Notes under the pieces: generated by a model
Seen by the model: the letters and a program-made list of their open reading frames with translations, nothing else
Databases searched by the model: none
Told to the model about the DNA's origin: nothing
Translations under genes and position numbers: made by a program
Source: Sphingomonas sp. Root710
Lineage (GTDB): Bacteria; Pseudomonadota; Alphaproteobacteria; Sphingomonadales; Sphingomonadaceae
Reading direction: 5' to 3'
Length of the DNA stretch: 64,000 nt
NCBI RefSeq assembly: GCF_001429065.1
Contig: NZ_LMIB01000001.1
Location: 1,594,172-1,658,171, forward strand
Part shown: positions 1 through 64,000 of the stretch, piece by piece
How positions within the stretch are numbered: position 1 is the first letter of the stretch
How the letters are laid out: each line of letters begins with the position of its first letter

Positions 1-160
1 CGGTTTGGTTGAGGCGTCGGGAATTTGATCCGTTTTGGACAGCGTAGTTTCCCGAGCCTTGAATGCGCCCTCAGAATCCGTTCTGGTAGGAAAGAAGGGG
101 GAAGGAAGTGCGGGGGCATCTTCCATATCGTAGCGTGCCAGCAATGGCGGAGGCGCCGCT

Positions 161-1570
161 ATGACCGCGGTCTCCTTGCGAGCGCGCGCAGGTGCTGACG
201 GCCGCGCTCTTTATATCGATACCGCCGGGCGCTTTTTTCGAAGTGATGAGGCGCTGCTCGATCGCTGGCGCCAAGATGCGCTGGTTGAAACGGAGCGAGC
301 GGCGCTGGTCGAACGGGGTGTCGTTATCGAACTCGAGGGCGGCTTGTCGCACCTCGCGGCTCTGTACGGCGAAGCACGGCGTTCTTCGTCTGTAGAGCGG
401 CTGGACTACCTCATCCTAGTCCCGACCCTTAGATGCAATCTGTCCTGCTCATACTGTCAGGTTTCGCGCGCGGACGAGCGCGCCCAAGGCTATGACTGGT
501 CTGACGCTACGCTCGAAGCCGTGCTAACCCTTCTCCGAGGCCTCGACACGCCTTCGATCAAGATCGAGTTTCAGGGTGGGGAGCCTACGCTTCGGCTGGA
601 CCTAATCGAAGCTGTGATCGCGGCCTGCGATCGTTTCGAACGAGCGGATTTCGTCATCTGCACCAATCTGGCCACTCTCGATGAGGCGACGCTGCAACTG
701 CTTGGGCGAAAAAACCTCCATGTGAGCACGTCGCTCGATGGACCCATGAATATCCACCAACGCCAGCGGACACTGACCTCGATTGCCACGGATACGTTTG
801 CCGCTAATCTGGCGACGATCATCGAATGCTATGGGCCGGACAAGGTATCGGCACTTCCGACAATCGACCCGCGTGACCCGCCGGCCATCGATAGCCTCAT
901 AGATGCCTTCGTCGAGCGCGGGCTTCACCAGATATTCTTGCGGCCCATCAACTATCAGGGCTTTGCCCGAAAGCGGCACAGCCACGCTCGGGATGTCGAG
1001 CAAGCGTGGCTGAGCTATCAGACGCAGTTCATGCGCGCTCTAATCGTCCGCAACTGGGCCGATCGCAGCCGCGTGCTAGAGGAAAGCTATTTCTCGATCA
1101 TTCTCCGGCGCATCTTCCAGCCAGGACACGACCGGCATGTGGACCTGCGCAATCCGAACACTGTGGGCACCGACTATATCGTCGTTGACTATGATGGTGC
1201 GGTTTACCCCACTGACGAAGCCCGGATGCTGACGCGCTCGGGCGTGATTGATCTCAGGATCGGTGACGTGATCAACGGCTGGGACAGCGAAGCGCGCAAG
1301 GTGATCAATGCGCACTGTGACAATCGCGACGATCCGACCTGTGCGGCCTGCGCCTATCAGCCCTATTGCGGCCGCGACGTTATCGATGACCTGGCGAGAT
1401 ATGGGACGATCGATCTGCCACGCGAGGAAACGGCCTTCTGCCAGCGGCATTTGAGCCTCTTCGATCTTGCTTTCGACCTGATTTACGATCCCGATCCGGC
1501 GGTCCAATATTCGCTGCGCCGCTGGCTGAAGGTCCGCGGCGACAACATTGTACTGGGGGACGAGCTTTGA
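161..1570 (+). CDS. hxsB: HXS system radical SAM protein HxsB
   Basis: A 469-residue radical SAM enzyme. The 4Fe-4S/SAM motif is visible near residues 92-99 as CNLSCSYC (CX3CX2C), followed by an FQGGEPTL segment typical of the SAM-binding strand. The C-terminal part has a cysteine cluster (CDNRDDPTCAACAYQPYC, then AFCQRH) like the auxiliary-cluster SPASM/twitch regions of peptide-modifying radical SAM proteins. Pairing with a second radical SAM gene and a His-Xaa-Ser repeat protein identifies it as HxsB, expected to modify the repeat protein; the chemistry cannot be read from sequence. The start ATG follows a GGAGG-like site (149-153). The next gene overlaps its stop by 4 nt. HxsD, the usual fourth member, is not recognisable in the first 160 bases and is probably upstream. 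Confidence 0.88.
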   Translation: MTAVSLRARAGADGRALYIDTAGRFFRSDEALLDRWRQDALVETERAALVERGVVIELEGGLSHLAALYGEARRSSSVERLDYLILVPTLRCNLSCSYCQVSRADERAQGYDWSDATLEAVLTLLRGLDTPSIKIEFQGGEPTLRLDLIEAVIAACDRFERADFVICTNLATLDEATLQLLGRKNLHVSTSLDGPMNIHQRQRTLTSIATDTFAANLATIIECYGPDKVSALPTIDPRDPPAIDSLIDAFVERGLHQIFLRPINYQGFARKRHSHARDVEQAWLSYQTQFMRALIVRNWADRSRVLEESYFSIILRRIFQPGHDRHVDLRNPNTVGTDYIVVDYDGAVYPTDEARMLTRSGVIDLRIGDVINGWDSEARKVINAHCDNRDDPTCAACAYQPYCGRDVIDDLARYGTIDLPREETAFCQRHLSLFDLAFDLIYDPDPAVQYSLRRWLKVRGDNIVLGDEL

Positions 1571-2640
1571 TCCCGCTGGTCCTACCCGCCCAGGCCGAGC
1601 CCGGCGTACCCTATGTCACAAGGCTCGGCCGCGACGCCGGTGTCAGGAACCAAGCTCAGTTGATCGAGGAAAGCGTGAACTCTGCGATTTTCGCTGGCGA
1701 TCATGGTCTGGTTGAGATCGAAGGGGTGCCGGCCAACGATCTCGATGGGGACGTCGTTCTGGTCGATCCCGATGCGGGCCGTGTCGAACGGTTGTTTCGC
1801 TCAGGTTCAAACCATAACACGCTGCTCGTCACCGAGCGGTGTGATCAGCTCTGTGTCATGTGTTCGCAGCCGCCCAAGAAGACCCACGTCGACCGTTTTG
1901 CTTTGTTGGAGCAGGCCTGCCGGCTCGCGGACGAAAGCGCCCTGATTGGCATTTCTGGTGGCGAGCCGACACTCTACAAAAACGAGCTGTTCGAACTGAT
2001 CGAGAACGTGCTCCGTAATCGCCCCGACCTGCGCTTCCATGTACTTTCCAATGCGCAGCATTTTACTGACGACGACATCGATCGGCTGCGGCAGCCGCTA
2101 TGGGGCAAGGTCGCCTGGGGCATCCCGCTTTATGCCGCTGACCCGAAACTTCACGATGAGATCGTCGGTAAGTCCGGTGCGGCTGATGCGCTGGAAGCGG
2201 GGTTAGCTCGCCTGATCATGGCGGGCGCCCGCATCGAGCTACGCACGGTGGTTGTGCAGCAAAATGTGGCCATTCTGTCCACGCTCGCCAGATTTGTCTC
2301 GACCAATCTGCAGCCGATTGAGCAGTGGTCGATCATGCAGCTGGAGCATATCGGTTTTGCGCGAGGGCGCTGGGCGCAGCTTTATTGGGACCATGGACAG
2401 GATTTCAGTTCGATCAGCGAGGCTGTCGATCTGGCCGAGCTGCGCGGGATACCCGTTCGGCTCTTCAATTTCCCACGATGCACCGTGCCAGCCGCCTATC
2501 GCGAGTTGGTCGTTCCATCCATTTCCGACTGGAAGCGGCAATACGCCCAGGCATGTGATTCCTGCACTCAGAAGGCAGAGTGTTCCGGTTTCTTTGCGTG
2601 GCATCCCGAGACCGCAATGGGGGGCTTGATTCCTTTATGA
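1567..2640 (+). CDS. hxsC: HXS system radical SAM protein HxsC
   Basis: A 357-residue radical SAM protein, the second enzyme of the His-Xaa-Ser pair. The cluster motif is TERCDQLCVMCSQ (about residues 90-102, CX3CX2C), followed by ISGGEPTLYKNELFELI, the GGEP motif that binds SAM. A short C-terminal cysteine set (CDSCTQKAEC) could hold an auxiliary cluster. The start is a TTG whose bases overlap the TGA of hxsB, so the two genes are translationally coupled; the stop overlaps the ATG of the repeat protein gene in the same way. Such coupling supports a stoichiometric maturase complex acting on HxsA. The family assignment rests on the motif plus context. Confidence 0.88.
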   Translation: MIPLVLPAQAEPGVPYVTRLGRDAGVRNQAQLIEESVNSAIFAGDHGLVEIEGVPANDLDGDVVLVDPDAGRVERLFRSGSNHNTLLVTERCDQLCVMCSQPPKKTHVDRFALLEQACRLADESALIGISGGEPTLYKNELFELIENVLRNRPDLRFHVLSNAQHFTDDDIDRLRQPLWGKVAWGIPLYAADPKLHDEIVGKSGAADALEAGLARLIMAGARIELRTVVVQQNVAILSTLARFVSTNLQPIEQWSIMQLEHIGFARGRWAQLYWDHGQDFSSISEAVDLAELRGIPVRLFNFPRCTVPAAYRELVVPSISDWKRQYAQACDSCTQKAECSGFFAWHPETAMGGLIPL

Positions 2641-3173
2641 GCAAACGACGCTTTTTGATCTCGAGCCTGGCCGCAGCGGGCTTCATGAAGTCAGGCCTGG
2701 CTAACGCCGCCCTTCCGTTTGCTGATGGGGTGGAGGCAGCAAAGTCACCTTTGGAGCCCGCAATCTTCCTAAAATTCTCGCAAGATCATCTATTCAATCT
2801 GGCGTCACACCGTTCGCACAGCAGCCACAGTTCGCACAGCAGCCATAGTTCGCATCGATCGGGCTCAGGCGGCTATTCACCTTCGTACAGCGCTCCGCTC
2901 TACACGCCGCCACCCGTCCCAGCCTATACGCCGCCGGCGACGACCAATCGACCGCCTGTGACCCTGAAGGGGAACACATCCAAATTTCAGGAAATCGTCC
3001 GGCAAGTCCAGATTGCGCTGAAAACCTTTGGGTATGAGCCGGGAGCGATCACCGGGACGCTCACGGCGGAGACCAAGGTTGCGCTGATGCAATTTCAGAA
3101 AGATTGCCGAATTGCTCCAACAGGGCGGATTACGCCAGATACGCTTGATGCCCTGCGCATCTCTGCCCAGTGA
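2637..3173 (+). CDS. hxsA: His-Xaa-Ser repeat protein HxsA, exported, with peptidoglycan-binding domain
   Basis: A 178-residue protein and the likely substrate of HxsB/HxsC. The start ATG overlaps the hxsC stop (ATGA). The N-terminus (SKRRFLISSLAAAGF..., ending near SGLANA) looks like a signal sequence with twin arginines, so Sec or Tat export is possible. Six His-Xaa-Ser units run in register, with His at residues 58, 61, 64, 67, 70 and 73 (HRSHSSHSSHSSHSSHRS). A Pro/Tyr-rich linker follows. The last ~60 residues (VQIALKTFGYEPGAITGTL...LMQFQ...TPDTLDAL) match the peptidoglycan_binding_1 fold, suggesting a cell-wall location. The function of the modified repeat is unknown to me. Confidence 0.87.
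   Translation: MSKRRFLISSLAAAGFMKSGLANAALPFADGVEAAKSPLEPAIFLKFSQDHLFNLASHRSHSSHSSHSSHSSHRSGSGGYSPSYSAPLYTPPPVPAYTPPATTNRPPVTLKGNTSKFQEIVRQVQIALKTFGYEPGAITGTLTAETKVALMQFQKDCRIAPTGRITPDTLDALRISAQ
2813..2848 (+). repeat. Tandem 18-bp repeat encoding the His-Xaa-Ser tract
   Basis: Two 18-bp copies (2813-2830 and 2831-2848) differ at one base and each encode two His-Xaa-Ser units; a further partial copy follows. It lies inside hxsA and could change length by slippage in whole repeat units without breaking the frame. Confidence 0.8.
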
Positions 3174-3602
3174 CGGATTTTGGGCCGGGAGCGGACTGGC
3201 GGGTTTCGGCGCTAGATGCACGAAAGCTGCCGCTCCGAGCGAGATAGACAGGTCAGCAGCTTTCGACCATTTTACGACGTTCAGCGGCCCGGACGTGAAT
3301 GACCGCTCCTGCTGGAAGCTGCCGCTCGGTCGGCGTCAAACCGTCTGGCAGCTACGCGCGTCAATAGCAGCCATTCAACTGACAGAAATATCGTCTTTAC
3401 ACCTGTCGTTCGTGCGGGCAGCGGCCGGGCGTCCGCTATGGGGTGGGAGCCGCGATTAGGCGCTTCGTCAGCGAACGGCAGCTATTGCAGTTGTGCGGCC
3501 GAAGCTGTCAGTCGGCAACCGGCTCCTTCTCAGACATCACACGAAAAGGAGCCGACACAGCGATTTGGCCTAACATACACCTATAGCAGCTCGAAAGAGA
3601 AT
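3174..3602. other. Intergenic region with a degenerate dispersed repeat, no gene seen
   Basis: About 430 bases between hxsA and the convergent dehydrogenase gene. I see no convincing gene. The 12-mer AAGCTGCCGCTC occurs at 3224-3235 and 3316-3327, and a related word in the opposite orientation (AGCTGCCGTTCG on the minus strand) occurs at 3472-3483. The latter recurs exactly at 25125-25136 and with one mismatch at 17974-17985. This looks like a worn dispersed intergenic element. Confidence 0.5.
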
Positions 3603-4835
3603 TTAAACTTCATGGATGACCTCAGGGTTGCCGCCAGCCTGTGCGCGCCCTGCGCAGCTTGGACGAGGTCGGTGCCGGTCCCTTGAAGGTCGAACATGCC
3701 GTCGTGCGAGACTGGCAATGTCGTTAATGCCAGCGAGCGCCATCGTGCGCTGGAACTCATCCAACAGCAACGACAGGGCCCGATCGACTCCGGCCTCGCC
3801 TCCCGCCGCCAAGCCATAGAGATAGGGACGCCCGATCGAGCAAGCGGTCGCGCCAAGCGCCAAGGCCTTGACGACGTCCGAGCCGCGCCGGATGCCGCCA
3901 TCACAGATGACGTCCACCCCATTACCCACCGCGTCGCGAACCGGAGCGATCTGGTCGATCGGCGCGGGCGCGCCATCGAGCTGTCGACCACCATGGTTGG
4001 AGACGATGACCCCCGTCGCCCCGGAGGCGACTGCCCTTATGGCGCCAGTAGGGGTCATGATTCCCTTGATGGCGAGCGGACCTCCCCACTCAGTTGCAAG
4101 CCACTCGACGTCTCGCCAAGTCAGAGTGCGGTCAAATTGTCCACCAATATAATCGAAGAGGCTCATCGGCCCGCCGGCCAAGGCGTCGACGCGGTGGCTG
4201 ACATTGGCGAGGTCGAACTTGGCGCCCGTCAGCGCGGAAAGAGACCAACCCGGATGAAGAGCAAAGCTCAACAGCGACGCTAGCGACAACCGGGGAGGAA
4301 GCGAGAAGCCGCTGACCCGATCGCGTTCCCGATTGCCAGCGACCGGCGTGTCGACCGTCAGCGTCAGCCCATGAAATCCAGCCTCCTTGCAGCGCGCGAC
4401 AAGCTCACGCGTGAGACCGCGATCCCGGAAGATGTAGATCTGGAAGACCTTCGGACCATCGAATGCCGCCGCCAGAGCTTCGATCGGGGTCGTTCCCATG
4501 GTCGACAAGCTATAGAGCAGTCCGTGCCGAGCAGCCGCGCGCGCAACTGCCAGTTCGGCTTGACCATGAAACATGCGCGTCAGCCCGGTTGGCGACAGCA
4601 TCAGCGGCCAGGAGACCCTCTCCCCAAAAAGCTTGGTAGCCGTACGGATTTTCGACACGTCGACCATAGTGTCGGGGATAAGTTCGATGTGCGTCCAAGC
4701 CGAGAGATTCCGCTTGAGGGTCACCTCATCGTCCGCACCCCCGTCCAGATAGTCGAACACGGGTCGTGGAAGCCGGCGCCGCGCGCAACAGCGCAGATCC
4801 TCAATATTATTTACACGACCCAGCGACCGCCTCAC
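3603..4835 (-). CDS. FMN-dependent alpha-hydroxy acid dehydrogenase (LldD/mandelate dehydrogenase family)
   Basis: A 410-residue member of the FMN-dependent family oxidising L-2-hydroxyacids (lactate, mandelate, glycolate and relatives) to 2-keto acids. Visible family marks are FDYLDGGADDE (27-37), SPTGL in the flavin-contacting strand, TVDTPVAGNRERD (160-172), the active-site segment SNHGGRQLDG with its His-Gly-Gly-Arg (279-288) and CDGGIRRGSDV in the phosphate-binding region (311-321). The start is a GTG, with a stop codon five codons upstream in frame. The last ~30 residues (Arg/Pro-rich) do not look like the family's usual end, so the C-terminus may be altered. It is co-oriented with the TonB receptor gene, 106 nt downstream of it, suggesting a shared catabolic role. 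Substrate unknown. Confidence 0.85.
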   Translation of the reverse strand: MRRSLGRVNNIEDLRCCARRRLPRPVFDYLDGGADDEVTLKRNLSAWTHIELIPDTMVDVSKIRTATKLFGERVSWPLMLSPTGLTRMFHGQAELAVARAAARHGLLYSLSTMGTTPIEALAAAFDGPKVFQIYIFRDRGLTRELVARCKEAGFHGLTLTVDTPVAGNRERDRVSGFSLPPRLSLASLLSFALHPGWSLSALTGAKFDLANVSHRVDALAGGPMSLFDYIGGQFDRTLTWRDVEWLATEWGGPLAIKGIMTPTGAIRAVASGATGVIVSNHGGRQLDGAPAPIDQIAPVRDAVGNGVDVICDGGIRRGSDVVKALALGATACSIGRPYLYGLAAGGEAGVDRALSLLLDEFQRTMALAGINDIASLARRHVRPSRDRHRPRPSCAGRAQAGGNPEVIHEV

Positions 4836-4941
4836 CTCAGGAAACTTTCAACATCGATGAATGCGGATGGCCTTAAGACGCCAGCGGTCGCTAAACGCCA
4901 CTCAAAAGGTTGCCCTCTTCTCGCGACATTCACGGTCATGT

Positions 4942-7230
4942 TCAGAAGCGCTTCGACACGCTTACGCCGAGAGTACGGGGCTGCAGGACCGCAACCTGAA
5001 CTGGCCCGCCCGCCAACGATAGCCTTGCGTCACCTGAAAGCTGTCCGCGCACGTCGAAAAGATTGCGAGCGAAAAGCTGTGCATCGAAACCGCCAACGGA
5101 AATGCCCGCACGAAGGTCGACCGTGACATAGTCTCCGAGATCATATTGCGGAGAGTTTGGACTTGCGTCGAAACTGGTCTGGCGATCGGAGACAAAACGG
5201 ACCGTCGCGCCAAATCGCGGTTTGATGCTGACATCTGACAATGCATAGTCCGCAGTGACCGCCGCGGTGAACTTGGGAACGTCGGGCAGACGCTCACCTT
5301 TCCGCGCGCCCAAATCTGCATCCGCTGCGGTCAAAGTTGCGTCGGTGTATCCGAAGGCGCCGGTGACGGTGATATCTCGGGTGGGCCGTGCCGTAATTGT
5401 CAGTTCACTGCCCCAGATACGCGCTCCACCTGATGCATTTGAGATGAGGCTGAGGCCATTTCTGGTAACGACCAGCTGAATGTTGCTCCAGTCGATGCGA
5501 TAGCCTGCGAGGTCGATTGCAAACTTACGATCCGCCGTCTGTCCCTTGAACCCGACCTCGTAATTTTTGAGTCTGTCGGCCTCGAAGGTGGGTTGCGCCA
5601 GAGGCAGGCCTGTCGTCGGATTGTTAGCAACCGCGTTGGGGCCGCCAGGCCGGTAACCGGTTGCGTACCGTGCATATATGTTGGCATCTGGGCTGAACCT
5701 GTACTGCGCGCTGGCAAGCCAGGTGGTCACATTCTCGTCGGATTTCCGTGCTGGCGTGGCAGCCCCGAGCAGGCCGCCGCCGGTCTGTGCGAAGCGCTGC
5801 TTGTTGTGCGCATAGCGTATGCCACCGGTTACCGAAAGCTTGTCGGTCAAATTGGTGGTCAAATTGCCGAAAGCCGCCAACTCCTTGTACTTGGCCGGCA
5901 ACTGCACATCCAAAATGGCAAGCGGGAACGGTGTCCCGTTCGGATTGGTGCCGGTGATGAGCTGCTTTGAGTTGCTGTCCTCATCGGTGTAGAAGCCGCC
6001 GACGAGCCATTCAAACGTGCCTTTTCCGGCTGACTGCAACCGTACTTCCTGGACGAACTTGTCTGTTTTCGGATCAAGCCTAACCCCGATCGAACGTAGC
6101 GGGATGCCGGCAGCCGCGCTCAACAGCGGCACGAACAGCGCCGAATAATCGAGGCGTACCACCGAGCGGACTGTCTGATAGCTGGATATCGAGGTCAGCT
6201 CCGCGCCGCCGAAATCATAACTCAGCGTACCGCTCGCCAGGCGAAAGTTCTGATCGAAAGCTTCGGGAACCAGGCGATTCTGCTGCAGATCACCATAGCG
6301 GGGGCGGCGGTCGAAGTTGTAATCGATCGTCCCTCGGCCTTCGCGGCGGACATTTTGACCTGTGCCGACCAGGCGGATGCTCAGCCGGTCGGTTGGTTTC
6401 ACCAGCAGGTCGATGCGGGCGCCGTAAACGCGTGAACGATCGACATTCTTACTACCAAGTGCGACATTATCTGCAAAGCCGCCGTCGCGCGAATAATAGC
6501 CTCCGACGCGCACTGCAGCCCTGTCTGTAGCGATCGGTACGTTGACCGCTCCCGAGCCATTGTAGCTCGTCCCACCGTGGCGAGTCGACGAAATGCCGAC
6601 TTGGCCGGTTCCGCCGAATTCGCCGGTGTCCGGCGCGTTCGGAACATATTTGATGACGCCCCCGAGCGCGCTCGCCCCGTAAAGAGTGCCCTGCGGGCCG
6701 CGCAGCACCTCGACATGGTCGAGGTCGAAAAGTCCCTGATCGAGGGCCAGCTGACCAGCCTGCGCGTAGGAGGTGCTAGCACCATAAGGTACGTCGTCGA
6801 TATAGATGCCGACGGTCTGCGAACCGGACGTTCCGGTCGTTACGCCGCGAATGTTGACCTGGGTCTGGCCGGCGCCGGACGTGGTGAATTGCAGCCCGGG
6901 CAGAGTGTTGGCGAAATCGCGAAACTGCGTGGCGTTAAGCCTGACGAGATCCGCGCCCGAGACTGCCGTAACCGACTGCGGAACGTCGATCAGCCGCTCG
7001 GACTGCTTGCGCGCAGTGACGATGATATCGGTCGATTCGCCAAGGTCCGAACCTTCGGCGACCTGCCCTGCGCTGGGCGCGGCATGTGATGGGGTATCGA
7101 ACGGTTGCGCCGTCGCTGAAGCTGGGCATGACAGCAAAAATGCCGAAATTGCTACGCTTGACGAAAGCGACCAGGCTTTGGCCGTGAAACCGACCGACGG
7201 AGCATTTCCCCGTTGAGATGCTTTGAGCAC
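4942..7230 (-). CDS. TonB-dependent outer-membrane receptor
   Basis: A 762-residue outer-membrane receptor of the sphingomonad type, moving a ligand into the periplasm using TonB energy. A signal peptide occupies roughly residues 1-42 (VAISAFLLSCPASATAQ). It is followed by a TonB-box-like DIIVTARKQSERL, the plug domain (VPQSVTAVSG, VNIRGV, YIDDVPYG, VEVLRGPQGTLYGASALGGVI) and a long beta-barrel ending in an aromatic residue (VSVSKRF). The start is a GTG preceded by GGGAG on the minus strand. No iron-acquisition genes are nearby; neighbours are hydrolases and a dehydrogenase, so the ligand is more likely an organic oligomer or peptide-like compound than a siderophore. That is inference. Confidence 0.93.
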   Translation of the reverse strand: MLKASQRGNAPSVGFTAKAWSLSSSVAISAFLLSCPASATAQPFDTPSHAAPSAGQVAEGSDLGESTDIIVTARKQSERLIDVPQSVTAVSGADLVRLNATQFRDFANTLPGLQFTTSGAGQTQVNIRGVTTGTSGSQTVGIYIDDVPYGASTSYAQAGQLALDQGLFDLDHVEVLRGPQGTLYGASALGGVIKYVPNAPDTGEFGGTGQVGISSTRHGGTSYNGSGAVNVPIATDRAAVRVGGYYSRDGGFADNVALGSKNVDRSRVYGARIDLLVKPTDRLSIRLVGTGQNVRREGRGTIDYNFDRRPRYGDLQQNRLVPEAFDQNFRLASGTLSYDFGGAELTSISSYQTVRSVVRLDYSALFVPLLSAAAGIPLRSIGVRLDPKTDKFVQEVRLQSAGKGTFEWLVGGFYTDEDSNSKQLITGTNPNGTPFPLAILDVQLPAKYKELAAFGNLTTNLTDKLSVTGGIRYAHNKQRFAQTGGGLLGAATPARKSDENVTTWLASAQYRFSPDANIYARYATGYRPGGPNAVANNPTTGLPLAQPTFEADRLKNYEVGFKGQTADRKFAIDLAGYRIDWSNIQLVVTRNGLSLISNASGGARIWGSELTITARPTRDITVTGAFGYTDATLTAADADLGARKGERLPDVPKFTAAVTADYALSDVSIKPRFGATVRFVSDRQTSFDASPNSPQYDLGDYVTVDLRAGISVGGFDAQLFARNLFDVRGQLSGDARLSLAGGPVQVAVLQPRTLGVSVSKRF

Positions 7231-7306
7231 AGCGCTTCTCCCTTAGCTGATTAAAAAAAGCTTCTACCCTCTTTTTTTTAAGGCGCAAGAGTGTCATGAG
7301 ATAGAA

Positions 7307-8788
7307 ATGACAAAATGGCACTCCATAGAAATCGGTTGCAGCTCTCATTGCGATGCCGACGTCTTGTTCGCGCGAACTGACGCTGGGCCCACAGGCGCCG
7401 CCGAATTAACCGCCCGCGCAGCGGCTGCGATCCAGTCAACGCAATTCGAGGCGCACGACGGGTTATGGCTCGATCTGGTGGGCAAGCAGGACGAACGGCG
7501 TATCGTGCTCCTTGGCGTCGGGTCTTCGGCCAGGAGCGGCCGCGACAGCTGGCTGGCTACAGGTGCGGCGCTGCTGGATGCGATGCGCGCGCTGCGGATC
7601 GGAAGCGTGCGGTTGCCTAAGAGCAGCGAGATAGGCGATCAAAGCGCCCTGTACGGAATCCTTCTTGGCGCGCTCCTACACGGCTATCATCTCGATCAAG
7701 GACGCAATGAAGACTCTGGTGCGTCTCGACCCGAGACAATTGTCATCGATGATGCCGACGGGCCAAATGCAGACGAAGCGCTGCGCATCGCCAACGCGGT
7801 CAATCGTGCGAGGGCCTGGGTGGAGCAGCCCGCCAACCTCCTCTCCCCTGCGATCTTCGCGCAGGAGGCTGCGAGCGTGCTGGAAGCCTGCGGCGCGACC
7901 GTTCGAGTCCTCGGTCTGGCGGAACTCGAGCAAATCGGGGCGGGTGCCCTGATCGCCGTCGGCCAAGCATCGGTGCACGAGCCCAAGCTGCTCGTTGCCG
8001 AGTGGCGTGGTGCGCCGGAGCGAGACGGCTGCTGGGATGCAGCGCTTGTCGGAAAGGGGATCACCTTCGATGGCGGTGGCCTCAATATCAAGTCCCGCCC
8101 TGTCATCGAAAAGATGAAGTTTGACATGGGCGGAGCGGCGGCGGTCCTCGGGGCGATGGAACTCGCCATGTCGCGTCACGCCCGCGCTAATCTCGTCGCG
8201 GTGGTGCCGATGGCGGAGAACGTCATCGGCGGACGAGGGATGCGCCCGGGAGACGTCATTCGATCATTGTCGGGCCTCACTGTGGAGATCCTGAATACCG
8301 ACGCCGAGGGGCGGTTGGTACTGGCCGATGGGATTACCTACGCGATTGATCATTACAAGCCGGCGGCCATTGTGGATATCGCCACCCTGACCGGTTTGAT
8401 CACCGGGGTGCTGCATGAGGAATATGCGGGCTTGTACGCGTCCGAAGACCGCCTGGCTAACGCGCTATTGAATGCGGGCGCGGCCACGGGCGAGCTTCTA
8501 TGGCGTATGCCGCTCACGCCAAAACAGAACTACCTTGTCGAATCGTCGGTTGCAGACGTGGCCAATCTCGGCGCGCCAGGCTTTCTTGGGCTGGGCATCG
8601 GGTCGCCGACTGCCGGTGCCAAATTCATCGAACGCTTTGCAGGTGATACGCCCTGGGCTCATATCGACATCGCGGGCACCGCATGGGCGACACGCAAGAC
8701 GTCGCGATCACAGCCGGGCGCGACAGGATTCGGTGTCGCGTTGATCGATGAATGGCTCGCCGGACTAGAGAACGAGCGCGACGCTTAG
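7307..8788 (+). CDS. M17 leucyl aminopeptidase family protein
   Basis: A 493-residue zinc/manganese aminopeptidase that removes N-terminal residues from peptides, normally cytoplasmic and hexameric. The M17 active-site sequences are intact: GKGITFDGGGLNIK with the metal-binding Lys/Asp, KFDMGGAAAV, PMAENVIGG and the signature NTDAEGRL at residues 330-337. The N-terminal domain is divergent, as usual. It starts about 76 nt from the divergent TonB receptor gene, so the two share a promoter region. Its stop overlaps the stop of the convergent TetR gene. In this cluster it probably serves breakdown of an imported peptide-like substrate rather than general turnover. Confidence 0.92.
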   Translation: MTKWHSIEIGCSSHCDADVLFARTDAGPTGAAELTARAAAAIQSTQFEAHDGLWLDLVGKQDERRIVLLGVGSSARSGRDSWLATGAALLDAMRALRIGSVRLPKSSEIGDQSALYGILLGALLHGYHLDQGRNEDSGASRPETIVIDDADGPNADEALRIANAVNRARAWVEQPANLLSPAIFAQEAASVLEACGATVRVLGLAELEQIGAGALIAVGQASVHEPKLLVAEWRGAPERDGCWDAALVGKGITFDGGGLNIKSRPVIEKMKFDMGGAAAVLGAMELAMSRHARANLVAVVPMAENVIGGRGMRPGDVIRSLSGLTVEILNTDAEGRLVLADGITYAIDHYKPAAIVDIATLTGLITGVLHEEYAGLYASEDRLANALLNAGAATGELLWRMPLTPKQNYLVESSVADVANLGAPGFLGLGIGSPTAGAKFIERFAGDTPWAHIDIAGTAWATRKTSRSQPGATGFGVALIDEWLAGLENERDA

Positions 8789-9378
8789 CCTGGCCTGCGC
8801 TTGCTTTGCACTTCCCGTGACCCGACGGCGAAATCGAGATAAGCGGCAAGATCTTCGAGCATGATATGGAGCTCGCCTGACGACCGAATGCCGGTGCTCG
8901 AGCCATCGAAGATGATGCTTACGAGTTGGGCAGTACGGGCCAGGTCGAACGGCGGATTGATCTCTCCACGCGCCATATATCCCTCCAGTTGGGTCTGGAT
9001 CTGCATCAGTATCAAACGCGCCTGCTGGAGACGAAGCTTTCGCAACTGTTCGCTCCAGTCGCTCACGCCCTGGAATTCCCGCCAGAACGGAAGGCCCTGG
9101 AGTTCCCGCCAATAATTGACAAGCGCCGACCGCAAATCGAGCCAGGTTTCACCCCGCAGCATCGCATTCCGACGCTCTGATCGGAGTTGCAGAATTGCTT
9201 CGAGAAGATCTTCACGGCTGGAAAAATGCTTGTAGAGCGCCCCCATGCTGAGACCTGCTTCCTCGCAGATATCGTTAAGGTTCGAGGCCGCAACCCCTTT
9301 TCGGCTGAAGCAGGCCATCGCCGCTTCGCAGAAGCGAAGGCGCTGGCTCTCCATATATTCCGGACTGCGTTTTGGCAT
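8785..9378 (-). CDS. TetR/AcrR-family transcriptional regulator
   Basis: A 197-residue repressor-type protein. The N-terminal helix-turn-helix is clear (AAMACFSRKGVAASNLNDICEEAGLSMGALYKHFSSREDLLEAIL, split here only by position: about residues 18-62). The C-terminal ligand-binding domain is diverse, as expected. It is convergent with the aminopeptidase gene (stops overlap) and divergent from the CapA-family gene, so its likely targets are its own promoter and the flanking uptake/hydrolase genes, with a metabolite of that pathway as inducer. The start ATG gives the normal short N-terminal arm. Confidence 0.9.
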   Translation of the reverse strand: MPKRSPEYMESQRLRFCEAAMACFSRKGVAASNLNDICEEAGLSMGALYKHFSSREDLLEAILQLRSERRNAMLRGETWLDLRSALVNYWRELQGLPFWREFQGVSDWSEQLRKLRLQQARLILMQIQTQLEGYMARGEINPPFDLARTAQLVSIIFDGSSTGIRSSGELHIMLEDLAAYLDFAVGSREVQSKRRPG

Positions 9379-9700
9379 CGTGCGTTCCCGCCTGTTTCTC
9401 TTCTAATAGCATGCGATCGCCAGCACACTGGAACTGTCGGGAACATCGGCGATCTGACTGATCCCTGGTTTGGCCCGCTCGCCATCCCTTCCATCTCTCG
9501 CGAATGCACCTGGATCGACCGCCCCCGCCGGCAGTTGCGTGTTCATGCGTTGCACCATCGACTAGGCGCATTCGCCGAGAAGCTCAATAATCACTCACAT
9601 AAAAAGAGAGTGCACGCGTTTTTAATTGCTGGCAGCTTACTGACAGGTTACAAAAGGGCGGAACCGAGGTCGCATGGCCCCGATGACGCTGGAGTATGAA
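9379..9700. promoter_or_regulatory. Divergent promoter region between TetR and CapA-family genes
   Basis: A 322-base spacer with no gene seen, between divergently transcribed genes. It must hold both promoters and is the natural place for a TetR operator. I could not identify a convincing palindrome by eye. Its 9590-9650 part is distinctly AT-richer than the rest. Confidence 0.4.
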
Positions 9701-10846
9701 ATGGCTGAGCATCTGATCGGGATGGTGGGCGACCTACTCGTTGACCGCGATGATCCCGACGAACCCTTTGCGCAGGTCGCAGATGTGCTGGCAGCGCCGG
9801 ACGTCATGTTCGGCAATATGGAAGCCTGCTTTACCGACGACCCCCATCCTGCGCCGAGCGGCGCGACGCCCCTGTATCCCAAGGCACATAATCTCGATGC
9901 CTTCAGCAGGGCCGGCTTTAACATCCTGTCGCTCGCCAACAACCATATGGTGGATGCTGGTCATGAGGCGATGTTGGAGAATATTGCCCGCCTTCGCGCG
10001 CAGGGCGTCCACGTTTCGGGGGCAGGCGAGAATCTTTCCGAAGCGCGCAAGCCGGCGTTCGTCACGACGGGCGACCTGACGATCGGCATCCTCGCGCGCG
10101 CTTCCGTGTTTCCGATGGGCTATGAGGCTCGATCGAACGTGCCGGGCATCGCGCCAATGCGCGCCTATGATCTGTGGCGCCCCTTTCTCGACAACTATTA
10201 TATCCCCGGAGTCCCGCCCCGGGCGCAGACAGTGCCCGACGAGACCGATCTTGCCAATCTCGCTGCCGACATTGCCGAAGCCCGGTCGTGCGCGAATCTC
10301 GTTTTCACCAGCTATCATTGGGGCGACATGCTGCGTCCCTTCCATCTCTCCGATCATGAGAAGCGGACTGCGCGCTGGTCGATCGACAACGGGTCCGACA
10401 TGGTAATCGGGCATCACCACCATGCGCTGCGCGGCATCGAATGGTATAACGGCAAACCGATCTTCTACGGACTGGGCCACTTCGTGTTTGATGTACGCTT
10501 GGAGATGAGCGAGGAGGCCAAGGCGATGATCGGCACCGATCCGGACAGCTTCGGAATTTTTCCCCGCGAGGGCTGGCCGTTGCTGCCGACGCATCCCGAT
10601 ACTCGGATGACGCTATTTGCCTATGCTCAGGCCGAGGGTACCGGCGTCCAGGACATTGGCTTCCTGCCGTGCCGGCTTCGGCCGGATGGCAGAGTCGAGC
10701 CGGTCCATCGCGACAGCGGCGAAGGCAAAGAGGTCGTCGATTATGTCGAGCGATGCAATATCAGCCAGGGATTGAACGCCCGCCTCACGACCGACGGTGC
10801 GATCGAGATCGCCGGTTGGCCCACTGTGCGGGTCGTTGCACCCTGA
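9701..10846 (+). CDS. CapA-family metallophosphatase-like protein
   Basis: A 381-residue protein of the CapA/PgsA family (calcineurin-like fold), related to proteins of poly-gamma-glutamate synthesis and export but often found in hydrolytic clusters. Visible motifs are MVGDLLVDRDD at the N-terminus, FGNMEAC (metal-binding Asn/Glu strand), NILSLANNHMVDAG with the NNH motif, FTSYHWGDM and VIGHHHHALRG with its clustered histidines, then FYGLGHFVFD. I chose ATG 9701 because GGAG sits at 9691-9694, six bases upstream; an in-frame ATG at 9674 is an alternative. No signal peptide is evident. The 25-nt gap to the serine hydrolase gene suggests an operon. A role in cutting a gamma-linked or unusual amide substrate is only a guess. 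Confidence 0.85.
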   Translation: MAEHLIGMVGDLLVDRDDPDEPFAQVADVLAAPDVMFGNMEACFTDDPHPAPSGATPLYPKAHNLDAFSRAGFNILSLANNHMVDAGHEAMLENIARLRAQGVHVSGAGENLSEARKPAFVTTGDLTIGILARASVFPMGYEARSNVPGIAPMRAYDLWRPFLDNYYIPGVPPRAQTVPDETDLANLAADIAEARSCANLVFTSYHWGDMLRPFHLSDHEKRTARWSIDNGSDMVIGHHHHALRGIEWYNGKPIFYGLGHFVFDVRLEMSEEAKAMIGTDPDSFGIFPREGWPLLPTHPDTRMTLFAYAQAEGTGVQDIGFLPCRLRPDGRVEPVHRDSGEGKEVVDYVERCNISQGLNARLTTDGAIEIAGWPTVRVVAP

Positions 10847-10871
10847 TTGCTCCGGTAGTGAAGGTATCCCA

Positions 10872-12065
10872 ATGACTGATTTCCGTTTCAAGGCGAGCCT
10901 GGCTAAGGAGGCCGGCTTTGCGCCTGAGGTGCTCGCGGAGCTTCCCGCTTATGTCGATGTCAAGGTGGCGAATGGTGACATCGCTGGCGCGGTGATGCTT
11001 TTGGCGCGCGGCGACAAGCTCATTTTCTCCAGCGTGTCGGGCTATTGCGACATCGAGCGCAGAACTGCCCTTCAGCACGATGCGATCTTCACTCTCTATT
11101 CTATGAGCAAGCCGCTCACCGCGGTCGGCATCCTTACGTTGTTCGACGAAGGGCATTGGAAGCTCGACGACCCGGTGTCGCGCTTCCTGCCCGAGTTTGC
11201 CGATATCGCAGCCTTGCCGGGCAGCGGCGCGACGCGTGAGCCGACAATGCTCGAGCTCTTTACCCATACCGCAGGCTTTTCGTTCGGCCGAACGCCGGAA
11301 GAGGTACTGCAAACCATCGAGCGTGTCGACTGGTCCGGGGCGCGGTCGCTGTCGCAGCTGATTGGCCGCTATGCCGCCATGCCTCTTTCCTACCAGCCCG
11401 GCGAAGACTGGCAGTACAGTGTCGCCACGGACCTCCAGGCCGAAATTGTCGAGCGCATCACCGGCGAGCGTTTCGACCTCTATATGGCAAAGCGGGTGTT
11501 CGAACCTCTTGGCATGGTCAACACGGGATTCCGGCTCGATCACGAACAATCGCGCCGCCTCGTGAATGGCTACATCCAGGATCCAGAGAGCGGCCGCCTG
11601 CGGCCCGCGACAGAGGCCGAGAAGCTCGAGTCGATCTTTCCGATGGGCGGCACGTCCTTCAAATCCACTGCGCTGGATTATGCACGGTTCGCACGGATGT
11701 TATTGAACCGCGGCAGATTGGGGGATGCCCGGATACTCTCGGCAGAAGCCGTCGATCTGATGCTCTCGAACCATCTGTCCGACGATTTCCTAGAGACGAC
11801 CAGGGGTGTGCAACATTATGTGCTGGGTAACGGAAACGGGCACGGGCTGAATGGTCTGGTCTGCGTTGATCCGGTACGTGCCGGCCGTCCGGTCGGAAAA
11901 GGAACCTACGAGTGGGGCGGTGCCTTCGGCACCTGGTTCTGGGTCGATCCGGCGAACGACGTCCTTTTCGTCGGCATGACCAATTTGAGGCGCGGCCAGG
12001 GCGACATGCGCCCGCTCGACGTCATATCGCAAGACATCGTCTACCGCGCCTTCGAAGAACAGTGA
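10872..12065 (+). CDS. Serine hydrolase, class C beta-lactamase-related (esterase/peptidase)
   Basis: A 397-residue enzyme of the beta-lactamase/transpeptidase-like fold. The nucleophile motif SMSK is at 77-80 (SXXK) and a YSV at 182-184 fills the YXN position, with Val instead of Asn. GTYEWGGAFGTWFWVDP near the C-terminus occupies the place of the KTG-type third motif, as in EstB-like esterases and D-aminopeptidases. The absence of a signal peptide and the family features argue for an esterase/amidase rather than antibiotic resistance. It starts 25 nt after the CapA-family gene. ATG 10872 was chosen over longer frames because homology-like sequence begins there. Confidence 0.87.
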   Translation: MTDFRFKASLAKEAGFAPEVLAELPAYVDVKVANGDIAGAVMLLARGDKLIFSSVSGYCDIERRTALQHDAIFTLYSMSKPLTAVGILTLFDEGHWKLDDPVSRFLPEFADIAALPGSGATREPTMLELFTHTAGFSFGRTPEEVLQTIERVDWSGARSLSQLIGRYAAMPLSYQPGEDWQYSVATDLQAEIVERITGERFDLYMAKRVFEPLGMVNTGFRLDHEQSRRLVNGYIQDPESGRLRPATEAEKLESIFPMGGTSFKSTALDYARFARMLLNRGRLGDARILSAEAVDLMLSNHLSDDFLETTRGVQHYVLGNGNGHGLNGLVCVDPVRAGRPVGKGTYEWGGAFGTWFWVDPANDVLFVGMTNLRRGQGDMRPLDVISQDIVYRAFEEQ

Positions 12066-12122
12066 TGACGGGGGCAAGACGGGAGATGACAGGATTCCTC
12101 GTGGTGAGCAGGTTGGCCCGTC

Positions 12123-13162
12123 GTGCATCATGAAAGCTTCTCGAACCGCCATCGGTTCTTTTTGATCGCGACGTTGTTTCTCATTTCCACGCTGAGCTAT
12201 GCCGATCGGAACGTGCTTTCGGTCGTCGTGGAGGGAATAAAGCAGGAGTTTCACCTCTCCGACACGCTGGTCGGTTTGTTGATCGGCGGTCCCTTTGCCA
12301 TCCTGTTTGCGCTGTTCGGCATTCCGATCGCTCGCCTCGCCGACCTCTACAACCGAAAATCCATTCTGCTCCTTTGCTTATTCGTCTGGAGTTGCGCGAC
12401 GCTGCTGTGCGGCTTAGCCGGCACCGTGTGGATGCTAGCTTTATCCCGCATGCTTGTCGGCGCTGGCGAAGCAGGCGCCGCGCCGACGAGCCATTCGCTC
12501 GTGGCTGATTACTGTTCCCCAGCTCAACGATCGCGCGCCTACTCGGCATTGACGGCTTCGGCCGCGATTGGCGGCTTTCTCGCTCTGGCCGGTGGCGGCT
12601 TCATTGCCGGCCATTATGGCTGGCGGTCCGCATTCCTGGTCATGGGCGCCGCGTCGCTTCCGGTCCTGGTTCTCGCGGCCCGCATCTTGATCGAACCGCG
12701 CAACAGGAGCGGCGAAGCGGTAGACGAACGGACCGGATCTACGCACTGGCTGGATCAGCTTTGGGCCTTGGCCGCAAAGCGATCATATGTTCTCCTGGCG
12801 ACGGGCCTGACCATTTACGGCTTTGTCGCCTATGGCCCACTGCTGCTTGCGCCGACCTATCTCATTCGCGTGCTGGGAGCTGACGTTTTCCAAGCGGGCC
12901 TGGTATTCGGTCCGGCTCTCGGACTGGGGACGCTTGCGGGATCCTTTTTGGGCGGCCTGCTCGGCGATCGGTTGGTCCAACGCAACCCCCTGTGGTTAGT
13001 GCGCATACCTTCGTTAGGGCTGCTGGCAGCTTTGCCGGCAGGCCTAGCGGCGTTCACCACAAGCTCGATGAAAACATTCTTGCTAACGTGCAGCCTGATG
13101 GTCGCAATGCTCTCGGCCTGTCTTCCCGTCATCTTCGCTGCAGTTCAGGCCGTGTGTGGATC
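12123..13162 (+). pseudogene. MFS transporter, 5' part of a gene split by an IS1595-family element
   Basis: Encodes the first ~347 residues of a major facilitator transporter of the Spinster-like type: RNVLSVVVEGIKQEF after helix 1, the DRxxRK-like loop ARLADLYNRKS and many membrane helices. Translation runs into the inserted element and stops at 13175 after three foreign codons. The missing C-terminal segment lies at 17488-17718 and rejoins in frame (AVQAVCGS then QRRALATALLFGGLNM) when the element and one copy of the 8-bp target repeat are removed. The gene starts with GTG 57 nt after the serine hydrolase gene, so it was probably the permease of this cluster. The truncated product lacks its last helices and is most likely inactive. 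Confidence 0.9.
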
Positions 13163-13187
13163 CGGCATTATGTAGCAATTGCACCAA
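13163..13187 (+). repeat. Left terminal inverted repeat of the IS1595-family element
   Basis: 25 bp, an exact reverse complement of 17463-17487. Preceded directly by the target duplication TGTGGATC. Confidence 0.95.
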
Positions 13188-13229
13188 GCATACTGATGAA
13201 CGTCACGACATGCAATGATACAGTGCACC

Positions 13230-13661
13230 ATGACCGATTACATGGTGACGGGCCTCGTCAAGAAACGGGCAGAGCTAGCCGGGGAACTGGCGAACATCCA
13301 CAACCGGGTCGCGCAACTGGTGCGGGATATCGAGCATCTGGACGCGACGTTGCAGATCGTAGCGCCGCATGTCGTGCCGGAAGCTATTCCGCCCCGCCTG
13401 TTTCAGCCGCCCGAAGATTGGAGCAAGCGCGGACAGATGAGCCGCCTTGTGCTGAGCATCCTCCGCAACGCCAAGGAGCCGCTGGCATCCCGCGACATAG
13501 CCTCTCAGCTTATCCTAGAGCGCGGCATGGCTATGGATATGAAGCTTCTCCGGTTGATGACGAAGCGCGTCGGGTCGGCGCTCAGGGACAAGCGCGAGAA
13601 GGGCTTGGTGCGCACTGTCGAGGGTGCGGGGCTGTACCAATTGTGGGAGATTGCGCGTTAG
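13230..13661 (+). CDS. IS1595-element passenger protein, winged-helix-like
   Basis: A 143-residue protein of the kind often carried by IS1595-family elements. The N-terminal half (VKKRAELAGELANIHNRVAQL...LDATLQIV) is a predicted coiled coil. The C-terminal half (QMSRLVLSILRNAKEPLASRDIASQLI...VGSALRDKREKGLVRTVEGAGLYQLWEI) resembles a winged helix that reads like a DNA-binding domain. I chose the ATG before TDYMV; ATG 13215 is also in frame. A strong terminator follows at 13715-13748, so it is its own transcription unit. Function unknown; a regulatory role in the element is plausible. Confidence 0.7.
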   Translation: MTDYMVTGLVKKRAELAGELANIHNRVAQLVRDIEHLDATLQIVAPHVVPEAIPPRLFQPPEDWSKRGQMSRLVLSILRNAKEPLASRDIASQLILERGMAMDMKLLRLMTKRVGSALRDKREKGLVRTVEGAGLYQLWEIAR

Positions 13662-13714
13662 AACTACGTATATATAGCGGTTGCATGGGGCGTACTCCTA
13701 CGATAAGGCTAAGG

Positions 13715-13748
13715 AACTCCCCCGTGATTCACGGGTTGGAGTTTTTTT
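13715..13748 (+). terminator. Rho-independent terminator
   Basis: Hairpin AACTCC-CCCGTG / CACGGG-TT-GGAGTT with loop ATT, followed by a run of T (13742-13748). It follows the passenger gene ending at 13661. Confidence 0.85.
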
Positions 13749-13840
13749 GTGCGCCCGAGTGATTGCTAACGTTCTGTTAGTTCGCTTGGGGGTACAGGAG
13801 GTTTGGCCCTATAGCTGACCCGCAGCGCGGGAGGGACATT

Positions 13841-14020
13841 ATGACGAATAGTGACCAGATGATTGACGACCGCAGGTTGCAGCTCGACAGCAACAACATG
13901 TTTCGTCGGTGCCGTCAGAATGGTATGCCAAAAATGCCTGAAGGCATTAAGGGTCATATTGTCCTTAAAACTGCCTATGAGATTCAGCGGGAGCGCATGG
14001 CAGCAAAGACCGCCGCTTAA
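13841..14020 (+). CDS. Small hypothetical passenger protein (59 aa)
   Basis: A short reading frame beginning MTNSDQMIDDRRLQLDSNNM and ending ERMAAKTAA. It is preceded by a good ribosome binding site (GGGAGGG, about 13829-13835) and followed within 32 nt by a perfect hairpin. This packaging between two terminators inside the element supports a real gene. The product is charged, with no membrane segment and no motif I recognise. Confidence 0.6.
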   Translation: MTNSDQMIDDRRLQLDSNNMFRRCRQNGMPKMPEGIKGHIVLKTAYEIQRERMAAKTAA

Positions 14021-14051
14021 GAGATAACAATCACTTAGTAGCTCAACGACG

Positions 14052-14080
14052 AATAGGCGCGATGTAACATCGCGCCTATT
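14052..14080 (+). terminator. Hairpin terminator inside the element
   Basis: AATAGGCGCGATGT pairs perfectly with ACATCGCGCCTATT around one central base. It lies just after the 59-aa gene; the downstream AAATTATAA is AT-rich rather than a clean T run. Confidence 0.65.
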
Positions 14081-14111
14081 AAATTATAAGCTTAGCGGTG
14101 CGGCGGTGGGA

Positions 14112-14714
14112 ATGTCCATTATCTCTGGAACGCTCGTTGTGGACGAGAATATATTTTCTCGTTGGCGGTCCTTTTCGGATTTCCGAGAGGATATAGAGCA
14201 CGTTTGTGACATTATGGCGTACCGGACGGAGCGCCGTGTCAAGCTTGACCCGCATAGATTGCAGATAGCGCATGAGCGAATGCTGGCGCATCAAGAGGCA
14301 TGGCTCGAACATATCCTTCCTGTCGGAACAAAGTACCTCAGCCATCTTAAGCTTTCCGCGATTTTCATCGAGTCTATGATTGAGTTGACTCCAATTGCGG
14401 TTGGAGAGGCTGTTCCGAGGATCGGAGGTAGTGTTTCATACCAAGATGGTGATGGCATTCAGTTTCCTCCTCCGGAACGATTGCCCGAGAGAGAACTGGC
14501 AAAATTTGTCGATGGACAAACCCCAATGCTTGCTTGGTTAATCGGGTATCATATTTGCGAGTTTTTCGAAAAAAATCGTATCGATAGGGTAGATGATTTC
14601 GTCGCTCGAACGACTGACGAGTTTGAAATTGATGTGGTCTCGGCACTTTTTAGTGGGCGTGTTTCCGCGCAGGCCATGCATCTGATCCTGAAGGCACTCT
14701 TTTTGCGCGATTAA
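14112..14714 (+). CDS. Hypothetical passenger protein (200 aa)
   Basis: A soluble protein of 200 residues, starting MSIISGTLVVDENIF. I recognise no domain. It has several helical stretches (MLAHQEAWLEHILPVGTKYLSHL; LAWLIGYHICEFFEKNRIDRVDDF) and a Pro-rich middle. The coding sequence is visibly more AT-rich than the surrounding sphingomonad genes, suggesting that the cargo came from another background. It converges on the transposase gene with a 4-nt overlap of stops. GTG 14106 is an alternative start. Confidence 0.65.
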   Translation: MSIISGTLVVDENIFSRWRSFSDFREDIEHVCDIMAYRTERRVKLDPHRLQIAHERMLAHQEAWLEHILPVGTKYLSHLKLSAIFIESMIELTPIAVGEAVPRIGGSVSYQDGDGIQFPPPERLPERELAKFVDGQTPMLAWLIGYHICEFFEKNRIDRVDDFVARTTDEFEIDVVSALFSGRVSAQAMHLILKALFLRD

Positions 14715-15667
14715 GAAGCCCGCTGCCAGTATCCCGCGAACCGGCGCGACTGGCTCGACGCCAGCGCCAACGTCCCCACCATAGCCGCCTGCGCGCCGTT
14801 CGAAGCGCGGCGGTTATCTTCCCGCCACGAAGCTTCGCTTGCATAGCTGGCGAGGTACGGGCCCGCGATGTGGTGATGCGTGCCGACTTCCATACGGCGG
14901 AGACGCGAGAAGTAGCTTTCGGCCTGATTGGTGCAAACGCCCTTGTCCATATAGCGGAACGAGTGATTGACGCGGCCCGTATCGTAGGAGGCGTGCAGCG
15001 CGTCCCATGCGGAGCCTTCGTCGGCGTGGACGGTCGCGCCAGTCTCAACAACCGAGCGAATGAAAGGGACGCCCTGTGCTTCGGTGCGACCGATGAAAGT
15101 TAGGGTGCGACCACCGCGCGAGCGAGCGACGACAACGACCTGACGCTTGCCGGTCTGATTTTCCAGAAGGCGGCGATCCTTGCGGTCTGACTTCTCGTTC
15201 TCCGGCTTGCTGTAGCCGCCGAAGTAAGCGCCATCGACCTCGACAACGCCCCCAAGCTGCGCGCCCATATTCTCGCGCGCCATCGCCTCGCGCAGCTTGT
15301 GCGAAAGGACGAAAGCCGTCTTGTACTGACAATCCAGATCGCGGCTGACTTGCAACGCCGAAACGCCCTTTGCGCCGTTGCAGAATATCACGATCGCGGC
15401 GAGCAGATCGGTGAAGCTCATCTTACGCGAGGCAAAGATGGTGCCGCTCGTCACCGAGAACTGATGATGGCAGGCAATGCACTTGAACCGGCGGCGCGTG
15501 GCAATGTCGTAGGTTTCGACACAGCCGCAACGCGGGCACACCGCTTCGCCGTCCGTAGCAGCCCAGCGCAGGCGCTTGAACGTCTCGTAAGCCGCATCCT
15601 CGCCCATGCGGAACACAGCCTTGAGGCTGAGCGTGCGGGCGGCGGCTGAGAGAAGAAAGTGTTGCAT
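14711..15667 (-). CDS. IS1595-family transposase
   Basis: A 318-residue transposase. The N-terminal zinc ribbon (CPRCGC...RFKCIACHHQFSVTSGTIF, about residues 42-76) precedes a helix-turn-helix-like region and the ISXO2-like DDE domain: VEVDGAYFGG for the first Asp, TVHADEGSAWDAL for the second, and NQAESYFSRLRRMEVGTHH around the third acidic residue in the family's N/E position. I chose ATG 15667 because family members begin MQHFLLSAAARTLSL; a longer frame starts at 15694. It is the only transposase in the element and matches its 8-bp target duplication. It looks intact, so the element may still be mobile. Confidence 0.93.
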   Translation of the reverse strand: MQHFLLSAAARTLSLKAVFRMGEDAAYETFKRLRWAATDGEAVCPRCGCVETYDIATRRRFKCIACHHQFSVTSGTIFASRKMSFTDLLAAIVIFCNGAKGVSALQVSRDLDCQYKTAFVLSHKLREAMARENMGAQLGGVVEVDGAYFGGYSKPENEKSDRKDRRLLENQTGKRQVVVVARSRGGRTLTFIGRTEAQGVPFIRSVVETGATVHADEGSAWDALHASYDTGRVNHSFRYMDKGVCTNQAESYFSRLRRMEVGTHHHIAGPYLASYASEASWREDNRRASNGAQAAMVGTLALASSQSRRFAGYWQRAS

Positions 15668-15731
15668 GTCATCGTATCCGGTGATGTTATACACTGGATA
15701 TGATGGTTGATATAACCGAAGTCAAGGGTGT

Positions 15732-15753
15732 ATATCATCACAAGCGATGATAT
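15732..15753. promoter_or_regulatory. Palindromic candidate operator between transposase and DUF6471 gene
   Basis: ATATCATC, six bases, GATGATAT: a perfect 8-bp inverted repeat in the 104-bp divergent promoter region. Single half-sites (TATATCATC) also occur near the right end at 17451-17459, and ATATGATGG lies at 15699-15707. Its position suggests autoregulation by the neighbouring DNA-binding protein. The binding protein is inferred. Confidence 0.5.
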
Positions 15754-15771
15754 TTTTAGGATTGATCCGTT

Positions 15772-16011
15772 ATGGTGGCGAAGTCGGACCCCGTGAATGT
15801 CGAGTATGAGACTCGCGCGAAGAACTTGCTTAAGGGTGAGTTGAAGCGACGGGGGGTCACTTATGCTCAGCTTGCGGAGAAGCTGGCGTCGATTGGCGTC
15901 ACAGAGAACGAGCGCAACCTTAACAATAAGATCAGCCGGGGCGGCTTTACGGCTGCGTTTCTGCTCCAATGTCTAGAGGCTATCGGAGTCTCGGCATTGC
16001 GGCTGGACTAG
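15772..16011 (+). CDS. DUF6471-like small DNA-binding protein (79 aa)
   Basis: A 79-residue protein whose sequence (KNLLKGELKRRGVTYAQLAEKL...NLNNKISRGGFTAAFLLQCLEAIGV) is that of a Cro/C1-like helix-turn-helix of the DUF6471 type. It lies divergent to the transposase, 18 nt downstream of the palindrome at 15732-15753, so it may repress the transposase and itself. Its end overlaps the start of the next gene by 43 nt. Small regulators of this type are common in accessory DNA of Proteobacteria. Confidence 0.75.
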   Translation: MVAKSDPVNVEYETRAKNLLKGELKRRGVTYAQLAEKLASIGVTENERNLNNKISRGGFTAAFLLQCLEAIGVSALRLD

Positions 16012-16958
16012 GTGCGCTCATTTGGGCGGTGCTGTTCGGATTCAGCTTAGGCTCGTTAGATACCGACAAAGAACGGTATGAGCCCTATCGCTACGCCGCC
16101 GACAAGCCAGCGGAGGCTGAATCGGCGCAGGCGGGTGTGCCCCGCGCCCAACCCCTCGGATATCGCCGCCCCTGCCAAGACCCAAAAGGGGAAACTGAGA
16201 GCGACCTTTGCGCCCAATGGAAAGCCGCTAACGCGGCTGAAGATAGCGCATTTTGGGCACAGTGGGGCTTTTGGATCGCCGTCGTCGGGTCTAGTTTCCT
16301 GCTCTGGCAAATTATGCTCACTCGCGAAGCTGTGGAAGACACCGGGCGCGCTACTGAGGCGATGAGGCAAGCTAACCGCATCTCTGAAAATGCCCAACGC
16401 GCTTGGATAACTCTTGGCATAGAGCCGGATCACGCCAGCCCTTACCCCGGCGGGGGGATATATTTTCGCATCAATTTCACGGCTGCCAATGTGGGAAACA
16501 CTGAGGCCACGCATTTCTTTGTCAAACACTCCGTGCTGTTTCAGGGCGCAGGCGAAAGCTCTAACGACTTCGCCACGCGGATGCTTGGCCAGGTCGAGGC
16601 TTGGTTGGACAAAATATACGAAATTAAAACCCTGACTGTTGTTCCCGCAGAGAGGGTCGTTGTTCCTTGGTGGAATGATATCGCCTCGAAAGACATCCCT
16701 TGGGCAAAGATCCTGGGGCCTGTTATGGGAAGCACGCCTGTGTTCCTCATGGCCGCCTACTACCGGACTGTGAGCGACCCCGACCGAATACAAATTGTTT
16801 GGCGTGCGTGGATGCTCCATGCGATCGACGAAAACGGTGATGCCGTCCACTGGATCGAACAGGGTAAGCTTTATCGACGTAAGGATCTCTACGGGGACCC
16901 CTTTAATGTCTGCGCGCACCACATGACATGCGATGCTAGTTTGATCAGTGCCGACTAG
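15969..16958 (+). CDS. Membrane-anchored hypothetical passenger protein
   Basis: A 329-residue protein with an N-terminal membrane helix (IAAGLGALIWAVLFGFSLG), a Cys-containing extracytoplasmic-looking stretch and a second helix (WGFWIAVVGSSFLLWQIML). A coiled-coil-like segment follows (TREAVEDTGRATEAMRQANR), then a beta-rich C-terminal domain beginning RAWITLGIE. Proteins with this layout are common as hypotheticals in alphaproteobacterial accessory DNA; the function is unknown. It starts inside the 3' end of the DUF6471 gene (different frame), indicating co-translation. Whether it is useful to the host or the element cannot be told from sequence. Confidence 0.7.
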   Translation: MSRGYRSLGIAAGLGALIWAVLFGFSLGSLDTDKERYEPYRYAADKPAEAESAQAGVPRAQPLGYRRPCQDPKGETESDLCAQWKAANAAEDSAFWAQWGFWIAVVGSSFLLWQIMLTREAVEDTGRATEAMRQANRISENAQRAWITLGIEPDHASPYPGGGIYFRINFTAANVGNTEATHFFVKHSVLFQGAGESSNDFATRMLGQVEAWLDKIYEIKTLTVVPAERVVVPWWNDIASKDIPWAKILGPVMGSTPVFLMAAYYRTVSDPDRIQIVWRAWMLHAIDENGDAVHWIEQGKLYRRKDLYGDPFNVCAHHMTCDASLISAD

Positions 16959-17021
16959 TAGCGCGCCTATGATCCACGCGCCAATCATGTACCGTCTCCG
17001 CAACGAGTCGGGAGAGCGGTG

Positions 17022-17318
17022 ATGTGGTGGCATGTGGCATGCGACGCGCTGGAGAAAGGCTGCTGCCTCGAACTCCAATATGACGGATACTCACGCATCG
17101 TTGAGGTCCACGCCGTCGGGACCACGAAAGACGGCAACCCCATCATGCGTTGCTGGCAAGTCAGTGGCGGGAGCGTCAGCGGAGAGCGGACCGGATGGAA
17201 GCTGTTCCGGCTCGACGAGGCACGCGGCGGCCTCATCTACCATGAACGCAGCCAAGCTCCCCGGAGTGGGTATAAGCGAGGTGATCCGGCGATAGCGTTC
17301 ATACGCTGCCAGATCTAA
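17022..17318 (+). CDS. Small conserved-type passenger protein (98 aa)
   Basis: Starts MWWHVACDALEKGCCLELQY, with the ribosome site GGAG at 17011-17014. The segment LELQYDGYSRIVEVHAVGTTKDGNPIMRCWQV is reminiscent of WYL-type beta modules that respond to small ligands, but the protein is too short for a full WYL regulator. GTG 17019 directly precedes the chosen ATG. It is the last gene on the plus strand before the right end of the element. Function unknown. Confidence 0.65.
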   Translation: MWWHVACDALEKGCCLELQYDGYSRIVEVHAVGTTKDGNPIMRCWQVSGGSVSGERTGWKLFRLDEARGGLIYHERSQAPRSGYKRGDPAIAFIRCQI

Positions 17319-17396
17319 CCCGCCGCAGTCGCATGGCCCGGCAGGATACGCCGGTTCGTTGTTGGTCGCGCAGTCCGACCAGTGGCCCGTATTCAT
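17091..17396 (-). CDS. Possible antisense small gene (N-terminus resembles phage hypotheticals)
   Basis: A 101-residue frame whose first ~35 residues (MNTGHWSDCATNNEPAYPAG then PCDCGGL) look like small Cys-containing hypotheticals of alphaproteobacterial phages. The rest overlaps the opposite-strand 98-aa gene and may be only a shadow of it. If real, the gene may be mainly the short N-terminal module. Confidence is low because of the overlap. Confidence 0.35.
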   Translation of the reverse strand: MNTGHWSDCATNNEPAYPAGPCDCGGLDLAAYERYRRITSLIPTPGSLAAFMVDEAAACLVEPEQLPSGPLSADAPATDLPATHDGVAVFRGPDGVDLNDA

Positions 17397-17462
17397 TAGC
17401 GCTCACTCCTTGTTGGAGCGGCGTTATGTAACCACCTTATCCGATGTGTTATATCATCGTAT

Positions 17463-17487
17463 TTGGTGCAATTGCTACATAATGCCG
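17463..17487 (-). repeat. Right terminal inverted repeat of the IS1595-family element
   Basis: 25 bp, exact reverse complement of 13163-13187, followed directly by the second copy of TGTGGATC (17488-17495). Confidence 0.95.
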
Positions 17488-17718
17488 TGTGGATCGCAAC
17501 GGCGCGCACTTGCAACTGCCTTGCTATTCGGCGGCCTTAATATGATCGGGATGACACTCGGGCCGCTTCTGACGGGGTGGCTCAGCGATGTTTTCTCGCG
17601 ATCAGAAGGAGCCGCGGGGCTGAAAAGCGCCATCATAACCGTTGTCTGGCTACTGCTGCCAGCCAGCGCAATCATCTTAGTCGCCGGCCGGTCGCTAAGG
17701 CGCGATCTGGAAGACTGA
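17488..17718 (+). pseudogene. MFS transporter, 3' part of the split gene
   Basis: Encodes the C-terminal ~75 residues of the transporter begun at 12123: QRRALATALLFGGLNMIG, then MTLGPLLTGWLSDVFSRSEG and the last helix (IITVVWLLLPASAIILVAG). It includes one copy of the target repeat, which supplies the joining codons Cys-Gly-Ser. No start of its own is expected; it is inactive as it stands. Confidence 0.9.
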
Positions 17719-18083
17719 TCCACGCCTGGGCCCACCATATTGTGGAAAACTGACCGCCGCAGAAGAAGCACCGAAGTGCGCGAACGGCTGCTATCCCTAG
17801 CTCTCTCCAAACTTGCGATACCGCTTTGGGCCCAGTCTCTATCGCTTTCTGATAGCCGGTCGGCGCAGTGCTGGATGTCGGCTCCTGACGGGACCTGCCA
17901 TTCGACACGTCACTAGGAGCGGCAGAAAAGTCCCAATCCCAGCCGTTCAGGACGTGAGATGTGAGCAGATGAACGAACGGCGGCTTTCGGGCAGATGCCA
18001 TGGTGCGTCGAATGACTGAAACTAGGGCGCAAAGCTGACATGGGTTGCCTGACCCGGGACCAGTTGACGTGGGCCATCGACCG
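17719..18083. other. Intergenic region, no gene recognised
   Basis: 365 bases between the transporter remnant and the mobilisation module. It contains one degenerate copy of the dispersed intergenic word (17974-17985). It also marks the place where conjugation genes that usually follow such a relaxase/RHH pair are absent, so it may be an old recombination junction. No inverted repeats at its ends were found. Confidence 0.4.
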
Positions 18084-18500
18084 TCACGCTTCATCATCAC
18101 GCCCCTCCGGGGCCGCCTCTACTTCAGCCCCTTGCGCCATGCGCTGCGCAATCTGGTCAAGGAACACCTGATAGCTGCGCTGCCCCGCCGCTTGGGCCGC
18201 CTCGTCGGGCCGGGGCAATGCCGCCGCATAGATCAGATGGTGCCTCAAGAAGCGGAACAGCGTGTAGCTGATGATGAAGGTCTCGCGCCGCGTTTCGTCG
18301 AGCGAACGCTGGAGCCGGTCGAGGCGTTTGTTGACGCTGTCGTCGCCTTCGCTGGCGGCGCGCTGGTTCATCCAGGCATCAACCATCTCGACGAGTAGGT
18401 CGGAGCGGGCGCGCTTCTGGGCGCGCGCCATCCTGGTCAGCCGAGCGCTGGTTGCGTCAGGGAGAAACAGTTGGTGGCGGGTCTTGCCCTTGATAGCCAT
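18084..18500 (-). CDS. Ribbon-helix-helix type mobilisation accessory protein
   Basis: A 138-residue protein with an N-terminal Arc/CopG-like segment (GKTRHQLFLPDATSARLTRM...ARSDLLVEMVDAWMNQR), a coiled coil (NKRLDRLQRSLDETRRETF), then FIISYTLFRFLRHHLIY. In sphingomonad plasmids and integrative elements this type of gene sits directly after the relaxase gene and before traG/virD4. Here it follows the relaxase by 140 nt on the same strand, but no coupling protein follows. Its likely role is binding near oriT in the relaxosome or regulating transfer genes. Confidence 0.7.
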   Translation of the reverse strand: MAIKGKTRHQLFLPDATSARLTRMARAQKRARSDLLVEMVDAWMNQRAASEGDDSVNKRLDRLQRSLDETRRETFIISYTLFRFLRHHLIYAAALPRPDEAAQAAGQRSYQVFLDQIAQRMAQGAEVEAAPEGRDDEA

Positions 18501-18640
18501 CGGTTCACCCTCTTCGGTGATGGCGACGCTGGCGCTTCGGGACGAGGGCGTTGACGCCGCGCCGCCATCGATCCCGATGATGCATTCGCGAGTGGCGCGC
18601 CGGGAGAGTCTCTCTGGTGCACCGAGATGCAGGATCGGGC

Positions 18641-20662
18641 TCAGCGCCCCAGCCCACGCCCTCGGCCAATCGTCCAGTCGACCGCGCCGCGCGACAGCGT
18701 CCCGCTGACCTCGCGCCCGATCTGCCGCTCAAGCATCGGCCTCCAAGGAACGAGCGAAAATTCCTTCGAGCGCTCGACCAGCGCGTAACGCCCGCCAAGG
18801 GTGTCGACGGTCTTGCGATAGATGCCCGTGATCCGCTCGCCGTCACGATGCTCGACAAAGGCGAGACTCAACTCATCGGACAGTTGCCCAGCGACACGCA
18901 GCAGCTCGCGCCTGCGCAGCAGGTCGAGTGCGCCACGCCGCAGGACGACATCCTCTCCCTGCACGTAGGCAAGCCCCTGCTCGACCAGCCATTGCTGGCG
19001 CTGGCGCAGCGCGGCGGCGACATCGAGCCCATAGCCATGAGGAGCGAGCGGGCTGCTCTCCTCCCCCGCCAGCCTGCGGTCTAACCAGGTCGGCGCCTCG
19101 GCCGACAGCTGCCGCTCGATCCCGACCGGCGACAGCGTCTCGATGATCACCGGTCTGCGTTCGGCCTGCTGAGCCTCATAGGCCCGCACCCGGCCGAGAT
19201 GATCGGACGCGATCGTCCAGCTGCCATCCGACAACCGCTCGACCCCGCCGGTCGCGCGCCGGATCGCCTCGAGCCGGCGGACATGCGCCTGGGCGAAGGC
19301 TTCACTGGCGCTCGGATCATGACGCAGATGCGCATCGACCGAATAGTGGCCGCCATTGCCGGCGGCGACTTCGGCGACGGTCCGATCGACCGTGCGCGGC
19401 TCGATGTGCGACGAGGACAGCCGGACGATGCTGCCGATGGGAAAGCTGCCCTCGGCCTCGCCGATGTCGGCATAGTGACTATGCCCATCGATGCCGTCGA
19501 CGATCAGGTAGCGGCGGTCGGCCTGCTCATCGACGAGCCCACGCGCGACGATGCGGCCGACGACCGGCTCATCGTCCATCGACCGGATGCGATAAAGCTG
19601 CGGTGAGCGCTCGGCAACATCTTTGGTCATCGCGGCATGAAGCGTGCGGATGATGTCCCCGCGCCGGCCCATCTCGTCCAATGTCTGGCGGAGGCCGGGC
19701 GAGAGCCTCCAGTTTAGCGGAAGCCCGGCCTCCGCCAGGCCCATGCGCTCGAGCGTGCGCGCCCGGCCGATCAGCAGCTGGCGATAGTCCTCGCCAAGGC
19801 CGGTCCGGCCCATCGCCTGCGAAAGATCGACGAGGCCATCCTCGGCCCGTCCGAGCAGCGCCTGGTCGAGTCGGGTCAGCCGCTCGGCGTCGACCTCTTG
19901 GCCAAGCTGGCGCGCGACCTCATGCTCGCTCTGCATTCCGATCTCACGGGTCATGATCTCGCTGGCGCGGTGGCGGATGCCATGGGCGATATAGTCGCCG
20001 GCGATGTTGAGGGTCTTGCCATCCTCGGTCACCCCTCTGACGACGATATGGACATGGGGGTGGCCAGTGTCGTGATGCTCGATCGCGACCCAGTCGAGCG
20101 TGGTGCCGAGATCCTGCTCGGCCCTCGCCATTAGATCGCGGGTAAAGGGCTTGAGCTCCTCGAGCTTCCCGCCATCCTCGGGTGCGACGATGAAGCGGAA
20201 CTGGTGGCAGTCATCAGCGCCGCGCTCGAGAAACGCATCGCGGTCGGCCTCGTCGCTGAAGGTCGAGAAGAGCTTGCCCGGCGTGCCGTCGCGGGTGGTG
20301 CCGTCGCGTTCGAGATAGCGCAGATGAGCGGCAGCGCCGCCAGCCTTGCCCGCGGCCTTGACGATCCGCGCCTTGACCGTCACCCGGCGCATCCGGACGC
20401 GCGCGCCGGTGACGTCGTCGAACGACCAGCCCGAACTGCGCGGGATGGATGCCGCGACCGCCGCGCCGCGGCCCCGACCGTTAAAGCGTCCCGAGCGTGG
20501 TCGCGGCGCCTCCGCCACGACGCTGCGCAGCCTCCGTGGATTGCCGCCCGAGCGCGCCATCCGCTCGAGCAGGCGGCGCTGTCGGGCACCACCCGCCGTG
20601 GCGCTGCCGCCGCTGCGTATCCGGCCGAGCCACAACTCGAAGCCATCGTCATCCTGTGTCAT
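18641..20662 (-). CDS. Relaxase/mobilisation nuclease (VirD2-like, DUF3363 type)
   Basis: A 673-residue relaxase that would nick plasmid or ICE DNA at oriT. The HUH metal motif HPHVHIVVRG is at 201-210 (His 201, 203, 205), preceded by VAIEHHDTG. The upstream KARIVKAAGKAGGAAAHLRYLERDG is typical of the DUF3363 relaxase group and would precede the nicking region. The C-terminal half (IVRLSSSHIEPRTVDRTVAEVA..., LDRRL...) is the DUF3363 domain. I chose the ATG before TQDDDGFELWLGRIR, since the longer frame adds only low-complexity sequence. It looks full length. Downstream transfer genes are missing in this window. Confidence 0.9.
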   Translation of the reverse strand: MTQDDDGFELWLGRIRSGGSATAGGARQRRLLERMARSGGNPRRLRSVVAEAPRPRSGRFNGRGRGAAVAASIPRSSGWSFDDVTGARVRMRRVTVKARIVKAAGKAGGAAAHLRYLERDGTTRDGTPGKLFSTFSDEADRDAFLERGADDCHQFRFIVAPEDGGKLEELKPFTRDLMARAEQDLGTTLDWVAIEHHDTGHPHVHIVVRGVTEDGKTLNIAGDYIAHGIRHRASEIMTREIGMQSEHEVARQLGQEVDAERLTRLDQALLGRAEDGLVDLSQAMGRTGLGEDYRQLLIGRARTLERMGLAEAGLPLNWRLSPGLRQTLDEMGRRGDIIRTLHAAMTKDVAERSPQLYRIRSMDDEPVVGRIVARGLVDEQADRRYLIVDGIDGHSHYADIGEAEGSFPIGSIVRLSSSHIEPRTVDRTVAEVAAGNGGHYSVDAHLRHDPSASEAFAQAHVRRLEAIRRATGGVERLSDGSWTIASDHLGRVRAYEAQQAERRPVIIETLSPVGIERQLSAEAPTWLDRRLAGEESSPLAPHGYGLDVAAALRQRQQWLVEQGLAYVQGEDVVLRRGALDLLRRRELLRVAGQLSDELSLAFVEHRDGERITGIYRKTVDTLGGRYALVERSKEFSLVPWRPMLERQIGREVSGTLSRGAVDWTIGRGRGLGR

Positions 20663-21074
20663 GATGCGAAAGCTGGTCGGCGCTGCACCGCCTCGCAAGT
20701 ATCTCCCCGGAAAGCGCCGGAACGCCGGGCTCGAAGGGGTCGCGAGGCTCGCAAAGTCTCCCTGCGGCCGCAAAGGGAGCAAGCAGACCTCCCTAAAAAA
20801 TGATGTGCAGACAATAGCTTAGGGCCACGAGGCCTGGCCGGGGCAACCCGGTTTATCTTGCCATATCCCCCTCCCCCTTTTCCGCCCCTCTCTGTCCGTC
20901 CATCTCCGCACATCTACAGTTCAAGCGGCGAGGCATGCCGTCAGCCGCTGCCGATAGACCGCCAGAATCTGCCGTATGGTGCGCATGGTTTGCTGGCATG
21001 CGGGACCTCCTAGGCAGCGCAGCTCAACGGATTTGCTGTTCGATTTCGTCAAAGGCCGACGCGGAGTGGGCCGA
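20663..21074. other. Region upstream of the relaxase gene; candidate oriT location
   Basis: 412 bases without a convincing gene. Around 20820-20880 there are short inverted repeats (for example CCGGG-GCAA-CCCGG near 20837-20850, and GGCC words), followed by a pyrimidine-rich run (CCCCCTCCCCCTTTTCC). An oriT is expected beside the relaxase gene, and this is the best place for it, but no nic site could be assigned by eye. Confidence 0.35.
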
Positions 21075-21995
21075 TCAGGCAGCCTTTGCGAGGGCCTCGA
21101 TGCGCTCCAAACACAGCTCGCGAATGAGCGCGGTGAGCAGCTCGACGCGCTCGCCGAGCCACGCCAGTTCCTCGTCGGTGATGCGATATTGGCGTGAATA
21201 ACGCGCCTTCACATAGGCGGCGCGAAGCAAGTCGTAGCAGCGCCGTTCGAACTTGTTGGTCGAGGGCCAGATCGCCTTCAACCTTGGCTCAAGCTGCTCG
21301 GTCTGTGAGCGCAGGCGGTTCAGATTATGCGTCTTAGGACTGTACAAGGAGCGCACCAGAAGGAGGCAATGATAGAGCCGTTCGGCAGCCTGATGTAGAT
21401 TGAATGCCGATTCTTTTGGGCGTTCGATGCTGCGGTAATATTGAGCGCCTTTTGCGAAAGCGACCGCGCTCTCGAACCATTCCTCATAATATTCCTGCGT
21501 CTCCCGGAGCGCCTGTTCGGGCGACAAGGGCTGGGGTCTCGCGAATGGAAAGCCGCTCTCCGAGAACAGCAAAATACCGTCGCGCAGGATGTCGATGAAG
21601 AAATAGCGGCCCAGCCGCAGTTTCTCGTTCACATCGTCGAGGCTGTGATAGATCAGGCTGACCGGGGTGCGCAGCCGGGTGCCTTCGGACAGCGCATCGA
21701 GCAACCGGTCCTCGGTCTTCAGCCAGAATTCGGGGACGTCGGTCAGATCCTCATGGTCGACGACGACGAGGATGTCATAGTCGGAAAAATATCGGCCTAC
21801 AGGGTCCTCGACCCAGTCGCCCCGCGCGTAAGAGCCGAACAATATGATCTTGAGGAGCTTGCCGTCCTTGAGCCGCTCGGCCTTGCGGCGCTCGATCGCC
21901 TCGGCGAAACCGTCGCGGATCAGCTGCACCACGAACTCGAGTTCGCGGCGCTTGCCCTCGGGCAGCTCTATGTCCTTGGCGGTGATCGGCCTCAT
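21075..21995 (-). CDS. Nucleotidyltransferase-HEPN fusion protein
   Basis: A 306-residue protein. The N-terminal minimal nucleotidyltransferase domain has FGSYARGDW (G54-S55) and SDYDILVVVD (70-79), the two metal-binding motifs. The C-terminal half (about 165-300) is a HEPN-like helical domain (AFNLHQAAERLYHCLLLVRSLYSPKTHNLNRL...). In two-gene MNT/HEPN toxin-antitoxin modules the transferase AMPylates and silences the HEPN RNase; here both are fused. A canonical RX4-6H RNase motif is not obvious, so the HEPN part may be non-catalytic. Located within the mobilisation/ParB module, it may be a maintenance or regulatory factor. Confidence 0.8.
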   Translation of the reverse strand: MRPITAKDIELPEGKRRELEFVVQLIRDGFAEAIERRKAERLKDGKLLKIILFGSYARGDWVEDPVGRYFSDYDILVVVDHEDLTDVPEFWLKTEDRLLDALSEGTRLRTPVSLIYHSLDDVNEKLRLGRYFFIDILRDGILLFSESGFPFARPQPLSPEQALRETQEYYEEWFESAVAFAKGAQYYRSIERPKESAFNLHQAAERLYHCLLLVRSLYSPKTHNLNRLRSQTEQLEPRLKAIWPSTNKFERRCYDLLRAAYVKARYSRQYRITDEELAWLGERVELLTALIRELCLERIEALAKAA

Positions 21996-22138
21996 GGTTT
22001 CAGACTCGCGCGGTGGCGGCGGATTGCCAAGAAAAATCGTACCCCGGGTCTCACCGGACTGGCGATGTGACCCAAGTCACGGCTAAAGGCGCGGCGCTTC
22101 GTCAACACCAGCCGGACACATCATAGAAAGGTATCTCC

Positions 22139-22414
22139 ATGAACAATAGCGACCTCGCCGACCAGATCGCCGCCGCCCATAACCTCAGCAAGGCCGACGC
22201 CAAGAAGCTGGTCGATGCCGTGTTCGCCGGGATTGCGAACGCGGCCGCCAAGGGCGAGGAGGTCTCGCTGCCGGGCTTCGGCAAGTTCAAGGTCAAGGAA
22301 AGCGCCGCCCGCGAAGGCCGCAATCCTTCCACCGGCGCGACCATCCAGATCGCCGCGTCGAAGAAGCTCGGCTTCACCCCCGCCAAGGCGATCAAGGACA
22401 AGCTCAACGGCTGA
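22139..22414 (+). CDS. HU-family DNA-binding protein
   Basis: A 91-residue histone-like protein of the HU/IHF family, bending DNA as a dimer. Characteristic parts are NNSDLADQIAAAHNLSKADAKKLVDAVF, VSLPGFGKFKV and ARxGRNPxTGATIQIAAS (the DNA-binding arm), then a Lys-rich end. AAAGG lies 7 nt before the ATG. It sits between the nucleotidyltransferase-HEPN and ParB genes and is followed by a strong hairpin at 22429-22452. It is probably an element-encoded copy rather than the main cellular HU. Confidence 0.93.
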   Translation: MNNSDLADQIAAAHNLSKADAKKLVDAVFAGIANAAAKGEEVSLPGFGKFKVKESAAREGRNPSTGATIQIAASKKLGFTPAKAIKDKLNG

Positions 22415-22428
22415 TCCAGCATCCGAAG

Positions 22429-22452
22429 CCGGGCCGGAAATATCCGGCCCGG
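22429..22452. terminator. Terminator hairpin between convergent HU and ParB genes
   Basis: CCGGGCCGGA / TCCGGCCCGG with loop AATA, a perfect 10-bp stem. It lies 15 nt after the HU stop and 26 nt beyond the ParB stop, so it may serve both directions. Confidence 0.75.
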
Positions 22453-22477
22453 TCGTTCGGGATGATGACAGCAGCGC

Positions 22478-24229
22478 TCAATGCAGCGTCGCATCGTCGG
22501 GGGCGCTATCCCCGACAACCACCGCAGCCGGTGGCAGTTCGCCGAGCGCCCTCACCCGTTTGACGGTGCCGACCCCGCCCCGCTCGGTATAGCTCGACGG
22601 TGGAAATGCCATCCACTTCGGCACCCAGCCTTCGACCTTCGCGCGCCCATTGGCGCCGGTGAGGCAATCGCGGATCATGCCGCGCCGGACCTTGGCGGTG
22701 GCGTCGGCATTGGCGTTCGCCACATCCTCACCCGCCACGTCGGACAGGACATGACCGATCACCTCGCGGTCGCGGATGAGGTCGAGCAAGGCGTCGTCGG
22801 CGGTCCACAGCGCCGCCATATCGACACCGAGATCGACCCCGAGCAGCTCGATCAGCGCGCTCCCCGCCTCCAATGTCTCGGCCATGACGAGGGTGAGCAC
22901 ATCAAGCACGACATCGTCGCTCAGCGTCGTGAGCAGGCGGTACAGGCCCGACAGACCACCCTCCCCCATATAGCCGCCGGTCACGGTCGGCATATCAGGA
23001 TCGAAGCCGAGCAACGCCAGCGCTGCACGCCGTTGCGCATCAAATGCCGTCTCAGATGGGCAGAGCTCGACGCTCTCGCTGATCGCATCGTTGTGCGCGT
23101 GCTGGGGCTCGACCGATACGCGCCACAGCGATGATCCGGCGATGACATGCGCCACGATCAGCCGCAGTGCTGCATCCGGACTGGAGAGCAGCCGGTTCCG
23201 AACGGCGGCGTGGCGGTGAAGGTCGATATAATTCTGGACCGCCGCGCTGATCTCGGGCCGCACCGCCTTCTCAACGGGCTCGCCGCGCTCCATCCTTCGC
23301 GCTTCCTTGGCCGAGATATAGCCTTCGTGAAAGCTGACATCGCCGCGATGGCCGATAGCGACATAGACGCGCCCGCCCTTGCGCTTGGGATAGCGCTCAT
23401 ATTCCCAGCCGTGGAAGGCTTCGCCCTCACCGAGGATGACGACATCCTGCCAGCCCGCCCCGCGATAGGCGTCGGCGCGCGCCTCGATGGCGACGCGCTG
23501 CGCCGCCCAGAAATCCGATGCCGAACCGAACCAGCGCTCCTCGCCGAACAGGTCGGATATGATCTCGCCGCCATAGTATTTGAGATCGAACAGCGCCGCC
23601 TTGACCGGGATCGAGGTACCGCCGAACAGCCATGCCTTCAACTGCTGCCCGATCGGGACATAGGCCTTCTCATCGTCGAACAAGGCCAGCCAGTCGCGCT
23701 GCTGCGCCTTCGAGGCAAGGGTGAGATGACGCACCGTCACGGCATCGATCTTCTCCGCCCGGTACAGACTGCGGATGCGCGGCATGAGATTGCCGAGCGC
23801 GAGCGTCCGCCTCACCTGCACGTCGGTCAGTCCGAAGGTGATCGCGATATCCTCGGGCCTGCGGCCCTCGCGGACCAGCCGGGTAAAGGTCTCCCAGCGG
23901 CTGACCTCGTCGGGATCGAGCCGGGCGATATTCTCGATCAGCGAGGCTTCGAGCGCCGCCGCGTCGTCGCCTGCCGCCATGATCGCGCAGGGAAGCGCCT
24001 CGACCGCCCCGCCCTCGTCAGCCACCGCCAGCGCCGCATGGTAGCGCCGTTTGCCCGCGACGATTTCATAATGGTCAGGCTTGCCATTGGCCCTGACGAT
24101 CAGTGGGACCAAGACCCCGCGCGCCCTGACCGACGGCAGGATATTGGCGAGGTCGGGCACGTTCTTCGCACCCCGCATGTTTGCTGGCGAGACGCTCAGA
24201 CGGGCGATATCGATATGACGCAGTTCCAT
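22478..24229 (-). CDS. ParB/RepB/Spo0J-family partition-type protein
   Basis: A 583-residue ParB-like protein. The N-terminal ParB/Sulfiredoxin (CTP-binding) domain is visible as ELRHIDIARLSVSPANMR...NILPSVRARGVLVPLIVR...YEIVAGKRRYHAAL, then SLIENIARLDPDEVSRWETF. It is followed by the helix-turn-helix region (PEDIAITFGLTDVQVRRTLALGNLMPRI). The long C-terminal part is typical of the plasmid/ICE-associated versions seen in sphingomonads. ATG 24229 was chosen: GGAG lies 8 nt upstream and the ParB domain begins at once. No parA is adjacent, so a role in classical partition is uncertain; such orphan ParB proteins may regulate element genes. Confidence 0.87.
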   Translation of the reverse strand: MELRHIDIARLSVSPANMRGAKNVPDLANILPSVRARGVLVPLIVRANGKPDHYEIVAGKRRYHAALAVADEGGAVEALPCAIMAAGDDAAALEASLIENIARLDPDEVSRWETFTRLVREGRRPEDIAITFGLTDVQVRRTLALGNLMPRIRSLYRAEKIDAVTVRHLTLASKAQQRDWLALFDDEKAYVPIGQQLKAWLFGGTSIPVKAALFDLKYYGGEIISDLFGEERWFGSASDFWAAQRVAIEARADAYRGAGWQDVVILGEGEAFHGWEYERYPKRKGGRVYVAIGHRGDVSFHEGYISAKEARRMERGEPVEKAVRPEISAAVQNYIDLHRHAAVRNRLLSSPDAALRLIVAHVIAGSSLWRVSVEPQHAHNDAISESVELCPSETAFDAQRRAALALLGFDPDMPTVTGGYMGEGGLSGLYRLLTTLSDDVVLDVLTLVMAETLEAGSALIELLGVDLGVDMAALWTADDALLDLIRDREVIGHVLSDVAGEDVANANADATAKVRRGMIRDCLTGANGRAKVEGWVPKWMAFPPSSYTERGGVGTVKRVRALGELPPAAVVVGDSAPDDATLH

Positions 24230-24859
24230 AGCCTTGCTCCTTCTCAAAAGCCGCAACCGGCCCCGAAAGGCGGGGTGGGCGACAGGAGCTGGCCGGCAGG
24301 ACCGCCGTCGGAGGCGGGCCGCATCCGAAGGGCCGGAACGAAGAGGAGGACCCGGCGCAGCCGGGTTGCAGCACGCCGCGGAGGTCCTAGAGGACAAGCG
24401 ACGCCCACACCGCCGCCGCAGGCCGGTCGACGTCATCGCGCTCGCGCGATGGCCGTATCTGGATCGCCAGATCCAGCAGCGTCATGCGATCGTCGCCCGA
24501 CAGGGACGAGACGCTGGCGCAGCCGGCGGCTCGGTGGAGCGGCAGCGGAATAGAGCGCGGTCCGCCACAGGCTGAGACGCCCCGATTGTCGATCCGCCTC
24601 CAGCGCACTCAAGGCCGGGAAGGCTCGCCACATCGCCGATGATCAATCCTGGTGATGTGCCACCGGCCTGTCGCGGAGCCGAAAAGGGCTGAGCAGATGT
24701 CAGCACACCACCTCAGGCGCTGGTTCTTATGGGGCAACACCATATCTTTGCGGTGACGACGAAGGCATCTGGCGACCGGGCATCTTGCAGGGAGATCATG
24801 TTGCCTCAAATCTGATCGCGGGGGATCAATCGCCCATTTCAGCCCAGGACCTTGCCAAG
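24230..24859. other. Long leader/regulatory region upstream of parB, no gene recognised
   Basis: 630 bases. It must contain the parB promoter on the minus strand and probably the promoter of the AlpA-like gene on the plus strand. A short minus-strand frame ending at 24387 (MTLLDLAIQIRPSRERDDVD...) could be a small protein, but nothing supports it beyond openness. No clear parS-like palindrome was found by eye. Confidence 0.35.
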
Positions 24860-25102
24860 ATGACCCAAGATCAACCCGATCGTATTCTACGCCTCGACGC
24901 CGTGCTCGATCGCACCGGCCTTAGCCGCTCGACGCTGTACAGGAAGGTCGAGGCCGGCACCTTCCCCCGACAGATCAGGATCGCCATGCGATGCGCAGGC
25001 TGGCGAGAGTCAGCGGTCATCCAGTGGATGAACAATCCGTTGTCTTATAAAACAGAGGCCCCAAACCTTGAAGACTGCAATGCGCCCCAATCCCGGTCGT
25101 AG
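24860..25102 (+). CDS. AlpA-family/MerR-like helix-turn-helix protein
   Basis: An 80-residue regulator: RILRLDAVLDRTGLSRSTLYRKVEAGTFPRQIRI followed by GWRESAVIQWM is the classic AlpA/excisionase-type winged helix. In phages and integrative elements these proteins activate excision or integrase genes. No integrase is visible here; it may be outside or lost. ATG 24860 gives the compact family length; an in-frame TTG at 24785 would add 25 unlikely residues. Confidence 0.85.
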   Translation: MTQDQPDRILRLDAVLDRTGLSRSTLYRKVEAGTFPRQIRIAMRCAGWRESAVIQWMNNPLSYKTEAPNLEDCNAPQSRS

Positions 25103-25121
25103 CCTGGCTTCGATCAATCGT

Positions 25122-25136
25122 GAAAGCTGCCGTTCG
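25122..25136 (+). repeat. Copy of a dispersed intergenic word
   Basis: Contains AGCTGCCGTTCG (25125-25136), found exactly at 3472-3483 on the other strand and nearly at 17974-17985. The surrounding 25103-25361 shows no gene. Confidence 0.45.
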
Positions 25137-25361
25137 TTCATCCACCAGCTCAGCAGGGCGAGCGAATGGGATTGCGGACTGTCCATACTTAGGGCGGCAG
25201 TCGCGCTTTGCTGCTGTGGAGGTCAGGCGAGCTGCTCGCATCGCCTCTTTGCGCACCAAGAGCCAAGATGCATCGATATGCGGGGCTTCACGCGTGCATT
25301 GACGCGAACTGCCGGTCGAAATGGCGACGCTTCGTCTTCTTTGGAGAAAGACCGGTCGAAG

Positions 25362-25393
25362 TCCCGCCGCCCGCACACATGCGGGCGGCGGGA
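25362..25393 (-). terminator. Terminator hairpin after the RTX gene
   Basis: TCCCGCCGCCCGCA pairs perfectly with TGCGGGCGGCGGGA around the loop CACA. It lies 8 nt beyond the stop of the RTX gene on the minus strand. There is no clear T run, so efficiency is uncertain. Confidence 0.7.
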
Positions 25394-25401
25394 TCGACAG
25401 A

Positions 25402-28400
25402 TTATATTGTAAAGGTATTATGGTCGAGAGTTTCAAACTCCTCGATTGTATTAAATCCGGCAAACCAGTCTTTTAACGAAACGCTATAGGTTCCATCAGC
25501 GAGCACAAGATCGTTACCTACTTGAGTTTGCGTGAAGGACGTCGAATCCAAGAAGGGCAGGAAAACCTTGTCGAACCCGGTGCTGCCATCGTCGCGCACC
25601 GTCACCGTATCGAGCAATGCCGAACTCAGATCGTAGGTGTCGCTGTCTTCTCCGCCGAATATGCTCGCGCTACCGATGACCGAGAAAGTGTCATCGCCCG
25701 CGCCGCCATAGAGAACGGCAATAGTGCCATCGCTGCTAATAGTGTCATTGCCGCCGTCCCCCAACGCGGTCCCGTCGCCAATCGCGACCGTATCGTCGCC
25801 GTCTCCTCCGTAAAGATTGTGGCCCGAGGTCGATGAGGAGAGATTGTCGGCATAGGAAGAGCCGATCACCCTTTCGATGCTAGCGAAACTGTCGCCAGCC
25901 GCATCGCCACCGCTGCTCGTCCCTGTGGTCAGATCGACGGTCACTGCGGAAGCCGACGCCGAATAATCCGCGGTGTCCGTTCCGAAACCGCCTATAAGCT
26001 GATCGCTGCCAGCTCCGCCAACGAGTGTATCGTCGCCGATCCCCCCGGTGACGATATTATCTCCGGTATTACCGGTACCCATGAAGTTCGATGAGCCTGT
26101 GTAAGTGAGATTCTCCACATTGGCGAAGCTGGCGATGCTGAAGCTCGACAGGCCGGTTTGAATCTCATCGCTGCCCTCGCCGGGGGCTTCGGTGACCGTG
26201 ACACCGCTCGATCCCACGAAATAGAGATCATCGCCCGTTCCACCGGCCAGGATGTGTCCTGAAGTCGAAGAGGACAAGTTATCCGCATAGGCAGAACCGA
26301 TCACCTTCTCAATGCTCGTATAGCTGTCACCAGCAGCATCACCGCCGCTGCCCGTCCCTGCCGTAAGATTGACCGTGATAGCCGAAGCTGATGTCGAATA
26401 ATCGACGGTATCGGTCCCACCATTGCCGTTGAACGTGTCGGCTGATGCACCGCTGACAAAGGTGTCTGCGAAATTCGAACCCTTGAAGGCATCGATGCTG
26501 GTGAAGCTGTCACCAGCCGCATCGCCCGTGTGCGTTCCGGTCTTGAAGTTCAGCGTCACGCCTGAAGAAGCGTTCTCGTAGCTGGCTACGTCCGTGCCGG
26601 AGCCGCCGATCAATTGATCCGCGCCGCCCCCGCCGATAAGCGTATCATTCCCGTTGCCCCCGGTCAGGATATTGTTGCCCGCGTTTCCAGTTCCAGTGAA
26701 GCTGGATGAACCCGTGTAAGTCAGATTCTCCACGTTGGCGAAACTGGCAATACTCAAGCTCGACAATCCGGTCTGAACCTCGTCGGTTCCTTCACCAGAA
26801 GCCTCAACGACGGTGACGCCGCTTGACCCGACTTCATAGATATCATTGCCCGCTCCTCCAGCGAGAGTGTGCCCGGAGGTGGCAGACGATAGGGAGTCGG
26901 CATAGTTCGAACCGATCGCCTTTTCGATGCTGGAGAAGCTATCGCCGGCGGCGTCGCCGCCGCTACTCGTAGCTGCCGTCAGGTTTATGGTGACGGCTGA
27001 GCCGGAAGCCGAATAGTCGGCAGCATCGGTTCCTGAGCCACCGATTAGCTGGTCCGCACCGGCACCGCCGATGAGGGTATCGTTTCCGACACCACCCGTG
27101 ATGACGTTATTGCCCGCACTACCCGTGCCGACGAAGTTGCCTGAACCCGTATAGGAGAGGTTTTCCACGTTCGCGATACCGGCGATGCTGAAGCTGGCCA
27201 GGGACGTCTGGATTTCGTCGGTTCCTTCGCCCGATGCTTCCGTGACAGTGATCCCGCTGGCTCCCACGACATAGATATCGCTTCCTGTCCCGCCGGCCAA
27301 GGTGTCGCCCGACATTGCTGACGACAGCGTGTCGGCATATGCCGAGCCTATCACCTTCTCGATGCTGGTATAGGTATCGCCTGCTGCGTCACCGCTGCTA
27401 CCAGTGCCCCCGGTCAGATTGACGGCGACGGCTGCGGCTGACGTGGAGTAGTCCACGGTGTCGGTCCCACCATTGCCGTCAAAGCTGTCCGACGCAGTAC
27501 CGCTTACAAACGTATCGTTGGAGTTCGAGCCTTTGAAGGCTTCGATGCTGTTGAAGATATCGCCCGCAGCGTCGCCGGTATGCGTCCCGGTCTTCATATT
27601 CAAGGAAATTGCGGAAACAGAAGTCTCATAGCTCGCAGTATCGGTACCCGATCCGCCATTAAGCTGATCCCCGCTTGCTCCTCCGATCAGAGTATCGTTG
27701 CCTTCGGCTCCCGAAAGGGTATCGTTTCCTGCCTTTCCAGTGATCGTATTTGCACCCGAATTGCCCGTGGCGACAAAATTTCCGCTACCGATGAACGTGA
27801 GTTTCTCTACGTTGGTGAAATTGATGATATCAAACGTAGAGGAAGCTGTTTGAACTTCATCGACACCTCCACCGGTACTTTCAATCGCGAATTGTCCACT
27901 GGTAAGAACAAAGATGTCGTCATTGGCCGACCCCTTCACTCCATCCACATTGGCATACGTATCGCCCGCGGCATCTCCGCCGCTGCCTGAGCCGCTTACC
28001 AAGTTCACTGTAACGGCAGAGCTCGAACCGGAATAATCGACTATATCCGAGATGCCCCCGTTTCCATCGAAACCTTCAGTCGCCGCGCTGGCGATGAATG
28101 TATCGTTGTAACTGGACCCCCTGAACCATTCGATGCCCGAAAACGTATCACCGGCGGCATCGCCCGTGCTGTTCATCCCGGTCTTAAGGTCGACCGTTAC
28201 ACCAGCTATGGCATTGTCATAGCTAGCGGTGTCTGTCCCCAGGCCACCGACAAGATAATCGGCACCGCTAGCTCCCTTGAGGGTGTCATTGCCCGATCCT
28301 CCGGTGATGGTGTTATTTCCAGAATTGCCCTCGCCCGTGAAATTTCCCGTGCCGGTGTAGGTCAGCTTTTCGACATTGGCGAATGTGAGAATGCTGAGAC

Positions 28401-29520
28401 TGGAAGCCGAGGTACGGACCTCGTCGATTCCGCCGCCAGGCGCCTCAACCACTACGTGTGCACTGGTTATCGTATATACATCGTCGTAGGCCGAACCTTT
28501 GACGCGTTCGATGTTCACATAACTATCTCCGGTCGCATCGCCGCCGCTTCCCATACCGGACACGAGATTGACGTTAACTGCAGCACCAGATCCGGAATAA
28601 TCCACGGTATCGCCCGTGCTGTTGCCGTCGAAGCCTTCAGCGGCCGAACTTGCGATGAAGGTGTCGGCATAGAGCGATCCTCTGAACCATTCGATACTTG
28701 AAAAGGTATCGCCGGCCGCGTCGCCCGTGCTGTTTGCGCCGGTTTTCAGATCAACGGTCACGCCCGCTACAGCGTTCTGATAGCTCGCCGTGTCGGTGCC
28801 GCCGCCTCCGATGAGTTGATCCGCACCACTTTGCCCCCTGAGAAGATCGTTGCCGGCCCCTCCCGTGAGGACGTTATTTCCTCCATTCCCCTCGCCAGAA
28901 AAATTGCCCGTCCCCGTAAAGGTAAGATTCTCGATGTTGGCGCCCAATGAATAACTGTTGAGATTCGTCTGGATGGTGTCGGTTCCACCTCCCGACGCCT
29001 CGGTTATCGTAACGGTGCTAACGTTGCCGTTGAGATTGTAGACGTCGTTGTAACTTGTGCCGATCACACGGTCGATTGCCCAAAAACCGTCGCCCTGAGC
29101 GAGACCTCCGACCCCAGAGCCCGTCTGCGTGGTGGTCGTCAGATTAAAAGTGAGAGTGATGCCTGCGGCGGAAAGCGAGTAGTTGACGACATCATCATCC
29201 CCTCCTGGACCGCCATCAAACGTCGTGGTCGTGCTACCTGCCCAGAAAACATCATTATAGGCTGTTCCGACATAGCTCTCCACACCGGTATAAGTGTCGC
29301 CCACGGCTTCTCCCGTGCTTCGGCTTCCGTCGTACAGATCGATGACCAGCGCCGACCCTGCCGTCTCGTAACTCGCCCAGTCGAACCCGTTGCCTCCGTC
29401 ATAAGCGTCGGCGCCAGCGCCTCCGATCATCCGATCGTTACCATCAAGGCCGGAAATCGTGTCCGCTCCGCTTGTGCCGGTGAGGTAATCGTTGCCCGAT
29501 GTTCCGGTGATGGTCGCCAT
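25402..29520 (-). CDS. Large RTX-type calcium-binding repeat protein
   Basis: A 1372-residue protein made almost wholly of RTX material. It begins ATITGTSGNDYLTGTSGAD and has nonapeptide-type blocks (GGAGNDLLRGQSGADQLIGG and variants) separated by longer Thr/Ser/Asp-rich spacers. Six copies of a ~170-200-residue module recur, each with a NVENLTYTGSGNF-like strand, an RTX block, then TDTASY...GDAAGDTF. No signal peptide is present, and the C-terminal ~75 residues (VSLKDWFAGFNTIEEFETLDHNTFTI) would carry the type I secretion signal. No toxin or enzyme domain is seen, so an adhesin or surface-layer-like role is likely. AGGAGAT sits just before ATG 29520 and fixes the start. No ABC/MFP secretion genes are in the window. 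Confidence 0.9.
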   Translation of the reverse strand: MATITGTSGNDYLTGTSGADTISGLDGNDRMIGGAGADAYDGGNGFDWASYETAGSALVIDLYDGSRSTGEAVGDTYTGVESYVGTAYNDVFWAGSTTTTFDGGPGGDDDVVNYSLSAAGITLTFNLTTTTQTGSGVGGLAQGDGFWAIDRVIGTSYNDVYNLNGNVSTVTITEASGGGTDTIQTNLNSYSLGANIENLTFTGTGNFSGEGNGGNNVLTGGAGNDLLRGQSGADQLIGGGGTDTASYQNAVAGVTVDLKTGANSTGDAAGDTFSSIEWFRGSLYADTFIASSAAEGFDGNSTGDTVDYSGSGAAVNVNLVSGMGSGGDATGDSYVNIERVKGSAYDDVYTITSAHVVVEAPGGGIDEVRTSASSLSILTFANVEKLTYTGTGNFTGEGNSGNNTITGGSGNDTLKGASGADYLVGGLGTDTASYDNAIAGVTVDLKTGMNSTGDAAGDTFSGIEWFRGSSYNDTFIASAATEGFDGNGGISDIVDYSGSSSAVTVNLVSGSGSGGDAAGDTYANVDGVKGSANDDIFVLTSGQFAIESTGGGVDEVQTASSTFDIINFTNVEKLTFIGSGNFVATGNSGANTITGKAGNDTLSGAEGNDTLIGGASGDQLNGGSGTDTASYETSVSAISLNMKTGTHTGDAAGDIFNSIEAFKGSNSNDTFVSGTASDSFDGNGGTDTVDYSTSAAAVAVNLTGGTGSSGDAAGDTYTSIEKVIGSAYADTLSSAMSGDTLAGGTGSDIYVVGASGITVTEASGEGTDEIQTSLASFSIAGIANVENLSYTGSGNFVGTGSAGNNVITGGVGNDTLIGGAGADQLIGGSGTDAADYSASGSAVTINLTAATSSGGDAAGDSFSSIEKAIGSNYADSLSSATSGHTLAGGAGNDIYEVGSSGVTVVEASGEGTDEVQTGLSSLSIASFANVENLTYTGSSSFTGTGNAGNNILTGGNGNDTLIGGGGADQLIGGSGTDVASYENASSGVTLNFKTGTHTGDAAGDSFTSIDAFKGSNFADTFVSGASADTFNGNGGTDTVDYSTSASAITVNLTAGTGSGGDAAGDSYTSIEKVIGSAYADNLSSSTSGHILAGGTGDDLYFVGSSGVTVTEAPGEGSDEIQTGLSSFSIASFANVENLTYTGSSNFMGTGNTGDNIVTGGIGDDTLVGGAGSDQLIGGFGTDTADYSASASAVTVDLTTGTSSGGDAAGDSFASIERVIGSSYADNLSSSTSGHNLYGGDGDDTVAIGDGTALGDGGNDTISSDGTIAVLYGGAGDDTFSVIGSASIFGGEDSDTYDLSSALLDTVTVRDDGSTGFDKVFLPFLDSTSFTQTQVGNDLVLADGTYSVSLKDWFAGFNTIEEFETLDHNTFTI

Positions 29521-29623
29521 CGATATCTCCTGTTTTGCCCACAGGGAGGCTATCAACAGCATTTTTATTAAACTACGGAGAAATAAGCCAAATTGGATCA
29601 AATTTCGCTGAGGGCCTTACTCG

Positions 29624-31708
29624 TCACAAGATGATATGATCTGGAGGCAGGGATCGGAGCTGTCGATCGAATGCTTCGATGAAACCCCGTTCGAGATGCC
29701 GGGTGAACGCCATCGTGTTGAAAAGGGGGGAAGCTGAGCGCTGCGCCGCCAGCCGCGCCTTGATCACGCCGAGCCTGGCCGGATCTGATGCCAATGACAA
29801 GGCAAGGCTTTCGTACGCCTCAACGCTGTCGGTCGCGAGTTCGGGCAAGCCCACCGTATGAAGCAGGCTGCCTGCCACCCGTGATGCGAAGCTGTTGCCC
29901 AACTTGGTTACGACTGGCACACCGGCCCAGAGCGCGTCACTGGCTGTCGTGTGAGCGTTACAGGCGAAGGTATCGAGGAACAGATCGGCATGTCGATGAC
30001 GAGCAAGGTGGTCCGCCAGCACAGCGCGCTCAGCAAAGATGATCCGGTCGGGATCGACGCCCCGGTCCCGCGCCTCGCGCCGGAGATTGCCGACGACCCA
30101 TTCATTGTCCTGCAGCAACCATAGGACGCTGCCATCGACACTTGTGAGAAGTCGCATCCAGACATCGAAAGAATCAGGGGAGAATTTATAGCTGTTGTTG
30201 AAGCAGCAAAAAACGAAACCTTCTTCCGGTAACCCCTCATCGGCCCGGCTGGTCAGCTTGCCATCCGTCGGGCGCCGATCGTCGTTCACCTGATAGCTAG
30301 CGGGCAGGCATATCAGCTTTTCGCTGTAATGCCGCCGCAGATCGGGAGGAATCACTATCGCGTCAGCGACGATATAATCGATGAAGTCCGCTCCCATCGA
30401 CCCCGGATAGCCCAGATAGGCGACTTGGATAGGTGCCGCACCATGTGCGAAAATGCCCGATCGGGTATCCTGTGTGTACCCCTTCAGATCCACCGCGATA
30501 TCGATACATGCAGCCTGCGCTCGGGTAGCTATCGCCTCGTCGTTCAGGCACCGGACATCGTGAAAATGATCGACTGTATCGATCACGCGGCGCCGCATGA
30601 AATCCTGCCGGTCGGGCCCATAGGAAAAGGCATGGATTTCGAAACGGCTTCTGTCATGCGCTGCGAACAGCGAGTGGACTAACCACATGGTAGCATGATT
30701 GTGGAAATCTGCGGAAAAATAGCCGATCCGGATCGGAGCGTCGGCGGCGCGCGGGCGTGACGAGGGTCTTTTCCGGACAGTATATTTGGTTTCGGCCCAT
30801 TTTCTGGACCGCTTTAGCTGTCGCCCGGCGTCGTCATCGAGTGCCAGCATGTTGAAGGGGGTAATCGCGGCGGTCCGAATGCCCAAGGCGGGAATATCGA
30901 GCGATCGCAACGTGTGCCAGTCGCACATGTGCGCTTTCAGGAACGCCAATCGGCCTAAGGTCTCGGCATCGTCAGGCACCAGGCTGATAGCCTTTTCATA
31001 ACTGATCCGCGCCACATCCAGTTGCCTGGTCTCATGCAGGACATTGCCCCGATTGCTATAGGCGGCAGCATAGTCAGGCTTGATGGCGATAGCGCGATCG
31101 AGGGAGTCTACTGCCTCCTTCAACCGGCCCAACTCGTGCAGGACGTTCCCCCGATTGCAAAGGGCCTCTGCATAGTCAGGCTTTTGGGCGATAGCCTGAT
31201 CGAAGCTGGCCAACGCGTCCTCATAGCGCCTCAGTTTGACGAGCGCGTTTGCCCGATTGTATAGCGCGACGGGAAAGATCGGCATCAGGCTGATAGCCCG
31301 ATCATAGCTTTCGATGGCTTCCGCGGTTCGCCCTAAATCGTTGAGGAGAATTCCTCGATTCGAATAAGCGTCTGCAAGGCCGGGATTGCACTGGATCGCC
31401 ATGTCAAAGCTGGCCAGGGCATCAAGAGCCTTCCCCTGTTCGCGAAATGCGAGGCCGCGATTCGAGTAGGCGTCGGCAAAATCGGGCTGCAGCGCAATGG
31501 CTCTGTCGTAGCGCGTGATCGCCTGTTCCAGTTGCCCGGTTCCCGCATAGGCGGCGCCAGCAATGTTATAGAGCGCAGGCTGATCCGGAACGATCTGCAT
31601 CAGTGGATCGAGTTCGCGAAGCGCTTCCTCATAGCGCCCCTGAGAGAAAGCGGCAACGATCATCTGAATCTTGGCAGAAACATTAATTTCCAAGGACATA
31701 TTGGTCAT
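29624..31708 (-). CDS. TPR protein with O-GlcNAc transferase-like (GT41) domain
   Basis: A ~694-residue protein. About seven tetratricopeptide repeats fill the first ~270 residues (for example ALYNIAGAAYAGTGQLEQAI, DAYSNRGLAFREQGKALDAL). The C-terminal half is a SPINDLY/OGT-type glycosyltransferase: RIGYFSADFHNHATMWL, VDLKGYTQDTRSGIF, PIQVAYLGYPGSMGADFIDY, FCCFNNSYKFSPD and DTFACNAHTTASDALWAGVP. Bacterial proteins of this type transfer sugars to proteins in the cytoplasm. It lies 103 nt upstream of the RTX gene on the same strand, so the RTX protein is a candidate acceptor. Start uncertain: ATG 31708, GTG 31717 or ATG 31699. Confidence 0.9.
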   Translation of the reverse strand: MTNMSLEINVSAKIQMIVAAFSQGRYEEALRELDPLMQIVPDQPALYNIAGAAYAGTGQLEQAITRYDRAIALQPDFADAYSNRGLAFREQGKALDALASFDMAIQCNPGLADAYSNRGILLNDLGRTAEAIESYDRAISLMPIFPVALYNRANALVKLRRYEDALASFDQAIAQKPDYAEALCNRGNVLHELGRLKEAVDSLDRAIAIKPDYAAAYSNRGNVLHETRQLDVARISYEKAISLVPDDAETLGRLAFLKAHMCDWHTLRSLDIPALGIRTAAITPFNMLALDDDAGRQLKRSRKWAETKYTVRKRPSSRPRAADAPIRIGYFSADFHNHATMWLVHSLFAAHDRSRFEIHAFSYGPDRQDFMRRRVIDTVDHFHDVRCLNDEAIATRAQAACIDIAVDLKGYTQDTRSGIFAHGAAPIQVAYLGYPGSMGADFIDYIVADAIVIPPDLRRHYSEKLICLPASYQVNDDRRPTDGKLTSRADEGLPEEGFVFCCFNNSYKFSPDSFDVWMRLLTSVDGSVLWLLQDNEWVVGNLRREARDRGVDPDRIIFAERAVLADHLARHRHADLFLDTFACNAHTTASDALWAGVPVVTKLGNSFASRVAGSLLHTVGLPELATDSVEAYESLALSLASDPARLGVIKARLAAQRSASPLFNTMAFTRHLERGFIEAFDRQLRSLPPDHIIL

Positions 31709-31812
31709 TTTCTTCACGTGGGGACAATTGCTTATCGCGATTTATGGTTAATGAAGGGTGCAGACCGCACGTCGTAAAAGCGTGCCTTGGCGAGCGCGCC
31801 CCTCGCTGGATC

Positions 31813-31914
31813 TTATGGGCTTCCTGCCGCTCTTAGCACGAGAATAAGCGACCCATAGGCCAGCGCTGACATCAGGATGACGCGCAACAGACCTATGGCG
31901 TTATCAAAGAACAT
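31813..31914 (-). pseudogene. N-terminal remnant of a DUF421 (YetF-like) membrane protein
   Basis: Thirty-three codons (FFDNAIGLLRVILMSALAYG then SLILVLRAAGSP) match the first membrane helix of DUF421 proteins, which normally continue with a SGKR-type motif and two more helices. A stop cuts it off directly after the helix. The rest of the gene is absent. Confidence 0.55.
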
Positions 31915-32452
31915 GTGAACAGAACAGTTTCCCATGCGGGCTTGTTTCCTGAGTCTGGTCCGTATTCTCCAACACACTGCATCGCGCATCCGGCGGGTCG
32001 GGCCTGCCGATAGCCTTCCTGCAGAGCTCCGCGCTGCACGGCCCAACGTGCGCCACAATAAGCTCGAGACCGGGTCAACAACTTCCAACCCGCCAGAACC
32101 TCCGATACCAGGATAGCGCGCCAACAATTGCATATATGTCGTAATCCGATATATATGCCTCATGTCGCCTTCGAATCAGAGGTGAGCGACGCCAGTCCGC
32201 TCGGCGTCGCTTGTACGCAGAAAGCTCCCGCCCCCGTTATGGACGGTGGCTCCAGCTTTTCCTGTCCTCATTCGGCCTGCGGTGAATGCGCAGCATCCTG
32301 TGAGCCACGAGGACTAGACCGCCCAAACAGGGCCTGTCGATCGGCCGCCGATCAATCGCAAGGCTGGCCGTCGAACCATGGCGTGTCGTTGGGCTGACCT
32401 AAGGAATGTGATCACGGCAGATCGCCTAACGCTATCGTAGAGGAGCTGGGAA
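31915..32452. other. Intergenic region with a palindrome, no gene recognised
   Basis: 538 bases. The notable feature is the palindrome at 32130-32158. Before 32453 there is a purine-rich GAGGAGCTGGGAA ribosome site for the next gene. No convincing coding frame. Confidence 0.45.
32130..32158. promoter_or_regulatory. Palindromic candidate operator (12-5-12)
   Basis: GCATATATGTCG, spacer TAATC, CGATATATATGC: 11 of 12 positions pair. It has the same CG-centred AT-rich design and 5-base spacer as the palindrome at 41083-41113. Confidence 0.5.
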
Positions 32453-32734
32453 ATGTTCAAGCGTGTTATCTTGGAACATCAGAGTCGGGATCCCGATCAT
32501 CTCCGATTGCTTGGCATGATAGACAGTGACCCCGTGTTGGTCGAACTAGACACCGGAGCCTGCATGAAATTGGGCGGATGGATATCGGGCCGCAATACCG
32601 GATCGCTTGTGGACCAGCATTATGAAACATTAGCGCGTGCGGCGGAGCGGCTTTATGATCAGGGCGCCTACGAGGACACCTCGGAAGCATTCGGAATGCC
32701 GCATATCCTCGTCACCGCTCTCGACATCGACTAG
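32453..32734 (+). CDS. Hypothetical protein (93 aa)
   Basis: A small acidic protein starting MFKRVILEHQSRDPDHLRLL, without membrane segment or known motif. It is well placed behind a strong ribosome site (GAGGAG, about 32438-32443). Its composition (DPVLVELDTGACMKLGGW) is protein-like and its codon use resembles the neighbours. Confidence 0.6.
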   Translation: MFKRVILEHQSRDPDHLRLLGMIDSDPVLVELDTGACMKLGGWISGRNTGSLVDQHYETLARAAERLYDQGAYEDTSEAFGMPHILVTALDID

Positions 32735-33032
32735 ACCCTGCAGAGTCCACGGACGACATTGATCGGCCTGGGTGTCGTAAGCGCGGGTCAGGCGGCGACT
32801 GCCTTCTCTGCGAACGATGGTTGTAGCAACCTCTAAATAGGCCAACGGCAATCCGATGAAACGATACAGGCCGCGAACCGTTGAATTATCAGGGACTGGC
32901 GGCTGAGAGCGTCGACGTCTCGCATCTGCTCCCATCACGAGCATCACTCGAAATGACCAGCGAATTTTCCGGCCAACGTCCGGTTTGGCATTCGCACCTC
33001 ATCAGGCAAGGTCTGCAGACTAGGAGATCATC

Positions 33033-33428
33033 ATGACCGTCACCCGCTCCGATTATCCCGAAAATATCGAGAACCGCCTACCCATCGAGGAGACAGATCG
33101 CACGATTTCGTCCGATAAGGTCGCCGGCACCGCCGTGTATGACTCACGCGACGAGAAGATCGGCTCGATCTACTGTGTGATGATCGACAAATATGACGGC
33201 CAAGTTCGCTATGCCGTGATGTCCTTCGGGGGCTTTCTAGGCATTGGTGAGCAATATCATCCGCTTCCTTAGCCGATCCTGCGCTATGACGAGAAGCTTG
33301 GCGGCTATGTGGTTGGCATAAAGAAAGAGGCGCTCGAGACCGGACCCCGCTTCGGACGAGAAAATATGCCCGCCTTTGATCGCGCATATGGAATGGGGAT
33401 TTACGGTCACTATGGCGTGCCGTTCTGA
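33033..33428 (+). pseudogene. PRC-barrel domain protein broken by an amber codon
   Basis: Would encode 131 residues of a PRC-barrel protein, a small beta-barrel common in stress and photosynthesis contexts: SSDKVAGTAVYDSRDEKIGSIYCVMIDK...YAVMSFGGFLGIGEQYHPLP, then a TAG at codon 80 (33270-33272). The reading frame then continues with family-like sequence (PILRYDEKLGGYVVGIKKEAL). In homologues a Trp follows HPLP, so a single TGG-to-TAG change explains the stop. GGAG lies 10 nt before the ATG. The first 79 residues may still be made. Confidence 0.8.
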
Positions 33429-33849
33429 TCGATATTCCAGCTGTAAGTGAGCGATCCGACGGATCCGCTCGCGGGTTTGACGACTTGCCGACCCCTAATC
33501 CGCGTCATGGCGCAGACAGCTTAAACAAGGGTTGGACGTGGCCGTCGTAAATGTCCCAGCGCTCCCTGGGCATGCGAGCTCGAACCATGCGCCACCCAAG
33601 GACCGGACACAATCCTGCTCATGAAGACATCAAATGCCGTGGCTCGCTCCACCGTAACCGCAGCGTCACTCATTGGCCGGTTCACAAGGTAGACTGCGAG
33701 CGGGCCGAGCAAAACAAGCATGGAAAGACAAGGACTAGCGATAACGATTGAAGGCACGAAGTCGTCGGCAACCCATGTCAAGGCGTGCCGCTGAGTAGCC
33801 TACTCGACGAGCCGCGAGCGAACTAATTATCGACGACCGGGAGATTACC
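33429..33849. other. Intergenic region, no gene recognised
   Basis: 421 bases. A minus-strand frame (33521-33781) includes one possible membrane helix (IVIASPCLSMLVLLGPLAVYL) but has no supporting context; it may be another gene remnant in this decaying stretch. Confidence 0.35.
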
Positions 33850-34071
33850 GTGATCCGCACCCTTGCCACCGGCTTTGTCCCGCGCTTCGTTCACAAACGC
33901 TTGGGAATGACCGCTGTCGGTCCGGTCGATGCCATGTTGCTGACAACAGGCGTCGCTCTTGCAATGCGCCGGGATAGGCCGCTCCTGGGGCTCGCTCTGC
34001 TGGCAATGGGCGGCTACCGCGCTTGGCGCACGGTTCAATCCGAAAGATGCGCGGCGTGCGGAGCGTCTTGA
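33850..34071 (+). CDS. Small hypothetical membrane protein (73 aa)
   Basis: Starts with GTG behind GGGAG (33840-33844). The middle (VDAMLLTTGVALAMRRDRPLLGLALLAMGG) could form one or two membrane helices, and the end (CAACGAS) is Cys-containing. No known family recognised. It overlaps the end of the opposite-strand YihY fragment by 37 nt. Confidence 0.5.
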   Translation: MIRTLATGFVPRFVHKRLGMTAVGPVDAMLLTTGVALAMRRDRPLLGLALLAMGGYRAWRTVQSERCAACGAS

Positions 34072-34625
34072 AGCGCGGCGCTCGTATCGGCGACGGTCGC
34101 GCCTCTGCCTCCCATCGCCCGGGGCCGACCCGTAGTGGTGTCGACCGCCGTCTGGCGTTCGGCCTCAGCATTGATCAAACCGCCGATCAAGATGGCGTAG
34201 GCCGACACATACAACCACATCATCAGCACAACGATCGCGCTCAGCGAGCCATAGGTCGCGTCATAGCCAGCGAAGTGCGACGCGTAGAACCCGATGCCAA
34301 GGGTGGCCAGCAGCCACAGCACCGTCGCCAGGACGGCGCCGACACTGAGCCACTGCCATTGCGCGTTGGTGCGATAGGGTGCGAAACGGTAGGTCGCCCC
34401 GATGGTCGCGATGACGAGCAGGCCAGCGATGGCCCATGTCACGATCCGCACAGGGGCCGCTGCGACCGGTCCGATGCCGCTGATCAGATCCTGAACGAAA
34501 CCGAGCACCGACGCCGCCAGCACGCCGGCGATCCCGACGAGGACGGCGCCGAGTTCGATACTATTCTGTCTCATGCCCATGGTGCCGCTCCCGAAGACCA
34601 AACGCGCGACCTGACGGAAAGTCAT
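34035..34625 (-). pseudogene. YihY/BrkB-family membrane protein, N-terminally truncated
   Basis: A 196-codon frame containing only the C-terminal part of a YihY (virulence factor BrkB) family protein: several membrane helices, the family segment YRFAPYR and YGSLSAIVVLMMWLYVSAYA, then ILIGGLINAEAE. Full members are near 300 residues; the first ~100-130, with the first helices, are missing. Upstream sequence is taken by the divergent tamA promoter. Expression of the fragment from the ATG at 34625 is possible but function is doubtful. Confidence 0.65.
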
Positions 34626-34711
34626 GGGAATTTCTTGGCGCTGGGAACCTGGGCGGGGCCCGACCTTTGAGCATTAAGGACAATATCGGCGACGAGCGGT
34701 GCGGGCGACCG

Positions 34712-36760
34712 ATGAAAAAAGGGGCGCCCTTGCGAACAGTGTCGACATGGCTGGTTTCTACCGTGAGCATCGCGCTGGCGTCGACAGCGCATGCCCAAAA
34801 TACATCCGACGACCGGCTTCTGAGCGACCCTGCCTTCGAGCAAAGCCTTCCGTCGCTCGTGTTCGTGCCGACGCCCGGGCCGGGGTCATTGTCGTCGAAT
34901 GGCGACGCCATCGCCGGACCTGCCGACTTCCCCGCCGATCCGGCCCTGACTACCCCGCTCGCACCGATCGCGACATTCGACGCCGAGCCCCCGCCGGAGA
35001 TCGACGTCGCATCGGAAAAAATGCCCGAGATCCGCTATACGCTGGTGGTCAAAGGTCTCGAGCCGGTCGGCCTAGACGACTCGTTTCGCGACCTCTCCGC
35101 CTTGCTCAAGGACGGGAGACGCGCCGCCAATGCCGCACAGGTCTCCGCGCGCGCCGATGAGGATGTCCAACTCGCCGAGCGGCTGATGCGCAGCGAGGGC
35201 TATTATGATGGGATCGCCACCGTCGCGGTTGACACGCTGCCCAATGCGACCAACAGCCTGACGGTCGAGCTTAGCGCAACGCCGGGCGCGCGCTATCGAT
35301 TGGGCAAGATCGCGATAACCGGTGCTGCGCCCGAGCCGACAGCGCTTGCCCGCAAGGCGCTGACTTTAGAAACCGGCGATCCAATCGTCGCGGCGGACGT
35401 GCAGAGTGCCGAAGCCGCGATCTCTTTACGCCTGCCAGAAGCCGGCTATCCCTTTGTCGAGGTCGGGCAGCGGGACATACTGCTCGATGATCGCGACCAT
35501 CATGGCGATTATACGCTGCCGATCAACTCGGGCCCCAAATCGCGGTTCGGCGTGATCCGCACCGAGGGCGATCCCGTGTTCACGCCCGAGCATCTGACCG
35601 TGATCAGCCGCTTCGATAAAGGCGAGCTCTACGACAGCCGACAGGTAGATGACCTGCGCCAGGCGCTGATTGCAACTAGCCTGCTTGCAACCAACGCGAT
35701 CGAGCCGGTCAGGACGGGACAGATGGCGGCAGACGGCACCGAGGTCGTCGATGTGCTGGTACGCCAGACCAAGGGTCCGGCGCGCCAGCTGGCCGCGAGC
35801 GCTGGCTATGGCACCGGCGAAGGGATCAAGCTCACCGGATCATGGACGCACCGCAATCTCTTCCCACCAGAGGGCGCCCTGACCGTCGAAGCGGTGGCGG
35901 GCACCCTGCAGCAGAGCCTCGGCACGACCTTTCGGCGGTCCAACGCCGGCCAGCGCGATCGCAGTTTCGCGCTCGGCGCTTCGGTCGCACGGCAGGATTT
36001 CGACGCCTATAATGCGCAGACGATCACCTTGTCGGGCAGCCTTTCGCGCCAGAGCACGCCGATCTTCCAGAAGCGCTGGACCTGGAGCGTTGGCGGCGAA
36101 CTAGTCGCGACCCGCGAGACGCCGTTCGAAGCGGCGACACTCGTTCGCGACCGCAACACCTATTTCATCGCCGCGATCCCGCTCCAGCTCGGCTATGATC
36201 GCTCAAACAGTCAGCTCGATCCGACAAAAGGCTTCCGGCTGTCGGGGCGGCTCAGCCCTGAGGCACAGAAACGTTCGGGAGGGGGCTTCGACGGCTATGC
36301 GCGCCTGTTGTTCGAAGGCAGCGCCTATTATCCGATCAGCGACGCGCTGACCCTGGCCGGCCGCGCGCGGGTGGGTTCGATCGTGGGCGCCGCGCGCGAC
36401 GACATCGCGCCCTCACGGCGCCTCTACGCCGGCGGCGGTGGATCGGTGCGCGGCTTCGGCTATCAGCAGCTAGGCCCCAAGGATATCGACGACAAGCCGA
36501 TCGGTGGCCGGTCGCTTACCGAATTCGCGCTTGAAGCGCGCTATCGCTTCGGCGATTATGGCATCGTCCCCTTCTTCGACGCGGGGCGGGTCGGCGAAGC
36601 CTCCACACCGTCCATCAAAAACATTCGCTACGGTGCCGGCATCGGTGTGCGCTACTATACCAATTTTGGTCCGTTTCGGATTGACGTCGCTACCCCGATC
36701 AACCGGCAACCCGGTGAATCGAAGATCGCCTTGTACATCTCGATCGGCCAGGCGTTCTGA
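34712..36760 (+). CDS. tamA: Outer-membrane assembly protein TamA (BamA/Omp85 superfamily)
   Basis: A 682-residue protein. The signal peptide (KKGAPLRTVSTWLVSTVSIALASTAHAQ, about 1-29, cut after AHA) is followed by three POTRA-like domains (YTLVVKGLEPVGL..., YRLGKIAITGAAPEPT, FGVIRTEGDPVFTPEHL). The C-terminal Omp85 barrel contains GGGGSVRGFGYQ (the conserved RGF loop) and ends in Phe. TamA works with TamB to insert outer-membrane proteins or move lipids. ATG 34712 gives a proper signal peptide; the longer frame starts with TTG. The stop overlaps the tamB start by one base, the usual operon layout. Confidence 0.93.
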   Translation: MKKGAPLRTVSTWLVSTVSIALASTAHAQNTSDDRLLSDPAFEQSLPSLVFVPTPGPGSLSSNGDAIAGPADFPADPALTTPLAPIATFDAEPPPEIDVASEKMPEIRYTLVVKGLEPVGLDDSFRDLSALLKDGRRAANAAQVSARADEDVQLAERLMRSEGYYDGIATVAVDTLPNATNSLTVELSATPGARYRLGKIAITGAAPEPTALARKALTLETGDPIVAADVQSAEAAISLRLPEAGYPFVEVGQRDILLDDRDHHGDYTLPINSGPKSRFGVIRTEGDPVFTPEHLTVISRFDKGELYDSRQVDDLRQALIATSLLATNAIEPVRTGQMAADGTEVVDVLVRQTKGPARQLAASAGYGTGEGIKLTGSWTHRNLFPPEGALTVEAVAGTLQQSLGTTFRRSNAGQRDRSFALGASVARQDFDAYNAQTITLSGSLSRQSTPIFQKRWTWSVGGELVATRETPFEAATLVRDRNTYFIAAIPLQLGYDRSNSQLDPTKGFRLSGRLSPEAQKRSGGGFDGYARLLFEGSAYYPISDALTLAGRARVGSIVGAARDDIAPSRRLYAGGGGSVRGFGYQQLGPKDIDDKPIGGRSLTEFALEARYRFGDYGIVPFFDAGRVGEASTPSIKNIRYGAGIGVRYYTNFGPFRIDVATPINRQPGESKIALYISIGQAF

Positions 36761-39700
36761 TGGCCGAGAAAGATGTGCTCGCTACGCCGCGCTCGCACCG
36801 GATCGCCAAGCGGGTCGGCATCGCGCTTGCGGTCCTGGCCGCGCTCGCGGCCGCACTGCTCCTGGCCATTGACAGCGGTCCCGGCCGTCGCTTCGTCGCC
36901 AGCCAGTTCCTTCCCTATGGGACCGAATCCGGTCTGGCCGTCGACATCGGTCGGATCGACGGAACGCTCTATGGCAGGATGACGCTCCACAATATTCGCG
37001 TCTTCGACACCCAGGGCGTGTTCGCGTCCGCGGGCGCGGTCACGATCGACTGGCGGCCCTTCGCCTATCTGCGCCAGGGCAAAATCGATGTTCGCGAGCT
37101 GTCCGCGCCCGTCGTGCGGCTGTTTCGGCTGCCCGTCCTCAAACCCGTTCCGGCCGATCCGGACGCGCCGTTGCTGCCCGATATCGATATCTCCCTCAGC
37201 CGGCTGAACATTGACAGGATCGTCATCGCGCCGGCGATCACCGGCAAACGCCATATCGCGCGATTGACCGGTTCAGTCGACATAGCCGACGGCCGCGCCC
37301 GCCTTGATCTCAATGCGCGCACGCTCCCCAGTCCGGGCGTAACCGCCGGGGACAGTCTGACGGTGCGGCTTGATGCCGTTCCCGCCGCCAACCGGCTCGT
37401 CATCGATGCCGCCATGAGCGCTCCGCGTGGCGGGCTCATCGAGCGCTATACGCAACTCGGCACGCCGGTGGCGCTTATCCTCAAGGGCCGCGGCGACTGG
37501 CAGGCGTGGAACGGAACACTGACGGGCCGCGCCAGCGATGCTGCGCTTGCCGATTTCACGCTCACCGCACGCGACGGAAGCTTCGCGCTAAAAGGCGACG
37601 CCATGCCTAGCGCGATACTGACTGGCCCGGCTGCGCGGCTGACCGCGCCGAAGCTGTCGCTAGATGTGTCCGCTGCTCTCAGCGAGCGGCGTGCCGATCT
37701 GCGGTTCGCCGCACGATCGAGCGCGATCGCCGTGAAAGGCGCGGGACTGGTCGATCTCGGCCAAAATCGCTTTGGGAGCCTAAAGATTTCGGGACGCCTG
37801 CTGACTCCCGGCGCGATCGCCGAGAATGTCCGCGGGCGCGACGTCGCCTTCGCAGCGACGATCGATGGGCCGTTCGCAACACCCGCCATCGCCTATCGGC
37901 TTTCGGCAACGTCGATCGGCTTCGGAACGATGGGTGTCGAGGGTCTGAGCGCCGAGGGACGCTCGACGATTGATGCCAATCGCATCCGCATCCCGGTACA
38001 TGCAACCGCCCGTCGGGTGACGGGGCTCAACGCTGCGGCCGGCGGACTGCTCACCAATCTCGCGGTCAATGGGGACCTCGCTTGGTCGAACGGGCGGCTG
38101 ATGTCGGATAATCTGAAGCTCAAATCCGAGCAGATCGATGCAACCGCTATCGTGCTCGTCGATCCGGCCGAAGGCCGTTACACGGGTGCGATCAAGGGCC
38201 GGGTCAACGACTATCGGATTGACGGGCTCGGCCGGATCCGCCTTGTGACCGACGCGAAGCTCGTGCCGGGCGCCAAGGGCAGCTTCGGCATCCAGGGCGT
38301 GTTCCGTCTGGCGACGCGCAGCCTCGACAACGCGACCTTGCGCGACACGCTCGGCGGCAATGCGGTGACCACCGCGCGCTTCGGTTTCGACCAGAATGGC
38401 ACGGCGTCGCTGACCGGCCTTCGGATGACCGCGCCCGGCTTCGCGATCACCAGCGGCGGGGGTCGGTACAATGTCGACACTGGCCGGATCGTCTTCACCG
38501 CGCAGGCGATGTCGAAGCTCTATGGCCCGCTCACCGTCACAGCTTCGGGCACGTTAGAACGCCCGCTCGTCCGATTGAAGGCGACGCAGCCTGGTCTCGG
38601 GGTCGATCTGCGTGAGTTGAACGCCGAGTTGCGCGGCGTTCCCGCCGGCTATGCGGTGCGCGCGAGCGCACGGTCGGCCTATGGCCCGCTCCACGCTGAC
38701 CTGCTTGTGCGCAGCGGGCGCGGACCGCTTGCCATCGAGGTAAACAGGGCCAGCTTCGCGGGAGTCGATCTCCGGGGCAGGCTGGTCCAGGCTCCGACCG
38801 GACCGTTTGCCGGCACGCTGACACTGGCGGGATCGGGACTGAACGGCACCGTGCGCTTGACGGCAGCGGGCGCCGATCAACGTGCCGATCTCGCCGTCAC
38901 CGCCAGCGCCGCCCGCATCCCCGGCGATAGTCCCATCGCGATCGGGTCGGGCAGCGTGACCGCCAGCGCAATCCTGGCGGACAAGGGGCCATCGGTCACC
39001 GGCCGGTTCGCGCTGCAGGATGTCCGTCAGGGCGAAGCGATGCTGAGTCTGGCGCAAGGCCGCGTCACCTATGCGGCTGGCCAAGGCAAGGTCGCGCTCG
39101 TCGCCGGCGGTCGCAGCGGCGTGCCCTTCGATATTCAGCTGCAGGCAGCGCTTGCTCCCACCCGGGTTGTCGCCAATGCCAAGGGCCGCGCCAACGGCGT
39201 CGCCTTCTCGCTCGCCGCGCCCGCTGTCGCGACCAAGGCCGGAGCGAGCTGGACGCTGCAGCCGGTTACGCTGATCGTGCCGCAGGGCAAGGTCGAATTG
39301 AGCGGGAGCTATGGGGCCGGCACCACGCTCCATGCGCGTCTGTCCGACATGGATGTCTCGATCGCGCAAGCCTTCCTGCCCGGCCTCGGCCTTGGTGGCC
39401 GGGCGACCGGGACCGTTGACTACCGCCTAGCCGCGGGTGCCGCCGCTCCGACGGCACGGGCCCGCCTTGATATCGCGCGTTTCACCCGTACGGCCGCCTA
39501 TGTCGTCTCGGCACCGGTCGATATCGCGATGCTCGGCACCCTCGATGCCGGCGGCGGTGATATCCGGGCCTTGATCCGGCGCGGTGGCGGTATCGTCGGG
39601 CGGCTTCAGGCACGGCTTGCCCCGCTGGGCCCTGGCGCCACGCTCTCGGAGCGGCTGTTCGACGCGCCGTTGTCAGGCGGGATCCGTTACAATGGCCCCG

Positions 39701-40962
39701 CCGACGTGTTGTGGACCCTGACCGGGGTCGCCGGGCAGACGGTGAGCGGTTCGGTCGCGCTCGGTGCCGATTTCGGCGGCCGGCTCGACACCCCTACGCT
39801 GAACGGCGTGGTGCGTGCGAATGCGCTGCGCTACGAGAATGAGACCTATGGCACCGTGATTTCAGGCATCGCGGTCGATGGTCGCTTCACGCAGTCATCG
39901 CTGCAGATCGCATCGCTCACGGGTAAGGCGGGCAGCGGAACGATCAGCGCCAGCGGCGCCATCGGTCTCGATGCGGCGCGAGGCTTCCCCATCGACCTCA
40001 AGGCGGAGCTGCACCGCGCCCAGCTCGCGCGCAGCGATGCCCTTGGCGCCACCGTTTCCGGGACAATAGCGATCACCAACAGCAAGGCGGGCGGCGCTCG
40101 GATCAAAGGAGAGCTCACCATCCCCGAGGCACGCTATCAGATCATCCGCCAGGGTGCTGCCGAAGTCCCCGAACTGACCGGAGTCCGCCGTCGCACCGAT
40201 CAAGCTGCCAAGCCCGGAGAGGTGGATGCCGGCGGTCTGCCCAGCATGTGGAAGCTCGATATACGGGTCCGTGCGGACAACAAGATCTTTGTCAGCGGCA
40301 TGGGACTGGAAGCGGAATGGGCAACCGATCTGAGGGTCCGCGGGAGCGCCAGCGATCCGCGGGTCACTGGCAGGTTATCGGTGGTGCGCGGCACGTACAG
40401 CTTCGCCGGGCGGCGTTTCGACCTTGCGGAGGATGGCGAGGTACGGTTCGAAGGTGGACCGGTCAACGATCCGCAGCTCGATCTTTCGGCCACGACCAGC
40501 GTCGAGGGCGTGAGCGCCACGATCAATATCGGCGGCCATGCGCTCAACCCGCTGATCGCCTTCACCTCGACTCCGACGCTGCCGCAGGACGAGGTCCTGT
40601 CACGACTGCTGTTCGGCAGTTCGGTGACCTCGCTGTCGCCCACCCAGGCGATCCAGCTCGCCGCCGCGCTCAATTCGCTGCGCGGATCGGGTGGCGGGCT
40701 CAATCCGCTGGGCAAGCTGCGTTCGGCGTCGGGGATCGACCGGCTGCGCGTGCTGGGCGCCGACAAGACCGCGGGACGCGGTACCGCGCTCGCCGCCGGA
40801 CAATATATCTCGAATGACATTTATGTGGAGATCATCACCGACGCGCGTGGGTTCACGGCGACCCAGATCGAAGTCGCCATATCGAAAGCGCTGAGCATTC
40901 TCAGTCAGACCGGCTCGTTCGGTGGCTCGAACGTCAGCCTGCGCTATTCAAAGGAGTACTGA
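36760..40962 (+). CDS. tamB: Translocation and assembly module protein TamB
   Basis: A 1400-residue inner-membrane-anchored periplasmic protein. An N-terminal membrane helix (VGIALAVLAALAAALLLAID, about 17-37) leads into long beta-rich AsmA-like repeats. The C-terminal DUF490/TamB domain (EARYQIIRQG, VSGMGLEAEWATDLRVRGSA, LSVVRGTYSFAGRRFDL, PTLPQDEVLSRLLFGSS) is clear and ends in the typical SLRYSKEY. It forms a lipid or protein conduit with TamA, whose gene it overlaps (TGATG). Length and domain order are normal for the family. Confidence 0.95.
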   Translation: MAEKDVLATPRSHRIAKRVGIALAVLAALAAALLLAIDSGPGRRFVASQFLPYGTESGLAVDIGRIDGTLYGRMTLHNIRVFDTQGVFASAGAVTIDWRPFAYLRQGKIDVRELSAPVVRLFRLPVLKPVPADPDAPLLPDIDISLSRLNIDRIVIAPAITGKRHIARLTGSVDIADGRARLDLNARTLPSPGVTAGDSLTVRLDAVPAANRLVIDAAMSAPRGGLIERYTQLGTPVALILKGRGDWQAWNGTLTGRASDAALADFTLTARDGSFALKGDAMPSAILTGPAARLTAPKLSLDVSAALSERRADLRFAARSSAIAVKGAGLVDLGQNRFGSLKISGRLLTPGAIAENVRGRDVAFAATIDGPFATPAIAYRLSATSIGFGTMGVEGLSAEGRSTIDANRIRIPVHATARRVTGLNAAAGGLLTNLAVNGDLAWSNGRLMSDNLKLKSEQIDATAIVLVDPAEGRYTGAIKGRVNDYRIDGLGRIRLVTDAKLVPGAKGSFGIQGVFRLATRSLDNATLRDTLGGNAVTTARFGFDQNGTASLTGLRMTAPGFAITSGGGRYNVDTGRIVFTAQAMSKLYGPLTVTASGTLERPLVRLKATQPGLGVDLRELNAELRGVPAGYAVRASARSAYGPLHADLLVRSGRGPLAIEVNRASFAGVDLRGRLVQAPTGPFAGTLTLAGSGLNGTVRLTAAGADQRADLAVTASAARIPGDSPIAIGSGSVTASAILADKGPSVTGRFALQDVRQGEAMLSLAQGRVTYAAGQGKVALVAGGRSGVPFDIQLQAALAPTRVVANAKGRANGVAFSLAAPAVATKAGASWTLQPVTLIVPQGKVELSGSYGAGTTLHARLSDMDVSIAQAFLPGLGLGGRATGTVDYRLAAGAAAPTARARLDIARFTRTAAYVVSAPVDIAMLGTLDAGGGDIRALIRRGGGIVGRLQARLAPLGPGATLSERLFDAPLSGGIRYNGPADVLWTLTGVAGQTVSGSVALGADFGGRLDTPTLNGVVRANALRYENETYGTVISGIAVDGRFTQSSLQIASLTGKAGSGTISASGAIGLDAARGFPIDLKAELHRAQLARSDALGATVSGTIAITNSKAGGARIKGELTIPEARYQIIRQGAAEVPELTGVRRRTDQAAKPGEVDAGGLPSMWKLDIRVRADNKIFVSGMGLEAEWATDLRVRGSASDPRVTGRLSVVRGTYSFAGRRFDLAEDGEVRFEGGPVNDPQLDLSATTSVEGVSATINIGGHALNPLIAFTSTPTLPQDEVLSRLLFGSSVTSLSPTQAIQLAAALNSLRGSGGGLNPLGKLRSASGIDRLRVLGADKTAGRGTALAAGQYISNDIYVEIITDARGFTATQIEVAISKALSILSQTGSFGGSNVSLRYSKEY

Positions 40963-40972
40963 CCCGCGACGG

Positions 40973-40996
40973 CCTTGATTCCTTGATTCCTTGATT
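40973..40996 (+). repeat. Three tandem copies of an 8-bp word
   Basis: CCTTGATT repeated three times in a row, 11 nt after the tamB stop. No function is assigned; slippage-prone. Confidence 0.7.
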
Positions 40997-41082
40997 GCAA
41001 TCGTCCGCTCATCGGGGCCTGCTCGACGATCAAAATAGGCCGACTCCGGCGCGCCTCAGCGCCTGAGGAACATCCCATCCTT

Positions 41083-41113
41083 GATATTTATATCGTATTA
41101 CGATATAAATATC
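41083..41113. promoter_or_regulatory. Perfect palindromic candidate operator (15-1-15)
   Basis: GATATTTATATCGTA and its exact reverse complement around one central T. The inner part reads ATATCG-TATTA-CGATAT, the same architecture as 32130-32158. It lies 52 nt upstream of the small gene at 41165, in an otherwise non-coding stretch (40963-41164). Confidence 0.6.
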
Positions 41114-41164
41114 CTATCCAGAATCAGGACCGCTTTGAGAGCGCTCCATGGCCCAGAGGAGATT

Positions 41165-41374
41165 ATGTTTTATTATATCAGCGCATCAGCCGCTCTATTG
41201 ACCCTATGCTATATCAGATTGAAACTCATCGCTGCTCGAGGTCGATTGCCCCGGCCGGTATTCCCGCATTCCATGGCCGAATATTACCGGCAATTCGGAT
41301 CAGGCGCGCGTTTCGTCCCCGATACGCGGCGACCATCGTGCCGCACTTACGATCAGGCGAATGCTGGCGCGTGA
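41165..41374 (+). CDS. Small hypothetical protein with one membrane helix (69 aa)
   Basis: Starts MFYYISASAALLTLCYIRL with a strong ribosome site (GAGGAG, 41155-41160) 4 nt before the ATG. The first 20 residues form a membrane helix or signal anchor; the rest is basic and Pro/Tyr-containing. The palindrome at 41083-41113 is placed as an operator for it. Not recognised as a known family. Confidence 0.5.
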   Translation: MFYYISASAALLTLCYIRLKLIAARGRLPRPVFPHSMAEYYRQFGSGARFVPDTRRPSCRTYDQANAGA

Positions 41375-41642
41375 CAAGGCCATCATGGAAATCCTTTCCG
41401 ACAATGACGTCGACGAATCCGCGATTGGTTCCGCGTCAGACAGCAGTAATACGCGGCCACATCGATCGGCGGGCGGGCGTCCGGCCCCAACGCCGGGTTG
41501 CCACCTGGGCAAACATAACGCCGCCCGCAAGGTGACCACCGATGCGTCAGGTGTGGACCATGCCCGATGTCGCGATTGTGGCTGTGAATTGACCCGCATG
41601 ACCATGGTCGGTCGATGGTTCCGCAGCGGGAAAATGGGATAG
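41361..41642 (+). CDS. Hypothetical protein with zinc-ribbon-like C-terminus (93 aa)
   Basis: The N-terminal half is acidic and Ser-rich; the C-terminal half (CHLGKHNAARKVTT...HARCRDCGCELTRM) has Cys/His spacing like a small zinc ribbon, ending WFRSGKMG. Overlaps the previous gene by 14 nt. ATG 41385 (MEILSDNDVDES) is an alternative start. No function inferred. Confidence 0.5.
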   Translation: MLARDKAIMEILSDNDVDESAIGSASDSSNTRPHRSAGGRPAPTPGCHLGKHNAARKVTTDASGVDHARCRDCGCELTRMTMVGRWFRSGKMG

Positions 41643-41702
41643 GTTCAGGAACTGCGGACCTGTCTCGCGATTGTGCCTTTACCGCTCCCGGGAGTATAAG
41701 AA

Positions 41703-44099
41703 GTGAACGCCTCAGACATGGCCCGACACCGCCTCATCGCGCCGCTGATCCTCGGCGCGATGATCGCCCTCATTGGCCTTGTCTTGGCGATCGGGGGGGC
41801 GTGGCTCGCCATGTTAGGCGGGTCGCTCTACTACCTCCTCACCGGGATCGCGATGCTCGCCTCCGGTACGCTGCTGATCCGCCGACGCGAGCTTGGAATC
41901 TGGCTCTATATGGCGATCTTCGTTGCGACTCTTGGCTGGGCGTTCTGGGAGGTGGGTGCCAATGGCTGGGCTTTGGTGCCTCGCATAATCGCTCCCCTGG
42001 CGCTGCTGATTGCCGCCATCCTCGTCCGCCCGACGATGACAACCGCGTCGCGCCGCTGGATAGCGGCGCTGGGTTCGACAGCCGCTGTGATCCTCGTCGC
42101 GGTCGTTAGCTTCGCTATCATTGGACATTTCACCGCTCCCCAGGTCATGGCCGCCTTGCCGCTCGGCCGCGCGGAGATGGCGGATCCCTCGCCCCTGGCA
42201 GCCGGTGCCGACTGGCCGGCTTATGGCGGGTCCTATAGCGCGCGCCGTTTCTCGCCATTGGCCCAGATCACGCCCGACAATGTCGGCAAGCTCCAACGGG
42301 TCTGGCTCGCCCACACCGGCGATCTGCCGTCCAACCCGGATATCAGGAAGACCTATGGCGCCGAGAACACGCCGCTGAAGATTGGCGACACGCTCTACGT
42401 CTGTACGCCCAAGAGCATGATCGTCGCCTATGATGCGGTGAGCGGAAAACAGCGCTGGCGCTTCGATCCGCGGGTCTCCGACAAAGCGATCCCCTACACC
42501 GCCGCCTGCCGCGGCGTGAGCTTCTACCAGGTGCCCGACGTCCCCGCGACGGCGCCGTGCGCCGCCCGGATCATCTGGGGCACGCTCGATGCACGCCTGT
42601 TCGCCATCGATGCCCGAAACGGCCGGCGTTGCTCCGATTTCGCCACAAATGGCGAAGCCGACATCAAGACCGGCATGGGCCAGGTTCGCGATGGCTATGT
42701 CTCGATCAACTCTCCGCCGACGATCGTCCGCGGCGTTGTCGTTGTCGGTCATCAGGTGCTTGACGGACAGGATCGCTGGGCGCCCTCGGGCGTCATCGAA
42801 GGTTTCGACGCGGTGACCGGCAAACTGCGCTGGGCCTGGGACATGATGCGCCCCGACATCACCGGTGTGCCGCCCGCCGGCCAGATCTGGACCCGCGGTA
42901 CCCCGAACATGTGGACGGCGGCATCGGGCGACGAGGCGCTCGGCCTCGTCTACCTGCCGATGGGCAACGCCTCGGCCGATTATTACAGCAGCCTGCGCCG
43001 GCCCCAGGAGAATGGGTTTGCCACATCGCTGGTCGCGCTCGACGTGAAAACCGGGAAACCGCGCTGGCATTTCCAGGCCGTTCGCAACGATGTCTGGGAT
43101 TATGATTTCGGCGCGCAGGCGACACTCATCGACTATCGCGGTATCCCCGCGCTGGTTTTGCCCAGCAAGCAGGGAGACATCTATGTCCTCGACCGCCGCA
43201 CGGGCCATCCGTTGACGCCGGTCGGCCTGATCAGGGCGCCCGGCGGCGGGGTCGAGCCAGCCCAGCGCGCGCGGCTCCAGCGGGTTTCGCTGTGGCAGAC
43301 CTTGCGCAAGCCGGCACTTACCGAGCGGGATATGTGGGGCATGTCGCCGATCGATCAGATGATCTGCCGCATCCAGTTCCGCAAAGCTTCCTACAAGGGC
43401 TTCTACACCCCGCCGGAAAGCGACCGCCATTCAATCGAATATCCCGGATATAACGGCGGGACCGACTGGGGAGGCGTAGCGGTCGATCCGCGCCGCGGCA
43501 TCATCGTCGCCAACTATAACGATATGCCCAATTATGTCCGCCTCGTGCCCCGAGCGGAGGCGAATCGTAAAGGTTGGACTCCGCGCGATCAGGCCCGCGG
43601 CAAGATCGGCGGCGCCGAAGGTGCGGGCGATCCTCAGGCCCACACGCCCTATGCGATCAATGTCAACGCCGGCTGGCGGATGCCGCTCACCGGCATGCTC
43701 TGCAAGCAACCGCCCTATGGCGGGATCCGGGCGATCGACATCGCGACGGGTAAGACGATATGGGACCGCCCGCTTGGCTCGGCGCGCACCAACGGTCCCT
43801 TCGGCATACCTTCGATGCTGCCGTTCACGATCGGCACGCCGAACAATGGCGGCACGGTGGTGACGGCCGGAGGTGTTATCTTCGTAGCCGCCACCACCGA
43901 CAACCTGATCCGGGCGATCGACCTCAAGACGGGCAAGACGCTCTGGTCGGACACGCTGCCCGCCGGCGGTCAGGCGACGCCGATGGTCTATGAGGCTGGT
44001 GGCCGGGAATATGTCGTGATCGTGGCCGGCGGCCATCATTTCATGGAGACGCCGATCGGCGATGCGGTCGTCGCCTATGCGCTGCCCCGCGCAGGCTGA
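41703..44099 (+). CDS. gcd: Membrane-bound PQQ-dependent glucose/quinate-type dehydrogenase
   Basis: A 798-residue quinoprotein dehydrogenase. Five membrane helices fill roughly the first 150 residues, anchoring it to the inner membrane and the quinone pool. An eight-bladed PQQ propeller follows (DWPAYGGSYSARRFSPLAQI, NTPLKIGDTLYVCTPKSMIVAYDA, GGTDWGGVAVDP, GGVIFVAATTDNLIRAID). It oxidises a sugar or polyol in the periplasm and reduces ubiquinone. The start is GTG 41703 behind GGGAG, or ATG 41718. PQQ synthesis genes are not in the window. Glucose versus quinate/shikimate specificity cannot be fixed by eye. Confidence 0.92.
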   Translation: MNASDMARHRLIAPLILGAMIALIGLVLAIGGAWLAMLGGSLYYLLTGIAMLASGTLLIRRRELGIWLYMAIFVATLGWAFWEVGANGWALVPRIIAPLALLIAAILVRPTMTTASRRWIAALGSTAAVILVAVVSFAIIGHFTAPQVMAALPLGRAEMADPSPLAAGADWPAYGGSYSARRFSPLAQITPDNVGKLQRVWLAHTGDLPSNPDIRKTYGAENTPLKIGDTLYVCTPKSMIVAYDAVSGKQRWRFDPRVSDKAIPYTAACRGVSFYQVPDVPATAPCAARIIWGTLDARLFAIDARNGRRCSDFATNGEADIKTGMGQVRDGYVSINSPPTIVRGVVVVGHQVLDGQDRWAPSGVIEGFDAVTGKLRWAWDMMRPDITGVPPAGQIWTRGTPNMWTAASGDEALGLVYLPMGNASADYYSSLRRPQENGFATSLVALDVKTGKPRWHFQAVRNDVWDYDFGAQATLIDYRGIPALVLPSKQGDIYVLDRRTGHPLTPVGLIRAPGGGVEPAQRARLQRVSLWQTLRKPALTERDMWGMSPIDQMICRIQFRKASYKGFYTPPESDRHSIEYPGYNGGTDWGGVAVDPRRGIIVANYNDMPNYVRLVPRAEANRKGWTPRDQARGKIGGAEGAGDPQAHTPYAINVNAGWRMPLTGMLCKQPPYGGIRAIDIATGKTIWDRPLGSARTNGPFGIPSMLPFTIGTPNNGGTVVTAGGVIFVAATTDNLIRAIDLKTGKTLWSDTLPAGGQATPMVYEAGGREYVVIVAGGHHFMETPIGDAVVAYALPRAG

Positions 44100-44150
44100 C
44101 CCTTTGTCATGCGGGAATGCTGCATTGCTTCCACGGTCGGCGCGTGCGGC

Positions 44151-45422
44151 TCAGTCCGACGCATGCCGCCTGGCCGACCAGGCGAGAACCCGCGCGATGC
44201 TGCCGCCCTGCACGATCACAGAGAAGATGACAACGGTATAGGTGGCGGTCAACGCAATCGACCGGGCTGGGCTTTCCGGAAGCCCTAAGGCGAGGGCGAC
44301 CGAAATGCCGCCGCGCAGTCCGCCCCAAATGAGCGTGACCGGCGCGAGCGGCCCGAGCGACAGGAACGGGCGGAGGAGCAAGAGCGGTCCGACAACCGAG
44401 CCGGTCCGGGCGAGCAGGACCAAGGGGATAGCCAACAGGCCCAACGCGATGAAGCGCATATCGGCGGGGATGGTCACGACCTCCAGTCCGATCAGCAGGA
44501 AAAGCACCGCATTGAGAATATCGTCGATCAACGCCCAGAATTTGACGAGATAATCCCGGGTCGTGTCGCTCATCGCATGGGCGAATCCGGCGTTCCCGAT
44601 GACCAGGCCGGCGACCGCCATCGCGACTGGCCCGCTGACATGCAGCCAGCTCGCCACGCCATATCCTCCCATGACCGCGGCCAGGCTGATCATGACTTCC
44701 ACCTTATAGTCATCGATCGAGCGCATTCCTCTGAACGCGACCCACCCAATCAGCAGACCAAGCGCTACACCGCCACCCGCTTCCATGAAAAAGAGGCTGG
44801 CGGCGTGCGCCGCCGAAAACGGCTCGCTTCCCAAGGCTGTCGCCAGGATGATCGCGAAGATGACGACGCCGACGCCGTCGTTGAACAGGCTTTCTCCGGC
44901 GACCGTGGCCTCGAGCATCGGGGTGACGTTGGCGCGCATCAGGATACCCATCACCGACACAGGATCGGTCGGGCTGATCAGAGCCCCGAACACCAGGCAC
45001 CAGGGCAGCGGCATCGTCAGTCCGAGCAGGCCAGACAGGAAGAAAAATCCGCCGCCGACGATCACCGTCGAAAGCAGAACGCCGATCGTGCTGAGGATAA
45101 GGATTGGCCAGCGGCCCCGCCGCAACTCGCTCCAGTCGACGTGCAATGCGCCGGCGAACAGCAGAAAGGAGAGCATGCCCCCCATCAGTGTCGCATGGAA
45201 ATCGATTCCGGCGACGAAGCCGACGATCTCGCCGCTCAGGCCGCCCTCCGGCCATAGCCTGTCCAGTCCGACGACGATCAGCGAGGCGATCGCGCCCATG
45301 ACGGTCAGCCCGACCGACGGCGGTAGACCGAAAAAGCGATGATTCAGATAGCCAAGGACCGCAGCGAGAACGATCAGTATCGAAGCCGCATCGAATGGTG
45401 TGATGATGATGCCGTGGATCAT
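44151..45422 (-). CDS. Cation/proton antiporter (CPA1, NhaP type)
   Basis: A 423-residue integral membrane protein with about twelve helices exchanging Na+ or K+ for H+. Family marks include FAGALHVDWSELRRGRWPIL, the GALISPTDPVSV segment and FNDGVGVVIFAIIL, whose Asp residues (TDP and NDG) are the ion-binding aspartates of CPA1 proteins, and GGLRGGISVALAL near the C-terminus. Length is normal, without the long cytoplasmic tail of some members. It converges with gcd (51 nt apart). Confidence 0.9.
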   Translation of the reverse strand: MIHGIIITPFDAASILIVLAAVLGYLNHRFFGLPPSVGLTVMGAIASLIVVGLDRLWPEGGLSGEIVGFVAGIDFHATLMGGMLSFLLFAGALHVDWSELRRGRWPILILSTIGVLLSTVIVGGGFFFLSGLLGLTMPLPWCLVFGALISPTDPVSVMGILMRANVTPMLEATVAGESLFNDGVGVVIFAIILATALGSEPFSAAHAASLFFMEAGGGVALGLLIGWVAFRGMRSIDDYKVEVMISLAAVMGGYGVASWLHVSGPVAMAVAGLVIGNAGFAHAMSDTTRDYLVKFWALIDDILNAVLFLLIGLEVVTIPADMRFIALGLLAIPLVLLARTGSVVGPLLLLRPFLSLGPLAPVTLIWGGLRGGISVALALGLPESPARSIALTATYTVVIFSVIVQGGSIARVLAWSARRHASD

Positions 45423-45618
45423 GAAGCCATGTCCTAGGGCCTTCGCACTCAGCGCGACAGCGACATCTCACGCGACCGTCGCGAGCGATAGAAAACGATT
45501 AGATTCGCGATCAGGGGCGTCGAGCCCCTCGCCGGAGCTGCCCCCATTTGTCGCGACGACGCAACGATTGCCGCCCTGAGGCATTCGAACAGGACACCAG
45601 AACATGAAGGAGTGTATG

Positions 45619-46023
45619 ATGCGACTGCTCGCAATCGGCCTGCTGGCCACATCGACCTTGGTCTCCGGGTGCATGAGCGATGGCGGCGGGCGACATCGCG
45701 TCGACTCGACCTACCGGAACTACGACTATAATCGCCCTGACCCGGCCTATGGCGGCTATGACGCCGGTCGATATTATCGCGAGGATCGGCGCTATCGGGA
45801 GCGACGCCTTAGCCGGAATGATCGTATTTATCGCGGCCAGGACGGTCGATATTATTGCCGCCGGAACGACGGAACGACCGGCCTGATCGTCGGCGGAATT
45901 GCCGGCGGCGTGCTCGGCAATGTCATTGCCCCGGGCGGCTCGGAAACACTGGGCACGCTGTTGGGCGCGGCCGGGGGCGCGCTCGCTGGCCGCGCGATCG
46001 ACCGAGACGCTAAATGTAAGTGA
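45619..46023 (+). CDS. Glycine-zipper (17-kDa antigen-like) lipoprotein
   Basis: A 134-residue outer-membrane lipoprotein: signal peptide RLLAIGLLATSTLVSGC with a lipobox ending at Cys, a Tyr/Arg/Asp-rich middle (YRNYDYNRPDPAYGGYDAGR) and a glycine-zipper 2TM segment (GLIVGGIAGGVLGNVIAPGG...LLGAAGGALAGRAID). I place the start at ATG 45619 because the ribosome site AAGGAG (45607-45612) lies inside any longer frame and 6 nt before this ATG; ATG 45616 is adjacent. Such proteins stabilise the envelope. Confidence 0.88.
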   Translation: MRLLAIGLLATSTLVSGCMSDGGGRHRVDSTYRNYDYNRPDPAYGGYDAGRYYREDRRYRERRLSRNDRIYRGQDGRYYCRRNDGTTGLIVGGIAGGVLGNVIAPGGSETLGTLLGAAGGALAGRAIDRDAKCK

Positions 46024-46036
46024 GCCGCCAGCGAAA

Positions 46037-46061
46037 CCGGCGGGCGCGCGGCGCCCGCCGG
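46037..46061 (+). terminator. GC-rich terminator hairpin
   Basis: CCGGCGGGCGC / GCGCCCGCCGG with loop GCG, a perfect 11-bp stem 13 nt after the lipoprotein stop; no long T run. Confidence 0.65.
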
Positions 46062-46152
46062 GCTGTCGTTACACGGCGATCGGCGCCGCGAGCGCGAAGA
46101 TTGGCCGGCGGCAACAATGCTCTGTCGCCGCCCGCATCGCTGAAGGTGGAGT

Positions 46153-47412
46153 ATGTCGATGCGTGACAACAGCGTTTCCTTCCTGGGCCGAACGGCTTGG
46201 CTCCTTCGACAATTCCGGAAGCAAATCTGGGTAAGGGCATCACTCTTCAGTGGTGCCGCTGTTTTCGTCGCATTGCTCGCCGCATTCGTCGGACCATATC
46301 TACCCTATGATCCCAAGCTGACGCTGGCGGCCGGGTCGGTCGATCATATCCTCAACATCCTGGCCTCCAGCATGCTGGCGGTGACGACGTTCTCGCTGTC
46401 GATCATGGTGGCAGCCTATTCTGCTGCGACCTCCAATGTTACGCCGAGATCGACCAAGCTGCTTCTGGCAGACCCCGTGGCCCAGAACACGCTGGCCACC
46501 TTTGTAGGCAGTTTCCTGTTCAGCATCGTCGGCGTCATCGGCCTTGCCGCCGGTATCTACAACGGCAAAGGCCGGATCATCCTGTTTTGCGCGACGTTGA
46601 TCGTGTTGCTGGTGATCGTCGCGACCCTGCTGAGATGGATCGAGCAACTCGGCAAGTTCGGCCGCGTCGGGGACACGATCCGCAGGGTCGAACAAGCCGC
46701 CCTGCCCGCCTTTCGGGACGCGGGCCGCGTGCCGCGCCTTGGCGCCCAGCCCGCGGTTGCCATTCCGGGTGAGGCCTGCCCTATCCATGCCGCACGCTGC
46801 GGTGTGATCGTTCACATCGATGCCGCGAAGCTCGATTCGATTGCAGAGCATCATGGCTTGAAGGTCCACATCGTGGCGATGCCCGGCACGCTGGTGCATC
46901 CGACCCGAGCGGTGTTGCAGGTCTTTCCGTCCGCTGAGCAACAGATCCTGGACGATCTGCGCGACTGCGTGACCGTGGCCGACGACCGCGAATATGAGCA
47001 GGATCCGCGGTTTGGCATTATCGTCCTGTCGGAAATCGCATCGCGCGCGCTGTCTCCGGCGGTCAACGATCCGGGTACAGCGATCGAAGTGCTCGGCGCG
47101 GGCCTCCGCGTCTTGTTGGCATTCGCCGACGCGTTTGATGATCGCGATGCCTCAGCGCTCCAGAACATCCACGCTCCGGAGTTGGACGTTCCCGACCTAT
47201 TTATGAGTTTCTTCAATCCGATCAGCCGCGATGCGAGCAACATCGTCGAAGTGCAGATCAGGCTGCTGGCGGTGCTCGATGCGCTGGCCGAGCGAGCACC
47301 AACCTTGTTCAAAGGACCCGCGGCTACGCAGATCGACCATGTCGTCAAGCGATCGCTGCAGTCGCTGACGATGACGCACGAGCGGCAGATGATCCAGTCA
47401 CGCGCGCGCTGA
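46153..47412 (+). CDS. DUF2254 membrane protein
   Basis: A 419-residue predicted inner-membrane protein. Four hydrophobic helices lie in the N-terminal half (ASLFSGAAVFVALLAAFVG; ILASSMLAVTTFSLSIMVAA; TLATFVGSFLFSIVGVIGLA; IILFCATLIVLLVIVATLL). The soluble C-terminal domain includes LSEIASRALSPAVNDPGTAIEVL, a characteristic DUF2254 stretch. The role of the family is unknown. The start ATG follows GGTGGAG closely. It has its own upstream terminator and reads as a single-gene unit. Confidence 0.88.
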   Translation: MSMRDNSVSFLGRTAWLLRQFRKQIWVRASLFSGAAVFVALLAAFVGPYLPYDPKLTLAAGSVDHILNILASSMLAVTTFSLSIMVAAYSAATSNVTPRSTKLLLADPVAQNTLATFVGSFLFSIVGVIGLAAGIYNGKGRIILFCATLIVLLVIVATLLRWIEQLGKFGRVGDTIRRVEQAALPAFRDAGRVPRLGAQPAVAIPGEACPIHAARCGVIVHIDAAKLDSIAEHHGLKVHIVAMPGTLVHPTRAVLQVFPSAEQQILDDLRDCVTVADDREYEQDPRFGIIVLSEIASRALSPAVNDPGTAIEVLGAGLRVLLAFADAFDDRDASALQNIHAPELDVPDLFMSFFNPISRDASNIVEVQIRLLAVLDALAERAPTLFKGPAATQIDHVVKRSLQSLTMTHERQMIQSRAR

Positions 47413-47714
47413 TTGATCGGAACAATGAAGCGGCCCGCCTCGGCTCGATTTGGGGTCATGATCAGGATCGTCTTCGGCAACGTCAGTTCGAATCGAAATC
47501 GTCAAAGCCGCCACTTCATCGCTATACCGCTAGCATTGTCGGTGCCGTGGCCCACCCAGCCAACGATATTGCCCAAGCTGCTGCTACGCTCACCGCACGG
47601 CCGAAATTGAAGAACGCATGAGAAATATCGTCCTCCGATATTTTGGGGGAACGCCCGTGGTCGACGGAAGTTGCCCCGATGTCCGCCAATCAGGATCCCA
47701 ACGGGAGATTAGGT
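47413..47714. other. Intergenic region, no gene recognised
   Basis: 302 bases between the DUF2254 and DUF305 genes. The in-frame extension of the DUF305 gene to 47643 or ATG 47679 lacks a ribosome site and is not favoured. Confidence 0.4.
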
Positions 47715-48302
47715 ATGCGCCCCGAAAAGCATGCAGCGATGGCAATGGGCTATGGCCGATTTGCAATCATGGTGATCACGTCGACCATCGTGATGTTCGG
47801 CCTGATGTATCTCAACACCTATCTTTTATCGCATGTCGAGTTCAGCCAGACTCGTGCCTGGATGGCGCTCCTCATGGGCGCGACGATGGCGGCGCTGATG
47901 ATGGCGTTCATGTGGAAAATGTACCCCGTCCGCTGGCTCAATATGGCGATCATGGCCGGAAGCGCTGTGTTGTTCGCCATCGCGCTCTGGCTGGTTCGTA
48001 GCCAGGAAACCGTGGACGACCTTTCCTACATCGAGGCGATGATCCCTCATCATTCGATCGCCATTATGACGAGCGAGCGAGCCCATATCCGCGACCCGGA
48101 GGTCCGACGCCTAGCCGATGGAATAATCGACGCGCAGATCAGAGAGATCGCGCAGATGAAACGGATGATCACGCGGCTGAAGCAGCATCCCACGCCAGTC
48201 GGCCAGCCCGAGCTGCGGTCCTATCGCGACCGCGGCGTGCCTCCACCGAAGCCTCAGACCGATGCGAGTACCGGGATCGACACTCGGGCGCCTATTGGGT
48301 GA
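47715..48302 (+). CDS. DUF305 membrane protein
   Basis: A 195-residue protein with three or four N-terminal helices (IMVITSTIVMFGLMYLNTYL; WMALLMGATMAALMMAFMW; MAIMAGSAVLFAIALWL). A short DUF305/ferritin-like C-terminal domain follows, whose hallmark IEAMIPHHSIAIMTSERA (two adjacent His) and MKRM segment are present. Members are common beside metal and redox stress genes. I chose ATG 47715 because GGGAG lies 8 nt upstream; ATG 47679 is an alternative. Confidence 0.82.
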   Translation: MRPEKHAAMAMGYGRFAIMVITSTIVMFGLMYLNTYLLSHVEFSQTRAWMALLMGATMAALMMAFMWKMYPVRWLNMAIMAGSAVLFAIALWLVRSQETVDDLSYIEAMIPHHSIAIMTSERAHIRDPEVRRLADGIIDAQIREIAQMKRMITRLKQHPTPVGQPELRSYRDRGVPPPKPQTDASTGIDTRAPIG

Positions 48303-48650
48303 CATTGGGTTCGAGAACCGGTCGATAGGCTCATATTACTGGCCTCGTGGTCAGCAAGGGCGATCTGACCGGACATGTCGAGCTGCGACGAAAGCTTGAG
48401 TGATGCGAATATGCGCGAAACCCTTAGAGGTTTCGCGCGGATCAGAGGGGCGTCGCCTCAACACCGGCATTCATGAATACAATGCCGGGCTTCACGGTCT
48501 GGGTGCGGATTAACCGGCAGACCAAGCAAAGGTGCGTGACAGACGACATCAGGGCCGCCGGTCTGAGCCGCCGACAATCTGGAATCGCGACGATCCGATT
48601 TGCTGCTCAGACGTTTTGCGAGGGTTCGTTTCTTCAATCGGAGTTCGGCA
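48303..48650. other. Intergenic region, no gene recognised
   Basis: 348 bases upstream of the GlcG-like gene, presumably holding its promoter. Short overlapping frames on both strands show no protein-like features. Confidence 0.4.
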
Positions 48651-49073
48651 ATGCCCTCAACATTTAAAACGCTCACGCTTCATGATGCACGCCGCCTTAT
48701 CGCGGCAGGCGAAGCCAAGGCTGAGGCGATCGGCGTTCCGTACAATCTGGCGGTGGTCGATGCCGGGGGCAACCTCATTTCCCATGTACGCATGGACGGC
48801 GCCTGGCTCGGCAGCATCGATATTGCGATCAACAAGGCCTTCACTGCGAGGGCGTTTGACATGGCGACCGACGATCTCGCGAAGATGGCGCAATCAGGCA
48901 AACCTTTGTTCGGCATCGACAGCACGAACCGTGACAGGATCGTGATCTTCGGCGGCGGCGTACCGATCAGGGACGGCGACACAGTGATCGGCGCGGTCGG
49001 AGCGAGCGGCGGAACGGTCGATCAGGACAATGAGGTCGTCGAGGCGGCCTCAAGGGCCTTCGAAGCTGACTAA
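48651..49073 (+). CDS. GlcG/HbpS-family protein
   Basis: A 140-residue protein of the GlcG/HbpS (DUF336) family: TLTLHDARRLIAAGEAKAEAIG, NLAVVDAGGNLISHVRMDGAWLGS, NKAFTARAF and GGGVPIRDGDTVIGAVGASGG are all family-typical. Members bind haem or small ligands and often accompany PQQ alcohol dehydrogenases. ATG 48651 is supported by CGGAG 7 nt upstream. It directly precedes the oxidase/XoxF run (67 nt gap), so it may belong to that transcription unit. Confidence 0.88.
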   Translation: MPSTFKTLTLHDARRLIAAGEAKAEAIGVPYNLAVVDAGGNLISHVRMDGAWLGSIDIAINKAFTARAFDMATDDLAKMAQSGKPLFGIDSTNRDRIVIFGGGVPIRDGDTVIGAVGASGGTVDQDNEVVEAASRAFEAD

Positions 49074-49139
49074 CCCATGATGATGGTTGGAACAAAATTG
49101 CTCCCTGGCACGTTGGCAGGCGGGAGAGGGGATGCCTGG

Positions 49140-49871
49140 ATGGCACCAATTCAGCCCTATTGTGGAGCCCCGCCGGTGCCCGGCGGTCTGCTGGATCGGT
49201 TCAATATCGATCCTCCTCTGATCCTTGCGCTTCTGCTGGCCGCCGCGCTCCATACCGCTTGGATGCACCGCCATGGCAAGTCCGCGACGCTTGCAATTTC
49301 AGGGTGGGCCACCGCGGCGGCGGCTTTCATTTCCCCACTGTGCGCGCTTTCGGTCTCCCTCTTCTCCGCCAGAGTCGGGCAGCACATGATCCTGCTGCTC
49401 ATCGCGGCACCGTTGCTCGCCGCCGGCCTGCCGCGCGTCCGCGGGGAACCCTGGGCGGCAACCGCGCTTTTCTTCGTGCTTCTGTGGCTCTGGCATATGC
49501 CCGCGCCATATGCCGCCACGTTCACGTCGGACGCCATTTACTGGACAATGCATGTTTCGCTCTTCGGGTCGGGAATCTGGCTCTGGGCAAGTCTGCTCAA
49601 CCATGATGCCCGCAGTGGCTTTTCCACCTTGGCTGCGGGTACGATCACCTCGGTCCAGATGGGTATGCTGGGCGCGGTGCTGACACTTTCCCGTCACGCA
49701 ATGTTCACTCCGCATTATTTCACGACCGAAGCCTGGGGTTTCACGCCGCTGAGTGATCAGCAGCTCGGTGGCGCGTTGATGTGGGTGCCCGGTTGCCTGC
49801 TGTTTCTCTGGGTAGGGACGCGCAGTTTCCGCCTGGCTTGGCGCGCGATCGACGGTGCGAGGGCCGCATGA
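49140..49871 (+). CDS. ctaG: caa3-type cytochrome c oxidase assembly protein CtaG
   Basis: A 243-residue polytopic membrane protein of the caa3_CtaG family, needed to load copper into or assemble the oxidase. Visible are YCGAPPVP near the N-terminus, helices LILALLLAAALHTAWM and AAAAFISPLCALSVSLFSARVGQHMIL, LLWLWHMPAPY and SRHAMFTPHY. Conserved His residues could carry copper or haem. ATG 49140 is preceded by GGGAGAGGGG; the longer frame from 49077 adds no family sequence. The stop overlaps coxB by 4 nt. Confidence 0.87.
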   Translation: MAPIQPYCGAPPVPGGLLDRFNIDPPLILALLLAAALHTAWMHRHGKSATLAISGWATAAAAFISPLCALSVSLFSARVGQHMILLLIAAPLLAAGLPRVRGEPWAATALFFVLLWLWHMPAPYAATFTSDAIYWTMHVSLFGSGIWLWASLLNHDARSGFSTLAAGTITSVQMGMLGAVLTLSRHAMFTPHYFTTEAWGFTPLSDQQLGGALMWVPGCLLFLWVGTRSFRLAWRAIDGARAA

Positions 49872-50833
49872 GCGCGACGCCGCTTGCCTTTCTGACAAGT
49901 GCGGGCAAGCGGGCTGCAGCGACGGTACCGCTGACATGGTTCACCCTCGGCATATCGATCCTGGTCTGCGTGATCGTCGCTGTCCTGCTGTGGGTCGGCG
50001 TCGCGCGGTCGAAGGCCCATGGCGGGGCAGCGGAGACAGTCGCCACACCGCTCGCACGGCAAGACCAGAGCGGACTGCGGTGGATCACTGTGGGGTTGAT
50101 GCTGTCCGCAGTCCCGCTGGTCATGACCCTTGTCTGGACGATGGCCGCTCTCGCGCAGGTCGCGGTTCCGCCCGACAATCCGGGCCTGGTCCTCGATGTA
50201 ACCGCGCATCAGTGGTGGTGGGAAGTCCGCTATGAGGGCGCGCTCCCGTCGGACAGCTTCGCTACGGCCAACGAAATCCACATACCTGTCGGGATCCCCG
50301 TGCTGGTGCGCCTGCATGGTCAGGACGTGATCCACAGCTTCTGGGTGCCCAAGCTTTCAGGGAAAACCGATGTCATCCCCGGCCAGACCAACCAGAGCTG
50401 GTTGCAGGCCGCTCAGCCCGGACGATATCGGGGGCAATGCAGCGAATATTGTGGTGCCCAGCATGCCAAGATGGCGTTTGAAGTCGTCGCCGAAAGTCCC
50501 GCCGCCTTCGCGCGCTGGCGCCAGGCGCAGCTTCAGACGGCGCCCCCGCCTCGCAGCCCCGAACAGACCCGTGGGCTTGCGCTCGTCGAATATCGCTGCG
50601 GCCTGTGTCACGCCGTTCGCGGTACCAACGCCTCCTCCTATTATGGTCCCGATCTCACCCACCTGATGAGCCGCCGCATGATCGCGGCCGGGACACTCCC
50701 CAACAATCCAGGCTCGCTGACCGGCTGGATCCAGGCGCCTCAAGGGATCAAACCCGGCAGTTTGATGCCCAATCAGCATTTGAGCGGACCGCAGCTCGGC
50801 GATATCCGCGCCTACCTGGAAACGCTCCAATGA
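49868..50833 (+). CDS. coxB: Cytochrome c oxidase subunit II with fused cytochrome c domain
   Basis: A 321-residue subunit. Two N-terminal membrane helices are followed by the cupredoxin domain with the CuA site, C191-SEY-C195-GAQ-H199 (in GQCSEYCGAQHAKM), and HQWWWEVRY as the electron entry stretch. A C-terminal cytochrome c domain has CGLCH at 244-248 and a Met ligand candidate in SLMPNQHL, making it a caa3-type subunit II. It takes electrons from soluble or bound cytochrome c. It overlaps ctaG and ctaD by 4 nt each. Confidence 0.95.
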   Translation: MSATPLAFLTSAGKRAAATVPLTWFTLGISILVCVIVAVLLWVGVARSKAHGGAAETVATPLARQDQSGLRWITVGLMLSAVPLVMTLVWTMAALAQVAVPPDNPGLVLDVTAHQWWWEVRYEGALPSDSFATANEIHIPVGIPVLVRLHGQDVIHSFWVPKLSGKTDVIPGQTNQSWLQAAQPGRYRGQCSEYCGAQHAKMAFEVVAESPAAFARWRQAQLQTAPPPRSPEQTRGLALVEYRCGLCHAVRGTNASSYYGPDLTHLMSRRMIAAGTLPNNPGSLTGWIQAPQGIKPGSLMPNQHLSGPQLGDIRAYLETLQ

Positions 50834-52773
50834 AGGCCGCCTTTCGCACCCCACAGATTGGTGACGACAATGATATCCTGCGCGCGCGCCTCCACGCGAC
50901 CTGGGAGACGCCGCCGGGCTGGCGCGGCTTCTTGTCGAGCGTCGATCACAAGCAGATCGGCATCCGCTATATCGTGACGGCCTTCGTGCTGCTCGCGATC
51001 GGCGGAATCGAGGCGCTGGTATTGCGGCTGCAGCTTGCCGGCCCCAATCTCCATTTGCTGACGCCCGATCAGTATAATGAGCTTTTCTCGACGCACGGGA
51101 TGACGATGACCTTCCTTTATGCGTCGCCCGTGCTGTCGGGTTTCTCCAATTACCTATGGCCGCTGCTGCTCGGCAGCCGGGACATGGCCTTTCCGCGGCT
51201 GAATGCGCTGAGCTACTGGATTTACCTGGCGGCTGCGCTGTTCCTCTACGCGGGCTTTGTCGTCGGTGCCGGACCGAATGATGGCTGGTTCAATTACGTG
51301 CCCTATGCCGAGAAGGCGTACAGCCCGGGGCTCAACCAGGATTTCTATGGCCTGGGGATGATCCTGCTCGGCATCTCGACGTCGGTCGGTGCCGCGAACT
51401 TCCTCGTCACCTGCTTCAAGACGCGCGCGCCAGGCATGTCGATCAACCGGCTGCCGATCATGGTGTGGGGTACGCTCACCGCGAGCGCCGCCAATCTGAT
51501 CGTCGTCCCCGCCGTCAGTCTCGCTTTCTTCCTGCTGTGGATGGACCGGCAGTTCGGTACTGGCTTCTTCCAGCCTTCCGCCGGCGGTCAACCGCTGTTG
51601 TGGCAGCATCTGTTCTGGCTGTTCGGCCATCCCTGGGTTTACGCGATCGTGCTGCCGGCGATGGGAATGGTGTCGGACGGCCTGCCGGTCTTTTGCCGCC
51701 GCCCGCTCGTCGGCTATTCGCTCGTAGCGCTGTCGACCGTCTCCACGATGATCCTCGGCTTCGGTGTCTGGGTGCATCATATGTTTGCGACCGGCCTGCC
51801 GGGGCTTTCGCTCAGCTTCTTCTCGGGCGCGTCCATAATCATCACCGTACCGAGCGCGGTTGCGGTCTTCGCCTGGCTCGCGACGATATGGACTGGACGG
51901 CCGGTAATCACGACCGCTTCCCGATTCTTCGCCTCAATGATCCTGCTGTTCGTCATCGGCGGCGTCTCGGGGTTCATGACCGCCAGCGTTCCGGTCGACT
52001 GGCAACTGACCGACACCTATTTCGTCGTGGCTCATCTCCATTATGTCCTGATCGGCATCAACGTCTTTCCCGTCGTCGGCGCGGTCTATTTCTGGTTCCC
52101 CAAGATGACCGGCCGGATGATGGACGAGCGTCTCGGCCGCTGGAACTTCTGGACGATGTTTCTCGGCTTCAACCTCGCCTTCCTGCCGATGCATCTCACC
52201 GGTCTGCTGGGCATGCCGCGCCGCATCTACACCTATCCGGAAGGCATGGGCTGGAACACGCTCAACCTGATCACCTCGATCGGGAGCTTTGTCTTCGCGA
52301 TTGGGGTGCTGCTGTTCTTCATCAACGTGTGGAAGAGCTGGCGGAACGGAACGGTAGCCGGGCGCAATCCCTGGGATGCACCGACCCTTGAATGGACCAC
52401 CTCATCGCCACCGCCGCCTTATAATTTCGCGGTAATTCCGACGGTCGCCTCGCGCCATCCGCTCTGGGAAGGCCGGATCGACGAAAGCGAAGAGCGCTCG
52501 ACGCTCGATCGCGGGATGACGCTCGATCAGGGCAAGGAGACGATCCTGACAAGCGCGATGGATGCCGAGCCCGAGCGCATCGCAGAAATGCCGCAGGACA
52601 GCTACGCACCGTTCCTGCTCACGCTGGGTCTTGCGATCCTGTTTGTCGGCTTGTTGCTCAAATATTGGATCATCGTCGCCATCGGCGGTGTCGGCGCCGC
52701 AGCGGCTCTTTTACTCTGGGTATGGCCCCGGGCCGGCCTGCTTGAGCGCATCGAGGAGCGGGTCGATGGTTGA
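50830..52773 (+). CDS. ctaD: Cytochrome c oxidase subunit I
   Basis: A 647-residue haem-copper oxidase core. Twelve core helices are visible, with the haem a His in THGMTMTFLY, the Cu-B/Tyr region FGHPWVYAIVLPAMG, the Cu-B HH pair in WVHHMFATG and the haem ligands in FVVAHLHYVLIG. After the core there is an extra C-terminal segment with two helices (APFLLTLGLAILFVGLLLKYWI; IGGVGAAAALLLWVWP), as in caa3-type subunit I proteins. ATG 50830 overlaps the coxB stop; its end overlaps ctaE by 8 nt. No signs of damage. Confidence 0.96.
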   Translation: MKAAFRTPQIGDDNDILRARLHATWETPPGWRGFLSSVDHKQIGIRYIVTAFVLLAIGGIEALVLRLQLAGPNLHLLTPDQYNELFSTHGMTMTFLYASPVLSGFSNYLWPLLLGSRDMAFPRLNALSYWIYLAAALFLYAGFVVGAGPNDGWFNYVPYAEKAYSPGLNQDFYGLGMILLGISTSVGAANFLVTCFKTRAPGMSINRLPIMVWGTLTASAANLIVVPAVSLAFFLLWMDRQFGTGFFQPSAGGQPLLWQHLFWLFGHPWVYAIVLPAMGMVSDGLPVFCRRPLVGYSLVALSTVSTMILGFGVWVHHMFATGLPGLSLSFFSGASIIITVPSAVAVFAWLATIWTGRPVITTASRFFASMILLFVIGGVSGFMTASVPVDWQLTDTYFVVAHLHYVLIGINVFPVVGAVYFWFPKMTGRMMDERLGRWNFWTMFLGFNLAFLPMHLTGLLGMPRRIYTYPEGMGWNTLNLITSIGSFVFAIGVLLFFINVWKSWRNGTVAGRNPWDAPTLEWTTSSPPPPYNFAVIPTVASRHPLWEGRIDESEERSTLDRGMTLDQGKETILTSAMDAEPERIAEMPQDSYAPFLLTLGLAILFVGLLLKYWIIVAIGGVGAAAALLLWVWPRAGLLERIEERVDG

Positions 52774-53377
52774 GCAGGTGTTGGCTGAGCCTAGCCGGCT
52801 TCCGGTCGGTCCAATCGGCCGGAAGGGCATGGGCTGGTCGGGCGTGCTGATGCTCGTCGCGTCCGAAGCGAGCTTGTTCGGCTATCTGCTGTTCAGCTAT
52901 TATTATTGCGCCGCGACCGCGCAGCCGGGCTGGGTGCTCGAACCCCGTCCGGCTCTTTTCCCCGCTATCCCAAGCACGATCATGCTGCTCGCATCGAGCT
53001 TCACGGCGTTATGGGCCGAGAAGGGAGTCGAGAAGAACAACGAACTCCAGACGCTGCTCGGTCTCGGTATCACCTTCGTCCTTGGGGCCGCGTTCGCCGC
53101 GATCCAGATGCATGAATGGGCGGGCAAGTCGTTCCGGTTCGCCACGTCGCCCTATGCCTCGCTCTATTTCACGACAACCGGCTTCCACATGGCCCATGTC
53201 CTGATCGGGCTCGTCATTCTTCTCACGATGTTCGGCTGGACGGCAGCAGGCTTCTTCTCGCCACGCCGGCGCATCGTCGTGTCGGTCGGTGTGCTCTACT
53301 GGCATTTCGTCGACATCGTCTGGCTATTCGTGTTCACCACCTATTATCTGACCCCCTATCTCGGGTTCGGGCTATGA
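52766..53377 (+). CDS. ctaE: Cytochrome c oxidase subunit III
   Basis: A 203-residue subunit III with five helices. Family features are GWSGVLMLVASEASLFGYLLF (Glu in the second helix), HEWAGKSF, TTGFHMAHVLIGL and YWHFVDIVWLFVFTTYYL. It stabilises the subunit I core. The start lies inside the 3' end of ctaD and the stop overlaps the next small membrane gene by 4 nt. Confidence 0.93.
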   Translation: MVEQVLAEPSRLPVGPIGRKGMGWSGVLMLVASEASLFGYLLFSYYYCAATAQPGWVLEPRPALFPAIPSTIMLLASSFTALWAEKGVEKNNELQTLLGLGITFVLGAAFAAIQMHEWAGKSFRFATSPYASLYFTTTGFHMAHVLIGLVILLTMFGWTAAGFFSPRRRIVVSVGVLYWHFVDIVWLFVFTTYYLTPYLGFGL

Positions 53378-53829
53378 CCGGGCGCAGCAACAGCGGTGAG
53401 CGCACAGGTGGTCTCAGCCATCATCCGGCCCCGCATGCCGACAAGCTGGCCGCGCCATTGACCGCCTTCATCCTCATGGCAGGTCCGCTCGCCTGGCTCA
53501 CGCAGCTGACCGCCGGCTTTGCGATGACAAGCTGGGCATGCTTCCCAGGCGATATACGTTGGGCCGAGCCCAAGCCCGGTTATCCGCTGGCTGCGGTCGG
53601 CGTGTCGATTATCTGCGCCTTGATCGCAGCGGCCTCTGGGCTGGTCGCTTGGCGCAAGTTCGCCGAGGTCAAACAAGAAATGAGCGGAGGCACCCGGCAT
53701 CTCGCCGACATCGGCCACGGCCGCACACGCTTCGTTGCGCTGTGGGGCGTAATCCTTGGTGCCACCTTCACCGTGACCATCCTTGTCACGCTCGTCGCCT
53801 TCGTTCTGGTGCCGCCATGCGCCGGTTGA
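53374..53829 (+). CDS. Membrane protein of the oxidase cluster (unknown)
   Basis: A 151-residue protein with three likely membrane helices (LTAFILMAGPLAWLTQLTAGF; LAAVGVSIICALIAAASGLVA; VALWGVILGATFTVTILVTLVAFVL). It occupies the place where caa3 clusters often have a small subunit IV-like or accessory gene. I do not recognise the family firmly. Its overlap with ctaE (4 nt) and with the next cytochrome gene (13 nt) says it is co-translated and likely part of oxidase assembly or electron delivery. Confidence 0.75.
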   Translation: MTGRSNSGERTGGLSHHPAPHADKLAAPLTAFILMAGPLAWLTQLTAGFAMTSWACFPGDIRWAEPKPGYPLAAVGVSIICALIAAASGLVAWRKFAEVKQEMSGGTRHLADIGHGRTRFVALWGVILGATFTVTILVTLVAFVLVPPCAG

Positions 53830-54149
53830 TCGCGGCCATCGCCCTGGCGCCGCTCGCAGCCTGCCACGATCCGCATGCGGCCGCGAAAGCGCTGATCGCC
53901 GAGCGCTGCGCGGCCTGCCATGTCGTCCCTGGCATCGCCACCGCGACGGGCACGGTCGGGCCGCCCCTCTCCGGCATAGCACGCCAGCAGATCCTCGCAG
54001 GCCGGTATCCAAACCGCCCGGATGTCATGACCCGCTGGCTGATCGATCCGCAGGCGATGCAACCGGGCGGTGCGATGCCATCGACCGGGCTCAGCCCTTC
54101 CCAGGCGAAGATCATCGCCGACTACCTCTACACGCTGGACAGATCATGA
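53817..54149 (+). CDS. Small c-type cytochrome lipoprotein
   Basis: A 110-residue cytochrome c. A short signal (RRLIAAIALAPLAAC) ends in a lipobox-like Cys. The haem motif is CAACH, with a likely Met axial ligand in GGAMPSTGLS. It resembles the small cytochromes found with PQQ dehydrogenases or caa3 oxidases and is a candidate carrier between xoxF, directly downstream (4-nt overlap), and coxB upstream. Confidence 0.85.
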   Translation: MRRLIAAIALAPLAACHDPHAAAKALIAERCAACHVVPGIATATGTVGPPLSGIARQQILAGRYPNRPDVMTRWLIDPQAMQPGGAMPSTGLSPSQAKIIADYLYTLDRS

Positions 54150-56017
54150 TGAAACGCCTCGCCCTGCTAGCCTTGGCATCCGCACCCGCCGCGCTTCTCG
54201 CACAGTCCGTTCCCGCACCCGTCCCTGCGGGGGAAGTGTTCACGCGAGCGCAGATCGGCCGCGCTCTCAGTCCGCCGACCCCAGCGGCCGGACGTACCAA
54301 CGCCAATCCCAGGCTTGCTCCCGCCGACGACGGGCAATGGACGATGCCCGCCAAGAATTATGCGGCGACTCGCTATTCGGCGATGGCCGAGATCAATCCC
54401 GCCAATGTCGCGAAGCTTCGTCCGGTGTTCGGCTTTTCGCTTGGCGTCAACAAGGGCCAGGAAGCGGCGCCTATCGTAGCGGGCGGGACGATGTATGTCG
54501 TCACGGCCTTTCCCAACCTGGTCTACGCACTCGATCTGACGAAGCCGGGCGCGCCGCTAAAATGGCGTTACGCGCCCAAACCGTTGCCCGCCGCCCAGGG
54601 GGTTGCTTGCTGCGACGTCGTCAATCGCGGCGGCACCGTCGACAAGGGCAAGTTCATCTTCAACACGCTCGACGGTCAAACCATCGCGGTCGACATCAAC
54701 AGCGGTAAACCCGCGTGGAAGACCCAGCTCGGGAATATCAACAAAGGCGAGACGATGACGATGGCGCCGCTGGTCGCCAACGGCAAAGTCTATGTCGGCA
54801 ATTCGGGCGGCGAGATGGGGGTGCGAGGCTGGATCATTGCCCTGGACGAAGCGACCGGAAAGGTCGCCTGGAAGGCCTATAATACCGGCCCCGACAAGGA
54901 CGTGCTGATAGGCCCGGGCTTCAAGCCCTTCTATGCAATGGACCGCGGCAAGGATCTCGGCGTGAAGAGCTGGCCGGCTCAGGCCTGGACGATTGGCGGC
55001 GGCAATGTCTGGGGCTGGGTCAACTATGACCCCGAACTCAACCAGATTCTTTATGGCAGCGGCAATCCTGGGCCTTGGAATGCCGAGCAACGCCCAGGCG
55101 ACAACAAATGGACCACCGGCATTTTTGCGCGCGATCCCGATACCGGAGCAGCGCGCTGGTACTACCAGATGTCTCCGCACGACGAGCATGACTATGACGG
55201 CGTCAATGAGCAGATTCTGCTCGACATGCCGTTTGCCGGCAAGATGCACAAGGTGCTGATCCATCCCGATCGCAATGGCTATGTCTATGTTGTCGATCGT
55301 ACCAATGGCCAGGTGCTCTCCGCCGATCCTTACGGTCCGATCAACTCATCGGAAGGCGTCGATCTTGCCACCGGCCGTCTGAAGGTGAACCCGACCAAGC
55401 AGACCAAGCTTGGCCAGGTTATCCGCAACATCTGCCCGACCGCGAGCGGCGCCAAGGACTGGAATCCGTCGAGCTTCAGCCCGCGCACGGCCCTTATGTA
55501 CATTCCGCACGAGAATATGTGCATGGACTGGATGAACCTCGAGGTGAACTACATCTCGGGCACGCCCTATGTCGGTGCAGAGGTGCATATGAAGCCGGGG
55601 CCCGGTGGCAATCGCGGGGTTCTGACCGCCTGGGATCCGGTGATGCGCCGGCCCGCCTGGGAGGTGAAGGAGGATCTGCCGATCTGGTCGGGGACGGTCG
55701 TCACGGGTGGTGACCTGGTCTTCTACGGAACGATGGACGGCTGGTTCAAGGCTGTGTCCGCGCGCACCGGCAAGGAGCTGTGGAAATACAAGGTCGACAG
55801 CGGCATCATCGGTCAGCCGATCAGCTATCGCGGCCCCGACGGTCATCAATATGTCGCCGTGCTGTCGGGCGTGGGTGGCTGGGCCGGCGCGGTGGTCTCG
55901 GGCCCGGTCGATCCGCGCGACGGATCGGCAGCGCTTGGCATGGTCAACGCGATGAGCGATCTCCCCAAGAAAACCACCGCGGGAGGGACATTGTATGTCT
56001 TTGCGCTTCCCAACTAG
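54146..56017 (+). CDS. xoxF: Lanthanide-type PQQ alcohol dehydrogenase (XoxF-like)
   Basis: A 623-residue periplasmic quinoprotein alcohol dehydrogenase. After a signal peptide (LALLALASAPAALLAQS) comes the eight-bladed propeller. The vicinal disulfide pair is C155-C156 (ACCDVV). GNPGPWNAEQRPGDNKW carries the cofactor-site Asn307. The segment HDEHDYDGVNE has D349-Y350-D351: the second Asp is the extra ligand that marks lanthanide-dependent XoxF, where the calcium enzyme MxaF has Ala. It oxidises methanol or other primary alcohols and passes electrons to cytochrome c. No C-terminal haem domain. Start at ATG 54146 or 54149, overlapping the cytochrome gene. Confidence 0.92.
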   Translation: MMKRLALLALASAPAALLAQSVPAPVPAGEVFTRAQIGRALSPPTPAAGRTNANPRLAPADDGQWTMPAKNYAATRYSAMAEINPANVAKLRPVFGFSLGVNKGQEAAPIVAGGTMYVVTAFPNLVYALDLTKPGAPLKWRYAPKPLPAAQGVACCDVVNRGGTVDKGKFIFNTLDGQTIAVDINSGKPAWKTQLGNINKGETMTMAPLVANGKVYVGNSGGEMGVRGWIIALDEATGKVAWKAYNTGPDKDVLIGPGFKPFYAMDRGKDLGVKSWPAQAWTIGGGNVWGWVNYDPELNQILYGSGNPGPWNAEQRPGDNKWTTGIFARDPDTGAARWYYQMSPHDEHDYDGVNEQILLDMPFAGKMHKVLIHPDRNGYVYVVDRTNGQVLSADPYGPINSSEGVDLATGRLKVNPTKQTKLGQVIRNICPTASGAKDWNPSSFSPRTALMYIPHENMCMDWMNLEVNYISGTPYVGAEVHMKPGPGGNRGVLTAWDPVMRRPAWEVKEDLPIWSGTVVTGGDLVFYGTMDGWFKAVSARTGKELWKYKVDSGIIGQPISYRGPDGHQYVAVLSGVGGWAGAVVSGPVDPRDGSAALGMVNAMSDLPKKTTAGGTLYVFALPN

Positions 56018-56570
56018 CATCATCACACTCGCGCTCCTGGGGCTGGCCGCCTGCCACAAGGCGGACAAGGGAGGAATGCCTGCCGAGCAGCCGGATCACC
56101 AAGGCGTGATCGACAGTGGGATCACCCCGGGCACCGAAACTGCGCTTGTCACCGACGATCCGCGGGCCGCGCAATATTATGACAATCCCGCTGCCGTCAT
56201 TACCGGCATGAAGCTCTACAAGGCCTATAACTGTTCCGGCTGCCACTCGGCCGGCGGCGGTGGCATGGGCCCGTCGCTGATGGACGACGTATGGGTCTAT
56301 GGCGGGCGGCTCGCGCAAATTCACCAGACGATCGTCGAGGGCCGGCCCAACGGGATGCCAAGCTGGGGCGGCAAGATCCCCGACGGGCAAATCTGGCAGA
56401 TCGCCGCCTATGTGCGCTCGCTTTCGCTACCGGAGACCCTTGCTGCGCAACATGGCCCAACGCCGGGCCAGTCCCCCGCCCCGGTACCGAGATCGGCCGA
56501 CGCGCATGGGGGCTGGACGCCGCCCAAAGATACCACCAACGATTATACGTCGACGGTGAAGGCGGATTGA
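55995..56570 (+). CDS. xoxG: c-type cytochrome, XoxG-like electron acceptor
   Basis: A 191-residue cytochrome c with a lipoprotein-like signal (LALLGLAAC) and the haem motif C80-SGC-H84, followed by a Gly-rich loop (SAGGGGMGPSLMDD) and RPNGMPSWGGKIPDGQIWQIAAYVRSL, where MPSW supplies the Met ligand. This form is typical of cytochromes next to XoxF, taking two single electrons from PQQ. GGGAGGG at 55981 precedes the ATG; the gene overlaps xoxF by 23 nt and the next gene by 1 nt. A Pro-rich tail ends the protein. Confidence 0.85.
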   Translation: MSLRFPTSIITLALLGLAACHKADKGGMPAEQPDHQGVIDSGITPGTETALVTDDPRAAQYYDNPAAVITGMKLYKAYNCSGCHSAGGGGMGPSLMDDVWVYGGRLAQIHQTIVEGRPNGMPSWGGKIPDGQIWQIAAYVRSLSLPETLAAQHGPTPGQSPAPVPRSADAHGGWTPPKDTTNDYTSTVKAD

Positions 56571-57526
56571 TGCGGCGCCGATTATTGGCCCTTGTCCTGT
56601 TCGCGGCATCGCCATCGCTCGCCGACACAGTGCTCGTTTCGGATGAGACGAAAAACGTCCTCCACGTCATCGATGGCGTAAACGGTGCTGTCCAGGCCGA
56701 CATAGCGGTGGACGCGCGCCCGCGTGGGCTGGCGGTCTCGCCCGACGGCAAGAGCCTCTACGTTGCGGCGGGCAATGCCAACACCATCGACGTCGTCGAT
56801 CTCGCGACGCGCAAGATCGTTCGTCGCCTCGCTTCCGGTTCGGATCCCGAGCGCTTCGTCGTCAGTCCGGACGGTACCCGGCTCTATATCGCCAACGAAG
56901 ACAACAGCGCGGTCACATTCCTCGATATCGCCAGCAACAAGGCCATCGCCTCGGTTCCTGTTGGTCCGCAACCGGAAGGGATGGCCGTCAGCCCAGACGG
57001 CAAGCTGGTGATCGCCACCGCCGAGACATCGAGCACCACCCACTTCATCGACGTGGCATCGGCCAAGGTGCTCGACAGCGCGCTGGTCGGCTCACGTCCA
57101 CGCTCGGCGATTTTTCTGAGTGGCGGCAAGCAATTGTGGGTCACATCGGAACTGCGCGGGACGATCGCGATCTTCGATCCCGCCACGCACAAGATCACCG
57201 ACACGATCGATCTTGTGAAGCTGATGCCCGACATCGATCCCGTGCAGGCGGTCGAACTACTCGTGACACGCGACGGCAAGCGGCTGTTCGTGGCGCTCGG
57301 CAGGGGCAATCATGTCGCCGAGCTCGATCCCGAAACGCATAAGCTCGTGCGTGTTTTTCCCGTCGGTGAGCGCAACTGGGGGATCGCGTTGTCGCCCGAC
57401 GGAAGTCGGCTTTATGCCGTCGCGGGCCTGTCATCGGACATGACCGTGATCGATCTTCAGGCCAACAAAGTAATCCGGACGGTCAAGCTCGGAGAGCGCC
57501 CGTGGGGCGTGGTGGCCGTGCCATGA
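56570..57526 (+). CDS. PQQ-catabolism-associated beta-propeller protein (YVTN repeats)
   Basis: A 318-residue secreted beta-propeller: signal RRRLLALVLFAASPSLA, then seven YVTN-type blades (RGLAVSPDGKSLYVAAGNANTIDVVD; PERFVVSPDGTRLYIANEDN; EGMAVSPDGKLVI and so on). Proteins of this type accompany XoxF-like dehydrogenases in many Proteobacteria, with an unproven accessory role (metal or cofactor handling, scaffold). It is coupled to xoxG (1-nt overlap of TGATG) and to the xoxJ-like gene (4 nt). Confidence 0.85.
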   Translation: MRRRLLALVLFAASPSLADTVLVSDETKNVLHVIDGVNGAVQADIAVDARPRGLAVSPDGKSLYVAAGNANTIDVVDLATRKIVRRLASGSDPERFVVSPDGTRLYIANEDNSAVTFLDIASNKAIASVPVGPQPEGMAVSPDGKLVIATAETSSTTHFIDVASAKVLDSALVGSRPRSAIFLSGGKQLWVTSELRGTIAIFDPATHKITDTIDLVKLMPDIDPVQAVELLVTRDGKRLFVALGRGNHVAELDPETHKLVRVFPVGERNWGIALSPDGSRLYAVAGLSSDMTVIDLQANKVIRTVKLGERPWGVVAVP

Positions 57527-58299
57527 TCGGCCTTCTCGCGCTGATCGCGGCGGTCGTCCCATCGCCCGATCTGGTGGTGTGCGCGGACCCAAATAATCTG
57601 CCCTTTTCGAACCAGGCGGGAGAGGGCTTCGAAAACGAGGTCGCGGAAATCGTCGCCCATGATCTTGGTCGCAGGGTCCGCTATGTCTGGTGGGCACAGC
57701 GTCGCGGCTATGTTCGCAACACGCTCGGCGAAGCGAAATGCGATATCTGGCCAGGGGTCGCGAGCGGGGTCGAGATGGTGGCGACAACACGCCCCTGGTA
57801 TCGCTCGACCTATGTCTTCGTCACGCGAGAGGACCGGCCACTGAGCGGACTGACGCTCGATGACCCGCGCCTCAAGACGCTGTCGATCGGCGTCCAGATG
57901 GTCGGCAACGATGCACAGAACACACCTCCGGCGCATGCGCTGTCGGTGCGGGGACTGATCGATAATGTTCGCGGATATATGATCTACGGCGATTATGCGC
58001 GACCCAATCCCCCGACCGCGATCATCAAGGCCGTCGCCGATGGCGACATCGACGCTGCGATTGTGTGGGGACCGCTGGCGGGTTGGTATTCCCGCCACGC
58101 GGTCGTTCCGCTCAGGATCGAGAATGTGACGCCGTGGCTCGACCAGGGTCAATGGCCGATGGTGTACGATATCTCGATGGGCGTTCGCCGTGACGATCCG
58201 CAGCTGCGTCGAAAGGTGGAAACGATCCTCGAAAGCGAAAAGCCAGCGATTGGGGCTATCCTCCACCAATATGGTGTGCCTGTGGTCGATACACAGTGA
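57523..58299 (+). CDS. xoxJ: XoxJ/MoxJ-like periplasmic substrate-binding-fold protein
   Basis: A 258-residue protein with a short signal and a bacterial solute-binding fold: LVVCADPNNLPFSNQAGEGFENEVAEIVAHDLG, then VWWAQRRGYVRNTL and CDIWPGVASG. This is the quinoprotein dehydrogenase-associated binding protein type (XoxJ/MoxJ), thought to help activate or mature XoxF rather than to serve an ABC transporter; no permease genes are nearby. It ends the plus-strand run that begins at ctaG. Confidence 0.87.
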   Translation: MIGLLALIAAVVPSPDLVVCADPNNLPFSNQAGEGFENEVAEIVAHDLGRRVRYVWWAQRRGYVRNTLGEAKCDIWPGVASGVEMVATTRPWYRSTYVFVTREDRPLSGLTLDDPRLKTLSIGVQMVGNDAQNTPPAHALSVRGLIDNVRGYMIYGDYARPNPPTAIIKAVADGDIDAAIVWGPLAGWYSRHAVVPLRIENVTPWLDQGQWPMVYDISMGVRRDDPQLRRKVETILESEKPAIGAILHQYGVPVVDTQ

Positions 58300-58413
58300 A
58301 CTTCAGCTCCGCGGTATGGCTCTTTGGCGCTCATCTCCGGCTTTGAGCGATATCGCCCAAATAGGGTACCACTCTTGAGCGCCCGCTCTTGCCAACGCCG
58401 TCGCGGATCTTGA

Positions 58414-58974
58414 TTAGTTCGCCGGCTGAGCGCGAACACTCTCGCGAAGCCGGGCAAAATCGCCCGGAGCCAACATCGGCACCGCTTCGACAAACGCTAC
58501 GACGTCGGTTATCTGCCGATCGGAGAGTAACTCTCCCCATGCCGGCATGGCGGTCATCTTTACGCCATGCCGCACGATATGTTCGAGTTCGTGGTGCCGC
58601 CAACGTACCCGCGCATCGAGCAGGAAGGGCGGCGTCGGCAGCATGGCACTCACCCACGGCGCCCTGGCGACGCCGGGGCCGCCATGGCACTCTATGCATC
58701 GCGCCTCGTACACCTTCGCCCCGGCCAGCAGCCTTGCCCGATCCATGGTAGGCGGCGGTCCGCCGGTGGCGGCGCGCCATTTCACGGAATGAATCATCGT
58801 CATGTGGATCGCCCAAGCGATCGGCTTGGGGTGAGGACTGTCGGCACTGGTATCATAGGCGATACCGAACAGGATCAGGGCCGACACAAGGAGGCCGATG
58901 ACTGCCGCAGTCAACATCCCTAGCAGCCATCCGAGTAGCAGTGGTTTTGTCCCAATTTTTCGCCGGATCGCCAT
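58414..58974 (-). CDS. Membrane-anchored cytochrome c
   Basis: A 186-residue protein with an N-terminal membrane helix (LLLGWLLGMLTAAVIGLLVSALILFGIAY) and a monohaem domain: CIECHGGPGVA for haem binding and MTAMPAWG with the axial Met, then ITDVVAFVEAVP. It is convergent with the xoxJ-like gene and follows the next cytochrome gene on the minus strand with overlapping stop and start. It probably belongs to the alcohol-oxidation electron chain, under a separate promoter. Confidence 0.85.
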   Translation of the reverse strand: MAIRRKIGTKPLLLGWLLGMLTAAVIGLLVSALILFGIAYDTSADSPHPKPIAWAIHMTMIHSVKWRAATGGPPPTMDRARLLAGAKVYEARCIECHGGPGVARAPWVSAMLPTPPFLLDARVRWRHHELEHIVRHGVKMTAMPAWGELLSDRQITDVVAFVEAVPMLAPGDFARLRESVRAQPAN

Positions 58975-59327
58975 CAGCGGAGCGTATAAAGGTAGGCAGC
59001 GATATTGCGCGCCTGCTCGTCGGTAAGGTGCTGATCGGGCATCGCGTTGGTCGTTACGATCGACGCGGGCGATTTGAGATAATGCTCTAGATTACCAGGA
59101 GAGTTCGCGAGCACTCCGACGATCATCTGCCGTGATGCGAAATGCGCAAGCGAGGGACCTGCCATACCATCGGCCCCCTCGATGCCAGGAATAAGATGGC
59201 ACGAACCGCAGGCCTCGCGCGCTATCATGAGCTCTCCCTCATCGGCTCGACCCATAGCGACTGGCGTAGCGGGCAATTGCTGGCAGCTGCTCATTATAGC
59301 CGGCGCTAATATTAAAATCGCGCGCAT
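58974..59327 (-). CDS. Small c-type cytochrome lipoprotein
   Basis: A 117-residue cytochrome c with signal RAILILAPAIMSSC (lipobox Cys) and haem motif CGSCH. The Met ligand is in TNAMPDQHLTDEQARNIAAYLYTL, closely similar to the C-terminal cytochrome domain of coxB (SLMPNQHLSGPQLGDIRAYLETL) and to the small cytochrome at 53817. A longer frame to 59468 exists, but the lipoprotein signal begins at ATG 59327. It is first in a two-gene unit. Confidence 0.83.
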   Translation of the reverse strand: MRAILILAPAIMSSCQQLPATPVAMGRADEGELMIAREACGSCHLIPGIEGADGMAGPSLAHFASRQMIVGVLANSPGNLEHYLKSPASIVTTNAMPDQHLTDEQARNIAAYLYTLR

Positions 59328-59610
59328 AATTAAGCGCCGCGCGATGGAAGCATGTTTACGCTCAATGCGATGTTTTTCGGTGCGCAGATCATCGAGCTGG
59401 CACGGGCTCGCGCCGGCACGCGCGCCACAGAGTCGCTCGGCCCCCATCTCGATCGCGGCATCGTTCATGTCGCTCTACCTCTCGCACGGCTGGCAAACCG
59501 CATGCCGCGATATGGACGGCTTTGGGTCGGCCTGACTAGCCCACTTCTCGTCGCGACGATGAAAGGAGATTCCCGGTGGTGCGCGCGCTGACAGCGCAAC
59601 GAGCCAGGTA

Positions 59611-60348
59611 TTAGTTACGGATACCCACCGTCGCACTAGGCTCATGCTTCGGGCACCAATCTGCCGCACGCCAAATCTTGGGCGGCGGTCGTTTGTCGAT
59701 GCGCCGAACGACGCCATTGCCGATCGGCGCCAGCTCTGCCTTCGCGGACGGCCGCGGCGCTACGCAGTAGCGGTTATAATCCTCCTGTGAGTGGGACACC
59801 TGACGATAGACCATCCCCTTGGCGGCGGAGATGGCGCGATCGACGACAGCCTTTTCCGGCTGCGCTGCGGTCATGCTCTCCAGCCCCGCCGACCCGAATG
59901 CGATAGGATCGCCGCGATTGTTCCAATGCGGCGCGCAAAGCAGCACTAGAGAACCGCCGACGGTGGCGACGAACTTCTGCGCCGCTGCTTGCGACAGCTT
60001 GATCGCATCGACCTCGCTCGGCTGGCCGGTAGCCGGAAAGAAAGTGAAGCCCTTGGCATGATGAACGCAAACGACCGCACCCCAACCTGGCGCATCGTCA
60101 GCGAACAGCAGAGTCCAGCCGGCGGGACGGATAGCCTTCGCCGCGATATTAGCCTGGTCGGCGGCATCCACACTGTTGCCGCGGATCACGACATGACCGC
60201 TCTGGGTGTTACCCAGAACGAATACTTCGCCCGCCAGCGCAGGACTCGAAACCAGCCCTGCGATCAGCAGCGCAGCAACGCCGATCGACCATCGGATTTG
60301 CGTGCCCCACCCCCGCAAATCGTCACAGCGGTGACCAATTCTTGTCAT
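59611..60348 (-). CDS. Secreted hypothetical protein (245 aa)
   Basis: An N-terminal helix IRWSIGVAALLIAGLVSSPALAGE reads as a signal peptide. The mature part (VFVLGNTQSGHVVIRGNSVDAADQANIAAKAI...) has several Cys and ends with a basic, Pro-rich stretch. No known domain recognised. ATG 60348 was preferred over 60384, because the signal then has a short positively charged start. It lies upstream of no other minus-strand gene within 280 nt. Confidence 0.6.
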   Translation of the reverse strand: MTRIGHRCDDLRGWGTQIRWSIGVAALLIAGLVSSPALAGEVFVLGNTQSGHVVIRGNSVDAADQANIAAKAIRPAGWTLLFADDAPGWGAVVCVHHAKGFTFFPATGQPSEVDAIKLSQAAAQKFVATVGGSLVLLCAPHWNNRGDPIAFGSAGLESMTAAQPEKAVVDRAISAAKGMVYRQVSHSQEDYNRYCVAPRPSAKAELAPIGNGVVRRIDKRPPPKIWRAADWCPKHEPSATVGIRN

Positions 60349-60450
60349 GGATTGTCTAATCGCCCTAGCCGCCACGAACATCACCCAGCAACTGGAGCCG
60401 TGGCAGGCCGGGAGCCGGGGTTTGCCTCCCGCGCAGCCGGCCTGCCGCGT

Positions 60451-62013
60451 TCAATCGATCCGAACATAAATGTCCTCCGGATGCCGAAGGCGGTGGATGG
60501 AGTCGAAGTTTGCCCCCTGTTCGACGTTACTGACCAATGTCGGATTGCCAAAGAGTTGGCCGCGCCGGCTGCATTCGTCGAGGAAGCGCGAACGATAGGG
60601 CTCTGCCGCAGCGTTGACCTTTGCATAATGATCCTGACCATGTGGATCGATCGAAGCCGAGGGGGAGACGATTTCACTGAAACACACCAAGTTGCGTGTG
60701 CTCTTTGGTCCCGGCACGAGAGCGACAGTATAGTAGAAACGCAGCGGTATGCCGCCGGTGCCACTGACGCCTGTGGTCCTGCCAGCTACCGCCACCACCG
60801 GCTGCGTCGGCGCGACGGCCGCCCTTGCCCCAGCCACCCCACCCTGGGTTGGGCCCGCCGCCTGCGCGGCGTGTTGCGCATGCTGCATTGCCATCGTTCG
60901 CACACCATCAGAGACCATTTGATCGCCGACGCCGCTCACCGCTTGACGGGTCAGGGCATCGTCGGTGGTCATCTCGACCCCCTTCATGCCGAAACCCATC
61001 ACCTGCTGGGCATTACCGCCGGCCATCGCGGCACCCGCTGCCATCATCAACCCGCCCAGCAGGCCGCTGTCGCCGCCCTGGGCCTTGGCCAGCGCGGCTT
61101 GCTGCTGTTGTGCGCGCCATGCGGCGAGCTCGCGGGGGGAGAGGAGGGTAACGCCGATCTTATAGTTCTTGCCCGATCCGCGCAGCCAAGCCTGCGCGTA
61201 TAACCGCCAGCTCTTGCGCTCCGTGATGGCGGTCAGATCACCCCGCGGGCCGCCATTGTCCTCGGCGGCGAAGGAACCCGACCGCGGCGTACAACTATTG
61301 GTGATCATCAGCACCGCGCGCTGGCCGTATGGAGCAAGATCGACGCGGACCCCGCTGCCGACCGGCGCATCTATCCCATAACAGGCTACGCGCCAAATCC
61401 CGCTGTCACCGGCATCTTGCTCGGAGGTCGCCGCCGAGATCGCCCTTCCCGGATAGAGTCTGCGCGCGGACTCGTCGCGCGAGATCGATTTGTCAGTTCG
61501 CGCCAATGCCAAGGCGGTATCTATGTCAGGCCTTGAAGTCGGCGTCATCGTGAGGATCGACGCAACGCCGCGGCGAAGAATGCCGATATCGATCGGCTTG
61601 CCAAGGGGCTGGGCGCGAACGGTTTCGGCCATCGTTTCCAAGGAAACGGGGGCGCCGGCGACCGTCATCACGATGTCGCCAGGAAGCAACCCCGCGATGC
61701 GCGCCGGCGATGTGGGATAGGTGAATTCAATCCGCGCCGGCGGCCGATCCGGATCGGACAATTTTCCGAGTTCGCGGCTGGTGTACATGTGCAACGAGGC
61801 ACCGATCCACACCGAATTGGCGTCCGCCGCAGCGGACTCGGGCGGATCCTGCTTATCGATCGCATCGCGCAGCACTTTGCAGGCCGCGGTCTGCTCGCCC
61901 GCGGCACATTGCGCTGCATAGGCCTTGGCAAGGCTATCGTCTTGCGCAGCCGCCCTGCCCGCGAGAAACATCGCCATCGTGACCGCGATCCCCGTACCAA
62001 ATTTCCGAGCCAT
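60451..62013 (-). CDS. Secreted PDZ-domain protein (520 aa)
   Basis: Signal peptide ARKFGTGIAVTMAMFLAGRAAAQ. A Cys-rich short region (AAQCAAGEQTAACKVL) precedes a PDZ domain at about 85-160 (FTYPTSPARIAGLLPGDIVMTVAGAPV...). The middle is Ala/Gln-rich and partly low complexity (ARAAVAPTQPVVAVAG), and a C-terminal domain begins RFYYTVALVPGPKS and contains CFSEIV. No protease domain is present, so it is a scaffold or regulator rather than a DegP-type enzyme. The ATG at 62013 is behind a G-run. Confidence 0.75.
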   Translation of the reverse strand: MARKFGTGIAVTMAMFLAGRAAAQDDSLAKAYAAQCAAGEQTAACKVLRDAIDKQDPPESAAADANSVWIGASLHMYTSRELGKLSDPDRPPARIEFTYPTSPARIAGLLPGDIVMTVAGAPVSLETMAETVRAQPLGKPIDIGILRRGVASILTMTPTSRPDIDTALALARTDKSISRDESARRLYPGRAISAATSEQDAGDSGIWRVACYGIDAPVGSGVRVDLAPYGQRAVLMITNSCTPRSGSFAAEDNGGPRGDLTAITERKSWRLYAQAWLRGSGKNYKIGVTLLSPRELAAWRAQQQQAALAKAQGGDSGLLGGLMMAAGAAMAGGNAQQVMGFGMKGVEMTTDDALTRQAVSGVGDQMVSDGVRTMAMQHAQHAAQAAGPTQGGVAGARAAVAPTQPVVAVAGRTTGVSGTGGIPLRFYYTVALVPGPKSTRNLVCFSEIVSPSASIDPHGQDHYAKVNAAAEPYRSRFLDECSRRGQLFGNPTLVSNVEQGANFDSIHRLRHPEDIYVRID

Positions 62014-62097
62014 AGCGCCCCCCCAAAACATCTTACGCCGCATTGCAGCCGCTCCCGCCGCGCTCCGACTTGCAACCTACCGCCTCCCACTGACCGC

Positions 62098-62121
62098 CGC
62101 CTCCTTCAAATGAAGGAGGCG
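62098..62121. terminator. Perfect hairpin after the LuxR-type gene
   Basis: CGCCTCCTTCA / TGAAGGAGGCG with two loop bases, 3 nt beyond the stop of the LuxR-type gene. No T run, so it may be a terminator or a processing structure. Confidence 0.55.
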
Positions 62122-62124
62122 CTC

Positions 62125-63207
62125 TTAACTGGCAGCGAAGCCGCTGAACGCGCCGAGCAGGCTGGCGAGATCGGCCTGACGGGTCGCGCCCGTTTTCAAA
62201 AAAATGGTCTTGAGATGGCTGCGTACTGTTACGACACTACAGCCCATCGCGGCGGCGATTCCGCCGGGTGCCGCGCCGCCCGCGATATGGCGAGCGACGA
62301 TCGCCTCCGTCGGGGTCAGATCGAACAACATCTGCAGCAGGTCGGCGCTTGGCATTCGTCGGTTAGCTGCATCGGCAATGATCACTATCCCGCTCATTTC
62401 GGGGAACAGGTCCCGCGCCTGCCTCACGATAGGCACCAGGTGTAACGCGGCAATCGCCCGCCCGTCCGCATCGCGCAGAGGCATCGAGCTACCGCCACCG
62501 CCTTTGCGTAGGCGATCGAGCGCGTTGGCGAGCGTTTGATTGGCAGCGGGATGGACGATCTCGATCCGTGCATGCTTGTCATGCAAGAGCGTGCCGGTGA
62601 ACGTGAGGAAGGCGGCATTGGCCTCCCTTAACCGCCCTTGGCCATCGAGCAGCGCGGCCGCCACGCCTATCATTTCCAACGCCGCGATCACCGCGCGACG
62701 ACGCCCCTCTTCAACCAAAGCGCTCAGCATCGCAGCACGCGCGAGATGCGGGCGGAGTGCATTGAGGTAGGGTGACGCCGCGCGCGAGGCGGCATGATCG
62801 GCGAAGCCCTCGATTGCCACAATCAGTGCGTCGTCGCGACTGCCCTGGATCATTGTACCGGATCCCGCGGCCACGCCGCGCGGATTGAGGAATTCGACGT
62901 ACATCGGCAGTGTCGCAAGTTCCTTTTCGGTATGCAGGTCGCTGTCCGAGAGAAACCCGGCATATGGCTGACGCGCGATGAGCCGGCCGACACGGCTGTT
63001 GTCGCGGTTCCAGCCAAGCCGATCGAAATCAGCAGAGATTTCGACCATGTGTTCCGAGCTGTGGACGACCAGCCCACTATCGGTGCTGCGAATCAAGTTG
63101 CCGCCGCGAGCGGCAAGACGTCGGGCGATGCGGTCCAAAAGCGCTGGCCACCGCGACGGGATCGCACCCGCTTCATAAATGTCGGCGATGAGATCGACTT
63201 CTGGCAC
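62125..63207 (-). CDS. LuxR-type helix-turn-helix transcriptional regulator
   Basis: A 360-residue regulator. The C-terminal LuxR/GerE domain is clear (LTPTEAIVARHIAGGAAPGGIAAAMGCSVVTVRSHLKTIFLKTGATRQADL, about 297-348, read in segments). The N-terminal part (DLIADIYEAGAIPSRWPALLDRIA...) and a PAS-like middle (ALLDGQGRLREANAAFLTFTG) suggest signal sensing; no receiver domain or autoinducer-binding signature is seen. It lies upstream of the PDZ protein gene on the same strand, with a hairpin between. Confidence 0.88.
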   Translation of the reverse strand: MPEVDLIADIYEAGAIPSRWPALLDRIARRLAARGGNLIRSTDSGLVVHSSEHMVEISADFDRLGWNRDNSRVGRLIARQPYAGFLSDSDLHTEKELATLPMYVEFLNPRGVAAGSGTMIQGSRDDALIVAIEGFADHAASRAASPYLNALRPHLARAAMLSALVEEGRRRAVIAALEMIGVAAALLDGQGRLREANAAFLTFTGTLLHDKHARIEIVHPAANQTLANALDRLRKGGGGSSMPLRDADGRAIAALHLVPIVRQARDLFPEMSGIVIIADAANRRMPSADLLQMLFDLTPTEAIVARHIAGGAAPGGIAAAMGCSVVTVRSHLKTIFLKTGATRQADLASLLGAFSGFAAS

Positions 63208-63666
63208 TGATAAACGCTCGCTCCGGCAGAGTCGTCGTTCCCAAGCCTACGCCTGCCACCGCAGAATAAAGCCCGGTTCAGGCGGCATTTCAAGGCGTTG
63301 TGACGAGAGCACCTTCGGAACGCGTCCACCACATCGGCGGCTAGTTCGTCGTAGACATGGCGCGACGCAACACAGCGTCAACACCCCTACCATCTCGAAC
63401 ATGTCGTGGTGTTCCATGGCGTCTTCTCAGGCTGTCATAACGGGCGCAGTCGACAGCAAGCTCATGACGCATCCGAAGCATCGGGCATGAGCGGCTCGAA
63501 GAGGCATGGGCAATGCACCCGTTCAGCAGCCGAGTGTTGAACTCATCGTAGATCGTAAATCAAGCACAGGGCGTAGCCACCGAAGCTGCCGACACGGCGG
63601 AGCTAAGTCCCATAATGCCCTTCATGAGAGGAAGGGAGGTCGATGAAGCCGTTGCGCCGTTGCTGG
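63208..63666. other. Intergenic region, no gene recognised
   Basis: 459 bases between the regulator gene and the partial gene at the window edge. Frames on both strands are short and unlike proteins. It should hold the regulator's promoter. Confidence 0.4.
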
Positions 63667-64000
63667 TCAATATGGCCGCCAGGGCACTTGGATGATCGGG
63701 TGTCCCTGGGAATTCATGGAGATGGTGTAATCGAAGCCTGAGGAAGAAGCATTTTCGTAGCAGATCAGACCAGCGTGAGCTCCGATCTGTCCTGCAAACT
63801 CGCGCTCCATCCGATGGATCCACGAGTCATTGGGAAAGTCGGCCGTGGCGCCGTTCAGATACCGATCTGTGCGCCCGACCTGCGAATGGTAGATCGGGCT
63901 GTCGCCCGCATCGGTAACGCTCGCCCAGCAAAAGCCATACATGGTGATACCCGGCTGCTGTGCTGACGGTGAACTGCCAGAGGAGGCCAACTTCGTCTGC
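63667..64000 (-). CDS. Partial hypothetical protein, N-terminus outside the window
   Basis: An open frame running off the right edge; at least 110 C-terminal residues are visible, ending HPIIQVPWRPY. Cys residues in GFCWASV and LICYENA may form a disulfide. The pattern of an aromatic strand, C(F/W)S/A, then a conserved Phe in an amphipathic helix (MEREFAGQIG) loosely recalls the C-terminal domain of the PDZ protein at 60451. Function unknown. Confidence 0.55.
   Translation of the reverse strand, partial: QTKLASSGSSPSAQQPGITMYGFCWASVTDAGDSPIYHSQVGRTDRYLNGATADFPNDSWIHRMEREFAGQIGAHAGLICYENASSSGFDYTISMNSQGHPIIQVPWRPY

Follow-up and report, generated by a model that had tools for sequence, protein, structure and literature searches.

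The window analysed here is a 64,000-nucleotide stretch of the genome of Sphingomonas sp. Root710; all features described below lie on its plus strand. The first-pass annotation had described ten overlapping same-strand genes running from ctaG to a xoxJ-like gene. All ten were found in one row, with neighbours overlapping by 1-23 nt. ctaG (49077..49871) encodes a caa3-type CuB assembly factor (PF09678, 104.6 bits; cut-off 27.7) and has two candidate ATG starts, 49077 (the longest form) or 49140 (the start chosen in the first pass). It overlaps cox2 (49868..50833, subunit II) by 4 nt, cox2 overlaps cox1 (50830..52773, subunit I) by 4 nt, and cox1 overlaps cox3 (52766..53377) by 8 nt. The product of cox3 is a short form of subunit III (PF00510, 89.8 bits; cut-off 23.8; profile positions 74-255 of 258). 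A 4-nt overlap joins cox3 to orfX (53374..53829), which in turn overlaps cytc1 (53817..54149) by 13 nt, or by 4 nt with a TTG start. cytc1 encodes a small, SoxX-like cytochrome c (PF00034; TIGR04485, 34.8 bits, under the cut-off of 61) and overlaps xoxF (54149..56017) by 1 or 4 nt. xoxF overlaps cytc2 (55995..56570) by 23 nt; cytc2 encodes a cytochrome c that is a probable XoxG-type electron acceptor (PF13442), with a weak match to the cytochrome cL model TIGR03872 (32.8 bits; cut-off 147.8). The row ends with a gene for a PQQ-associated beta-propeller protein (56570..57526; TIGR03866, 342.3 bits; cut-off 287.3), overlapping cytc2 by 1 or 4 nt, and the gene for a xoxJ-like periplasmic binding protein (57523..58299; TIGR03871, 286.3 bits; cut-off 212.15), overlapping the propeller gene by 4 nt. 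Curated NCBIfam and Pfam models and motif checks agreed with the gene content proposed earlier, namely a caa3-type oxidase, cytochromes, XoxF, a propeller and a binding protein.

An hbpS-like gene (48651..49073; PF03928, 144.7 bits) lies just upstream, 3 nt away from ctaG in its longest form. It may be an eleventh gene, with the unit beginning upstream of ctaG; a relative was present at 10 of 77 loci of the W-type oxidase described below. orfX encodes a predicted membrane protein of small size. Neither NCBIfam nor Pfam gave it a match at E<=0.001; relaxing the threshold to E<=1 brought two Pfam matches, neither above 13 bits. Relatives of orfX were found at 57 of the 77 W-type loci and at none of 9 Q-type loci. 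The genes of the row may be co-transcribed. Scans for promoters (1 site found, 3.2 expected) and terminators (10 found, 7.9 expected) revealed nothing clearly over chance.

Subunit II carries the CuA motif CSEYCGAQHAKM and a cytochrome c domain (CGLCH) on one chain (TIGR02866, 157.3 bits; cut-off 147.7; PF00034), as expected of a caa3-type oxidase. The CuA motif was present in 70 of 72 subunit II rows of the W lineage, and CxxCH likewise in 70 of 72. The family A fold of cox1 was confirmed, with TIGR02891 over its cut-off (675.7 bits; 670.75). The family A active-site Tyr288 of helix VI and the six heme/CuB His residues were found in all 148 COX1 rows. An NO reductase or a dead copy was ruled out, because the O2-site Tyr and the six His are retained. 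The structure model of cox1 (pLDDT 84.9, pTM 0.90) showed two extra C-terminal helices, at residues 593-610 and 613-631, which align with the ends of subunit I of bo3, aa3-600 and Thermus caa3; in those enzymes the end helices may count as subunit III helices.

K362 and E286 (R. sphaeroides numbering; K354 and E278 in P. denitrificans) are the residues by which textbook oxidases take up protons, and in model enzymes a change of either nearly abolishes oxidase activity. Compared with Rhodobacter sphaeroides aa3 of family A1 (1M56), the window oxidase has Ala at the K-channel Lys K362 (codon 345, 51862..51864), Trp at the D-channel Glu E286 (codon 269, 51634..51636) and Ala at N140, in addition to the two extra helices and the cytochrome c on subunit II. 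The Trp is shared with all 78 W-type rows. D132 and N139 at the D-channel entrance are retained. Trp at E286 and Ala at K362 rule out membership of A1. Family A2 has Tyr-Ser in helix VI in the position of the Glu and retains the K channel. In cox1, Phe-Gly precedes His284 and position 362 is Ala, which rules out A2. The helix VI Tyr of family A2 is covered in the accessible part of PMC3084760.

Lys362 was found in 46 of the 148 COX1 rows, among which L112 duplicates L001 (45 with Glu286 and 1 with Ala286), and was absent from the other 102, including every W-type row. In the COX1 tree the 102 K-less rows formed one clade (support 99), and the 78 W-type (Trp286) rows formed a nested clade (support 98). 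The W-type clade covers Pseudomonadota, Acidobacteriota and Gemmatimonadota; the K-less group also includes Actinomycetota and Chloroflexota. In the Q-type branch D132 was lost in 8 of 9 rows, with Asn or Thr in its place. Within the K-less branch, D-channel residues are replaced in two ways: E286 by Trp, or D132 by Asn or Thr. In canonical L112 a Glu precedes the second helix of subunit II; none of the 17 W-type and 3 Q-type rows compared has it in the aligned position. Judged from its sequence, the oxidase is a K-less, W-type branch of family A. With the canonical K-channel Lys and D-channel Glu gone, the protons needed for O2 chemistry would have to come in along a different path. Proton pumping is probably reduced or changed in the W-type oxidase.

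The xoxF product should be a lanthanide-type PQQ methanol/alcohol dehydrogenase (TIGR03075, 606.7 bits; cut-off 480.05). Its best PDB match was 4MAE (E 1.9e-183), with which it shares the PQQ and lanthanide residues at all positions compared. The D-Y-D lanthanide signature noted earlier is present as Asp348-Tyr349-Asp350 (55190..55198), that is, the catalytic Asp and the added lanthanide-binding Asp. The latter was found in 52 of 52 rows of the window protein's XoxF set and is Ala in Ca-type 5XM3. In a tree whose references were 4MAE, 7O6Z, 6OC5, 6DAM and 5XM3, with XoxF3-labelled sequences not among them, a branch (99/88) separated 51 oxidase-linked rows from 24 controls and the references; 4MAE therefore lies on the opposite side of this branch from the oxidase-linked XoxF. 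The clade to which each PDB reference belongs is taken as background; 4MAE is presumably the XoxF2 of M. fumariolicum SolV. Strict monophyly of the 51 oxidase-linked XoxF against 27 others was rejected (p-AU 5e-37) in a test that scored as outside L105, an oxidase-less XoxF lying inside the group. Depending on the root, the oxidase-linked group may also be a grade. A quick XoxF tree placed 53 rows together at 95, the long-branched control L119 included. The window protein's XoxF set spans Acidobacteria and Gemmatimonadota, phyla that are described for XoxF3 in the available text of PMC10875860.

A survey of other genomes, proposed in the first-pass annotation, showed that the pairing recurs. 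In a phylum sample of 398 genomes (at most 3 candidates per genome scored), all 8 XoxF of >=53% identity lay <=5 kb from a cox1 match. Together with a family sample of 149 genomes (at most 8 candidates per genome), close XoxF relatives adjoined the oxidase in 10 of 11 genomes; match counts from both samples are lower bounds, and of 583 relatives in one survey the best 80 were retained. In contrast, a relative of cox1, cox2, cox3 or ctaG was near none of 20 loci examined of the 47 with XoxF of <=49% identity; these 20 controls were hand-picked along the list and non-random, and one (L128) had only 1.5 kb on one side. xoxF was present at 45 of the 77 W-type oxidase loci, on the same strand in 43 (upstream in 26, downstream in 17) and 0.8-4.1 kb away. 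These counts rule out chance or a one-genome artefact as the cause of the linkage, and support the oxidase and the lanthanide dehydrogenase as a conserved module. The linkage is non-obligatory: xoxF was absent from 16 of the 40 W-type loci having >=5.5 kb on both sides, in three genomes with a W-type oxidase (G123, G461 and G463) XoxF gave no match at E<=1e-130, and the 19.5 kb retrieved around the L105 gene (genome G140), whose product is 77% identical to the window XoxF, contained no relative of a cox gene. In the XoxF tree the type of the linked oxidase switched at least three times, each seen switch leading to another K-less type, and every oxidase-linked XoxF seen near the window XoxF pairs with a K-less oxidase.

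Linkage of this kind was already known from the accessible parts of PMC4013037 and PMC10875860, the latter describing xoxF3-cox gene clusters and citing Keltjens 2014. COX operon type a-II, as described in the text consulted of Degli Esposti 2014 (PMC4013037), has a long COX1 fused to a COX4-like part and a COX3 of five helices encoded separately; a gene resembling PQQ methanol dehydrogenase is often included. The window block resembles it in having such a gene and a separate COX3; as to the COX4-like part, the COX1 model has its two extra C-terminal helices, which may or may not be the counterpart. Type a-II is filed under A1 subtype a in the available portion of PMC6431628, whereas the channel residues of the window oxidase do not fit A1. 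According to the same part of PMC4013037, type b is the only COX operon in the great majority of Sphingomonadales, whereas the sphingomonad studied here has a type a-II-like block. The block also has hbpS and the propeller gene, unlike the xoxF3 clusters in the portion consulted of PMC10875860, many of which have an NRAMP gene; none was seen in the window block. The available main text of that paper does not take up proton channels. Among archaeal family A oxidases, loss of the K channel has been published (PMC8239418, accessible part). A subunit I lacking both K362 and E286 was not found in the open-licence papers searched: none used a phrase for a missing K channel, those retrieved on the K pathway concerned other matters by title and abstract, and the motif 'HPWVY' was in none of the 20 papers listed of 84; an earlier description elsewhere is possible.

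The chain had been called complete, which is overstated. The host genome (99.99% complete) yielded no pqqC match, whereas 8 of 16 genomes did in that search, and a PqqE search, run without a positive control, gave matches only far under the cut-off. The PQQ cofactor is therefore probably imported from outside. Of 131 candidates in the genome 54 were scored, and none of these qualified as a PqqU-type importer at E<=1e-60 (E. coli control positive). The chain had also been said to need neither bc1 complex nor quinone. Electrons could indeed reach O2 via cytochromes c; however, this bypass is not special to the locus, since periplasmic PQQ alcohol dehydrogenases share it in general. The host genome also encodes a bc1-type cytochrome b and a canonical aa3 oxidase, so the caa3-type oxidase is not the sole possible outlet. 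PQQ synthesis was possible in only 16 of 38 XoxF genomes in the accessible text of PMC10875860.

We consider it probable that the locus is a transferable alcohol-to-O2 module, in which XoxF with imported PQQ feeds a K-less W-type oxidase through cytochromes, bypassing bc1 and quinone. Periplasmic XoxF would oxidise a short alcohol using a lanthanide and PQQ supplied from outside the cell. Its electrons would pass to the XoxG-like cytc2. From there either cytc1 or subunit II's own cytochrome c domain would relay them to CuA, then to heme a and finally to heme a3-CuB, the site of O2 reduction. We read the oxidase of the module as having a non-canonical proton route, or unusual or no pumping. An improbable alternative is that no dedicated circuit exists, XoxF electrons going mostly to the canonical aa3 and the unit staying together through co-transfer. 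It would fit that the host also encodes this canonical oxidase and a bc1-type cytochrome b, and oxidases >=77% identical are sparse (at least 3 of 149 family genomes), which suggests transfer; however, the pairing survives two same-strand gene orders and repeated changes of oxidase type, which passive travel would not explain. That the oxidase serves several periplasmic dehydrogenases, with XoxF as one client, is compatible with the module and comes fairly near an even chance. Three xoxF-less W-type loci (L033, L045 and L103) encode proteins with three CxxCH heme motifs; left unexplained is why close XoxF adjoin the oxidase and distant XoxF do not.

Two readings of proton behaviour were weighed. 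Pumping might be approximately canonical along a rewired path through D132, N139 and candidate clade-special residues, the loss of Lys and Glu being energetically meaningless. Glu61 (helix I), Tyr97, Thr303, Thr306 and Thr384 are such candidates. The known site in the window protein has neither a carboxylate nor a Tyr-Ser pair, and it is D132 that the Q-type branch loses instead; we regard the rewired path as possible and rather doubtful. Tentatively, and well short of an even chance, the module's oxidase may belong to a K-less family A branch whose D channel was then damaged in two ways and which, paired with XoxF through at least three swaps, forms a low-yield or non-pumping chain.

An oxidase clade spanning three phyla lacks both channel residues and has been kept. 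Should its members reduce O2 at normal rates, the family A model of proton entry is not general; if the low-yield or non-pumping reading is true, the pair of XoxF and oxidase would be a natural experiment showing which residues are truly required for O2 reduction. The question also matters for how much energy soil bacteria gain from lanthanide-dependent alcohol oxidation. Only if the window XoxF is indeed XoxF3 does the soil abundance of that type apply to it: XoxF3 was the commonest type in one soil study, with 340 of 411 sequences (PMC10875860, available text).

The host genome of the window (4.77 Mb, 21 contigs, completeness 99.99%) carries a unit of 11 genes in a row on the + strand at 48651-58299: hbpS, ctaG, cox2, cox1, cox3, orfX, cytc1, xoxF, cytc2, a beta-propeller gene and xoxJ. 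The first-pass annotation had described ten overlapping genes from ctaG to xoxJ; this was borne out, with overlaps of 1 to 23 nt. Profile matches to curated family models back the main gene names of the unit, and the cox2 product joins CuA to cytochrome c. The top PDB match of the dehydrogenase encoded by xoxF was 4MAE. Every metal or PQQ residue tested was present in this protein, among them the catalytic Asp, the Cys-Cys pair and the Asp added for the lanthanide. Two small cytochrome c genes lie on the opposite strand (58414-59336, -), facing the 3' end of the unit; the second of them is SoxX-like, as is cytc1.

Linkage between XoxF and oxidase genes was examined in whole genomes drawn evenly from the phylum (398 genomes) and from the family (149 genomes). 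The phylum genomes yielded at least 55 XoxF matches at E≤1e-130. All eight matches with at least 53% identity had a cox1 match no more than 5 kb away; none of the remaining 47 (at most 49% identity) was near one. Around 20 of these 47, relatives of cox1, cox2, cox3 and ctaG were absent from the approximately 9 kb searched where the contig allowed. In the family sample, four XoxF reached 67% identity or more; three of these were linked, and the unlinked one was from genome G140. The proximity of oxidase and XoxF seen in the window thus recurs in other genomes: with both samples together and the window counted once, close XoxF relatives stood beside an oxidase in 10 of 11 genomes.

Such arrangements have been published before, in one case in a 2024 paper by Voutsinos and others. 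Sections of that paper (PMC10875860) describe XoxF3 with CoxI-III, CtaG, CytC, XoxG and XoxJ in Acidobacteria, report XoxF3 systems in further phyla as well, and credit Keltjens 2014 with earlier cases. In sections of Degli Esposti 2014 (PMC4013037), COX operon type a-II is defined by a COX1-COX4 fusion and is said often to hold PQQ dehydrogenases, e.g. methanol dehydrogenase. Because of the descriptions in these parts of the two papers, the central point of the first-pass annotation matches an arrangement already on record, found in this case in a sphingomonad. The new part of the case, relative to the open-licence papers searched, is the oxidase.

Two branches of oxidase subunit I without the K-channel Lys362 (K-less) were distinguished from the canonical kind, which has Glu286 and Lys362: the W-type, with Trp in the place of E286, and the Q-type, in which D132 is lost in 8 of 9 rows. 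We surveyed the loci of the best 80 of 583 cox1 relatives, with flanks of up to 10 kb. The nearest relatives bearing a genus name in this set were from Sphingomonas (loci L004 and L047, 82%). W-type oxidases made up 72 of the 80, and xoxF was found in 42 of these 72 loci; it was absent from all eight non-W loci of the set, including four whose flanks extend 5.5 kb or more each way. After five later loci were added, xoxF was present in 45 of 77 W-type loci, on the same strand as the oxidase in 43. The same-strand distance between the two genes was 0.8-4.1 kb, and two gene orders occurred, with xoxF upstream in 26 loci and downstream in 17.

Flanks reached 5.5 kb or more in both directions at 40 W-type loci of the set; 24 of these contained xoxF and 16 did not. 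Because of these 16 loci, and because some W-type loci without xoxF encode proteins with three heme motifs, the W-type oxidase can probably serve other donors too. The neighbourhoods of W-type oxidases without xoxF (L047, L044) vary, and by eye the neighbours resemble TPP-dependent and GMC-type enzymes.

In a careful XoxF tree, a branch with support 99/88 parted 51 oxidase-linked rows from 24 controls and references. The neighbouring oxidase was W-type for 46 of the 51 rows and Q-type for five. The Q label required four changes on this tree, at least three of them forced by well-supported branches. A single strict clade of oxidase-linked XoxF was rejected by a tree test that counted L105, the oxidase-less G140 gene inside the group, as outside. 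The 80-locus set was found with cox1 and therefore favours K-less oxidases; the genome samples were searched with XoxF itself as well. In the 11 genomes of these samples that have a close XoxF, the oxidase beside this XoxF was W-type in five, Q-type in five and missing in one, and a canonical oxidase stood there in none.

A pqqC search in 16 genomes was positive in eight, including the linked genomes G269, G497, G502 and G520. It gave no match in the window's genome and likewise none in linked genomes G423, G365 (which belongs to the window's family), G136, G081 and G397. For PqqE, all matches in the window's genome fell below the cut-off. Because of the missing pqqC match and these weak PqqE matches, the alcohol-to-oxygen chain of this genome probably needs PQQ from outside. 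The first-pass observation holds. Its interpretation holds in part, and most of it was known already; its claim of a complete chain is not supported. The same genome, without a pqqC match, encodes a membrane-bound PQQ dehydrogenase of the glucose/quinate type (41703-44099, +; TIGR03074, 935.1 bits), and more PQQ dehydrogenase relatives were found.

Elsewhere in the window, a His-Xaa-Ser radical SAM peptide system (161-3173, +) includes HxsB (374.7 bits; cut-off 370), HxsC (316.3; 267.9) and HxsA (123.5; 121.65), each above its cut-off. An RlxS-type relaxase gene (18641-20782, -) scored 817.1 bits, slightly below the cut-off of 850, and possibly marks a mobile element within the window. The gene at 25402-29601 (-) encodes an RTX calcium-binding repeat protein of 1399 residues (PF00353).
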